A stretch of DNA of 42,248 bases. It comes from Burkholderiales bacterium (lineage in GTDB: Bacteria > Pseudomonadota > Gammaproteobacteria > Burkholderiales > Casimicrobiaceae). The notes beneath the pieces were generated by a model. It was not told the DNA's origin. It saw only the letters and a program-made list of their open reading frames with translations, and did no database searches. Position numbers and translations under genes: made by a program. Location of the stretch: positions 1-42,248 of the forward strand of contig JADZDA010000046.1 in NCBI GenBank assembly GCA_020851255.1. The letters are read 5' to 3'. This document shows positions 1 through 42,248 of the stretch, piece after piece. How positions within the stretch are numbered: the first letter of the stretch is position 1; each line of letters begins with the position of its first letter.

Positions 1-465
1 AGGCTGCGCAATCTCGGCGGCATCATCATCATCGACTTCATCGACATGGAGAACGCCGACCACCGCGCGGCGGTGCTCTCCGAGCTGAACCGCGCGCTGG
101 AGCGCGACCGCACGCGGCTCACGGTGAACGGCTTCACGCAGTTGGGCCTGGTCGAGATGACCCGCAAGCGCACGCGCGAGTCCCTCGCGCACGTGCTGTG
201 CGAGCCGTGTCCGACCTGCAAGGGGCGCGGCATCCTCAAGACGCCGCAGACGGTCTGCTACGAGATCCTGCGCGAGATCCTGCGCGAATCGAAGCAGTTC
301 AACGCCCGCGAGTTCCGCATCCTCGCCGCGCAGCCGGTCATCGACATGTTCCTCGACGAGGAGTCGCCGAGCCTCGCCGGCCTGGGCGATTTCATCGGCA
401 AGCCGATCTCGCTGCAGGTCGAGACGCTCTACACGCAGGAGCAGTTCGACATCGTCCTCATGTAG
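1..465 (+). CDS. rng: Ribonuclease G, C-terminal part (5' end outside window)
   Basis: The reading frame is open from base 1 and encodes the last 154 residues of an RNase E/G family endoribonuclease, which matures the 16S rRNA 5' end and takes part in mRNA decay. Visible hallmarks are the hydrophobic GGIIIIDFIDM strand carrying catalytic-domain acidic residues, the TQLGLVEMTRKR segment, and the CEPCPTCKGRG zinc-link motif (CPxCxG) that holds the dimer together in this family. The frame ends soon after the catalytic core with no long acidic tail, which fits RNase G (about 490 aa) and not RNase E. The ATG at 46 given by the ORF track is internal. The following gene starts 59 bp downstream on the same strand. 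Confidence 0.95.
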   Translation, partial: RLRNLGGIIIIDFIDMENADHRAAVLSELNRALERDRTRLTVNGFTQLGLVEMTRKRTRESLAHVLCEPCPTCKGRGILKTPQTVCYEILREILRESKQFNAREFRILAAQPVIDMFLDEESPSLAGLGDFIGKPISLQVETLYTQEQFDIVLM

Positions 466-524
466 CGCCGGCCGGGCGCGAACCGCGCCCCCGCAGAAGC
501 CGGGCACGGCCCGCCATCGCCCCG

Positions 525-1172
525 ATGACCCGACCGCCGGAAGTCACGCTCGACCACCTCGTCGTCGCCGGCGCGACGCTCGCCCAGGCGATCGAGTGGT
601 TCGCCGACCTCACCGGCGTCGCCGCGCGTCCCGGCGGCCGGCACGAGGCGATGGGCACGCACAACGCGCTCGTCCGCCTCGGTCCGCGCCTCTATCTCGA
701 ACTGATCGCGGTCGATCCGGAAGGCGTGCGGCCCGCGCGGCCGCGCTGGTTCGACCTCGACGAGCCCGCGCTCGTCGAGGCGATCGGCGAGCGGCCCCGC
801 CTGATCCACTGGGTCGCCCGCACCGACGACATCGCGCGCGCGGTCGCTGCGGCGAAACACGCGCCCGGGCCGGTGCTCCCGTTCTCCCGCGGCGACTATC
901 GCTGGCGCATCACGGTTCCCGACGACGGCCGGCGCCCGGGCGACGGCCTCGTGCCCACGCTGATCCAGTGGGACGTCCCGATCCACCCCGCCGACCGGTT
1001 GCCCGACGACGGCGGGTCCCTGGTCGAGCTCGCCGGTTCCCATCCGTCGCCGGACACGATCCGCGCCGCGCACGCGGCACTGGGCGCGCCCTACGCGGTA
1101 CGCGTGACCTGGGACGCGAAGCCGCGGCTCGCGGCGATGCTGCGCACGCCGCGCGGCCTGGTCACGCTGTAG
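525..1172 (+). CDS. VOC/glyoxalase-like domain protein
   Basis: This 215-aa protein belongs to the glyoxalase-like (Glyoxalase_3 type) branch of the vicinal-oxygen-chelate fold. It opens with LDHLVVAG, the usual first strand with a metal-binding-type His, followed by a helix (ATLAQAIEWFADLTG) and the GTHNALVRLG loop, which is very typical of this subfamily. The LIHWVARTDD strand marks the second half. The substrate is unknown. The ORF track extends the frame back to 198, but that part overlaps rng in another frame; the ATG at 525 gives the normal VOC start. It sits between rng and an enolase-superfamily gene on the same strand. Confidence 0.85.
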   Translation: MTRPPEVTLDHLVVAGATLAQAIEWFADLTGVAARPGGRHEAMGTHNALVRLGPRLYLELIAVDPEGVRPARPRWFDLDEPALVEAIGERPRLIHWVARTDDIARAVAAAKHAPGPVLPFSRGDYRWRITVPDDGRRPGDGLVPTLIQWDVPIHPADRLPDDGGSLVELAGSHPSPDTIRAAHAALGAPYAVRVTWDAKPRLAAMLRTPRGLVTL

Positions 1173-1209
1173 AACCCGGGTTCCGCGTCCGCCGCACGCC
1201 CGTCCGCCG

Positions 1210-2376
1210 ATGCCCGCGATTCGAACGATCGAAGCGTACGCGGTCTCGCTGCCGCGGGACGTCCCCTATCTCGGTCCCCTCGGGCCCGGCGAGACCGTCA
1301 ACCGCAAGGGCTACATCGTACGTCGCGGCAACCGCACGATCTATCCGACCACGGACATGTCGGTGATCGTGCGCGCCGAGACCGCCGACGGCACGGTCGG
1401 CTGGGGCGAGACCTACGGCATCGTCGCGCCGCGGGCCACGCTCGCGATCCTGCGCGACGTGCTGATCCCGGTCGTCGAGGGGCACGATCCGCGCGACGCG
1501 GCGACGATCTACGACGACCTGTACGACCTCATGCGCGTGCGCGGCGCGTCCGGCGGCTACTACGGCGACGCGCTCGCCGCCATCGACATCGCGCTGTGGG
1601 ACCTCGCGGCGAAGGAGGCGGGCGTCCCGCTCGCAACGCTGGCCGGCGGAGCGCGCGTGGCGGAGGTGCCCGCGTACGTCTCCGGGCTGCCGAAGGCGAC
1701 GCTCTCCGAGCGCGTCGCGCTCGCCGCCGAATGGCGCGATCGCGGCTTTCGCGCGTTCAAGTACGCGGCGGCGGTGTCGCACGAGGGCGTCGCCGCCGAA
1801 ATGGCCGCGCTGCGCGAGGCGCTGGGCCCGGACCCGGACCTCGCCGTCGATCTGCACTGGAAGTATTCGGTCGGCGAGGCGCTGTCGGTGGCCCGCGGTG
1901 TCGCGCCGTCGCGCCCCTGGTTCATCGAGGCGCCCTGCGCGCCCGAGGACATCGACGCGCTCGCGCGCGTCGCGGCGGAATGCGGCCTGCCGGTGGCCGC
2001 GGGCGAGGAATGGCACAGCGTGCACGAGGCGCGGATGCGCCTGCCGCGCGCGCGGCTCGCGATCGTCCAGCCGGAGATGGGGCACACGGGCGTCTCGCAG
2101 TTCCTCGCGATCGCCGCGCTCGCCCGGGAGTGCGGCGCGCGGGTCGTCCCGCACGCGACCATCGGCGTCGGCATCTTCCTCGCGGCGAGCCTTCAGGTCG
2201 CCTCGACGCTCGACCACTGCCCGATGCACGAGTACCAGCCGTCGGTCTTCGATCGCAACGTCGAGCACGTCGACACGACGATGGCCTGCGCGGCCGGGCT
2301 CTACCGGCTTCCGCAGGGAGCCGGGCTGGGCGTCGAACCGCGGGCATCGCTCGACCGGTATCGACTGCCCGACTGA
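1210..2376 (+). CDS. Enolase-superfamily enzyme (mandelate racemase/muconate lactonizing type)
   Basis: This 388-aa protein has the two-domain architecture of the MR/MLE group: an N-terminal capping domain (about 1-135, with GWGETYG and AIDIALWDLAAKEAGVPL) and a TIM barrel. The metal ligands are readable in order: D214 (VDLHWKYS), E240 (FIEAPC) and E266/E267 (AAGEEWHS). K184 (FKYAAA) and H315 (VVPHATIG) are candidate general bases. Such enzymes dehydrate or racemise sugar acids, or cycloisomerise muconates. The nearby lactonase and aldolase-family genes favour a sugar-acid dehydratase, but specificity cannot be read from sequence. The start at 1210 follows the previous stop by 37 bp. The end of the gene carries a short duplicated tail (GCCCGACTGAT twice, 17 bp apart). 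Confidence 0.9.
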   Translation: MPAIRTIEAYAVSLPRDVPYLGPLGPGETVNRKGYIVRRGNRTIYPTTDMSVIVRAETADGTVGWGETYGIVAPRATLAILRDVLIPVVEGHDPRDAATIYDDLYDLMRVRGASGGYYGDALAAIDIALWDLAAKEAGVPLATLAGGARVAEVPAYVSGLPKATLSERVALAAEWRDRGFRAFKYAAAVSHEGVAAEMAALREALGPDPDLAVDLHWKYSVGEALSVARGVAPSRPWFIEAPCAPEDIDALARVAAECGLPVAAGEEWHSVHEARMRLPRARLAIVQPEMGHTGVSQFLAIAALARECGARVVPHATIGVGIFLAASLQVASTLDHCPMHEYQPSVFDRNVEHVDTTMACAAGLYRLPQGAGLGVEPRASLDRYRLPD

Positions 2377-2390
2377 TTCGACCGCCCGAC

Positions 2391-2411
2391 TGATCGCGCG
2401 ACGCGCGATCA
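2391..2411 (+). terminator. Hairpin after the enolase-superfamily gene
   Basis: TGATCGCGC and GCGCGATCA form a perfect 9-bp stem with a 3-nt loop, 14 bp past the stop codon. No T-run follows, so it could be a transcript-stabilising hairpin or a weak terminator instead of a classic intrinsic one. Confidence 0.45.
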
Positions 2412-2571
2412 CCGGGTCCGCGACCTGGCGCCCGAGGCGAGGGGCGTTCCGTCGGCCGTCCCCGGGGCCGTCCCCGGATCGAAGGCAGGTCCGATCTGTC
2501 ACAATGGGGGCCGCCGCCTGCCGCCGGAGGGCGCCGGGCGCCCTACCCACCCCGCGACGAGGATCGACCCG

Positions 2572-2739
2572 ATGGCCAAGCCGAACTACGAATTCCAGAA
2601 GCGACAGCGCGAACTCGCCAAGAAGAAGAAGAAGGAAGAGAAGCTACGCGCCAAGGCCGATGCCAAGGCGGCAGGGACCCGCAACGAGGAAGGCGAGCCG
2701 GTCGTCTCGGAGACCGATACGCCCGCCAACGCCGGCTAG
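2572..2739 (+). CDS. Small Lys/Glu-rich conserved protein
   Basis: This 55-aa ORF (MAKPNYEFQKRQRELAKKKK...) is below the ORF-track cut-off. It starts 11 nt after a GAGGAT-like element and ends at a TAG at 2737. The N-terminal half is a strongly basic, helix-forming segment built from an AAG-codon run; the C-terminal half is acidic and polar (EEGEPVVSETD). Very similar short proteins starting MAKPNY-FxKRQRxLAKKKKxEEK occur widely in betaproteobacteria as hypothetical proteins, from my memory of the family. The function is unknown; the charge pattern would suit nucleic-acid or ribosome contact, which is speculation. Confidence 0.75.
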   Translation: MAKPNYEFQKRQRELAKKKKKEEKLRAKADAKAAGTRNEEGEPVVSETDTPANAG

Positions 2740-2821
2740 GACCGCCGCGATCCGCCGCCCGACCGCGGACACCCCCGCCGTCGAAGGCGCGCCGGACGAA
2801 TCGGCGGAACTATCGGCGGGA

Positions 2822-3655
2822 CTATTGCTTGACCGCCCCGGACGTGAGTCCGGACACGAGGAACGGTTCGAGCAGCAGGAACAGCACGAGCATCGGCGCC
2901 AGCGACACGACACCGGCCGCCATCAGCGCCGGCCAGTCGACCAGGTACTCGCCGACGAACGACTGCAGGCCGACGGTCACGACCCAGTGATCCGGCTTCG
3001 TGACCAGCGTGCGCGCGAGGACGAACTCGCTCCACGACACGATCGCGAGATAGATGCCGCAGGCCGCGAGCCCGGGCCGCGCGAGCGGCAGGATCACGTA
3101 CCAGAGTGTCTGCATCGGCGTACAGCCGTCGATCGCGGCCGCCTGCTCGAGCTCGCGCGGCAGCGTGTCGAAGAACCCCTTCATCATCCAGGTGGCGAAC
3201 GGAACGCCGACCGCGACGTTCGCCAGCACGAGCCCGGCCAGGCTGTCGATCAGCCCGATCGTCGTGTACATGAAAAAGAACGGGATGACGACGAGGCTGC
3301 CCGGCAGCATCTTCGACAGCAGCAGCGTCGCGCCGGCGACGCGCTGGGCCGGCGTGCGGAAGCGCGACAGCGAATAGCCGGCGAGCGTGGAGACGACGAG
3401 GCTCATCGCGACCGAACCGGCGACGACGATCGCGCTGTTCGCGAGCCACACGAACACCGGGCGCCGCCGGAACACCTCGACATAGGACGCGAACGAGATC
3501 GCGTCGACGGGCGGCACCAGCGGCGGCTGGCGCGACAGCACCAGCGACGACGGCAGCACGCTGGTGACGAACATCCAGTAGATCGGGAACAGCACGATCG
3601 CGACCACCGCCGCCGCGAGCGCGGCGAGCGTCCATCGCCGGGCGGCCGCGCTCAC
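2822..3655 (-). CDS. ABC transporter permease, carbohydrate type (MalG-like)
   Basis: This 277-aa inner-membrane protein has about six hydrophobic segments and the EAA loop that contacts the ATPase (ELEQAAAIDGCTPMQTLWYVILPLARPG), typical of the MalG/CUT1 permease subunit. I chose the GTG at 3655, which overlaps the TGA of the upstream permease gene by 4 bp (GTGA) and implies translational coupling. It is the last gene of the operon aldolase, binding protein, permease, permease. No ATP-binding subunit follows: the next gene on this side is the convergent small ORF at 2572-2739. Confidence 0.9.
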   Translation of the reverse strand: MSAAARRWTLAALAAAVVAIVLFPIYWMFVTSVLPSSLVLSRQPPLVPPVDAISFASYVEVFRRRPVFVWLANSAIVVAGSVAMSLVVSTLAGYSLSRFRTPAQRVAGATLLLSKMLPGSLVVIPFFFMYTTIGLIDSLAGLVLANVAVGVPFATWMMKGFFDTLPRELEQAAAIDGCTPMQTLWYVILPLARPGLAACGIYLAIVSWSEFVLARTLVTKPDHWVVTVGLQSFVGEYLVDWPALMAAGVVSLAPMLVLFLLLEPFLVSGLTSGAVKQ

Positions 3656-4548
3656 CGGAACTCCTCCTTCAATCCGCGCATCGCCAGCGCGACGACGATC
3701 GCGGCGGTGGCGAGCATCAGCACGCCGAGCGCCGCGGCGGTCCCGAACCGGAAGCTCGCGAACGCCTCGCGGTAGACGAGGATGCCCAGTGTCTCGGTCG
3801 CGCCGGCGGGTCCGCCGCCGGTCGAGGCGTAGATGATGTCGAATTCGCGGAACGTCCACAGCGCGTTCAGCAGCACCGCGAGCATCGCCGGGCGCCGGAT
3901 GCCCGGCCAGGTCACGTGGCGGAACTGCTGCCAGGCGCTCGCGCCGTCGACGCGCGCCGCCTCGTAGAGCGCCGCGGGGATCCCCTGCAGCGCCGCGAGG
4001 ATCGTGATCGCGAAGAACGGGAAACTCTTCCAGACCGTCGGCACGATCACCGCGAGCATCGCGGTATCGGCGTCCACGAACCACGCGAGGTCGGTCGACA
4101 GGAGTCCGGCGCGGCGCAGCACCGAGTTGGCCACGCCGAACGACGCGTCGAGCATCCACAGGAACGTGACGCTGACGATGACGCCCGGCACGGCCCACGG
4201 CAGCAACAGCAGGCTGCGCAGCCACCGGCGCGCGGGAAAGACCCGGTTGAACAGCAGCGCGACGAGGAGTCCGAAGGTGAACGCCGGTGCGAGCGTGCCG
4301 GCCGTGTAGACCGTCGAGTGCGCGAACGCCGACCAGGTCGCCGGGTCCGCGAGCACGCGCTCGAAGTTCGCCAGCCCGAGCGGGCGCGACATCAACTGGT
4401 CGAGCGCGAGCGCGCGCCCGGGCCGCAGGCTCATCTGCACGACGATCCAGATCGGCCAGGCGACGAGCAGCGCGACCGCCACGAACGCCGGCGCGAGCAG
4501 CGCCCAGGCGAGTCGGCGCTCGGCGGACTTGTGCGAGATCGCGGCCAT
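3652..4548 (-). CDS. ABC transporter permease, carbohydrate type (MalF-like)
   Basis: This 298-aa integral membrane protein has a short cytoplasmic N-terminus, a first helix (AWALLAPAFVAVALLVAWPIW), several further membrane segments and the EAA loop EAARVDGASAWQQFRHVTWP. It matches the MalF/UgpA-type partner subunit of sugar ABC importers (CUT1 family), in the short form lacking the large periplasmic loop of enterobacterial MalF. It ends overlapping the next permease by 4 bp. It lies 51 bp downstream of the binding-protein gene. Confidence 0.9.
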   Translation of the reverse strand: MAAISHKSAERRLAWALLAPAFVAVALLVAWPIWIVVQMSLRPGRALALDQLMSRPLGLANFERVLADPATWSAFAHSTVYTAGTLAPAFTFGLLVALLFNRVFPARRWLRSLLLLPWAVPGVIVSVTFLWMLDASFGVANSVLRRAGLLSTDLAWFVDADTAMLAVIVPTVWKSFPFFAITILAALQGIPAALYEAARVDGASAWQQFRHVTWPGIRRPAMLAVLLNALWTFREFDIIYASTGGGPAGATETLGILVYREAFASFRFGTAAALGVLMLATAAIVVALAMRGLKEEFR

Positions 4549-4599
4549 CGTCCGTCGCTGGGGCCGATCCCGTCGGGTCCGGCAGGCGACCCCGATTCC

Positions 4600-5841
4600 C
4601 TAGCGGAGCGGGATCTGCCGGTCGAGGTCCGACTGGAGGTCCGCGAGCACCTTCGCGGTCGGTTCCTGCGTCGAGATCATCTTCATCGCGGCCCGCGTCA
4701 CCGCGGTGGCGAAGTCGTTGTAGCCGGCGCGCACCGCCTGCACCTCCGGGAACAGGTTCCTCGCCTTCGCGGCCTCGTCGTTGATCGCCTTGAGCTGCGG
4801 CTTCGCCGCGATGTCGGCCGGCCCGAGCACGCCCTTGCGCGGCGCCGGCGAGCCGGTGAGCGCGTAGCGGTGCTGCCACTCGGGCGAGGCGGCCATCGCG
4901 ATGAAGTTCCACACCGCGTCCTTCCTGCGCGCGTCGGTCTTCGCCGCGATGTGCAGGCTGTTGCTCGCGCCGCCCGGGGTCGCCGGGAACGGCAGCGCGC
5001 CGACCTTGAGCTGCGGCTTCACGCCGGCCTGCGCCTTCTCGACCGCGCCCCAGACCCAGGGTCCGTCGCGCAGGAACGCGACCTTGCCGTCGACGAAGAG
5101 CTGGCGCGCGGTCGCCGAGTTCGTGCCCTTGGGCGCGTAACCGACCGACTGGCGCCAGCCGTCGACCGCCTTCACCACGGCGGGATCGGTGAAGTTGTAC
5201 CGGCCGCCCTTGAGCCAGTCGGCGCCCGAGCCGATCACCCAGCTCGCCATCTCCACGACCATGTTCGGATGCTCGGCGGTGATCGTCGCGAGGCCGAACT
5301 GTCCCTTCCCCGCGTCGGTCGTCGCCTTCATCGCCGCGAGCCATTCGTCCGGCGTCTTCGGCAGCGCGACCTTCGCGTCCCGGAGCTTCTGCTCGTTGTA
5401 GAAGAGCATCCCGCCGTAACCCATCAGCAGCACGCCCTGGGTCTTGCCGTTCCAGTTCATCTCCGACTGCAGCGGCGTCCAGTTCGCCGCGATGTCGGTG
5501 GACCTGAGTCGCTCGTCCAGCGGTTCGAGCCAGCCCTGGTCGGCGAAGCTCGCGAAGTCGCGCGACGGCAGGTGCACGATGTCCGGCGGCGTCCCCGCCG
5601 CGAAGCGCACGGTCATCTGCTTGACGAACTGCGCGAACGGCACCTGCTGGAGGTTCACCTTCACGCCCGGATACTTCGCCTCGTAGGCGGCGATCAGATC
5701 CTTCCACCAGGTCGAGATGCCGGGCTCCTCGGCCTGCCAGGTCGGGAAGTCGAGCGTCGTCTGCGCGTGCGTCACGGGCGACAGCACGGTCGTCGCGGCG
5801 AGGGCGGCGAGCGCCAGCGCGCGTTTCCACGGTTTCGTCAT
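4600..5841 (-). CDS. Extracellular solute-binding protein, sugar type
   Basis: This 413-aa protein has a clear Sec signal peptide (MTKPWKRALALAALAATTVLSPVTHAQ, cleavage after HA or AQ) followed by a family-1 solute-binding fold (MalE/UgpB type). Typical landmarks are WWKDLIAAYEAKYPGVKV, PDIVHLPSRDF, LFVDGKVAFLRDGPWVWG and the hinge-region aromatics. It should capture the ligand in the periplasm for the two permeases encoded downstream. The start at 5841 has an AAGGAG site 6 nt upstream. The ligand is not readable; neighbouring sugar-acid genes suggest an oligosaccharide, sugar acid or polyol. Confidence 0.92.
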   Translation of the reverse strand: MTKPWKRALALAALAATTVLSPVTHAQTTLDFPTWQAEEPGISTWWKDLIAAYEAKYPGVKVNLQQVPFAQFVKQMTVRFAAGTPPDIVHLPSRDFASFADQGWLEPLDERLRSTDIAANWTPLQSEMNWNGKTQGVLLMGYGGMLFYNEQKLRDAKVALPKTPDEWLAAMKATTDAGKGQFGLATITAEHPNMVVEMASWVIGSGADWLKGGRYNFTDPAVVKAVDGWRQSVGYAPKGTNSATARQLFVDGKVAFLRDGPWVWGAVEKAQAGVKPQLKVGALPFPATPGGASNSLHIAAKTDARRKDAVWNFIAMAASPEWQHRYALTGSPAPRKGVLGPADIAAKPQLKAINDEAAKARNLFPEVQAVRAGYNDFATAVTRAAMKMISTQEPTAKVLADLQSDLDRQIPLR

Positions 5842-5912
5842 CGCAGTCTCCTTCGTTCCTGTGTCGCGTGCCCGTACGCGCGCCGGGACCGGCGTCGGTT
5901 CGATCGGGCGTC

Positions 5913-6869
5913 TCACCGGGGGGCCGATCCGGAGCGTATCCCCGGAACCGGGTGCGTGGCGATGCCGGGCGCATCGGGCAGGACATCGGCGGCGTCGGCC
6001 AGCAGGTGGTCGAGTTCGCGCAGGTCGCCCGCGTCGAGCGACGGGCCGGCCGCGCGCACCCGCGTCGCGGCGATCACGCCGCGGCGCCTCAGCACTTCCT
6101 TGGTCATCGCCATCCGGAACACCGCCTGGAAATTGAGCAGCGGCAGCATCCGGTCGAACAACCGCCTCGCGCCCTTCGCATCGCCGGCGTGATGGGCCGC
6201 CCACAGGCGGACGAACAGGTCCGCGAGTTCCGCCGCCGGCATCGTTCCGCAGGCGCCGCGCGCGAGCTCGTCGGGAAGATACCGGCCGCCGGCGCCGCCG
6301 AAGACGCCGGCCAGCCCGGACGGCGCGAGCGCGAGTATCCGCGTGATCCGCTGGCCGCAGGGCAGGGTCTCCTCCTTGACGTACGCGACCCCCGGGACCT
6401 CGCCGATGATCGCGGCCACGCGCTCCGGCGCCAGTCCGCAGCCCGCGGGCGGCGGCGCGTTCTGCAGGATCACCGGCAATCCGGCCCGGGCGACGCGCCG
6501 GTAGTACTCGAGCTGTCCTGCCGCGTCGTCCCTGAGCGCCGGCGGCAGCATCGCCATCACCGCATCGGCGCCCACCCGGCGCGCATGCGCCGCGTGGCCC
6601 TCGGCCGCGGCCGCGTCGGCCGCCGACGCGCCGACGACGAACCCGACGCGCCCGCGGTTGGCCGCGGCGACCGCCTCGACCAGCGACGCGCGCTCGGCCG
6701 GCGCGAGCGTCTCGAATTCGCTGGCGACGCCGGGGAAGACGATGCCGTCGACGCCCGAGTCGACGAGGAAATCGACGAGCCGGCCGAGGTCGGCCACGGC
6801 CGGCGAGCCGTCGGCGGCGAACGGCGTCGCGACGATCGGCCAGACGCCGGCCAGCCGGCGCGCCGTCAC
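5913..6869 (-). CDS. Dihydrodipicolinate synthase-family (class I) aldolase or lyase
   Basis: This 318-aa TIM-barrel protein belongs to the DHDPS/N-acetylneuraminate lyase superfamily. The Schiff-base lysine is in VAYVKEET (about K165), and the substrate-carboxylate loop GVASE occupies the GTTGE position. The catalytic Tyr of the usual YN(V/I)P motif appears as Gln (ILQNAPPPAG, about Q136), so chemistry may differ from true DHDPS. Context (sugar ABC importer, lactonase, enolase-superfamily dehydratase) suggests a 2-keto-3-deoxy sugar-acid aldolase or dehydratase, not lysine biosynthesis. A GTG start at 6869 is supported by GGGAGG about 7 nt upstream. It is first in the minus-strand operon. 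Confidence 0.85.
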   Translation of the reverse strand: MTARRLAGVWPIVATPFAADGSPAVADLGRLVDFLVDSGVDGIVFPGVASEFETLAPAERASLVEAVAAANRGRVGFVVGASAADAAAAEGHAAHARRVGADAVMAMLPPALRDDAAGQLEYYRRVARAGLPVILQNAPPPAGCGLAPERVAAIIGEVPGVAYVKEETLPCGQRITRILALAPSGLAGVFGGAGGRYLPDELARGACGTMPAAELADLFVRLWAAHHAGDAKGARRLFDRMLPLLNFQAVFRMAMTKEVLRRRGVIAATRVRAAGPSLDAGDLRELDHLLADAADVLPDAPGIATHPVPGIRSGSAPR

Positions 6870-6888
6870 GCCCGCCTCCCGGTGACGC

Positions 6889-6916
6889 TTGTCCGGATCC
6901 CCACAATTCCCATAAT
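6889..6916 (+). promoter_or_regulatory. Sigma70-like promoter of the IclR/SMP-30 fusion gene
   Basis: A TTGTCC -35-like element (6889-6894), a 16-bp spacer and a CATAAT -10 element (6911-6916, 5 of 6 to TATAAT) predict a start near 6923, about 34 nt before the ATG at 6957. The -10 lies inside the first operator-like palindrome, so binding there would block transcription. On the opposite strand TATTAT in the same palindrome could be the -10 of the aldolase/ABC operon, although no good -35 was found for it. Confidence 0.5.
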
Positions 6917-6943
6917 ATGGGACATCTAGTCCATAAGCTGGGA
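6908..6943. promoter_or_regulatory. Two tandem operator-like palindromes in the divergent promoter
   Basis: TCCCATAATATGGGA (6908-6922) is a perfect inverted repeat with 7-bp arms around one central base. GTCCATAAGCTGGGA (6929-6943) matches it at 11 of 15 positions. Their centres are 21 bp apart, two helical turns, so both would face the same side of the DNA. They are AT-rich islands in otherwise very GC-rich DNA between the divergent aldolase/ABC operon and the IclR-fusion gene. I infer that they bind the IclR-type product of the adjacent gene. Confidence 0.65.
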
Positions 6944-6956
6944 TCAGTCTCCCGCC

Positions 6957-8633
6957 ATGCCCCGTCCCCGTCAAGGGTCCCCGTCCGGCGGCGTCGCCGG
7001 CGCCGCCGCGCTCGACAAGGCCTTCGGCCTGGTCGACCGGATCGCCGCGTCGACGGCGCCTCCGACCGCCGTCGAGCTGATGGCGGCGACCGCGCTGCCG
7101 CGTTCGACGCTGTTCCGGCTCCTCGCCGCGCTCGAGTCGCGCGGTTGGATCCGCCGCGACGGGCGTGACCGCGGCTGGCGGCTCGGGTTCCGGCTGTTCG
7201 AACTCGCGCAGGCCGCCTGGTCGGAGTTCGACCTGCGCGACGCCGCCGCCGCGGAGCTCGCGACGCTGGCCGCCGCGACCGGCGAGACCGCGCTGCTCGC
7301 GGTGATCGACGGCGAGTCGTGCGTGATCGTCGGCGGCGCCGACGGCACGCAGACGATCCGGCACGCGTCCGCGCCCGGGCAACGCACGCGCTGGGACCTG
7401 GGCGCCGCGGGCGTCGCGCTCGTCGCCTTCGCCGATCCCCGCGTGCGCGACACGCTGATCGCCGCGCTGCCCGCAGAGCGCCGCGAGCCGATGCGCGCGA
7501 CCCTCGAACTCGCGCGCGGCCGCGGCTACGCCGCGTTCGGCCCGGACGGGAACGACGTCGCCGAGGTCGCGGCGCCGGTGCTGGACATCCACGGGATGTC
7601 GGCGGCGGCGCTCGCACTCGCCGGCCCGGCGTTCCGGCTCGACGCGCGGCGCCTGCACGCGCTCGCGCCGATCGCGATGGCCGCGGCGCGCCGCGTCGCG
7701 CACAACGCCGGCGGCAGCGCGACCTCGCTCGCGCCCGCGCCGCGTCCCGGTCCGCCGTCGCGCGGCGTGCGCGTCGTCGATCCCGCGGCGGCATTGCTGG
7801 GCGAGGCGCCGTACTGGTCGACGCGCGACGGTGCGCTCTGGTGGATCGACATGCTCGAGCCGTCGTTGATCCGGCATGTCCCCGGTGCCCGCGGCGGTGC
7901 GAGCGAGCGCTGGTCGCTGCCGCGACTCGCGAGCGCGGCGGTCCCGCGCAAACGCGGCGGTGTCGTGCTGCTGCAGCCCGACGGACTCGTGCGCCACGAC
8001 CCCGGGCGCGGCACCGGCGAGCCGTTCGCCCACCCCGAGCGCGACCATCCGGACCATCGCTACAACGATGCCAAGTGCGACGCCCGCGGCCGGATGCTCG
8101 TCGGCACGCTGGACCCCGCCGGCCGCCCGAATCGCGGCAGCCTGTGGCGCGTCGACGCCGACGGGTCGAGCGAGCGGCTGGACACCGGGTTCACCGTCGC
8201 CAACGGCCTCGCGTTCTCCGCCGACGGACGCACGCTGTGGTTCGCCGACTCCGGCCACCGGGTCGTCTACGCCTACGACTACGACGCGCGACGCGGCCGC
8301 GTGTCCCGGCGGCGCCGTTTCGTCGGCTACACCGGCGATGTCAAGCCCGACGGCCTCGCCGCCGACGCGGACGGCGGACTGTGGGTCGCGGTATGGGACG
8401 GCTGGCGGATCGAGCGCTACGACGCGCGCGGCCGGCTCGTGCGCACGATCCGGCTGCCGGTACCCCGGCCGACCAGCGTCGCGTTCGGCGGCGACCGCCT
8501 CTCGACGCTCTACGTGACCAGCGCCCGCGCCCGTCTCGATCCGGACTCGCTCGCGCAGGCGCCGCTGTCCGGCGCGTTGTTCGCCGTCGACGCCGGCGTC
8601 CGCGGGCTGCCGGTCGCCGCGTACGCCGGATAG
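6957..8633 (+). CDS. IclR-type regulator fused to SMP-30/gluconolactonase
   Basis: This 558-aa single ORF holds two full-length domains. Residues about 16-80 form an IclR winged helix (TAVELMAATALPRSTLFRLLAALESRGW), and 85-250 form the IclR effector domain (LATLAAATGETALLAV, APGQRTRWDLGAAG, GYAAFGPDGNDVAEVAAPVLD). A Pro/Ala linker (about 251-270) leads to a six-bladed SMP-30/regucalcin-like lactonase (about 271-558). The lactonase retains the metal and active-site pattern E283 (LGEAPYW), N370 (RYNDAK), N416 (VANGLAF) and D465 (KPDGLA). The product should both sense a ligand while bound to DNA and hydrolyse a sugar lactone, or sense by hydrolysis. The frame is continuous with no internal stop. 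It is transcribed divergently from the aldolase/ABC operon. Confidence 0.93.
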   Translation: MPRPRQGSPSGGVAGAAALDKAFGLVDRIAASTAPPTAVELMAATALPRSTLFRLLAALESRGWIRRDGRDRGWRLGFRLFELAQAAWSEFDLRDAAAAELATLAAATGETALLAVIDGESCVIVGGADGTQTIRHASAPGQRTRWDLGAAGVALVAFADPRVRDTLIAALPAERREPMRATLELARGRGYAAFGPDGNDVAEVAAPVLDIHGMSAAALALAGPAFRLDARRLHALAPIAMAAARRVAHNAGGSATSLAPAPRPGPPSRGVRVVDPAAALLGEAPYWSTRDGALWWIDMLEPSLIRHVPGARGGASERWSLPRLASAAVPRKRGGVVLLQPDGLVRHDPGRGTGEPFAHPERDHPDHRYNDAKCDARGRMLVGTLDPAGRPNRGSLWRVDADGSSERLDTGFTVANGLAFSADGRTLWFADSGHRVVYAYDYDARRGRVSRRRRFVGYTGDVKPDGLAADADGGLWVAVWDGWRIERYDARGRLVRTIRLPVPRPTSVAFGGDRLSTLYVTSARARLDPDSLAQAPLSGALFAVDAGVRGLPVAAYAG

Positions 8634-8700
8634 CGCCGCGTTCCTGCGACCGCGCGCGGGCCGCCCCGACGCGGGCCAACCGGCTCCGGCGCCCGCCGGG

Positions 8701-8997
8701 TCAGCGCACGACGCGGTCGGCGCGCCTGAGCAGCGACGCGGGGACCGCGAGGCCGATCGCCCGTGCGGTCTTCAGGTTGACCACGAGTTCGAACGTGGAC
8801 GGCTGCACCACCGGCAGGTCGCCGGGACGCGTGCCGGAGAGTATGCGGTCGACCGCCTCGGCGATGCGGTCGTAGGACGCCGCCAGATTCGCGCCGTAGG
8901 CCATCAAGCCGCCGTCGTCGGCCTGCTCCGGCCACTCGTAGACCGCCGGCAGCCGATGCTTGTTCGCGAGCGCGATGATCGCCGCGCGGTCGCGCAT
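8701..8997 (-). pseudogene. C-terminal remnant of an ABC substrate-binding protein (PF04392-type)
   Basis: The 98-codon frame corresponds only to the end of a roughly 320-aa binding protein of the TrpX-like/ABC_sub_bind family. IIALANKHRLPAVYEW, GGLMAYGANLAASYDRIAEAVDRIL and the family's terminal run FELVVNLKTARAIGLAVPASLL are all recognisable. The ATG at 8997 is an internal Met of the ancestral gene; the N-terminal two-thirds and the signal peptide are absent, and the TRIC gene ends 45 bp away. A second relic of the same family lies at 22996-23233 on the other strand. Expression is unlikely to give a functional protein. Confidence 0.8.
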
Positions 8998-9042
8998 GAA
9001 AGACGTGTGCGCGGCGACGGCCGGGGCGCGGGCGCGCAGCGA

Positions 9043-9657
9043 TCACGCGGGCGGCCCCCGGAACGTCGGCAGCGCGACCCCCCGGACGATCGCCCACCAG
9101 CGCAACGCGAACACCGTCGCCATGCCGAGCGCGAAGGACAGGCCGCGATCGAGCCCGGCCGCCGCGGCGACGAGGTAGAGCACGATGCCGGCGATCGCGG
9201 CGGTCGCGTAGATGTCGCGGCGCAGGATCAGCGGTACCTCGCCGGAGAGCGCATCGCGCAGCACGCCGCCGGCGACGCCCGAGATCGTGCCCAGGATCAC
9301 GACGGCCGCGGGCGACACGGCCGCGTCCTCGGCGATCCGCGCGCCGGTCAGCGCGAACAGCGCGAGGCCGAGCGCGTCGGCGGCGAGGAAGACGCGTCCG
9401 CCGAACGGCCGGAAGCGCAACCAGACGAGCGTGCCCGCCGTCGCCGCGACGATGACGGCGACGTAGACCGGATCGGCGATCCAGAAGATCGGATGGCGAT
9501 CGAGCAGGACATCGCGCAGCGTGCCGCCGCCGACGGCGGTCGCCGCCGCGACGACGAAGACGCCGAAGAGATCGAGCCCGCGCCCGCCGACCGCGAGCAC
9601 GCCGCTCGCGGCGAACACCGCGACGCCGACGAGGTCGAGGACCTTCAGCACGTCCAT
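9043..9657 (-). CDS. Trimeric intracellular cation channel (TRIC/UPF0126) family protein
   Basis: This 204-aa, seven-helix membrane protein is made of two homologous UPF0126 halves. Each half carries the family signature of a glycine-rich helix followed by GG-LRD: TAVGGGTLRDVLLDRHP and SGVAGGVLRDALSGEVP. Members such as YadS/YicG are bacterial TRIC-type cation channels or glycine uptake proteins. The ATG at 9657 starts the first helix MDVLKVLDLVGVAVFAASG directly, as is normal. Context gives no pathway clue; it is flanked by a binding-protein relic and small membrane-protein genes. Confidence 0.92.
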   Translation of the reverse strand: MDVLKVLDLVGVAVFAASGVLAVGGRGLDLFGVFVVAAATAVGGGTLRDVLLDRHPIFWIADPVYVAVIVAATAGTLVWLRFRPFGGRVFLAADALGLALFALTGARIAEDAAVSPAAVVILGTISGVAGGVLRDALSGEVPLILRRDIYATAAIAGIVLYLVAAAAGLDRGLSFALGMATVFALRWWAIVRGVALPTFRGPPA

Positions 9658-9786
9658 GGACGAGACAGGGTGCCGTGCGGCGCCGGCACACCGCGCTCCC
9701 GCGCGAATTCGGACGGCGCGGGCGCGCCGGCGCGGAGATCGTCGATGGTCATCGGCCGCGATTGACGCACGCCGCCGGAGCGGGCG

Positions 9787-10041
9787 TCAATAGCGGGCGC
9801 CGAAGCGGTCGTAGAGGAACAGCGCGGTGCCGACGGCGAGGGCGATCGGCAGCGGCGAAACCAGCGCCGCCGCGACCCAGTGCCAACCGGCGGTCGCGTC
9901 GTGCCATTGCACCGACGCCGCCAGCAGGAGCAGCGTCGCGACGCCGGCGGCGAGCGAGGCGCGCCGGGCGTCGCGCAGCAGCAGCTCGCAGGCGCACCCG
10001 ACCGCGACCGGCATCAGCACCAGGACGATCAGCGGTTCCAT
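9787..10041 (-). CDS. Small membrane protein, unknown function
   Basis: An 84-aa protein with probably three hydrophobic segments (LIVLVLMPVAVGCACEL, LAAGVATLLLLAASV, WVAAALVSPLPIALAVGTALFLYD) and almost no soluble part. The ORF track starts at 10074, but the internal ATG at 10041 follows a GGGAGG site by 4-5 nt and begins the first helix, so I prefer it. No family was recognised. The 181 bp upstream, to the rhodanese gene, contain no gene that I can support. Confidence 0.65.
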   Translation of the reverse strand: MEPLIVLVLMPVAVGCACELLLRDARRASLAAGVATLLLLAASVQWHDATAGWHWVAAALVSPLPIALAVGTALFLYDRFGARY

Positions 10042-10222
10042 CGGCCCTCCCCGCCCGGCGACTTCCGGGCGCACTGCGGGATCGAGGCTACGCCGGCGAC
10101 CCGACGATGGTCAACCTGGCCCGGATTCCGCGGCCGCGAGCGGGGCTTCCCGCCCTCGCCCCGGGGCGTCCCCGCTTCGCGCGTCCTCGTCGCCGGCATT
10201 CCAGGGCCGGCGATCGATCCGC

Positions 10223-10738
10223 CTACCGGTGCGCGCGCGTCCCCTCGAGGGGAATCCGCGTCGTGCGCACGTCGACGAGCGGACCGAGTTCCCAGACGTT
10301 CGTGTAGCCGTACGCGGTGAGCGTCGTGTACGTGTGCACGTTGAGCGACGCGGCCGGCGCCTTGGTCGCGAAGGCGACCGGCTCGCCTTCGAAATTGTTG
10401 TTGCAGTAGATCAGCACGCGCGTCGTCTTCGCGGGCAGGAGCGCGGCGAGTTCCGCCTCGGTGACATCGGGAAACGGCAGGTTCTTCGCGCCCCGCACGT
10501 GCAGCTCCGCGTAGCGCTCGCGGCTGCGCGCGTCGAGGACGACCGTCCCCGGCTCCGCGGCCATCCGCAGGAGCCTCGCCTCGTCGACCCGGCGCTGCGC
10601 GCGCAGCTTCCCGGCCGCCACGACCTCGCGCTCGAACGCCGCGTAGTCGATCAGGCGATTGCCCGGATCGGCGCTCACGGTCGACAGCGGGCAGCACGCG
10701 ATCGTCACGGCCGCGGCCGCGTGGACGAAGGCTCTCAT
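10223..10738 (-). CDS. Periplasmic rhodanese-like domain protein
   Basis: This 171-aa protein has an N-terminal signal peptide (MRAFVHAAAAVTIACCPLSTVSA) and one rhodanese domain: the GTVVLDARSRERYAELHVRGAKNLPF entry and the active-site loop IYCNNNFEGEP. The loop Cys is present, so a persulfide-carrying (sulfurtransferase) activity is possible. The loop lacks the CRxGxR pattern of classic thiosulfate sulfurtransferases, and the substrate is unknown. The start at 10738 has a GAGGAGA element upstream. It probably acts in the periplasm. Confidence 0.85.
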   Translation of the reverse strand: MRAFVHAAAAVTIACCPLSTVSADPGNRLIDYAAFEREVVAAGKLRAQRRVDEARLLRMAAEPGTVVLDARSRERYAELHVRGAKNLPFPDVTEAELAALLPAKTTRVLIYCNNNFEGEPVAFATKAPAASLNVHTYTTLTAYGYTNVWELGPLVDVRTTRIPLEGTRAHR

Positions 10739-10824
10739 CGCTCTCTCCTCGCAGGCGCCGACGGGTCGACGGCGCCCGGACTCAACGGCCGAGCCCGCGC
10801 GCGCGATGACAGCGCGAAACGCGG

Positions 10825-11118
10825 TCAGGCGCGCGGCGGTGCCGGTCGCCGGCGGACGATCGCGACGACCGCGGCGATCGTCAGGAACAGCAGCAGAGGG
10901 TAGACGAGCAGCAGGTCGACGCGGATGTTGCATTCGCCGCTGCACAGCAGCCGGAGCTTCATGCCGAGCTCGTAGGGAAAGTACGCGAGCCAGGCGAGCG
11001 CGGCCGCGATCACGATCGCGTGTCGATGGGTGAACCAGGCCAGGACGAGCAGCGCGGCCGGTGCGATCGCGAGCCACGGGTAGCCGACGAAGATGCCGAG
11101 CAACACGCCGATGTCCAT
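10825..11118 (-). CDS. Small conserved membrane protein, unknown function
   Basis: A 97-aa protein with three predicted membrane helices (IGVLLGIFVGYPWLAIAPAALLVLAWF, AIVIAAALAWLAYFPYE, LLVYPLLLFLTIAAVVAIV). A conserved-looking loop with two cysteines and a charged pair (RLLCSGECNIRVDLL) lies between helices two and three. This loop and the length resemble a group of uncharacterised proteobacterial inner-membrane proteins; I cannot name a function. The 86 bp before the rhodanese start hold a possible shared transcript. Confidence 0.75.
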   Translation of the reverse strand: MDIGVLLGIFVGYPWLAIAPAALLVLAWFTHRHAIVIAAALAWLAYFPYELGMKLRLLCSGECNIRVDLLLVYPLLLFLTIAAVVAIVRRRPAPPRA

Positions 11119-11207
11119 TCAGCCTCCGCGCAGGTCGGCCCCGGTCGATGGCGGAACGCGCGTCCGCCGCGCCGCCCCGGCCGACGGCGTCCGGGCGATC
11201 CGCGGCT

Positions 11208-11594
11208 TCAGCGCACGATCCGCCAGCGCGCCGGCTCCCGGCTCTGGTAGAGCTCGATCAGCAGGTCGTCCGGGCCGGCGACCATCACGTACCGGAATTT
11301 CGGCTCGTCGCGGACCGGGTTGCGCAATGCCGCCCCGTGCGCCTTCATGTGCGCGACCAACGCGTCCAGGTCGTCGGTCTCGAGTCCGATGTGATGGACG
11401 GCGCCTCCGCGCGGCGCCTTCGGCGGCTGGTCGTAGAGGTGGACGAACGCGCGGCCGAGCGCGAGCCGGACGTTGCGCGTGCCGGCGGCCGGCTCGTCCC
11501 ACACGACCTCGGCGGCGAACATCGTGCGGAAGTACGCGATCGTCGCGTCGACGTCCGACGCGAACAGGTGGACGTGATCGAGGCCGACGCGCAT
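11208..11594 (-). CDS. VOC family (glyoxalase/dioxygenase-fold) protein
   Basis: This 128-aa, single-module vicinal-oxygen-chelate protein carries candidate metal ligands H (LDHVHLFASD), H (VHHIGLETDD) and E (LLIELYQS), in the spacing expected when two monomers pair to form the active site. The strand order and the terminal IELYQ are typical of methylmalonyl-CoA epimerase or glyoxalase-like proteins. The substrate cannot be assigned. It lies 22 bp upstream of the gene-end side of aqpZ, on the same strand. Confidence 0.88.
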   Translation of the reverse strand: MRVGLDHVHLFASDVDATIAYFRTMFAAEVVWDEPAAGTRNVRLALGRAFVHLYDQPPKAPRGGAVHHIGLETDDLDALVAHMKAHGAALRNPVRDEPKFRYVMVAGPDDLLIELYQSREPARWRIVR

Positions 11595-11616
11595 CGTCCG
11601 CCCGTCGCGCCCGGAT

Positions 11617-12318
11617 TCAGCCGCGCTCGTCGGCGCCCAGCCACCGCCAGACGCCCCCGGCGATCGCGGCGCCGGCGACCGGCGCGATCCAGAACATCCA
11701 CAGTTGCGCGATCGCCCAGCCGCCGACGAACAACGCGGGCCCGGTGCTGCGCGCCGGATTGACCGACGTGTTGGTGACCGGGATGCTGACCAGGTGGATC
11801 AGCGTGAGCGCGAGCCCGATCGCGATCGGCGCGAATCCCGCGGCGGCGCGCCTGTCGGTCGCGCCCAGGATCACGATCAAGAACATGAACGTCATCACGA
11901 CCTCGGTGACGAACGACGACGCGGCCGAGTACTTGCCCGGCGAATGGTCGGCGTAACCGTTGGACGCGAGGCCGCCGGCCAGGTCGAAGCCGGCCTTGCC
12001 GCTCGCGATGAAATACAGGACGCCGGCGGCGATCACCGCGCCCAGCACCTGCGCGATCACGTAGGGCAGCACGTCGGACGCCTTGAAACGCCCGGCGGCG
12101 GTCAGGCCGACGGTCACCGCGGGGTTCAAGTGGCAGCCGGAGATCGGACCGATCGCGTAGGCCATCGTGAGCACGGTCAGGCCGAAGGCCAGCGACACGC
12201 CCAGCAACCCGATCCCGACGCCGGGGAACGCCGCGGCGAGCACCGCGCTCCCGCATCCTCCCAGCACCAGCCAGAACGTACCCAGGCACTCTGCGGCGAA
12301 TCGCTGCGTCATCGGCAT
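11617..12318 (-). CDS. aqpZ: Aquaporin Z
   Basis: This 233-aa, six-helix water channel has both NPA boxes ([11 protein letters not shown] and [11 protein letters not shown]) and the AqpZ-type N-terminus [21 protein letters not shown]. The Arg after the second NPA and the Ile/Thr-lined filter sequence point to a water-selective channel and not a glycerol facilitator. Three in-frame ATGs cluster at the start; the one at 12318 is 6 nt from GGGGAGG, while the one at 12324 abuts it, so 12318 is chosen over the longer frame in the ORF track (12411). Confidence 0.95.
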
Positions 12319-12460
12319 GGACATCCTCCCCAGGGTTGTCGTCGCCGCCCGTCCAGCGCGGACGTCGGGGCGACCGGCCGACATGCTACCGGGAGTCGGA
12401 GTCGGCGGCACCTGCCGGGCGTGCGGCCCGCCGCCCCGAGGTCGCGGGGCGCCGCGAACA

Positions 12461-13213
12461 TCACCCGGAGACGAGCGGCGCGAGTTCGAGCACCGCGACC
12501 GTCGACGCGCCTCCGGTCGCGTAGAGGAACGGCCCGTCCCAGGTGTGCGGCGACAGCGCCTCGGCGAGCGTCATCGCCACCGGGATCAGCAGCATCGCGA
12601 GCGCGTACTCGGGGACCGTGAAATGGCCGCGCAACACGTGCACCGCCAGCACACCGCTCGCGGCCACGCAGGCGCTGCCCTCGAGGCTGCGCGTGTACGT
12701 CCGGTCGCTGAAGAGGGCGCGCACGCGGTAGCGGTGCCGCCCGAACCGCACGCCCACCGGCTCGGCGAGTCCATCGCCGATCGCGGCGACCAGGACCGTG
12801 ATGTACACCAGTGGCCGCTGGTCGTAGCGGTCGAGCCAGACCACGACCGCGACCAGCACCGCGTAGGTCGCGAGCGCCTGCGTCGTGATCCACACGAGCG
12901 TATGGGGCCGGTCTTCGGGACGATCGATCGACGCGTACGCGGTGGACAGGAAGTCCGAGCGCGACCGCAGCGGCAGGGCGAAGGTCGCGATGCACGCGAC
13001 GAAAACGAGTCCGCTGCCCACGACAGTCGCGATCGATGCAGGGTAGGGAATCCAGTCCGCGAGGGCGAGCGGGACGAAAAAGAGGACGAAGTGGAGGATC
13101 TTGCGGGTGTAATTGACGCGCGCGCCGCGCGCGAGCACCCAGCGGCCGAGCAGCCAGGCGGTTGCGTAGAGCGCGGCGACACGCAATACCTCGTTGACGA
13201 TCCACGCGGACAT
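12461..13213 (-). CDS. Phytol/dolichol kinase-like (SEC59 family) membrane protein
   Basis: This 250-aa, multi-helix membrane protein has the CTP-dependent polyprenol-kinase signature: an early [10 protein letters not shown] element and, later, [22 protein letters not shown] followed by YTRSLEGS. This is the D-G-x-A-E/G ... FG-H/Y ... R/K-S-xEG pattern shared by phytol, farnesol and dolichol kinases and, more distantly, CdsA. In bacteria such enzymes phosphorylate isoprenoid alcohols; the substrate here is unknown. The ATG at 13213 starts just before the first helix. Confidence 0.8.
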
Positions 13214-13287
13214 CCCGGCAGCATATCGCGTTCGTGTCGAAGCGCGACCGGCGGGCCCGCCGCCGATGCGCTCCGAACGGACGCGAC

Positions 13288-13692
13288 TCAGCGGCCGGTG
13301 ACCGCGCGCGACGGGCGCGCGAACGCGAGCACGTGCCCGTCCGGATCGAGCGAGTACGCGGCGAAATCGCCCCAGTCGCGCATCGCGGGTGCGGACAGCT
13401 CGACCGCACCGGCGGCGAGTGCGCGGGCGTGGGCGGCGGCGACGTCGTCGACGTGCAGGTAGATCTCGGCGCGCGGCACGCCGGCGGCGCGCGCAGGATC
13501 GGGAAGACGCTCGCCCAGCAGCCGGCGGATGCCGGCGACCGGCATCAGCCCGAGCACCGCGCCGCCGCCGAGCGCGAACTCGGTCATGCCGGGCACGTCG
13601 AGCCGCGGCCGCGAATCCAGCGCGCGCACGTAGAAGTCGGCGCTCGCGCGCTGATCGGCGACGTAGAGGATGAAGTGCGCGGAGTCGCCCAT
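13288..13692 (-). CDS. VOC family protein
   Basis: This 134-aa glyoxalase-fold protein starts with the first strand FILYVADQRASADFYVRALD and ends with the usual SLDPDGHVLAFA strand, where the acidic metal ligand is replaced by Ala/Phe (GHVLAFARP). With few classic ligands visible, it could be a binding/resistance-type VOC protein instead of a metalloenzyme. It is the second small VOC gene within 2.5 kb but is not closely similar to the one at 11208-11594. Confidence 0.85.
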   Translation of the reverse strand: MGDSAHFILYVADQRASADFYVRALDSRPRLDVPGMTEFALGGGAVLGLMPVAGIRRLLGERLPDPARAAGVPRAEIYLHVDDVAAAHARALAAGAVELSAPAMRDWGDFAAYSLDPDGHVLAFARPSRAVTGR

Positions 13693-13716
13693 CGCCGTCG
13701 AACGCGTCCGCGCCGC

Positions 13717-14115
13717 TCAGCGCGGCTTGCGCTTCAGCGACTCGACCCGCGCGCGGTGGTCGGCGAGCCCGGCCCAGGACACCGCGCCGGTCGTCGCGTG
13801 GACGAGGATCGGGTCGGGCGCGGCCCGGCCGGCGACGCCGAACTTCGCGGGGAACGCCCAGTGCTCGCCGCGCAGGATGCCCTCGCCGACCGACCCCTCG
13901 ACGGCGATCTCGCGGGCGAAGTAGCGGGTCGCGATCGCGTGCGCGGCCTGCGCCGATATCGCGGGGCCGGCGGGGTCTGCGGCGTCGCCGGAGATCGGCA
14001 TCAGGCCCAGACCGGCGATGAGCGCGAGACCCGCGACCTCGAGAGCGGTACGGCGCGACCGGTCGCCGCCGCCCTTCGCGGAGCCGGTGCGAATTCGGCG
14101 ACCGTGCCGTGCCAT
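13717..14115 (-). CDS. Hypothetical exported or membrane-anchored protein
   Basis: A 132-aa product (from the ATG at 14115) with a basic N-terminus, one hydrophobic segment (EVAGLALIAGLGLMPISGDAA) that may be a signal peptide or anchor, and a small C-terminal domain. The strand WAFPAKFG and the hairpin PILVHATTGAVSW resemble the small NTF2/PepSY-like folds with a terminal TG-turn; I cannot name a family. The ORF track uses 14160. Neither start has a strong ribosome-binding site. Confidence 0.6.
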   Translation of the reverse strand: MARHGRRIRTGSAKGGGDRSRRTALEVAGLALIAGLGLMPISGDAADPAGPAISAQAAHAIATRYFAREIAVEGSVGEGILRGEHWAFPAKFGVAGRAAPDPILVHATTGAVSWAGLADHRARVESLKRKPR

Positions 14116-14221
14116 CGTCCGGCAGGATAGCGCGATCGGTGCCGTCCGGGTGCCATGCAACGCTACCGCGCCGGCGAGCCGGACGCCCGGCGCGAAGTTC
14201 CCCGGGCCGGATGACGCGTCG

Positions 14222-14803
14222 TCAGGCGAACTTTCGGGTCACGAGTCCGCACTCGGCGCTGCAGCGCGCGAGCAGCGCCTCCACGTAACCCCGGAAACTG
14301 CGCCGGACGAGCAGCTCGAACTCCGACGCCGCGCTCGCCTTCCACAACCAGACCGACGCCTTGAAGAAGTGCGAGCCCGCGCAGGCGTCGACGCCGAAGA
14401 CGCGCGGGTGCAGATCGAGCGGGCAGCCGTGCGCCAGCACGTCGAGCACCGGAACGCCCGACAGGTGCAGCACCGTGTAGCCGCCGGACACGTCGGTCGC
14501 CGCGTGATGGATGCCGGCGAGCGCGTCGTGCAGCCTGCGGACGGTATCGACCGCGGGCTCCTGCGCTCCGACGAGGAACCAGTCGTCCGGCCCGACCCAG
14601 ACCACGCGCCCGCGCGCGGACACGATCGTCCGGCCGACCTCGGGCAGGTCGATGCCGATCACGCCTTGAACGCGTTCGCGGAACCCGGCGTTCGACGGAT
14701 CGCCGCGCAGGTTGACGATCGACAGGCCCTCGCGCCAACCGGCGATGAGCGCCTCGTCCCGGCGGGACTGTCCCGCCCTGTTCATGGTCTTGGCATCAGG
14801 CAT
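14222..14803 (-). CDS. soxG: Sarcosine oxidase gamma subunit
   Basis: This 193-aa small subunit of heterotetrameric sarcosine oxidase shows the family's GcvT-related features: ALIAGWREGLSIVNLRGD, WVGPDDWFLV, TDVSGGYTVLHLSG and HFFKASVWLWK. It is the last gene of soxBDAG, and its start overlaps the end of soxA by 8 bp. In the complex it has a structural role and shields the substrate channel. No further folate or serine genes (glyA, purU, folD), which often accompany this operon, follow in this window. Confidence 0.92.
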   Translation of the reverse strand: MPDAKTMNRAGQSRRDEALIAGWREGLSIVNLRGDPSNAGFRERVQGVIGIDLPEVGRTIVSARGRVVWVGPDDWFLVGAQEPAVDTVRRLHDALAGIHHAATDVSGGYTVLHLSGVPVLDVLAHGCPLDLHPRVFGVDACAGSHFFKASVWLWKASAASEFELLVRRSFRGYVEALLARCSAECGLVTRKFA

Positions 14804-17789
14804 TCTGGCGCTCCGCCCTGGGGTCGTAGAACACCGGGTTGGCGATCGTCGCGGGCAGCGTGCGACCGTCGCGCATCGACGCCCACACTCTCGCGCCGAT
14901 CCGCTTCGAGCCGCCTTCGATCAGCGCGAGCGCGATCGACCGGTCGAGCGTCGGGCTGAAATAGCTCGACGTCACGTGTCCCTGCATCTTCGCCGGGATC
15001 GCCGGCGACGGCTCGCCGACGATCTGCGCGCCTTCCGCGAGCACGACCCTCGGGTCGTCGCTCAGCAATCCGACCAACTGCTTGCGGTCCGCCCGCGCGG
15101 TGTCGCTGCGCGAGAGCGAGCGGCGACCGAGGAAGTCCTTGGTCGTCGCGACCATCCCGGACATTCCGAGATCGATCGGCGTCACCGATCCATCCGTGTC
15201 CTGCCCGACGATCACGAAGCCCTTCTCGGCGCGCAGCACGTGCATGGTCTCGGTGCCGTAAGGCGTGACACCGAGGTCGCGGCCCGCGTCGAAGACCGCC
15301 TCCCATACCCTGAGCGCGTCGGCCGCGGGGACGTTGACCTCGTAGCTCCGCTCCCCCGAGAAGCTGATCCGGAAGATCCGGGCCCGCGCCCCGGCGACCG
15401 TGCCCTCGCGATACGACATGAACGGGAACGCCGCGTCGTCGAGGTCGACGTCGTCGCAGATCCGGCGCAGCAACTCGCGGCTCTTCGGTCCCGCGATCGC
15501 GACGGTCGTCCAATGGTCGGTCACCGACGTCAGGTAGACCTCGAGGTCCGGCCACTCGGTCTGCAGCCACCGCTCCAGCCACGCGAGCACGCGCGCGGCG
15601 CCGCCGGTCGTCGTGTGCATCAGGTAGTGATGCTCGCCCAGTCGCACGGTCACGCCGTCGTCGAACACCATGCCGTTCTCGTCCAGCATGAATCCGTAGC
15701 GGGCGCGGCCGACTTCGAGCTTGCTCCAGGCGTTGCAGTAGACCCAGTTGAGCAGCTTCGCGGCGTCGGGTCCCTGGATGTCGATCTTGCCCAGCGTCGA
15801 GGCGTCGAGGACGCCCACGGCGTTGCGCGCCGCGAGCACCTCGCGCCGGACGGCGGCGTGCAGGTCCTCGCCGCCTTCCGGGAAGTACCACGGCCGCTTC
15901 CATTGGCCGACGTCCTCGAAACGCGCGCCCCGCGCGACGTGCCAGGCGTGGATCGGCGTCGTGCGCACCGGGTCGAACGCCTCGCCCAGCTCGACGCCGG
16001 CCAGCGCGCCGAAACTGACCGGCGTGTAGTTCGGCCGGAACGTCGTCGTGCCGACCTGCGGGATCGGCCTGCCCAGCGCCTGCGCGACGATGCCCATGCC
16101 GTTGATGTTGCCGGTCTTGCCCTGGTCGGTGCCGAAGCCCATCGCCGTGTAGCGCTTGACGTGCTCGATCGACTCGAACCCTTCGCGCAGCGCGAGCAGC
16201 AGGTCGCTCGCGGCGACATCGTTCTGCAGGTCGACGAATTGCTTGGGGGCGCGCGCCGGGCCCTTCGGATGCGGCACCAGCCACAGCGGACGGATCGAAC
16301 CGGGGTCGCGCGCCGCGATCGACGGCGCGGGAACGCCGGGGGTGTCGAACCCGGTCGCGCGCGCGGCGCTCGCGCCGGCATCGGCGCCCTGCGCCGCCGC
16401 CTCGCCCGAGGTCCGCGTGCCGTTGCACGCGCCCGCCGAACGCTCCGATTGCGCGGGAGCGCCGGGGACGAACGCGGCGAGCGTGTCGTCCCAGCGCGCC
16501 TTCGATCCGGCCTGCGCGTGCAGGTGGACGACCGGGCTCATGCCGCCGGACACGGCGAGCAGATCGCAGGCGAATTCGCTCGTCCCGCCCGCCAGCTCGC
16601 CGCGCGCGTCGATCGCGCCGACCCGCACGCCGGCGATCCGACGGCCGCCGCGGGCTTCGACGACGACGCTGCCCGATGCGATCGCGACGCCGAGCGCGCG
16701 GGCGCGCCCGGACAACGCACCGTCGGGCTCGGCGCGCGCGTCGACGACACGCACCGATGCGCCCGCCCGCGCGAGCGCGAGCGCCGCCTCGTAGCCCGCG
16801 TCGTTGTTGGTGAACAGGACCGCGTTCCGGCCCGGCAGCACCGCGTAGCGACGCACGTAGGTCGCGACCGCGCCGGCCAGCATCACGCCGGGCAGGTCGT
16901 TGCGCGCGAACACCAGCGGCCGCTCGTGCGCGCCGGTCGCGAGCACCACCGCCTTCGCGCGGACCTTCCACAGCCGCTCGCGGAAGACCGGGGCCTGCGA
17001 CGGCGGCAGGTGGTCCGCGCGCCGCTCGATCAGCGTGACGAGATCGTGGTCCTGGTAGCCGAACGCGGTCGTTCGCGCCAGCAGCGTGACCTCGGGCGAG
17101 GCGCGGAGCTTCGCCGCCGCTTCCTCGGCCCAGCGGGCCGCCGGTACGCCGCCGACGGTCTCGTCGCTCGACAGGAGCCAGCCGCCGGGCTCGCTCCCTT
17201 CGTCGCAGACGATGACGCGCGCGCCCGACGACGCCGCGGCCAGCGCCGCGCAGAGGCCGGCGACGCCGGCGCCGACGACCAGCACGTCGCAGTGCGCGTG
17301 GCGCTTCTCGTAGCGGTCCGGATCGGGTTCGGCCGGCGATGCGCCGAGGCCGCTCGCCGCGCGGATGTGCTTCTCGAAGAAATGCCACGCCCGCTGCGAC
17401 GCCATGAACGTCTTGTAGTAGAACCCCGCCGGGATCAGCCGCGAGAACCAGCCGCTCACCGCGCGCGCGTCGAACTCGACGCTCGGGCTCGCGTGCACGC
17501 TCGCCGCGACCAGCCCGTCGACGAGGCTCGCCTCGGTCATCCGCGCGTTGGGCACGGTGCGCGCGCCGTCGAAGAGCTGGACCAGCGCGTTCGGCTCCTC
17601 GACGCCGGCGGAGAGGATGCCGCGCGGCCGGTGGTACTTCCAGCTCCGCGCCACCAGCGCGACGCCGTTGGCGATCAGCGCCGAGGCGAGCGTGTCGCCG
17701 GGATGGCCTTCGTAGCGCCGGCCGTTGAACACGAAGGCGAGCTTGCGGCTCCGGTCGATGCGCCCCCCGGCGGGCAGCCGGGCGCTCAT
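14796..17789 (-). CDS. soxA: Sarcosine oxidase alpha subunit
   Basis: This 997-aa protein is the normal length for the alpha subunit. The N-terminus carries the ferredoxin-like FNGRRYEGHPGDTLASALIANG module and the HRPRGI motif. Around residue 165 is an NAD-binding Rossmann fold (DVLVVGAGVAGLCAALAAA), and the C-terminal 400 residues are a GcvT-like tetrahydrofolate-binding domain (ending in the SYFSPTLDRSIALALIEGG region). It accepts the methylene group from sarcosine onto THF to give glycine, H2O2 and 5,10-CH2-THF with SoxB. Its ATG overlaps the soxD stop by 4 bp (ATGA). Confidence 0.96.
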   Translation of the reverse strand: MSARLPAGGRIDRSRKLAFVFNGRRYEGHPGDTLASALIANGVALVARSWKYHRPRGILSAGVEEPNALVQLFDGARTVPNARMTEASLVDGLVAASVHASPSVEFDARAVSGWFSRLIPAGFYYKTFMASQRAWHFFEKHIRAASGLGASPAEPDPDRYEKRHAHCDVLVVGAGVAGLCAALAAASSGARVIVCDEGSEPGGWLLSSDETVGGVPAARWAEEAAAKLRASPEVTLLARTTAFGYQDHDLVTLIERRADHLPPSQAPVFRERLWKVRAKAVVLATGAHERPLVFARNDLPGVMLAGAVATYVRRYAVLPGRNAVLFTNNDAGYEAALALARAGASVRVVDARAEPDGALSGRARALGVAIASGSVVVEARGGRRIAGVRVGAIDARGELAGGTSEFACDLLAVSGGMSPVVHLHAQAGSKARWDDTLAAFVPGAPAQSERSAGACNGTRTSGEAAAQGADAGASAARATGFDTPGVPAPSIAARDPGSIRPLWLVPHPKGPARAPKQFVDLQNDVAASDLLLALREGFESIEHVKRYTAMGFGTDQGKTGNINGMGIVAQALGRPIPQVGTTTFRPNYTPVSFGALAGVELGEAFDPVRTTPIHAWHVARGARFEDVGQWKRPWYFPEGGEDLHAAVRREVLAARNAVGVLDASTLGKIDIQGPDAAKLLNWVYCNAWSKLEVGRARYGFMLDENGMVFDDGVTVRLGEHHYLMHTTTGGAARVLAWLERWLQTEWPDLEVYLTSVTDHWTTVAIAGPKSRELLRRICDDVDLDDAAFPFMSYREGTVAGARARIFRISFSGERSYEVNVPAADALRVWEAVFDAGRDLGVTPYGTETMHVLRAEKGFVIVGQDTDGSVTPIDLGMSGMVATTKDFLGRRSLSRSDTARADRKQLVGLLSDDPRVVLAEGAQIVGEPSPAIPAKMQGHVTSSYFSPTLDRSIALALIEGGSKRIGARVWASMRDGRTLPATIANPVFYDPRAERQNA

Positions 17790-18079
17790 GCCGCGCTCCC
17801 CGCCGCGCCGGCCGGCGCCGCTTCGCCGATCTTCCAGGTCGCGTGGAACCGGGTGGTCACCGTGTCGCGCAGCGCGTGGAACCAGCGGCCGCAGCCGCCC
17901 GCGTGGCGCCATTGCTCGTGGTGGACGCCCTTGGGATTGCGCCGGAAGAACACGTAGTCGCCCCACTCCTCGTCGGTCATCCGGTCGCTGTCGACCGGGC
18001 GCACGACGCCGCCTTCGCCGCCGTACGAGAACTCGGTCTCGGCGCGCGGGCCGCAATACGGACAGGTGATGAGCAGCAT
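17786..18079 (-). CDS. soxD: Sarcosine oxidase delta subunit
   Basis: This 97-aa zinc-binding small subunit has ITCPYCGPRAETEFSYGGE at the start, the DSDRMTDEEWGDYVFFRRNPKGVHHEQW core and the second metal-binding part HAGGCGRWF. The CPYC pair plus the later Cys and His supply zinc ligands. It lies between soxB (10 bp gap) and soxA (4 bp overlap) in the canonical B-D-A-G order. Confidence 0.95.
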   Translation of the reverse strand: MLLITCPYCGPRAETEFSYGGEGGVVRPVDSDRMTDEEWGDYVFFRRNPKGVHHEQWRHAGGCGRWFHALRDTVTTRFHATWKIGEAAPAGAAGSAA

Positions 18080-18089
18080 CGCTCGCTCC

Positions 18090-19334
18090 TCAGTGCGCGA
18101 CGGCGGCGGCGCCGTGCTCGTCGATCAGGTGGCCGGTGTGGAAACGGTCGAGCGTGAACGCGGCGTTCAACTCGTGCGGCCGGCCGTGCGCGACCGTGTG
18201 CGCCATCACCCAGCCCGACCCCGGCGTCGCCTTGAAACCGCCGGTGCCCCAGCCGCAGTTGATGAACAGCCCCCGGACCGGCGTGAGCCCGATGATCGGA
18301 CAGGCGTCGGGCGCGACGTCGACGATGCCGGCCCACTGGCGGTTCATCCGCACGCGCGAGAACAGCGGGAACATCTCGACGATCGCCTGCAGCGTGTGCT
18401 CGATCGTCTGGAAACTGCCGCGCTGGCCGTAGCCGTTGTACTGGTCGATGCCGGCACCGATGACGAGGTCGCCCTTGTCCGACTGGCTGATGTAGGCGTG
18501 GATCGCGTTGCTCATCACCACCGTCGGGAAGACCGGCTTCAGCGGCTCGCTGACCAGCGCCTGCAGCGGATGGCTCTCGATCGGCAGCCGGAAACCGGCC
18601 ATCGACGCGATCACGCTCGAATGGCCGGCCGCGACGACCGCCACCTTTCTCGTCCTGATGAACCCTCTCGCCGTGTCGACGCCCACGACGGCGCCGTTCT
18701 CGCGCCGGATCCCGGTGACCTCGCAGTTCTGCAGGATGTCGACGCCCAGCGCGTCGGCCGCGCGCGCGAATCCCCAGGCGACCGCGTCGTGGCGGGCGAC
18801 GCCCGCGCGACGCTGGTACGAGGCGCCGAGCACCGGGTAGCGCGTGTCCAGGTTGATGAACGGCACGATCGCCCGCACCTGAGCCGGCGTCAGCACCTCG
18901 GCGTCGACGCCGTTCAGCCGGTTCGCGTTGACGCGCCGCTCGATGTCGCGCATGTCCTGCAGCGAGTGGCCGAGGTTCATCACCCCGCGCTGGCTGAACA
19001 TCACGTTGTAGTTGATGTCCCGCGACAATCCCTCCCAGAGCTTCATCGACTTCTCGTAGAGGTGCGTCGCCTCGTCCCACAGGTAGTTGCTGCGCACGAT
19101 CGTCGTGTTGCGCGCGGTGTTGCCGCCGCCGAGATACCCCCGCTCGACGACCGCGACGTTGCGCACGCCGTGCTCCCTGGCGAGGTAGTACGCGGTCGCG
19201 AGCCCGTGACCGCCCGCGCCGACGACGACGACGTCGTACTCGCGTTTCGGCTCCGGCGAGCGCCACTGGCGCTGCCATCCTTCGTGGTGTCCGATCGCGT
19301 TGCGCGCGAGCGACCAGATCGAGAAACGTTGCAT
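18090..19334 (-). CDS. soxB: Sarcosine oxidase beta subunit
   Basis: This 414-aa flavoprotein of the DAO family holds the FAD site ([19 protein letters not shown]) and the substrate-oxidising centre. The [19 protein letters not shown] segment contains the His expected to carry covalently bound [20 protein letters not shown] is the C-terminal FAD-contact motif. The ORF track begins at 19388, but the ATG at 19334 follows GGAGG by 6 nt and gives the family N-terminus [13 protein letters not shown]. It is the first gene of soxBDAG, so the promoter lies in the 179-bp gap to the upstream regulator gene. Confidence 0.96.
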
Positions 19335-19405
19335 CGAATGCCTCCGCGGACGTCGGGCGGGACCGCGCTCGCCCCGGGGATCGAGCATGCCGACCCGGAC
19401 GACGG

Positions 19406-19432
19406 AACGGCAATGCCGTTTGCGACATTATC
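19406..19432 (-). promoter_or_regulatory. soxBDAG promoter with operator-like palindrome
   Basis: On the minus strand GATAAT (19427-19432) is a 5-of-6 -10 box with no recognisable -35, as expected of an activator-dependent promoter. Immediately downstream, AACGGCAATGCCGTT (19406-19420) is a perfect palindrome with 7-bp arms and a one-base centre, covering the predicted start. It is a good candidate binding site for a regulator of the operon, probably but not certainly the adjacent GlxA-type protein. Confidence 0.55.
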
Positions 19433-19513
19433 CGTGCTGTTTGCGGTGCCCGTCGACGGCGCGCAGGTCCGGCGCGAACATCGCCGTCGGTGCGGTCCGG
19501 CTGGTGCGGAAAT

Positions 19514-20521
19514 TCAGGGACCGGCCCTGCGCAGGGCCCGGGGGTTCGCCCCGAACGTCCGCCGCACCGCGCGCGCGAATCCCGACGCGTCGTGGTACCC
19601 GCACTGCAACGCGACCTCGGTCACGTCGAGGTCGGTGTGCTGCAGGAGCCAGCGCGCCCGCCTCAGCCGCAACTGCTGCCGGTAATCCGCGGGGCTCAGG
19701 CCCACGTCCGCCCGGAAGCGGCGCTCGAGCTGGCGCCGCGAGACGCCGAGCGGCGCGCAGAGCGCGTCGGTGGTCGCCGGCGCGGCGAGCCGCTGCTCGA
19801 TCAGGAGCATCGCCTTGCGCACGACACTGTCGGTCGCGCGCTCGGTGACGACCGCCTCCGGCTGCAGCGTGCGCGAGGGCATCGGCTCGTCCTCGATCAT
19901 GATCCTGAGCGCCTTGACCGCGCTGGCGCGGCCGATCGCGCGCTCGATCAGCGTGGCCGCGAGGTGCACGACGCTCGTCCCCCCGGCGCAGGTCATCCGG
20001 TCGCGGTCGATGACGAACATCTGGTTCGACACGACGCGCACGTGCGGGAATTCGGCTTCGAACTCCTCGCGGTGGAACCACGAGACACAGGCGAGGTGCC
20101 CGTCGAGCAGGCCCGCGCGCGCGAGCACGAACGACCCGGTGCACAGGCCGATCAGCGGAACCCCGCGCGCGGCGGCGGCGCGCAGGAAACCGGTGACCGC
20201 GGCGGGGATCTTCTGTCCGCCGTGCAGCAGCCCGCCGACGACCGCGACCGCGTCGTACGCGTCGGGCCGGTCGAGCGGTGCGGTCGGCGCGACCGACGCG
20301 CCGCAGCTCGAGACGACCGGGACGTCGTCGGCGCCGAGGATCGCCCAGCGGCACGACCGCTGGCGGCTGCGGTCGCCCTCGTCCGCGGCCAGGCGCAGGG
20401 CGTCGACGAACCCGGCGAACGCGGTCAGCGTGAACCGCGGCGCGAGCACGAAGGCGATCGAGAGTCGGGGCGGGCCGGCGACCTCCGGCACCGGCTGGCG
20501 GCGGCGACGCGGCTTGCGCAC
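19514..20521 (-). CDS. GlxA-family transcriptional regulator (AraC with DJ-1/PfpI domain)
   Basis: This 335-aa protein has an N-terminal class I glutamine-amidotransferase-like domain (LSIAFVLAPRFTLTAFAGFVDALRLA ... LIGLCTGSFVLARAGLLDG). A C-terminal pair of AraC helix-turn-helix motifs follows (DALCAPLGVSRRQLERRF and LDVTEVALQCGYHDASGFARAVRRTFG). Family members GbdR, CdhR and SouR of Pseudomonas control glycine betaine, carnitine and sarcosine use, so its position directly before soxBDAG makes it the likely activator. The GTG at 20521 lies 2 bp after the GNAT stop (coupling). No good ribosome-binding site is visible, so the start is uncertain. Confidence 0.9.
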   Translation of the reverse strand: MRKPRRRRQPVPEVAGPPRLSIAFVLAPRFTLTAFAGFVDALRLAADEGDRSRQRSCRWAILGADDVPVVSSCGASVAPTAPLDRPDAYDAVAVVGGLLHGGQKIPAAVTGFLRAAAARGVPLIGLCTGSFVLARAGLLDGHLACVSWFHREEFEAEFPHVRVVSNQMFVIDRDRMTCAGGTSVVHLAATLIERAIGRASAVKALRIMIEDEPMPSRTLQPEAVVTERATDSVVRKAMLLIEQRLAAPATTDALCAPLGVSRRQLERRFRADVGLSPADYRQQLRLRRARWLLQHTDLDVTEVALQCGYHDASGFARAVRRTFGANPRALRRAGP

Positions 20522-20523
20522 GG

Positions 20524-21078
20524 TCAGTCGACGAGCGTCTTGAACATGACGTGGGCGTCGACGTAGCCCAGCCGCGCGTGCCGGAAGGCGCCCGGCAGAG
20601 TGCCGACCACGTCGAATCCCAGCCGCCGCCACAGCGCGACCGCGGTTTGGTTGGTCGACACGACGAGATTGAACTGCATCGCGCGAAAACCGAGACGACG
20701 CGCCTCGGCCTGCGAGTGCTCGCACATCGCGGTCGCGACGCCGCAGCCGCGCGCCTCGGGCGCGACCACGTAGCCGGCGTTGGCGACATGCGACCCCGGT
20801 CCCGGCTGGTTCGGCTTGAGGGCGTAGGTGCCGACGACCCGTCCCCCGCCGTCGCCATCGCCATCGACGCAAGCGACGAAAGTCGCCTGCGGCGTCTTGA
20901 TCCACGCGCGCCGGATCTCCTCGTCGTCAAGGTCCGGTGGGTACGCGTAGGTGTCGCCGGACGCGAAGGTCGCCCGCAGCATCGCGAGCACCGGCGGCCA
21001 GTCGCCTTCGGTGTAGCGGCGTACTCGCAGCGACGGTCCGCGCCGCCGGTCGCTGTCCTCGACATGCACGGCGCTCAT
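20524..21078 (-). CDS. GNAT-family N-acetyltransferase
   Basis: This 184-aa single GNAT domain shows VVGTYALKPNQPG, the acetyl-CoA pyrophosphate loop APEARGCGVATAMCEHSQAEARRLG (R/Q-x-x-G-x-G/A type) and FNLVVSTNQTAVALWRRLGF. It resembles the L-amino-acid/phosphinothricin-type acyltransferases (with HARLGYVDAHVMFKTL at the end). The acceptor is unknown. It overlaps the ankyrin gene by 4 bp (ATGA) and runs to within 2 bp of the GlxA-type gene, so all are probably co-expressed. Confidence 0.9.
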   Translation of the reverse strand: MSAVHVEDSDRRRGPSLRVRRYTEGDWPPVLAMLRATFASGDTYAYPPDLDDEEIRRAWIKTPQATFVACVDGDGDGGGRVVGTYALKPNQPGPGSHVANAGYVVAPEARGCGVATAMCEHSQAEARRLGFRAMQFNLVVSTNQTAVALWRRLGFDVVGTLPGAFRHARLGYVDAHVMFKTLVD

Positions 21079-21806
21079 CGAATTCCGGACCGCCGCCCGG
21101 CGAGCAACCGCGCGAGTACTGCCGCTCCCTCGGCCAATACGGCGCCCTGCAGATCCGATGCCGCGTCGACGCGCGCGCGCACCGTATCGTTCTGGTTCGT
21201 ACAGAACCGCTGCCAGATCCGTCTGGCGGCGTCGGGATCGGGCACCGCACCCGCAGCCTCCAGGAGCTCGCGCGTCCTGCGGTAGGGGTTCGTCTCGGCC
21301 TCGACGTAACAAGGTTGCACGACCATCAGCGGCACCCACATGAACGGATCGTCGAGGATCTGCGGATTGCAGACCCAGGCACTCTGGCGCAGCGCCAGGC
21401 TCGCCAGAGTCCACGCCGTCGCGCCGGTCCTGTCGACCTCGCCGATCGACGCGCGCACCCGGGGTGACTGGAGCAAGGTGCTGGTGACCCGCGCGTAGCC
21501 GGCCGCGGCGGCCGCCATCAGGGGCGTCTGCCCCGCGAGGCTCTTCTCGACGACGCCGTCCGGATCACCGACGATCGCGCGCGCCATCTCCATCGCGGCC
21601 CCGCGCTCCGCCTTGTCGAGGTCGGCGTGTCGTCCGGACGTTTCGCCCACCACGTACATGCTCTGCCTCAGCGCCGCGAGTATCGCGTGTGGTCTGCGTG
21701 GAGCGTCGGCGGCGCATGCCATGGTCGCGGGCAGCAGCGCGACGAGTCCGACCGTTCGCGCGTTGCGCGCGACGCGCGCCGGAACTTCCACGCGATTCCT
21801 CTCCAT
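21075..21806 (-). CDS. Exported ankyrin-repeat-like protein
   Basis: This 243-aa protein has a hydrophobic N-terminal signal (ARTVGLVALLPATMACAAD) and one and a half ankyrin-like units: GQTPLMAAAAAGYARVTSTLLQSP followed by GATAWTLASLALRQ. The rest is poorly defined and contains a few Cys (VCNPQ, QPCYVEAE, FCTNQND) that could pair in the periplasm. The role is unknown. It shares a TGATG junction with the upstream PLP-enzyme gene and an ATGA junction with the GNAT gene, so it is locked into that operon. Confidence 0.75.
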   Translation of the reverse strand: MERNRVEVPARVARNARTVGLVALLPATMACAADAPRRPHAILAALRQSMYVVGETSGRHADLDKAERGAAMEMARAIVGDPDGVVEKSLAGQTPLMAAAAAGYARVTSTLLQSPRVRASIGEVDRTGATAWTLASLALRQSAWVCNPQILDDPFMWVPLMVVQPCYVEAETNPYRRTRELLEAAGAVPDPDAARRIWQRFCTNQNDTVRARVDAASDLQGAVLAEGAAVLARLLAGRRSGIR

Positions 21807-22921
21807 CACCCTACCGCCCCCCGCGCCGCCACCGGCCAGACGTGTTCGACCCGGTCGCCGCGGAAGGCGACGACCCAGTCGTAAAGGTTCACCGTCGGGT
21901 CGCAATGGCCGGGAACGAGCCACACGCGCTCGCCGAGCGCAGGGCGCGCCGCGCCGGCCGCGAGTTCGAGAACGCCGTGCTCGTCGGACGCCTTGCGATA
22001 GACGAGATCGCCGCGACCGTGGACCAGCGGCGGTCCCGAGTCGAACGAAAACGCCTTCAGGCCCGCGTCGCAGATCGCCTTGTCCGACACCGGCACGCTC
22101 ATGACCGCCGCCAGCACGAACAGCGAATGACCGAAGCGCAACTCGGCCGCGCCCGGCGTGTTGCGGGCGTAGTCGACGTCCATGAACGCGTAGGAGCCGG
22201 CCTGCAGTTCGTTCCACACGCCGGACGCGGCCTCGTGCTCCCAGGTGCCGGTGCCCGCGCCGGTGACGATCGGCACGGCGATGCCGGCGCCCTCGACGAT
22301 CGCGCGCGTGCGCCGGGTCCGCTCGGCGGCGGCCGCGATCGCGTCGCGGCGCTCGTCCGGTGAGCGCAGGTGTTGCGCCGCGCCCTGGTAGCAATGCAGG
22401 CCGGCGAATCGCAATCCGTCGTGCGCCTCGATCGCCGTGGCGAGCTCGAGCGCCGGCTCGCCCGGCGGCACGCCGCAACGGCCGGCACCGACGTCGACCT
22501 CGACATAGGCGTCGATCGTGACGCCGGCGTGCGCGGCAGCCTGCGCGAGCGACGCGATCGCGTGCGCATCGTCGACCAGCACGCCGATGCGCGCCTGCCG
22601 CGCCAGAGCGGCGAGACGCGCGAGCTTCGACGGCGCGACGACCTCGTTGGTGACGAGCACGTCGGCGATCCCGGCCTCGACGAACGCGGCGGCCTCGTCG
22701 ACCTTCTGGCAGCAGACGCCGACCGCGCCGCGCGCGAGCTGCGCGTGCGCGATCGCCGGCGTCTTGTGCGACTTCGCGTGCGGCCGCAGACGCAGCCCGC
22801 GGGCGGCCACCGCGTGCGCGAGCGTGTCGAGATTGCGTTCGAAGACGTCGAGGTCCAGGACGAGCGCGGGCGTCTCGACGGCGTCGACGGGATCGCCGGG
22901 GCGGGCGGGGGCGCGTTGCAT
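21806..22921 (-). CDS. DSD1-family PLP enzyme (D-threonine / 3-hydroxyaspartate aldolase-like)
   Basis: This 371-aa fold-type III (alanine racemase-like) enzyme starts with VETPALVLDLDVFERNL and has its PLP lysine in RPHAKSHKTP (K50). The C-terminal PGHCDPTVN supplies the His and Cys metal ligands seen in D-serine dehydratase/D-threonine aldolase (DSD1/DTA) and beta-hydroxyaspartate aldolase (BhcC). It would cleave or dehydrate a D-3-hydroxy amino acid, giving glycine if an aldolase. That fits the downstream glycine-producing soxBDAG. Specificity is not decided by sequence alone. Confidence 0.88.
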   Translation of the reverse strand: MQRAPARPGDPVDAVETPALVLDLDVFERNLDTLAHAVAARGLRLRPHAKSHKTPAIAHAQLARGAVGVCCQKVDEAAAFVEAGIADVLVTNEVVAPSKLARLAALARQARIGVLVDDAHAIASLAQAAAHAGVTIDAYVEVDVGAGRCGVPPGEPALELATAIEAHDGLRFAGLHCYQGAAQHLRSPDERRDAIAAAAERTRRTRAIVEGAGIAVPIVTGAGTGTWEHEAASGVWNELQAGSYAFMDVDYARNTPGAAELRFGHSLFVLAAVMSVPVSDKAICDAGLKAFSFDSGPPLVHGRGDLVYRKASDEHGVLELAAGAARPALGERVWLVPGHCDPTVNLYDWVVAFRGDRVEHVWPVAARGAVG

Positions 22922-22995
22922 CGGGATGCGGCCGGAAGGATGCCCGCTGACGGCGGGCGGTCGCGCCAGTATCGCCTATCGGCCCCGAATCCGGG

Positions 22996-23233
22996 AGCGC
23001 GCTGCGAAGCCGTGCAGGCAGGCGGGCTCGTGGCGTACGGCGCGAGCCTCTCCGACCGGATCGGGCGTGCGACCGTCTGCGCGGATCGGATCCTGAAAGG
23101 CGCGCGACCGTCGGAGCTGCCGGTCGAGCAGCGGACCACCGTCGAGCGGGGCATCAACCTGAAGACCGCAAAGGCGCCCGGCCTAGCCATCCCGCCATCG
23201 GTGCTCGTGCTGGCGGATGACGTGATCCAGTAA
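22996..23233 (+). pseudogene. C-terminal remnant of an ABC substrate-binding protein
   Basis: About 75 codons in the frame ending at the TAA at 23231 match the tail of the same binding-protein family as the relic at 8701-8997: AVQAGGLVAYGASLSDRIGRATVCADRILKGARPSELPVEQ, then NLKTAKAPGLAIPPSVLVLADDVIQ. No start codon, signal peptide or upstream domain is present; the sequence before it is the divergent start region of the DSD1-type gene. The substitutions GINLKTAKAPG for the usual VINLKTAKALG also suggest decay. Confidence 0.75.
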
Positions 23234-23350
23234 CCGGAATGTCCCGGGTGCTTCGCGATCTGCGAAACGTCCGCGACGGTCGCCGCTACAGACGCCCCGG
23301 GGCCGCGCGACTCGACGCGACAAGCCGCGCCGGCCCCCGGCAGGGATAGC

Positions 23351-23617
23351 CTAGGCCGCGCCCTTCTTCCCGGCGGCCGCCTTGTTCTGCTTCGCGTCCT
23401 GCCTGCCAAGCTCCTCCTTGGTCGGCTTGACCTTTTTCACTTTTTCCGACTTGACCTTTTCCTTCTTGACCTTTTCCTTCTTCACTTTCTCCCTCTTCAC
23501 GACCGGCCCCGCCAATGCCAGCTTGGCCTGCTTCTTGGCCTGCTTGGCGGCGACCTCGAGATGCTTCCTGGTCTTCTGGCGCTGCCGCCTGGCTTTCAGC
23601 GTCGACGCGTGACTCAT
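23351..23617 (-). CDS. Small Lys-rich protein with KVKKE repeats
   Basis: An 88-aa, very basic protein (about a third Lys) starting MSHASTLKARRQRQKTRKHLE and containing four 5-residue units of the type EKVKK. The ATG at 23617 has GGAGG 5 nt upstream, which supports real translation. The sequence is predicted to be a charged helix or disordered and resembles histone-H1-like or nucleoid/RNA-binding tails. A family with a known function was not recognised. Confidence 0.7.
   Translation of the reverse strand: MSHASTLKARRQRQKTRKHLEVAAKQAKKQAKLALAGPVVKREKVKKEKVKKEKVKSEKVKKVKPTKEELGRQDAKQNKAAAGKKGAA
23436..23495 (-). repeat. Four tandem 15-bp units inside the Lys-rich gene
   Basis: Units run 23436-23450, 23451-23465, 23466-23480 and 23481-23495; the two central ones are identical (TTGACCTTTTCCTTC) and the outer ones differ at a few positions. 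Each unit encodes five residues (EKVKK type). Copy number could change by slippage without shifting the frame. Confidence 0.9.
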
Positions 23618-23694
23618 GGGAACCTCCGATGGATGAACGGTTGAATTCGGCCTCAGTTTGACTCGATTTCGCGTCTTTGGCCAACTGACCGCAG

Positions 23695-23710
23695 CTGATC
23701 AGATGATCAG
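23695..23710. repeat. Short palindrome near the IS relic
   Basis: CTGATCAGATGATCAG forms 7-bp arms around a GA centre. It lies between the Lys-rich gene and the IS5 relic, in a gene-free stretch (23618-23797) where I see no other structure. It may be an operator, a hairpin or an IS-end trace; nothing distinguishes these. Confidence 0.5.
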
Positions 23711-23797
23711 GACCGGTAAGCGCGCGCCTGCGGACGGTCTGAACAAGTCGCCCTGATCGTGGTCAGCCCCTCGGGGCGCCGACAACCGGGGCGAGCG

Positions 23798-24240
23798 ATG
23801 AGCCAGATCCGTTTCGGTGTGCGGAGTACGCGGGGTAGCGGAAGAAGATCGATTCGCGCGACCCGGCGATGGAAGAGGCGCTCGGCGAGATCATGCCGAT
23901 GCGAGCGTTCGTGGGTCTGTCGCTGATGAAAGCGATTCCGGACGAGACGACGATTGTCAACTTCCGGCACTCGCCGGGCGACCAGGAACGCGAAGGAGGC
24001 GCGGGATCCGGAGATGCACCAGACGAAGAAGGGCGACCGGTGGCACTTCGGGATGAAGGCGCGCTTCGGGGTGGACGATGGCTCGGGCTACACCGGTGCG
24101 GACCGGCGAGTGCGGCGAAAGAAGTTGGAATGGCGGATCGCAGCCAGGCGCGGAAATCTCGAGGCGATGGCCGATGGGCGTGCGAACCCCAGGCTCGAGA
24201 GAATCGAGACGGGCAAGGCGAGCGTACGGGCGATCGCCCG
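23798..24240 (+). pseudogene. Decayed IS5-family transposase
   Basis: Pieces of an IS5-type transposase appear in order but in different frames. MSQIRFG (23798) is followed, after a frame change, by CAEYAG and an in-frame TAG. Next come DPAMEEALGEIMPMRAFVGLSL and [11 protein letters not shown]. After a further frame change there is [21 protein letters not shown], the region with a catalytic DDE-domain His-Phe-Gly-Met signature, then [15 protein letters not shown] and [13 protein letters not shown]. Internal deletions have removed at least the segment between the Lys pair and DPAMEEAL and part of the middle, and the last 60 or so residues are missing. No terminal inverted repeats or target duplication were identified. 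Confidence 0.8.
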
Positions 24241-24309
24241 GCGGCGATCGGCACCGACGGAACGGCGACCTCCACGAGAGGCCGGCCGGGCCGGGGCCGC
24301 GCCGCGGCC

Positions 24310-25206
24310 TCAGCCGCTGATCGTCGCTTTCGGCGGCTCGGTCGGCGACCCGGCCGGGCCGGGAACGATGGTCGCGGGCGCGCCGGGCGCCGAGGGCGCC
24401 GGCGCCGATCCGGGAACCGGCGCGCGTTCGGCGGCCATGATCTGCCCGTAGACGACGTGGGCGACCTGCAGGAGCCGGGTTCGATCGAGCGGTCCGGACA
24501 GCGCGTAGGCGCAATCGTCGTCGATCCAGTAGAAGACGCCGACGCCGTCCTCGTGCGCGTAGCGGAACTCGGTCTCGCCGCCGCGGCCCTTGCTCACGCG
24601 CCACTGCAGCGTGAGCCGCTGCTTCTCGGCGTTCTCGTACATGACGAGCGCCGTCGGCTTCTCGTTGCCGGCGACGAGCCGGCCGCCGACCAGCGCGAAA
24701 CCGATCGAGTTGAGGTTGGGCACGTGCGCCTGGTAGCCCAGCCGGCGCGACAACCACCGCACCAGCCCGGCTTCCTCGTTCGCCCACACCTCGACCGGCC
24801 GCCGCTGATCCGCCGAATAGAGCGCATGCGTGTAGGCGGCCTGGCGCGCGAAGGTCGTCGGCGTCCCGGAGAGTTCGAGCACGAAGCCGCGGCCGAGCCA
24901 CCCGGTCGCCACACCCAGCACCAGCGTCGCGGCCACCGCGTAAGCGGGCCACGCGCGCGCCCAGCGGCTGCGCGCGACCGCCCGCGGCGGCACCGCGGCC
25001 TCGACGAGCCGCGGCGGCACCGCCTCGGCGAGCCAGGGATCGAACGCGTCGCGCAACAGCGAGTTCTGGGCGCGGATGTCGGCCACCCGGGCGGCGAGCG
25101 ACGGCTCGCGCGCGATCGCCGCCTCGACGAGCGCGCGTCGATCGGCCGGGAGCTGGCCATCGGCCAGCGCGGCGATGTCGTCGTCGGTGATCGTCGTCGT
25201 GTTCAT
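24310..25206 (-). CDS. Anti-sigma factor, single-pass membrane type
   Basis: This 298-aa protein has an N-terminal anti-sigma domain ([36 protein letters not shown]). A single membrane helix ([21 protein letters not shown], about 85-105) and a periplasmic domain ending in a Pro/Ala-rich tail follow. The [12 protein letters not shown] and [20 protein letters not shown] segments are typical of the widespread RsiW/ChrR-like anti-sigma group that carries no HxxxCxxC zinc motif; I see none here. It lies 7 bp downstream of the ECF sigma gene and should sequester that factor. Confidence 0.88.
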
Positions 25207-25213
25207 CGTCTAT

Positions 25214-25750
25214 TCACTTCACCCGCTTGAGCGAGGGCGCCTCTTCACCGTCGGCCATCCGGCGCAGCTTCTCGCGCGCCCGCGACAGCCTGGACATCAC
25301 GGTGCCGACCGGCACCGACAGCACCTGCGCGATCTCCTCGTACTTCATCTCCTCGACCGCCGCGAGCAGCAGCGTCTCGCGCTGGTCGGCCGGCAGTCGC
25401 CCGACATGGGCGATCATCTCCACGACCTCGACGCGCACGAACTGCTGCGGCGGCACCGGCACGTGCCAGGACTCGCCTCCGGCCTCGGTGGCCGCGTCCA
25501 GCGAAACCGTCTGCGCGTCCCGATGCGACTGCGCCCGCTGGTTCACGAACACGTTGTGCATGATCGTGAACAGCCACGCGCGCAGATCCGTCCCTGCCTG
25601 CCACAGCCGTCGCTTCTCCCAGCCCCTGGCGAGCGTCTCCTGGACGAGGTCGTCCGCGCGCGCCGAATCGCCGGTGAGCACGCGCGCGTATCGCCGCAGC
25701 CGCGGCAGGGCGGCGACCAGGTCCGGCTGGGGCAGCGGGGCGTCGGTCAA
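25214..25750 (-). CDS. ECF (extracytoplasmic function) sigma factor
   Basis: This protein of about 178 aa has region 2 (LPRLRRYARVLTGDSARADDLVQETLARGWEK ... LRAWLFTIMHNVFVNQ) and region 4 (LPADQRETLLLAAVEEMKYEEIAQVLSVPVGTVMSRLSRAREKLR). I place the start at the TTG at 25750 (TDAPLPQPDLV follows). The ORF-track start (GTG at 25822) would translate through the intrinsic terminator at 25761-25810 and give a non-family VFFF leader. No Shine-Dalgarno supports either start. The sigma factor pairs with the downstream anti-sigma gene; its regulon is unknown. Confidence 0.85.
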   Translation of the reverse strand: MTDAPLPQPDLVAALPRLRRYARVLTGDSARADDLVQETLARGWEKRRLWQAGTDLRAWLFTIMHNVFVNQRAQSHRDAQTVSLDAATEAGGESWHVPVPPQQFVRVEVVEMIAHVGRLPADQRETLLLAAVEEMKYEEIAQVLSVPVGTVMSRLSRAREKLRRMADGEEAPSLKRVK

Positions 25751-25760
25751 GTGTCGGAAG

Positions 25761-25810
25761 AAAAAAACGGGCGCGGATCCGCGGGGAGAGACGACGACTG
25801 GATCCGCGCC
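25761..25810 (-). terminator. Intrinsic terminator upstream of the ECF sigma gene
   Basis: On the minus strand GGCGCGGATCC pairs perfectly with GGATCCGCGCC (11 bp, 19-nt loop) and is followed, one CG later, by seven T residues. This is a textbook Rho-independent terminator for the lipoprotein gene upstream (25843). It also lies in what the longest frame would make the coding start of the sigma gene. Confidence 0.85.
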
Positions 25811-25842
25811 GCCCGCGACCACGCAAGGCCGCGAGAATAACC

Positions 25843-26073
25843 CTAGGAACCTGACTTGACCACGCGCCAGACGTTGTTGACGCCGTCACCGGTCCGGTCC
25901 CCCGGTTTCGCGTCCTTCGCCCAGCCGTACAGCGGCTTGCCCAGGTACGCCCACTGCCGGCTGCCGTCGTCGCGCGTGACGATCGACCCGTCCGCGGTTG
26001 CCTGGACCTCCCCGGCCACCATGAACGGCGGCCAGTTGACCGCGCAGGCCGCGAGTCCGGCAGCGAGTACCAT
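25843..26073 (-). CDS. Small lipoprotein (COG4315/PF03640-type repeat)
   Basis: A 76-aa product from the ATG at 26073: a hydrophobic signal with a lipobox (LAAGLAAC), NWPPFMVAGEV, then RQWAYLGKPLYGWAKDAKPGDRTGDGVNNVWRVV. This matches the secreted-repeat lipoproteins of unknown function (one copy of the G-K-P-L-Y ... D ... G-D ... W motif). The frame continues upstream as RTGTRRLAAMVLAAG, which looks like the real charged n-region, but no ATG/GTG/TTG precedes it; an ATA at 26103 with AAGGGGG 5 nt before it is a possible start. Confidence 0.75.
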   Translation of the reverse strand: MVLAAGLAACAVNWPPFMVAGEVQATADGSIVTRDDGSRQWAYLGKPLYGWAKDAKPGDRTGDGVNNVWRVVKSGS

Positions 26074-26248
26074 GGCGGCCAGTCGCCGTGTTCCCGTTCT
26101 TATGTCGACCCCCTTCTGCCCATTGCGACGCGCACCCGGATGGCGTAACCGGTCTTCGGGGGGACGAACAGGCCCCGCCCCCCTGCTATTCCGCCCCCCC
26201 GGTCGGGCCGACGCGCGCGGGGGCGTTGCGCCGGCGAGGTGGCCGTGT

Positions 26249-27061
26249 GTGGCCGGACCTCGTGTCGCCCGGCCCGGATACGCGCTCGTCGCCCTACTCG
26301 CGATCACGCTGGCGACCTGCCCCCGGGCGCGCGCGCAGTCCGAGCGCGTCGTCGACGTCCCCACCCGCCCGGGCGTGACGCAGCGATTCCTGCTGGTGCC
26401 GGGCCGGGAGCCGGTGACGGCGGCCGCGATCCTGTTCGCCGGAGGTCACGGCGGGCTCGCGATCGACGCATCGGGCCGGGTCGGCTGGGGGGGCGGCAAT
26501 TTCCTCGTGCGCACGCGGCAGCTCTTCGCGAATCGCGGGATCACGGTCGCCGTCGTCGACGCGCCGTCGGACCGCCAGGAGGAGCCGTGGCTCAACCAGT
26601 TCCGGCAAACGCGGGAGCACGCGGAGGACATGACGGCGGTGATCGCGTGGCTGCGGCGGGAGGTCAGGCGCCCGGTGTGGCTCGTCGGCACCAGCCGCGG
26701 CACGCAGTCGGCCGGCTTTCTCGCGCACACGCTGGCACCGCCGGAAGGCGCCGACGGCGTCGTGCTGACGTCGACGATCCTCGACGAGCGGCGCGGGCGC
26801 CCGGTGAGCGCGATGCCGGTCGAGCGGATCGCGATTCCGGCGCTGGTCGTCCACCACCGGCACGACGGCTGCCGCGTGACGCCTTACGCGATGGCGCAGC
26901 CGCTGGTCGACCGGCTGACGTCTTCGCCGCGCAAGGCGCTGGTCACCGTCGAAGGCGGCGTCGACCGCGGCGATCCTTGTGAAGCGAGGGGACACCACGG
27001 CTACGCCGGCGTCGAAGAGCGCGTCGTCGACGAAATCGCGCGGTTCGTCTCGGCCCGTTGA
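26249..27061 (+). CDS. Exported alpha/beta hydrolase
   Basis: This 270-aa protein starts from the GTG at 26249 and has a signal peptide (RPGYALVALLAITLATCPRARA, cleavage before QSERV) and an alpha/beta-hydrolase core. The glycine-rich AILFAGGHGG strand may form the oxyanion hole; the nucleophile elbow is GTSRGTQS, with HHRHDGC and HHGYAG supplying acid and His candidates. The substrate is unknown; it is probably an esterase or peptidase-like periplasmic enzyme. The ORF track begins at 25856, but that region lies opposite the lipoprotein gene. An AGGTGG element precedes the chosen start. Confidence 0.8.
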   Translation: MAGPRVARPGYALVALLAITLATCPRARAQSERVVDVPTRPGVTQRFLLVPGREPVTAAAILFAGGHGGLAIDASGRVGWGGGNFLVRTRQLFANRGITVAVVDAPSDRQEEPWLNQFRQTREHAEDMTAVIAWLRREVRRPVWLVGTSRGTQSAGFLAHTLAPPEGADGVVLTSTILDERRGRPVSAMPVERIAIPALVVHHRHDGCRVTPYAMAQPLVDRLTSSPRKALVTVEGGVDRGDPCEARGHHGYAGVEERVVDEIARFVSAR

Positions 27062-27096
27062 TCCCCCGGCGGCCGGTGCGAACCCGGCGTGAGCGT

Positions 27097-27723
27097 TCAG
27101 AACTTCCCGAGCGCCGCCATGCGCACGCCGAACGTGTTCAGGATGTCGGGCTGACGCAAGGACTCGTTCAGGCGCGCGAGCCGACCGCACAGATCCGCCG
27201 CGATCGCGCTCGCATCGAGCAATCGCTCGCTCGCGTCCCGGAGGCGCGCATCCGATTCACCGATGGACCGCCCGATCGGCAGCCGGCTGAAAAGGTCGCG
27301 GACCGCGTTCGTACCCAGGAACCTGACCGCCTGGCCTATGCCGTTCACCGGCTGCTGCAGCCCATACGCCGGCGAGTTGACCGCCGCCAGCAGCCGCGCG
27401 GTGACCGCCGGTTCACCGGCGATGATCTCGGCGAGCTCGCGCGAGCTCCCGTGCTGCAGGCATTCGGGTGACAACAGGCGCGGCAGCGCCGGCGACGGCA
27501 GCGCGATGCGGCCCGGCGCCGCCGGTGGTGCCGGGAGACTGCCCGGCCCCGGACCCGCGGGTCCGGGTTCCGGGGCGGCCGAGTCGCGCGATGCCGAGAG
27601 GCCGGGCGTGGCGCGGGACGCCGGACGCGCAGGCTCGCGCGCCTTCCGCCGGCGTGCAACGATCACGGCGACAGCGACGGCGATGGCCGCGCTCGCGACG
27701 GCGGCCAGAAGGGCGGCAATCAT
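27097..27723 (-). CDS. Membrane-anchored HDOD-domain protein, apparently truncated
   Basis: This 208-aa protein has an N-terminal helix (MIAALLAAVASAAIAVAVAVIVARRRK) and a long Pro/Ala linker (about 30-85). It continues with the first two-thirds of an HDOD domain: LAEIIAGEPAVTARLLAAVNSPAYGLQQPVNGIGQAVRFLGTNAVRDL. HDOD domains are signalling modules near GGDEF/EAL or chemotaxis proteins and normally run about 200 aa. Here the frame stops shortly after RQPDILNTFGVRMAALGKF, so the last helices are missing. The ATG at 27723 is preceded by AGGAAGG. It may be real but shortened, or a pseudogene. Confidence 0.7.
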   Translation of the reverse strand: MIAALLAAVASAAIAVAVAVIVARRRKAREPARPASRATPGLSASRDSAAPEPGPAGPGPGSLPAPPAAPGRIALPSPALPRLLSPECLQHGSSRELAEIIAGEPAVTARLLAAVNSPAYGLQQPVNGIGQAVRFLGTNAVRDLFSRLPIGRSIGESDARLRDASERLLDASAIAADLCGRLARLNESLRQPDILNTFGVRMAALGKF

Positions 27724-27797
27724 GACGGGGACCTTCCTGGGGGACGCCGGGTTCGGCTGCGGGGACGCGGAGGGGCGCGGAGGGGCGCGGAGGGAGC

Positions 27798-28736
27798 TCA
27801 GGCCCACCAGTACCGCAGCAGATGGAAGAAGACCGGCGCGGCGAAGACGATCGAGTCCATCCGGTCGAGCATCCCGCCGTGGCCCTCGATCAGCGTGCCC
27901 CAGTCCTTGACGCCGCGGTCGCGCTTGATCGCCGACATCACGAGACCGCCCAGGAATCCCATCGCGTTGACGACGAGCGCCATCGCCGCCGCCTGCCACG
28001 GCGTGAACGGCGTCACCCACCACAGCGCCGCGCCCAGCGCCGTCGCACTGGCGACCCCGCCGATCAGTCCCTCGACGGTCTTCGACGGCGAGAGCTCGGG
28101 CGCGACCTTCGTGCGGCCCAGGAGCTTGCCCCAGACGTACTGCAGCACGTCCGACGACTGCACGACGATCACGAGCCACGCGATCAGCAGCAGACCGTCC
28201 CCGCCGGGGATCGCGAGCGTGGTCAACGCCGGCACGTACGAGATACCGTACACCGTGAGCATCACCGCGTACTGGACTTTCGCGGCGCGCTCGAGGAAGC
28301 GGCGCGTGTCCCTGCCGAACGCCGCGAAGATCGGCAGCAGCAGGAACGCGTAGACCGGGATCATCACCGAGTAGAGGCCGTACCAGCCGATCGCGACCAG
28401 CGCGTACTGCAGCGGGAGCACGACGAAGAACGTCGCGGCGAGCACCGCGTGGTCGGACGGCCGCGTGTAGACGAGCGAGACGAATTCGCGCAGCGCGAGG
28501 AACGAGACCGCGGCGAACAGGACGACGACGCCCGCCTTCCCGAACGCGAACGCCACGCCCAGCACGACGACCATCGCCCACCAGGCGTTCACGCGCGCGA
28601 TCAGGTTGTCGATGGTCGGGTGCTGCCCGCCGTCGGCGACCTTCCACTTGAGGACGAAGCCGGCGACCGAGGCGACGACGAGCACGCCGAACACACCGGC
28701 GAACAGCGCCGCCATCGGGGAGAGGGTGATCGTCAT
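27798..28736 (-). CDS. Phosphatidate cytidylyltransferase (CdsA family)
   Basis: This 312-aa integral membrane enzyme makes CDP-diacylglycerol from phosphatidic acid and CTP. The C-terminal family signature is clear: ELSPSKTVEGLIGG, SAIKRDRGVKDWGTLIEGHGGMLDRMDS. It has eight or so helices. It closes the cassette CDP-alcohol phosphatidyltransferase, acyltransferase, cdsA. The arrangement recalls the enterobacterial ynbA-ynbB pair, so this may be the accessory copy and not the housekeeping cdsA that normally sits near dxr/bamA. Confidence 0.92.
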   Translation of the reverse strand: MTITLSPMAALFAGVFGVLVVASVAGFVLKWKVADGGQHPTIDNLIARVNAWWAMVVVLGVAFAFGKAGVVVLFAAVSFLALREFVSLVYTRPSDHAVLAATFFVVLPLQYALVAIGWYGLYSVMIPVYAFLLLPIFAAFGRDTRRFLERAAKVQYAVMLTVYGISYVPALTTLAIPGGDGLLLIAWLVIVVQSSDVLQYVWGKLLGRTKVAPELSPSKTVEGLIGGVASATALGAALWWVTPFTPWQAAAMALVVNAMGFLGGLVMSAIKRDRGVKDWGTLIEGHGGMLDRMDSIVFAAPVFFHLLRYWWA

Positions 28737-28761
28737 CGCCGCGGGTCCCGCGCGGTCCGGC

Positions 28762-29406
28762 TCATTCGCGCGGCGGGCACAGCGCCGCGAGCGCGTCGCG
28801 CGCCCGGCCGAGGTAGGCGTCCTTCGGTTCGCCGGCCGCGATCCGCACCGGTACGCCGAACGTGAGCGTGCACAACAGCGGAACCGGTATCGCCGCGCCC
28901 TTGGGCATCACGCGGTTGAGGTTCTCGATCCACACCGGAACCGCCGGCACGTCCGGCCGCCGGCTCGCGAGATGCCAGAGCCCGGACTTGAACGGCAGCA
29001 GCGACTCGTCGGTCGTGTTGCGCGTACCTTCGGGGAACAGGATCAGCGACGCGCCCCGGTCGAGCGCGGCCGCCATGATCGCGACCGGATCCTCGCCGGG
29101 CGTGGCGCGCGTGCGATCGAGGGTCACGCCGTCGAAGACGTCGTGGATCACGAACCGGCGCAGCGCCGAGGTGTCCCAGTAGTCGCTCCCGGCGACCGGC
29201 CGTGTCGCGTGGCGCAGCAGCGGCGGCAGCGACGCGTAGATCAGCACGAAGTCGCCGTGGCTCGTGTGATTGCCGTAGTAGATCCGCTGCTCGGGCACCG
29301 GCGCGCAGCCCTTCCACAGCGCGCGGGCGCCGGTGAGCGCGCGCGCGAACGCGCAGATCGCCCACCCGACGACACCGGCGGCGATCCGGCGCACGGGACC
29401 GATCAC
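28762..29406 (-). CDS. 1-acylglycerol-3-phosphate acyltransferase-like (PlsC family)
   Basis: This 214-aa membrane-associated acyltransferase has the catalytic NHTSHGDFV (H-x4-D) block, the FPEGTRNTTDESLLPFKSGLW block that binds phosphate, and VPVWIENLNRV. A first hydrophobic segment (RIAAGVVGWAICAFARAL) anchors it. The GTG at 29406 overlaps the TGA of the upstream phosphatidyltransferase by 4 bp (GTGA) and is chosen over the ORF-track ATG at 29535. With its neighbours it would supply phosphatidic acid for a dedicated lipid. Confidence 0.9.
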   Translation of the reverse strand: MIGPVRRIAAGVVGWAICAFARALTGARALWKGCAPVPEQRIYYGNHTSHGDFVLIYASLPPLLRHATRPVAGSDYWDTSALRRFVIHDVFDGVTLDRTRATPGEDPVAIMAAALDRGASLILFPEGTRNTTDESLLPFKSGLWHLASRRPDVPAVPVWIENLNRVMPKGAAIPVPLLCTLTFGVPVRIAAGEPKDAYLGRARDALAALCPPRE

Positions 29407-30023
29407 CGGACGGCGTCGCGCGCGTGGGCGACGCCCGCGCGGACGCGATTGACGATGTTCCACGCGATCGCCGCCGCGATCGCCGGCATCGCCCAGGCGA
29501 GCCATGATGGTGTCGCGCCGCCCGCCCCGATCCACAATCCCAGTGCACCGAACACGAACGCGCGGTCGCTCTTGCCCATCGGGCCGTCGTAGCGGCGCGG
29601 CGCGCCGACCATCGGCCCCAGCGCACCCGCCATCTCCGAGACGATCGCGAGCACGACGACCGATCCGACGCCCGCCCAGCCGAACGGCGCGACCAGCGCG
29701 AACGGCACGGTCAGCGCGGTGTCGGCGAGCACGTCGCAGAGTTCGTTCAGGTAGGCGCCCAGCGCCGACCGCTGGCCGTGCTCGCGCGCGAGCATGCCGT
29801 CGACCGCGTTCATCGCCATCCGCAGGAACAGCCAGACGGGGAGCAGCAGGAACGGCCAGCGCTCGTCGGCTCTCCAGGCGACGAAACCGCCGGCGGCGAC
29901 CGAGACCGCGAGCGTCGCGATCGTCACCTGGTTCGCGGTGACGCCGGCCGCGGCGAGCCGCGCGACGCCCGGACGCAGCAGCGCCTGGAACCGCGGCTTC
30001 AGGTCGTAGAGCGTGCCGGACAT
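29403..30023 (-). CDS. CDP-alcohol phosphatidyltransferase (YnbA-like)
   Basis: This 206-aa, six-helix membrane enzyme transfers a phosphatidyl group from CDP-diacylglycerol to an alcohol. The signature D-x2-DG-x2-AR-x8-G-x3-D-x3-D is present but reads NAVDGMLAREHGQRSALGAYLNELCD: the first and third Asp are Asn. From memory, the ynbA group carries the same NAxDG form, so this may be a subfamily trait and not damage. It is translationally linked to the PlsC-like gene (4 bp overlap) and lies 22 bp from mgtE. Confidence 0.85.
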   Translation of the reverse strand: MSGTLYDLKPRFQALLRPGVARLAAAGVTANQVTIATLAVSVAAGGFVAWRADERWPFLLLPVWLFLRMAMNAVDGMLAREHGQRSALGAYLNELCDVLADTALTVPFALVAPFGWAGVGSVVVLAIVSEMAGALGPMVGAPRRYDGPMGKSDRAFVFGALGLWIGAGGATPSWLAWAMPAIAAAIAWNIVNRVRAGVAHARDAVR

Positions 30024-30045
30024 GGGGTCGGGGCGCGGCCGGACG

Positions 30046-31524
30046 TCAGATCAGCAGCAGCGTCGCCAACCCGAGGAAGATGAAAAAGCCGCCCGAATCG
30101 GTGACCGCGGTGATCAGCACCGACGATCCGACCGCCGGATCGCGGCCGAAACGCAGCATCGTCATTGGTATCAGCACGCCCATCATCGCGGCCAGGATCA
30201 GGTTGAGCGACATCGCGAGCACCATGACCAGCCCCAGCGCGAAATCCTTGTAGAGCAGCATCGCGACCAACCCCATCACCCCGCCCCAGATGACGCCGTT
30301 GAGCAGCGCGACCTGGATCTCCTTGCGGATCAACTTGTCGGCGTGCTCGCGCGTGACCTGCCCCAGCGCGACCGCGCGGACGATCATCGTGATCGTCTGG
30401 TTGCCGGAGTTCCCGCCGATGCCCGCCACGATCGGCATCAGCGCGGCCAGCGCGACCAGCTTCTCGATCGATCCCTCGAACACGCCGACGACGCGCGAGG
30501 CGATGAACGCGGTGACGAGGTTGATCGCGAGCCACGCCCACCGGTTCCGGAACGACTTCCACACCGACGCGAAGACGTCCTCCTCCTCGCGCAGGCCCGC
30601 CTGCGCGAGCATCTCCTCCTCGCCGCGCGCGCGCACGAAGTCGAGGACCTCGTCGACGGTGACGCGTCCGACCAGCCGGTCGTTGGTGTCGACGACCGGA
30701 GCCGAAACGAGGTCGTAGCGCTCGAACGCGCTGGCCGCGACGTCGGCGTTCTCGTGCTGCAGCAGTTTCACCACCGGTTCGCGCATCAGGTCGCCGACGG
30801 ACCGGTCCGGATCGTTGACGATCAGCGTCGCGATCGGCAGCACGCCCAGGAGCCTCTCGTCGCGGTCGACGACGAACACCTGGTCGGTCTGCGACGGCAG
30901 CTCGTCGAAGCGCCGCAGGTAGCGGAGCACGACCTCGAGCGTCACGTCGGGGCGGACCTGGACGTCCTCGAAATCCATCAGCGCGCCGACCATGTCCTCT
31001 TCGAACGACATCGCCGCGCGCAACTGCTCGCGCTCCTCGATCGGCAGGCCCTGGATGACGTCGTCCATGACCTCCTGCGGGAGGTCCTCGGCGATCGCCG
31101 CGAGCTCGTCGGCTTCCAGCGTCTCGGCCGCCGCGACGAGTTCGTCGGTGTCCATCGACGAGATCAGCGACTCGCGGACCGCGTCGCTCACCTCGACCAG
31201 GATCTCGCCGTCGCGCTCGGCGGACTTGACCAGGTCCCACAGGTAGATCCGCTCGTCGAGCGGGAGCGCCTCGAGGATGTAGGCGATGTCGGCCGGGTGG
31301 AGCCGGTCGAGCTTCCTCTGGAGCTGCGCGCGGTTCTGCCGGGTGACCAGGCTCTCGACCAGCTCCGCCTTGCCCGAGGCCGGGGCATGCGCCGCCTGCT
31401 CGTGGACCAGCCCCTCGACCAGCCGGTTCTTGCGCAGGAGCGCCGTCACCTCGAGCAGCGCGTCCTCGATGCGCTCGCGCCGCTCGCCGCGGTCGGCCGC
31501 TTCGGTGTCGGCGGTTTCCTGCAT
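30046..31524 (-). CDS. mgtE: Magnesium transporter MgtE
   Basis: This 492-aa protein has a cytoplasmic MgtE N domain (superhelical LHPADIAYILEALPLDERIYLW), two CBS domains (residues about 160-270, with VRPDVTLEVVLRYL and DTNDRLVGRVTVDEVLDFV) and a five-helix channel domain. The channel includes the VAGIGGNSGNQTITMIVRAVALG segment with the GNxGxQ pore motif. It imports Mg2+ and is gated by intracellular Mg2+ through the N/CBS domains. Full length. A TAGAAT -10-like box lies about 55 bp upstream. Confidence 0.96.
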   Translation of the reverse strand: MQETADTEAADRGERRERIEDALLEVTALLRKNRLVEGLVHEQAAHAPASGKAELVESLVTRQNRAQLQRKLDRLHPADIAYILEALPLDERIYLWDLVKSAERDGEILVEVSDAVRESLISSMDTDELVAAAETLEADELAAIAEDLPQEVMDDVIQGLPIEEREQLRAAMSFEEDMVGALMDFEDVQVRPDVTLEVVLRYLRRFDELPSQTDQVFVVDRDERLLGVLPIATLIVNDPDRSVGDLMREPVVKLLQHENADVAASAFERYDLVSAPVVDTNDRLVGRVTVDEVLDFVRARGEEEMLAQAGLREEEDVFASVWKSFRNRWAWLAINLVTAFIASRVVGVFEGSIEKLVALAALMPIVAGIGGNSGNQTITMIVRAVALGQVTREHADKLIRKEIQVALLNGVIWGGVMGLVAMLLYKDFALGLVMVLAMSLNLILAAMMGVLIPMTMLRFGRDPAVGSSVLITAVTDSGGFFIFLGLATLLLI

Positions 31525-31638
31525 CGCGGGGACGAAGAGACGGGGTCGAGAAAAAGGGGCCAGAGTTCCGTCGCGATTCTACGCGCCACCCCCCGCCCCG
31601 GCGAGGCCGCCCGGCCCCGGACGCGCGACGCCGCGCGG

Positions 31639-32910
31639 TCAGCGCGACGCCATCGACGGTGACGACATCGAATCGCCGGTCGTCGCGAACAGGCGCGCGC
31701 CTTCGAAGATCGCCGCCGCGAGCCGCCGGCCGCCGATGCGCAGGTGGCGCTTGAGGGCGAAGTCGAACGACAGCGCGTCATGCCCGCGCAGCGCGCGCAG
31801 CGGCTCGACCAGGGCCGGGTCGAGCCAACCGTCGTCGGCGAGAGCCCGGGGCGAGGTCAGCGGCAGGATCGCCGGCAACGGGTAATCGGATCCGTTCACC
31901 AGGCGCCCCGCCCAGTCCCCGCCCTCGACGCCGCGTTCGAGCACGCGCGCGAGCGGCGCCCCGGCGCGGGCGGACTGCGTCAGCGCCGACAGGTCGCCCC
32001 AGAGCCGGCCCGCGTGCGCCGGCTCGTCCATCAGCCGCTCGAACAGCGCGAAGTTCGGCACCGCCGGTCCCCCGGCGCCCCGGTCGAGGTCGGGCGAGGC
32101 ACCCATCGACGCGCAGTGCGCGACCACGACGGTGACGCCGTGCTCGAGCGGGCGCCTCAGTCGCAGCGGATTGCCCAGCGCGTCGTCGCCGGGCGCCGCG
32201 CGCTGCGTACCCGCGTGCGTGATCAGCGGCAGGCGGGCACCGGCGAGCGCCTGGTAGTACGCGTCGCACGCGGGCGACGCCGGGTCGATGCCCTGCGCCG
32301 AGGGGATCCACTTGACCGCGACCGCGCCCCCGCGCCGGACGCGCTCCAGTTCGGCGAGCGCGTCGACGCGCGCCGGGTGCACCGAGGCCGCCCAGAGGAA
32401 CCGGCCGGGCGCGCGCGCGGCGACGCGGGCGACGAAATCGTTGCCCACGCGCAGATGCGTGCGCGCCGGATCCGCGCGGCCGGCCGCGTCGTGCCACGCG
32501 TCCAGTGCGAGCAGCAGGCAGCGCGCGCCCGGGGGCATCGCCTCGGCGAGCGCGACCAGGCGCTCGACGTAGCCGGCGTCGAACGCGCGCTCCGGCGCGC
32601 ACGCGGCGTTCGCCAGCACCGTCCGCTGCAGCGCGCCGATCGGCCAGCGGAGCGACCCCCGGCCGCCGTCGAACGCGACGTCCCGGTCGCCGCCGTCACC
32701 GGTGCCGAACACGTGGACGTGCGCATCGAGCAGCCGTGCCGCGTCGACGCCCTCGTACGCGTCGCGCAGCAGCGCCCGGACCGCGGTCGCGCCCGGCAGT
32801 CCTCCGAGGCAGGGGTTGACGAAGCCCTGTTCGGGCCAGGTCCAGGCGGCCGCACCGGCCGCGATCAGCGTCCCGCCGGCGGCGATCGCGCGACGTCGTG
32901 TCCAGCGCAT
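31639..32910 (-). CDS. Amidohydrolase-family (metal-dependent TIM-barrel) protein with Tat-like leader
   Basis: This 423-aa protein starts MRWTRRRAIAAGGTLIAAGAAAW, a twin-arginine-type export signal. It has the amidohydrolase landmarks DAHVHVFG (HxH metal site), AVKWIPS, LITHAGT, VVVAHCAS and NGSDYPLP (final Asp). It resembles amidohydrolase_2 enzymes (decarboxylases/hydrolases on carboxylic acids). Substrate unknown. The ATG at 32910 is divergent from the PlsB-like gene, with 79 bp between them. Confidence 0.85.
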   Translation of the reverse strand: MRWTRRRAIAAGGTLIAAGAAAWTWPEQGFVNPCLGGLPGATAVRALLRDAYEGVDAARLLDAHVHVFGTGDGGDRDVAFDGGRGSLRWPIGALQRTVLANAACAPERAFDAGYVERLVALAEAMPPGARCLLLALDAWHDAAGRADPARTHLRVGNDFVARVAARAPGRFLWAASVHPARVDALAELERVRRGGAVAVKWIPSAQGIDPASPACDAYYQALAGARLPLITHAGTQRAAPGDDALGNPLRLRRPLEHGVTVVVAHCASMGASPDLDRGAGGPAVPNFALFERLMDEPAHAGRLWGDLSALTQSARAGAPLARVLERGVEGGDWAGRLVNGSDYPLPAILPLTSPRALADDGWLDPALVEPLRALRGHDALSFDFALKRHLRIGGRRLAAAIFEGARLFATTGDSMSSPSMASR

Positions 32911-32916
32911 GGCTGC

Positions 32917-32922
32917 TATGAT
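32917..32922 (+). promoter_or_regulatory. Extended -10 promoter of the PlsB-like gene
   Basis: TGCTATGAT (extended TGn plus TATGAT, 5 of 6 to consensus) lies 68 bp upstream of the ATG at 32990, giving a start near 32930. No convincing -35 is visible, as expected when the extended -10 carries recognition. Confidence 0.45.
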
Positions 32923-32989
32923 CGCAGAAGCGCGGCGCGCGATGCACCCGCGGCGCGCCGGGCACGCCGCGACGCGGGGAGGCGGGGCG

Positions 32990-34399
32990 ATGGGCGAGAC
33001 GGTCACGTTGCCGCTGTGGACGTTCGTGGTCCTCGCATGCCTGGCCGCCTGGGCCGCGCTGGTCTTCGTGTTCGCCCCGGGCGTCCGCTGGTTCTTCCGC
33101 CGGCGCGTCAACGCCGTCATGAAGAGTGTCGGCGAACGGCTGCAGATCGAGCTGCCGTCGTTCAAGCTAACGCGCCGCGACGTCCTGATCGACCGGTTGC
33201 TCAACGACCCGAAGGTGCTCGCCGCGGCCGCGGCGCACGCAGCGCAGTCGGGCGAGGACCGGACGGCGGTCGGCGGCCGGATCGCGCGCTACGCCCGCGA
33301 GATCGTCCCGTCGTTCAACGCCTACCTGTACTTCCGGATCGGCTACGCGCTCGCGCGCGCGACGGCCCGGCTGCTCTACCGCGTGCGCATCGGTTATTTC
33401 GACGAGGAATCGATCCGCCGCGTCGACCGCAAGTCGACGATCGTCTTCGTCGTCAACCACCGCAGCAACATGGACTACGTGCTGGTCGCGTTCCTCGCGG
33501 CCGAGCACGCGGCGCTCTCGTACGCGGTCGGCGAGTGGGCGCGGGTCTGGCCGCTGCAGCAGCTCATCCGGTCGATGGGGGCGTTCTTCGTGCGCCGCAA
33601 CTCGGGCGATCCGCTCTACCGGACCGTGCTCGCGCGCTACGTGCAGATGGCCGCCGAGGGCGGCGTGACCCAGGCGGTGTTCCCCGAGGGCGGCCTCACG
33701 ATCGACGGGAAGCTGCGCGCGCCGCGCTTCGGGCTCGTCGACTACATGCTCAAGACCTTCGACGAGCGCGGCGAGCGCGACCTGGTCTTCATCCCGGTCG
33801 GCATCAACTACGACCGCGTACTGGAAGACCGCAGCCAGCTCCTGAAACTCCATCCGGATCGTCCGCGCGCCGGACGGTGGCGGGCGCTGCGCACGACGCT
33901 CGGCTTCGCCGGCGCGAATCTGTGGCTGATGCTGACCGGTCGCTGGCACCGCTACGGCTACGCGTGCGTCAACTTCGGCACGCCGATGTCGATGCGCGCG
34001 TACGTCGGCGAGCGCCGCGTGCACTTCCCCGCGCTGGACGACGCGGCGCGGCGCGCCGAGACGACCGAGGTCGCGGCGCGGCTCATGCGCGCGATCGGCT
34101 CGGTCGTGCCGGTGCTGCCGGTATCGCTGGTGGCGAGCCTGCTGGTCCGGGACCCGGCGCGCACCTGGTCGGAGCTCGAGCTCAAGGCGGCCGCGCACGC
34201 GCGCACGCACGCGCTCGAAGCACGCGGCGCGCACCTCTACATTCCGAGGCAGGACCACGACTACGCGTTCGGCGTCGGCCTGCGGATGCTGACGCTGAGA
34301 CGGATCGTCGTCGAATCCGACGGCCTGTACCGTCCCGCGGACGGCGAGCTCGACGTGCTCGCGTACTACGCGAACGCGATCACGCACCTGGACGGCTGA
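32990..34399 (+). CDS. Glycerol-3-phosphate acyltransferase-like protein (PlsB group)
   Basis: This 469-aa protein has an N-terminal membrane segment (LWTFVVLACLAAWAALVFVF) and the acyltransferase blocks VVNHRSNMDYVLVA (H-x4-D), GAFFVRRNSGDPLY, AVFPEGGLTIDGKLRAPRFG and VFIPVGINYDRVLED, as in PlsB and its shorter homologues. It is much shorter than the roughly 800-aa E. coli PlsB and probably lacks that enzyme's long C-terminal extension. ATG at 32990 follows GGGGAGG by 7 nt. The ORF-track start at 32702 lies opposite the amidohydrolase gene. Confidence 0.88.
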   Translation: MGETVTLPLWTFVVLACLAAWAALVFVFAPGVRWFFRRRVNAVMKSVGERLQIELPSFKLTRRDVLIDRLLNDPKVLAAAAAHAAQSGEDRTAVGGRIARYAREIVPSFNAYLYFRIGYALARATARLLYRVRIGYFDEESIRRVDRKSTIVFVVNHRSNMDYVLVAFLAAEHAALSYAVGEWARVWPLQQLIRSMGAFFVRRNSGDPLYRTVLARYVQMAAEGGVTQAVFPEGGLTIDGKLRAPRFGLVDYMLKTFDERGERDLVFIPVGINYDRVLEDRSQLLKLHPDRPRAGRWRALRTTLGFAGANLWLMLTGRWHRYGYACVNFGTPMSMRAYVGERRVHFPALDDAARRAETTEVAARLMRAIGSVVPVLPVSLVASLLVRDPARTWSELELKAAAHARTHALEARGAHLYIPRQDHDYAFGVGLRMLTLRRIVVESDGLYRPADGELDVLAYYANAITHLDG

Positions 34400-34464
34400 A
34401 GCGGCTGAAGCAGCGGCGGGCGCGGATCGCGCGGCGGCGGGCGAGGGTCTGCTACGCTGACGGC

Positions 34465-35340
34465 ATGTCCAGACGCGTACGCGGCCCCGCAGGCGTCGTG
34501 CCCGGCGTGCTCGCGGTGCTCTGCACCGTCGCCGGGTGCGCGCCGCTGCCGGCGCAGCCGCCGGCGCCCGCGATCGCGATCGTCACGGCCGCGCCGGGGA
34601 TCCTCGCCTCGCGCGCACCGATCGTGTTGCTGGGCGAAGTCCACGACAACGCGGTCCAGCACGCGATGCGGCTCGACGCGTTCCGCGCGATCCTCGCCGC
34701 CGGCGCCCGGCCGGCGCTCCTGATGGAGCAGTTCGACCGTGAGAAGCAGGACGACCTGGACCGTGCGCGGCGCGGTCCGGACGGATCGCACGTCGACGCG
34801 GACGCGCTCGTGCGCGCCGCGGCGAGCGCGGGCAGCGGCTGGGACTGGGCGCACTACAAGCCGTTCCTCGCGCTCGCGCTGGAGCACGATCTGCCGATCG
34901 TCGCGGCGAACGTCTCGCGCAGGGACGCGTTCCGGATCGCGATGGACGGCCTCGCCGGCGCCGGATTCGACGCGGACGTTCCGGCCGACATCGCCGGGCG
35001 CCAGACCGAGCAGATCGTGAACTCGCACTGCGACACCGTGGACGCCGCGCAGGGACGGAAGATGGCCGACGCCCAGATCGCGCGCGACCAGTTCATGGCA
35101 CGCTCGGTCGGCCGCTGGCGCGACCGCGGCGTCGTGCTGCTCGCCGGCAACGGGCACGTGCGCCGCGACATCGGCGTGGCGCGCTGGCTGGATCCCGCGC
35201 TCGCGTCGCGCGCGATCGCCGTCGGCCTGATCGAGGAAGGCGACCTCTCGCCCGGCGAGTTCGACGGCACGGTCGTGACGCCGCGCCAGCCGCGCGAGGA
35301 TCCCTGCATCGCGCTCAGGGCGCGGCACCGGCGGGGTTGA
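34465..35340 (+). CDS. ChaN-family haem-binding lipoprotein
   Basis: This 291-aa protein has a lipobox (LAVLCTVAGC), then the ChaN/DUF399 core: IVLLGEVHDNAVQHAMRLDAF, ALLMEQFDREKQ, WDWAHYKPFLALAL, LPIVAANVSR and VVLLAGNGHVRRDIGVARWL. ChaN proteins are outer-membrane haem-binding lipoproteins of iron uptake systems. A TonB gene lies 1.6 kb further on. The ATG at 34465 has no ribosome-binding site, but a TACGCT -10-like box 7 nt upstream could make the mRNA leaderless. Confidence 0.88.
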   Translation: MSRRVRGPAGVVPGVLAVLCTVAGCAPLPAQPPAPAIAIVTAAPGILASRAPIVLLGEVHDNAVQHAMRLDAFRAILAAGARPALLMEQFDREKQDDLDRARRGPDGSHVDADALVRAAASAGSGWDWAHYKPFLALALEHDLPIVAANVSRRDAFRIAMDGLAGAGFDADVPADIAGRQTEQIVNSHCDTVDAAQGRKMADAQIARDQFMARSVGRWRDRGVVLLAGNGHVRRDIGVARWLDPALASRAIAVGLIEEGDLSPGEFDGTVVTPRQPREDPCIALRARHRRG

Positions 35341-35367
35341 CCGCCGGCGCCCCGCGATCCGCCGGAC

Positions 35368-36033
35368 TCAGCGGACCTTCCGGATCGTCACCTTGCCGAC
35401 CGGCACCGGATTGCCGTCGCGCACGAACATCGGCGCGCGGTTGAGCGCGGTCGGAACGAACGGCCGCTGCTCGATCTTGGTCGCCGTGTAGGTCGTCGCG
35501 GCGTTGGTGCCCGAGTCCCACGCGTAGAGCGGCATCGTCTCGGAGTCGATCCAGCGGCCGTCGCGCTTGAGCGACACGGCGGTCACGCCGGTGAACCAGT
35601 CGGGCGACGGGGCGACCATCTGCGCGAACGACACCATCGGGTGCTCGTCGTCGGCCTCGAACTGCGCCGACACCTCGCCGCCGGAGATGCGCACCGGCGA
35701 GAGCATGAACACGCTCCCGACCGCTCCCTGGTCCTGCGCACCGGCGATCTCGCGGTCGAACGGCATCGTCTTGCCCTTCTGCGACAGCGTCTCCAGCCCG
35801 GGCGTGGCGATCGCGCCGTCGGCGAACAGCCGGTAGCCGGCGGAATGCGCGGCGCCGATGCCCGGCGAGAAGTGCGCGACGTCGCCCGGCCAGGCGGCCG
35901 GGTGCGTCGCTTCGTTCCAGATCCGCTCGACCTTGATCTCGTAGAGCGCGTTGGACGGCGTGAGCGTGCCCGCCTGGGCGGCGGCGGTGAATCCGATGGC
36001 CGCGGCGAGCGCGAGCCTGGCGATGCCATGCAT
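35368..36033 (-). CDS. Exported spondin-domain protein
   Basis: This 221-aa protein has a signal peptide (MHGIARLALAAAIGFTAAAQA) and a spondin N domain: YEIKVERIWNEATHP, HFSPGIGAAHSAGYRLFADG, IATPGLETLSQKG and MVSFAQMVAPSPDWFTG. Bacterial members are uncharacterised extracellular proteins. It ends 28 bp from the convergent ChaN gene end. The start at 36033 has AGGAG 7 nt upstream; the ORF-track start (36087) has no such site. Confidence 0.88.
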   Translation of the reverse strand: MHGIARLALAAAIGFTAAAQAGTLTPSNALYEIKVERIWNEATHPAAWPGDVAHFSPGIGAAHSAGYRLFADGAIATPGLETLSQKGKTMPFDREIAGAQDQGAVGSVFMLSPVRISGGEVSAQFEADDEHPMVSFAQMVAPSPDWFTGVTAVSLKRDGRWIDSETMPLYAWDSGTNAATTYTATKIEQRPFVPTALNRAPMFVRDGNPVPVGKVTIRKVR

Positions 36034-36189
36034 GAGTGTCTCCTCGGGGTGGACGATCCGTTTCGCGCGGCGGCGGGGGTGTTCCACCGGGATCCGCGCG
36101 CTCGCCCGGAATCGGGCGCTGCGTCCATCGGTCGTGCGGGAGCGCGCGGCCTTACGCGCCGGTGGCCGGCGCCGGCCCGCTACAGCCTG

Positions 36190-36891
36190 TCAGGGCAAGG
36201 CGGCCGACGGCATCCGCGCCAGGATCGTCGCGACGCGGCCGTCCATGTACTCGGACCCGGGATTGCGCTCGAACCGCCGCGGCGAGGGGACCATCGCCGC
36301 GAGCCGCGCCGCCTGCTCGGCGGAGAGCTGCGCGGCGGACAGGTTGTAGTAGCGGCGCGCCGCCGCCTCGGCGCCGAAGACGCCGTTGCCCCACTCGATG
36401 ACGTTGAGATAGATCTCGTAGATCCGCTGCTTGGACAGGATCGCCTCCAGCATCGCGGCGATGATCGCCTCCTCGCCCTTGCGCAGCCAGCTCTTCGACG
36501 GCGACAGGAACAGGTTCTTGGCGAGCTGCTGCGTGATCGTCGAGCCGCCGGCGACCACGCGCCCCTTCTGGAGGTTCTTCTCGCGCGCCTTCGCGATCCC
36601 CTCCCAGTCGAATCCCGAGTGATCGACGAACTTCGCGTCCTCGGCGGCGATCACCGCGCGCTTCAGGTGGTTCGAGATCCGCGCGTAGGGCACCCACTGG
36701 GTGCGGATCGTCGCCGCCGGATTCTTCTCGCGCAACTCGGCGAGCCGCTGCGCCATGAAGGCGGTCTCGCGCGGCGGCTGCCACCGGTACCAGACGATCC
36801 AGGCGGCGAAGTACGCCTGCACGAGGAGGAAGACGGCGGCGAGCGCGAACAGCGCGCGCAGCACCCAGCGACCGGCGGACGCGCGGGCCAT
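36190..36891 (-). CDS. mtgA: Monofunctional peptidoglycan glycosyltransferase
   Basis: This 233-aa GT51 enzyme has a single N-terminal anchor (VLRALFALAAVFLLVQAYFAAWIVWY) and the catalytic blocks AVIAAEDAKFVDHSGFDW (catalytic Glu), GGSTITQQLAKNLFLSPSKSWLRKGEEAIIAAMLE and KQRIYEIYLNVIEWGNGVFGAEAAARRYY. It polymerises lipid II glycan strands in the periplasm. It sits 64 bp downstream of tonB. In many betaproteobacteria aroE lies between these two; none is present here. Confidence 0.95.
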   Translation of the reverse strand: MARASAGRWVLRALFALAAVFLLVQAYFAAWIVWYRWQPPRETAFMAQRLAELREKNPAATIRTQWVPYARISNHLKRAVIAAEDAKFVDHSGFDWEGIAKAREKNLQKGRVVAGGSTITQQLAKNLFLSPSKSWLRKGEEAIIAAMLEAILSKQRIYEIYLNVIEWGNGVFGAEAAARRYYNLSAAQLSAEQAARLAAMVPSPRRFERNPGSEYMDGRVATILARMPSAALP

Positions 36892-36955
36892 CGACGCGCC
36901 GCTCAGCGCGCGAGCCGGCGCGGACGCCGTGGCCGCGCACTCCCGGTGCGCACAC

Positions 36956-38158
36956 TCACTCCGACCTCAGCTCGTCGGCGCGCGTGAACGTCCAGGTGCG
37001 CGTGATGTGGAGGATGTCGGTGTCGCGGCGGATGTCCGGCGGGAAGGCGCCGTAGGGCGCCGCCATCTCGACGATCCTCACGGCGGCCGCGTCGAGCACG
37101 CGGTGCCCGGACGAGCGATTCACCTCGACCGCCTCGACGCTGCCGTCGGCCCGGATCGACACGGTGATGAGCAGGCTGCCGTAGAGTCTCAATTGCCGGG
37201 CCGCCTCCGGGTAGTTGAGATTGCCCACCCGCTCGACCTTGAGCCGCCAGTCCTCGACGTAGCGCGCGAAGCGGTACTCCTCGGCGCGCGCGCCGACGAA
37301 CCGGCGCTTCGGGCGCTTCTGGTAGGCGTCGAGGTCCTTCGCGATCTGCGCCTCCAGCCGCATCGCCTCGAGCGTGCGCTGCATCAGCTCGTTGGCGGTC
37401 GGCGAGTCGGTCTTCTCCGCGTTGTCGGTCGGCTTGGGTTGCGCCGGAACCGCCGGCGCGCTCTTGAGCTGGGTCAGCAGTTCGCGCGTCTGGCGCTCGA
37501 GCGTCTGGACGCGCTCGGTGGCGAGCGCGATGTCCTCGCGCGGCGTGTCCCGGGGCAGCACCGGCAGCGGCGTCTTCGCGCGCCGGTTCGCATCGGTGTT
37601 GCCGCCGCCGTCCAGGTTCGCCTGGGCGAGCAGCTCCGCCTTCGACGGCTTCTCCCTGGTCTTCGCGTTGACCAGCGCGACTTCGAGCGGCGGGCCCCGG
37701 TCGAACGTGCGCTTCAGGTCGATCGGCGCGAAGTGGATCGCCAGCACGAGCGCGTGGACGGCGACCGACAGGCCCGCCGCCCAGGCGATCAGGCGGTCGT
37801 CGCGGCGCGGCGCGAGCGCTTCGGGCGGTATGCGCGCCGGCGGCAGCGCCCCGGCGGGGTGGACGGTCGCGCCGGAGTGCGGCCTGGGCTGATCGATCGC
37901 GGGCAGCTTCGCCGGCGCCGGCGCGGCCGCGAGTCGAGGCTTCGCCGCGGCCTTCGCGCGCACGCGCGGTTGCGATTGCGCGTTCGGCCCCGCGGCCGGG
38001 TCGCCGGGCGGCGCGGCCGCCCCGGACGCAGGCGCCGGGGCCGGGGCCGCCGGAACGAGGACCGGAGCCGGCGTGCGGCGTCGCCGCCGACCGCCACCGG
38101 CCCCGGACGGGGTCGCGGCGGGATCGGGCACGGTCGGCGGATTCGATCGACGGGGCAC
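36956..38158 (-). CDS. TonB-family energy transducer with long N-terminal extension
   Basis: This 400-aa protein has a disordered Pro/Ala/Arg-rich cytoplasmic extension (about 1-120), one membrane helix (LIAWAAGLSVAVHALVLAIHF, 123-143), a periplasmic linker and the TonB C-terminal domain. That domain contains KVERVGNLNYPEAARQLRLYGSLLITVSIRADGSVEAVEVNRSSGHRVLDAAAVRIVE. Classic TonB has only a short N-terminus. The start is a GTG at 38158, matching a promoter 30 bp upstream. It would energise outer-membrane receptors, or act as a TolA-like protein. Confidence 0.88.
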   Translation of the reverse strand: MPRRSNPPTVPDPAATPSGAGGGRRRRRTPAPVLVPAAPAPAPASGAAAPPGDPAAGPNAQSQPRVRAKAAAKPRLAAAPAPAKLPAIDQPRPHSGATVHPAGALPPARIPPEALAPRRDDRLIAWAAGLSVAVHALVLAIHFAPIDLKRTFDRGPPLEVALVNAKTREKPSKAELLAQANLDGGGNTDANRRAKTPLPVLPRDTPREDIALATERVQTLERQTRELLTQLKSAPAVPAQPKPTDNAEKTDSPTANELMQRTLEAMRLEAQIAKDLDAYQKRPKRRFVGARAEEYRFARYVEDWRLKVERVGNLNYPEAARQLRLYGSLLITVSIRADGSVEAVEVNRSSGHRVLDAAAVRIVEMAAPYGAFPPDIRRDTDILHITRTWTFTRADELRSE

Positions 38159-38187
38159 CAGGCTCGCGCAGTGGGATGACGACGCCG

Positions 38188-38216
38188 ATTGTAGGGAAAC
38201 TTCGCTACGCGGTCAG
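38188..38216 (-). promoter_or_regulatory. Sigma70-like promoter of tonB
   Basis: Read on the minus strand: CTGACC (4 of 6 to TTGACA), a 17-bp spacer and TACAAT (5 of 6 to TATAAT), giving a start near 38181, about 23 nt before the GTG. It overlaps the 111-bp gap after the RNase gene, so tonB need not depend on readthrough. Confidence 0.6.
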
Positions 38217-38269
38217 GTTCGCGGGCGCCGGCTGCGCGTCCGCGAGGACGGATCCCGCCGGGCCGCCCC

Positions 38270-40150
38270 TCACGCGACGCATGCGGCGCCCGCCTGCGCG
38301 TCGGGACCGCCGGCGTACCGCGCCTCGACCGTCGCTTCGAGGAGATCGACGCGCAGGATCCGGACGCGGACCGGGCTGCCGACCGGCAGCGACGGCAGGT
38401 CCGGGAGCCTCAGTCTCAGCGGCACCCGATCGAGTCGCACGCCGCCGTCGCGGTCGACGGTGCCGGTCGTCTCCCCGAGGTCCTCCTGTAGCAGCCAGCG
38501 CAGGCACCAGTAGCGCTCCATCCGCTCCTGGAACTCGGCGTATTGCGAATAGGTCGCCTCGAAGTCGGTCAGCGCCGCGACCAGATCGGCATCGTTGTCC
38601 GCGTAGGGCGGCCGCTCGCCGCGGGCGACCGCGACGAGCTGGCGCGGGTTGACCAGGTCGGCGTAACGACGCAGCGGCGAACTCGACCAGAGGTAGTGCG
38701 AGAGTCCGAGTCCGGCGTGCTCGCCGGGGCGCGTGCTCATCTTCACCTTGCCGGCCGACTGCACGCGGTAGATCCCCGGGGTGCGCGCGAGCGCGAGCGT
38801 CCGGCCCCAGGTCGCGTTGACGTGGATCATCAGCTCGGCGACGAGCTTGTCGAGCGGCGACCCGCGCGGGCGGGGAACGATCGACACCCGGCCGCGTTCG
38901 CCGGCCGGTCCCGCGGCGTTCCAGTCGACATCGAAGCTGAAGTCGATGCGGGCGACGTCGGGCTTGCCCCGCGCCTCGGCGAGCCGCTGCGCGAGCAGCC
39001 ACAGCACGCGCAGCTCCGCGGTCCACGGCGGGTCGTCCGGCGAAGGGAGCGGCGCGGCGAACGCCTCGCCGATCCGGTCGAGCACGAGGTTCGCCGCGAC
39101 ACTCACCCGCTCGACACGCGTCTCGTGGCGCAGCGGCTCGCCGCGATCGTTCACCTCGACGTACAGAGACAGCGCGGGCCTGGGCTCGCCGGCCGCGAGC
39201 GAGAACGCGGCGACGACCGGCTCGGGCAGCATGGTGATCTTGCGTCCGGGCATGTAGACGGTCGACAGCCGCTCGCGGGCGATCGCGTCGATCGGATCGC
39301 CGCGCGCGATCGCCAGCGCCGGCGCCGCGATGTGCACGCCGATGCGCCAGCCCCCGCCGGCGAGCTCGGCCACCGAGAAAGCGTCGTCGATCTCGGTGGT
39401 CGTCGCGTCGTCGATCGAGAACGCCCTCGCGCCTGCCGCGAGCGGCAGCGCGGGCAGCGGCGGAAGCCCGGCGGGCGGGAACGCCGTTCCGCGCGGGACC
39501 GCGAGAGCGAGGAACGCCTCGAAGTGGAAGTCGTGCGTCGACGGGATCGCCCCGCACTGCGCGACGAGCGCGACCGGCGACAGTCGCTCGGCATCGCAGG
39601 CCGCGGCCAGCGCCTTCCATTCGAGCGCGTTCTTGTCGGGGCGATGCAGCAGCATCGCCCGCTTCGCGTCGAATTCGGGCGGCCACTCGCGCCGCCTCAG
39701 GCGCGCGGCCCAGGCGTCGACCTGCCCGGCTTCGCGCCTCCTGCGCTCGACCGAGGCGAGCGCGGCCTTGAGCGCGTCGGGCGGCGCCTTCCGGTACCGC
39801 CCCTTGCCGCGCTTGTAGAAATACATCGGCGCGCCGTGCAGCAGGTGGGCGACCGCCGCCTGCTCGACCGGCGTCGCGCGCTCGCCGTAGTACTCGCGCG
39901 CGAGTTCGTCGAAACCGAACTCGCCGTCGGCGGAGACGTCCCAGAGGAACTGCGGATCGAGCGACCCGGCCAGTTCGCCGGCCTGCGCGAGCGCCTCGGC
40001 CGGCGAGGGCGTCGGGAACCGCAGCAGCACGGCGGCGGACTTCACCTTGAGCCGCCGGCCGCTCTGGGTCTCGACCTGCAGCGAAGCCTCGGCTTCGGAC
40101 AGGATCGCGCCCGCCTTGAACTGGCCGTCGTCCTCGAACAGGACATTCAT
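38270..40150 (-). CDS. RNase II-family exoribonuclease
   Basis: This 626-aa protein has the RNB catalytic domain in the second half: FSIDDATTTEIDDAFSV supplies the clustered catalytic acidic residues, with RERLSTVYMPGRKITMLPE, DVDWN and SSPLRRYADLVNPRQL further on. A C-terminal S1-like barrel (GSPVRVRILRVDLLEATVEARY) follows. The N-terminal part (FEDDGQFKAGAILSEAEASLQVE) is the cold-shock-like region of the betaproteobacterial type. It degrades RNA 3' to 5'. The pairing with tonB and mtgA is common in this class. Confidence 0.9.
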   Translation of the reverse strand: MNVLFEDDGQFKAGAILSEAEASLQVETQSGRRLKVKSAAVLLRFPTPSPAEALAQAGELAGSLDPQFLWDVSADGEFGFDELAREYYGERATPVEQAAVAHLLHGAPMYFYKRGKGRYRKAPPDALKAALASVERRRREAGQVDAWAARLRRREWPPEFDAKRAMLLHRPDKNALEWKALAAACDAERLSPVALVAQCGAIPSTHDFHFEAFLALAVPRGTAFPPAGLPPLPALPLAAGARAFSIDDATTTEIDDAFSVAELAGGGWRIGVHIAAPALAIARGDPIDAIARERLSTVYMPGRKITMLPEPVVAAFSLAAGEPRPALSLYVEVNDRGEPLRHETRVERVSVAANLVLDRIGEAFAAPLPSPDDPPWTAELRVLWLLAQRLAEARGKPDVARIDFSFDVDWNAAGPAGERGRVSIVPRPRGSPLDKLVAELMIHVNATWGRTLALARTPGIYRVQSAGKVKMSTRPGEHAGLGLSHYLWSSSPLRRYADLVNPRQLVAVARGERPPYADNDADLVAALTDFEATYSQYAEFQERMERYWCLRWLLQEDLGETTGTVDRDGGVRLDRVPLRLRLPDLPSLPVGSPVRVRILRVDLLEATVEARYAGGPDAQAGAACVA

Positions 40151-40268
40151 CGCAATCGCGCCCGGAGGGATCCGGGCCCGCGGGCGGACTTCCCACGCCG
40201 CGTAGACACTGGGAAAGCCGTCGGCTCCGCGCGGCCCCGGGGTCCGGATGGAGATGGGGAACGCGCCG

Positions 40269-40292
40269 ATTATACCGGCGCCGCGGCGCCGG
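40269..40292 (-). promoter_or_regulatory. Consensus -10 box beside an 18-bp perfect palindrome
   Basis: On the minus strand a perfect TATAAT (40269-40274) directly follows CCGGCGCCGCGGCGCCGG (40275-40292), which is fully self-complementary. The palindrome begins 7 bp after the IclR gene stop codon and could act as its terminator hairpin. The TATAAT could start the RNase gene transcript near 40262 (leader of about 112 nt). No -35 is visible. Confidence 0.5.
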
Positions 40293-40298
40293 CCCGGG

Positions 40299-41183
40299 TC
40301 AGGGCAGCAGCGCCGAACCGAGCTCGAGCGCGGCGTCCTGCAGCGGACGCAGGAACCGCGACGACATCTCCTCGGCGTTCATCAGCCGGTTCTGCAGGAT
40401 CACGTTGATCCCGGCGACGACCTGCCCGCCGGTGTCGCGCACCGGCACGGCGAGCGTCGACAGCCGCGGCTCGATCTGCTCGCTCGCGAGCGCGTAGCCC
40501 TGGTCGCGGACGCGCGCGAGCATCGCGCGCAATTCGCGCTCGTCGACGATCGTGTGCTCGGTGTAGGCGACGAGCCGGACGCGGGCGAAGTACCGGTCGA
40601 GTTCCTCGGGCGGCAGGTGCGCGAGCATGACCCGGCCGACCGACGTGCAGTACGCGGGCAGGCGGCGCCCGACGTTGAGCGACGGCGACATGATCCGCGA
40701 GGTCGCCGAACGCGCGAGATAGACGATCTCGTCGCCGTCGAGCGTGGCGAGCGAGCAGGCCTCGCGCAGCGTCTCGCCCAGCCGGTCGAGGATCGGCTGG
40801 GACATCACCGCGATCGGCGAGGCGGACAGGTACGCGTGCGAGAACGACAGCACGCGCGGGCGCAGGTAGAAGCGGCGCGCGTCGTCGACCGCGACGAATC
40901 CCAGCCGCACGAGCGTGTGCAGGCTGCGGCGGGCGGTCGCGCGCGGGATCCCGGTCAGGTGGCTCACCTGCGCGATCGACATCCGCCGCCGCTTGTCGGA
41001 GAGCGCGAGCAGCACCGCGAGGCCGCGCGCGAGCGCCGCGACGAAGTCCGGGTCGTCGGACATGCCCTCGATCGTGGCGGCGGCGAGCGCGGTGGCGTCG
41101 CCCGCCGGCGATCGGGTTTCGCTCCCCCGCGGGAGCGTCATCGACGCGCCGGACGCGTGCGACGCGATTTCGGTGTCTTCCAT
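40299..41183 (-). CDS. IclR-family transcriptional regulator (PcaR/PobR type)
   Basis: This 294-aa protein has an N-terminal winged helix (MSIAQVSHLTGIPRATARRSLHTLVRLGFV) and an IclR effector domain with SATSRIMSPSLNVGRRLPAYCTSVGRVMLAHL, the signature of the PcaR/PcaU/PobR group that senses aromatic or other small acids. The start at 41183 has GCGAGG 6 nt upstream. A shorter start at 41063 (MSDDPDFVAALARG) gives the usual family length but has no good site. It is transcribed away from the aldehyde dehydrogenase gene and probably controls it. Confidence 0.9.
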   Translation of the reverse strand: MEDTEIASHASGASMTLPRGSETRSPAGDATALAAATIEGMSDDPDFVAALARGLAVLLALSDKRRRMSIAQVSHLTGIPRATARRSLHTLVRLGFVAVDDARRFYLRPRVLSFSHAYLSASPIAVMSQPILDRLGETLREACSLATLDGDEIVYLARSATSRIMSPSLNVGRRLPAYCTSVGRVMLAHLPPEELDRYFARVRLVAYTEHTIVDERELRAMLARVRDQGYALASEQIEPRLSTLAVPVRDTGGQVVAGINVILQNRLMNAEEMSSRFLRPLQDAALELGSALLP

Positions 41184-41623
41184 CGTTTGCCTCGCCTGCC
41201 TGTTCCGAACCGGGTCCCTGCCTCGCCCGCGGGCCGCGAGCCGGGGCCGGACCGCCGACTCGGCAACCCACGCCATCCCGCAACCCGCCCGAACGATACC
41301 GAACAATCGACCGATGTGCAAATATTCTGTGCGCTGACCGCCCCGATTGTCGCCTATCGCCCTTGACCGGATAATAACGGTCGCCTTAATCTTCGCCCAA
41401 CAAAGACCCGCCGGCTGCAGGTCGCCTTGCGATCCTCCGGTTCGGCGGGCGCCCGGTCCGGCGCTTAGCGCCCGGCCGGACCACCCGGAGGAGCCCCCGA
41501 GACCGACCGATCCAACCGACGTCCCGCGCATCGTCCCTGCCGATCGCGTCGTCGCCCGGATCCCCGGCCCCGTCCCTCCTCCGAACCGGCAGCCCGATCC
41601 GACACGAACCCCGAGGCCCGACG
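41184..41623. promoter_or_regulatory. Divergent regulatory region (440 bp, no gene)
   Basis: No supportable ORF. It holds near-repeats CGAACGATAC / CGAACAATCG (41290-41309). An inverted pair ACAATCG (41303-41309) ... CGATTGT (41344-41350) follows, then GACCGGATAATAACGGTC (41365-41382, 5-bp arms around 8 bp) spanning a TTGACC (41363-41368) ... CTTAAT (41385-41390) promoter-like pair on the plus strand. From about 41400 to 41623 is a leader for the dehydrogenase gene, with a hairpin GGTCCGG...CCGGACC at 41455-41482. The binding assignments are inference. Confidence 0.5.
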
Positions 41624-42248
41624 ATGTCCGCCGCCACCGAAGCCCCCAAGGGAATCACCCCCGAGCAGCAAGCCGAGCTCGACGAGGCGTTCGCCCGCGC
41701 CCGCAAGGCGCTGGCGATCATCGAAACCTACGACCAGGCGAAGGTCGACCGCCTCTGCCAGGCGGTGGCCTGGGCGGTCGCCAACAAGCGCACGTTCACC
41801 CGGCTGGTCGCCGAAGGGATCGCCGAGAGCGGCCTGGGCGACGCCGAGAGCCGGATGGGCAAGCGGATGAAGATCCGCGGCGTGCTGCGCGACGCGCTGC
41901 GCCAGAAGAGCGTCGGCGTCATCGAGGAGATCCCCGAGAAGGGCATCGTCAAGTACGGCAAGCCGGTCGGCGTCATCGCCTGCATCGTGCCGACGACCAA
42001 TCCCGACCTCACGCCGGCCGGCAACGCGATCTACGCGATCAAGGCGCGCGACGTCGTCATCTTCTCGCCGCACCCGCGCAGCAAGAAGACCTCGTACGAG
42101 ACCGTGCGGCTGATGCGCGAGGCGCTCGAGCGCGAGGGCGCGCCCGCCGACATCCTGCAGTGCCTCACCCGGGTCAACATCCCGATGTCGCAGGCGCTGA
42201 TGGCGCGCGCCGACCTGATCATCGCCACCGGCGGCCAGCCGATGGTGC
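41624..42248 (+). CDS. Acylating aldehyde dehydrogenase (SauS-like), 3' end outside window
   Basis: The first 208 codons of an aldehyde dehydrogenase superfamily enzyme of the CoA-acylating type. EEIPEKGIVKYGKPVGVIACIVPTTNPDLTPAGNAIYAIKARD is typical of sulfoacetaldehyde dehydrogenase (SauS), acetaldehyde dehydrogenase and AdhE-type enzymes; NAIYAIKARDVVIFSPHPRSKK is the nucleotide-binding part. The catalytic Cys lies beyond the window. SauS converts sulfoacetaldehyde and CoA to sulfoacetyl-CoA. The substrate is inferred only. The gene is absent from the ORF track because it runs off the end. Confidence 0.85.
   Translation, partial: MSAATEAPKGITPEQQAELDEAFARARKALAIIETYDQAKVDRLCQAVAWAVANKRTFTRLVAEGIAESGLGDAESRMGKRMKIRGVLRDALRQKSVGVIEEIPEKGIVKYGKPVGVIACIVPTTNPDLTPAGNAIYAIKARDVVIFSPHPRSKKTSYETVRLMREALEREGAPADILQCLTRVNIPMSQALMARADLIIATGGQPMV

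Follow-up and report, generated by a model that had tools for sequence, protein, structure and literature searches.

The fusion gene and its neighbours

The DNA analysed here (hereafter the window) spans positions 1–42,248 of contig JADZDA010000046.1 from a Burkholderiales bacterium of the Casimicrobiaceae (assembly GCA_020851255.1). One open frame on the forward strand (6957–8633) runs from an ATG start to a TAG stop, the only stop in its translation, and encodes an IclR-SMP-30 fusion protein of 558 residues. The earlier note on this DNA had read a complete IclR repressor and a complete lactonase in this one 558-codon ORF, and all three Pfam domains indeed score above their cut-offs: (i) an HTH_IclR DNA-binding domain (PF09339) at aa 18–69 (7008–7163, forward strand; 42.4 bits against a cut-off of 22, E 6e-11); (ii) an IclR effector-binding domain (PF01614) at aa 86–248 (7212–7700, forward strand; 54 bits against 24, E 1.9e-14, profile positions 2–173 of 174); and (iii) an SMP-30/gluconolactonase six-bladed propeller at aa 273–558 (7773–8630, forward strand), in which the SGL match (PF08450) at aa 281–524 covers the whole profile (1–246 of 246) with 246 bits and E 5.6e-73.

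The genes on the other side of the fusion start resemble those of a sugar-acid pathway. Divergent from the fusion lies a DHDPS-family gene resembling keto-deoxy acid aldolases/dehydratases (5913–6869, reverse strand; Pfam DHDPS, E 3e-28), followed on the same strand by a CUT1-type sugar ABC transporter substrate-binding protein (4600–5841; Pfam SBP_bac_1, E 2.8e-35) and two CUT1-type ABC permeases (3652–4548 and 2822–3655, together 2822–4548; NCBIfam UgpA/MalF-like and MalG/GlcU-like, below the equivalog cut-offs). A mandelate-racemase/enolase-superfamily (MR/MLE) sugar-acid dehydratase (1210–2376, forward strand; Pfam MR_MLE_C, E 2.9e-46) completes the cluster; among NCBIfam models it resembles galactonate dehydratase best, at 143 bits against a cut-off of 311. 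Beyond the fusion, a 98-aa frame (8701–8997, reverse strand) aligns with the ABC_sub_bind profile solely over its final third (202–293) and is probably a truncated remnant. Further on, sarcosine-oxidase-like genes (14796–19334, reverse strand) encode a 997-aa alpha-type protein (SO_alpha_A3, GCV_T) and a 414-aa DAO-family protein.

Domain organization and predicted structure

The N-terminal 250 aa agree with the IclR family layout, and their nearest NCBIfam models are BhcR, KdgR, PcaR and IclR, with scores far below the respective cut-offs. Standard IclR members have ∼250 aa and no enzyme domain (PMC8222616), whereas the fusion carries an extra one and reaches 558 aa because a C-terminal propeller is added. 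The two halves show a similar level of conservation among fusions. In the effector domain, 34 of 39 fusions have the K of a GK dipeptide that reads GV in the window (7410–7415, codons 152–153) and GL in a same-genus relative; effector binding or specificity may therefore have shifted.

The short Pro/Ala linker described earlier between the halves corresponds to aa 249–272 (7701–7772, forward strand), which are rich in Pro, Ala and Gly, and its length is 24–26 residues in 37 of the 39 fusions. A flexible linker of this composition, together with a GTG at codon 271 close to the junction, could suit a polypeptide that is split during or after translation, by a protease or through an internal start, into two ordinary proteins. 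We consider such a split very improbable, given that the only alternative starts near the junction in the window are GTG 271 and TTG 280, with no evident Shine–Dalgarno match before them.

An AlphaFold2 model of the fusion, built from a 14-row alignment (pLDDT 83.5, pTM 0.74), consists of a winged helix, an effector domain and a propeller, with very low confidence confined to the N-terminus, residues 85–91 and linker residues 251–258. In Foldseek searches, the N-terminal half matches the T. maritima IclR structure 1mkm (E 6e-18), and the C-terminal half matches the Caulobacter xylonolactonase 7plc (TMt 0.94, 1.5 Å, 34% identity); no solved chain spanning both halves is among the best 50 matches listed. 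The metal-site pattern E283/N370/N416/D465 proposed in the earlier note lies at exactly those positions: none of the four residues varies in a 14-row alignment mixing fused and free lactonases, and 34 of 39 aligned fusions retain E/N/N/D. The fusion thus resembles the SMP-30/gluconolactonase family, whose nearest solved members are Caulobacter xylonolactonase (7plb/7plc) and regucalcin, in its full propeller and conserved metal ligands, but these are free enzymes without a DNA-binding half.

Distribution and origin of the fusion

A frameshift introduced by assembly near 7700–7770 could in principle have joined two genes, a reading that we regard as virtually impossible and exclude. A genome of the same genus (G061, locus L042) encodes the full-length fusion in one frame with 66% identity over residues 2–542, and ∼40 more independent loci in alpha- and betaproteobacteria, including complete plasmids, carry it in one frame. 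Relatives with two genes separated by a stop at the junction were also sought, and no full-length relative has such a stop. Full-length relatives match the fusion at E values down to 1e-217, far beyond chance.

The two-domain architecture, when sought across genomes, recurs in tens of those sampled. One-frame, full-length fusions are present in Hydrogenophaga, a Comamonadaceae MAG and Devosia. Complete plasmids that carry them come from Roseomonas, Variovorax, Chelatococcus, Roseibium, Rhizobium, Marinovum, Microvirga, Terrarubrum, Bosea and Sinorhizobium meliloti 1021 (pSymA). On pSymA (NC_003037.1) the fusion, locus L031, lies at ∼389.2–391.0 kb. Many of the bacteria concerned are soil- and plant-associated, with the fusion inside operons for sugar-acid breakdown. 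Incidence is patchy: within the window's order at least 3 of 399 sampled genomes have the fusion, within its class at least 2 of 369 (window genome included) and within its family at least 2 of 64, both of these in the window's genus; in the order to which a Devosia genome belongs, the figure is at least 16 of 398 sampled genomes. These counts are lower bounds because scoring was confined to the top few candidates in each genome. The phage collection yielded no full-length match. Two arrangements with several copies were observed: at L079 (G1068 C20 174000–193900), two fusions face each other at a distance of ∼5 kb, separate sugar-transporter genes accompanying each of them, and genome G1001 carries three IclR-SMP-30 fusions.

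At one locus, in Devosia sp. A8/3-2 (L015), the fusion is broken between the HTH and the effector domain, and ABC genes next to it are likewise fragmented, reflecting either a decayed locus or sequence errors. Four further candidates with long upstream frames (L002, L019, L067 and L069) were rejected, their upstream parts resembling unrelated high-GC open frames by eye. The closest free lactonases (L062–L071) have no IclR match within 1.5 kb.

In a tree of the IclR domain, all 37 fused rows fall on one side of a branch with support of 95/79 that is recovered in 93% of bootstrap trees. This supports one origin, but the lactonase-domain tree has long branches and needs three label changes, so that one origin is likely, not proven; these sequences are most simply read as one ancient fusion event that later spread and was sometimes lost.

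Annotated copies are mostly named SMP-30/gluconolactonase/LRE family protein, and one is named after the IclR C-terminal domain. No paper describing an IclR-SMP-30 fusion was found in open-licence full texts, and the fusion is apparently a conserved, undescribed regulator–enzyme hybrid, though present in public genomes. This corrects the database naming, in which tens of likely regulators are hidden under an SMP-30/gluconolactonase family label.

Operon context

The same-genus genome keeps the gene order of the window, i.e. dehydratase, two permeases, binding protein and aldolase, then the divergent fusion. A dehydratase, a DHDPS enzyme and a CUT1 transporter beside a lactonase are arranged as in an aldonate operon of the De Ley–Doudoroff-type/non-phosphorylative kind. 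No ABC ATPase gene lies beside the window's CUT1-type transporter (2822–5841), and a similarity search of window positions 1–20000 returned no sugar dehydrogenase, which is present in many relatives; the pathway is therefore incomplete locally.

At most loci with enough flanking sequence, the fusion is accompanied by an MR/MLE dehydratase and a DHDPS enzyme, often with a CUT1 ABC transporter, an SDR dehydrogenase and a keto-deoxy-galactonate kinase in addition. A complete operon, frequent in relatives, consists of a binding protein, two permeases, an ATPase, an NAD-dependent epimerase-like dehydrogenase and the fusion, and continues with an SDR dehydrogenase, DHDPS, MR/MLE and 2-keto-3-deoxygalactonate kinase. 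Several relatives carry this kinase and a keto-deoxy-phosphogalactonate aldolase, and the two enzymes point to substrates of the galactonate type.

At loci with enough flank, the fusion operons showed no second SMP-30 gene, and in comparable dgo-like operons that lack the fusion (L094 and L095) free SMP-30 lactonases occupy its slot. Together these two observations provide the principal evidence that the lactonase half probably works as a pathway enzyme.

The divergent promoter and a candidate operator

The 87-bp gap between the aldolase and fusion genes contains TCCCATAATATGGGA, a perfect 15-bp palindrome (6908–6922) that we consider a candidate operator. It overlaps a promoter-like site, TTGTCC-16-CATAAT (6889–6916, forward strand), which was found by a consensus scan (9 of 12 matches, 0.0 expected) and is by itself no sign of function; this overlap is what suggests repression. 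The pattern TCCCATNNNATGGGA has exactly one copy in the window genome and one in the same-genus relative, in the same divergent gap, where the relative reads TCCCATATGATGGGA. By local shuffling, a perfect 15-bp palindrome arises somewhere in the 260 bp upstream in ∼4.5% of cases by chance, so that the operator claim rests on conservation of the palindrome (in one relative) and on its position.

Palindromes also lie upstream of other fusions, i.e. TGGAACTTAGTTCCA in L038, L050 and L052, TTGGAACTCGGTTCCAA in L047 and TTCCATTGAATGGAA in L010, and in one clade the palindrome sits directly between TTGACA and the −10 element. These three sequences resemble the published motif of IclR group 2, TGRAACAN1-2TGTTYCA (PMC8222616), from which the TCCCAT half-site of the window departs. 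Several fusions thus share with the IclR family palindromic sites of the TGRAAC/GTTYCA kind.

These sites bear on the idea that the lactonase alone works and that the IclR half, its regulatory role lost, persists as a passive dimerisation scaffold. Databases mostly label the protein simply as a lactonase, which would accord with it. We nevertheless judge it quite improbable, since the fusions conserve residues of the HTH (T51 and R54 are invariant in all 39) and IclR-type palindromes occur at the promoters of several of them.

Proposed function and comparison with known systems

Our results suggest that the fusion is probably a bifunctional protein, an autoregulated repressor that also serves the pathway as an enzyme, its C-terminal half performing the lactonase step of the operon. 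The fused frame, its two complete domains, the metal ligands, and the conserved operon surroundings and palindrome are read directly from the sequences, from which we infer DNA binding, lactone hydrolysis, the probable kind of sugar and inducer, and the resulting feedback. The IclR half, probably as a dimer or tetramer, would bind the palindrome between the fusion gene and the divergent aldolase–transporter operon and keep both transcription units low. The SMP-30 half would hydrolyse the sugar lactone of the pathway to an aldonate, which the adjoining dehydratase would convert to a 2-keto-3-deoxy acid for cleavage or dehydration by the DHDPS-type enzyme. A pathway intermediate bound in the IclR effector domain would lift repression, and sensor and lactonase would therefore rise together. 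Such feedback would be self-limiting if the lactone is the inducer, and self-reinforcing if the aldonate or the keto-deoxy acid is. The operon context and the operator-like palindrome agree with the earlier idea of a DNA-bound lactonase that removes its own inducer or monitors flux through the pathway.

Known IclR-family repressors of sugar-acid catabolism include KdgR, BhcR and IclR, and GalR is predicted for galactonate (PMC5507952); the fusion resembles them in its HTH and effector domains and its similar target operons. The closest functional parallel is Agrobacterium BlcR, an IclR-type repressor (3mq0) that governs the lactonase BlcC and whose repression is lifted by the lactone GBL and the downstream products GHB and SSA (PMC3907764). 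BlcR and BlcC, unlike the two halves of the fusion, are separate polypeptides, and BlcC is an AiiA-family lactonase and not a member of SMP-30. In architecture, i.e. a regulator and an enzyme in one polypeptide, the fusion is like PutA, which both binds DNA and acts as an enzyme in the pathway under its control. The domains and chemistry of PutA are unrelated to those of the fusion, and coupling is shown for PutA but inferred for the fusion. Regulator–enzyme hybrids are uncommon and are useful test cases for feedback within one molecule; this one is conserved over several bacterial orders, in recognisable sugar-acid operons and with a candidate operator.

A side branch without metal ligands

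Two fusions that form one branch, in Bosea sp. 685 (L036:7866–9593) and Devosia riboflavina (L110, G818 C7 127000–128860), have lost all metal-site residues and retain open propeller frames, and four others (L032, L060, L061 and L074) have lost some of the ligands. Between the former two, the IclR halves are 63% identical and the propellers 42%, whereas in the other fusion pairs compared the identities of the two halves are similar or more nearly so. The pair may thus represent candidate pseudo-lactonase sensors or slow decay, as the sequences fit either.

The retained open propellers, the partial ligand losses and the nearly constant length of the flexible linker all favour an SMP-30 half that mainly binds the lactone or aldonate and signals to the HTH, with catalysis secondary or lost. 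As a general account of the fusion this seems unlikely: the window protein and 34 of 39 fusions retain their catalytic ligands, and the faster divergence of the propeller in the ligand-less pair also fits decay. A somewhat speculative extension of the bifunctional reading is that the fusions are a conserved class of repressor in which the fused lactonase determines how much of its own ligand the repressor meets at the promoter, making operon output a readout of lactone flux, and that the propeller of the side branch is now a purely sensory pseudo-enzyme. The ligand-less branch offers a natural comparison of catalysis with sensing.
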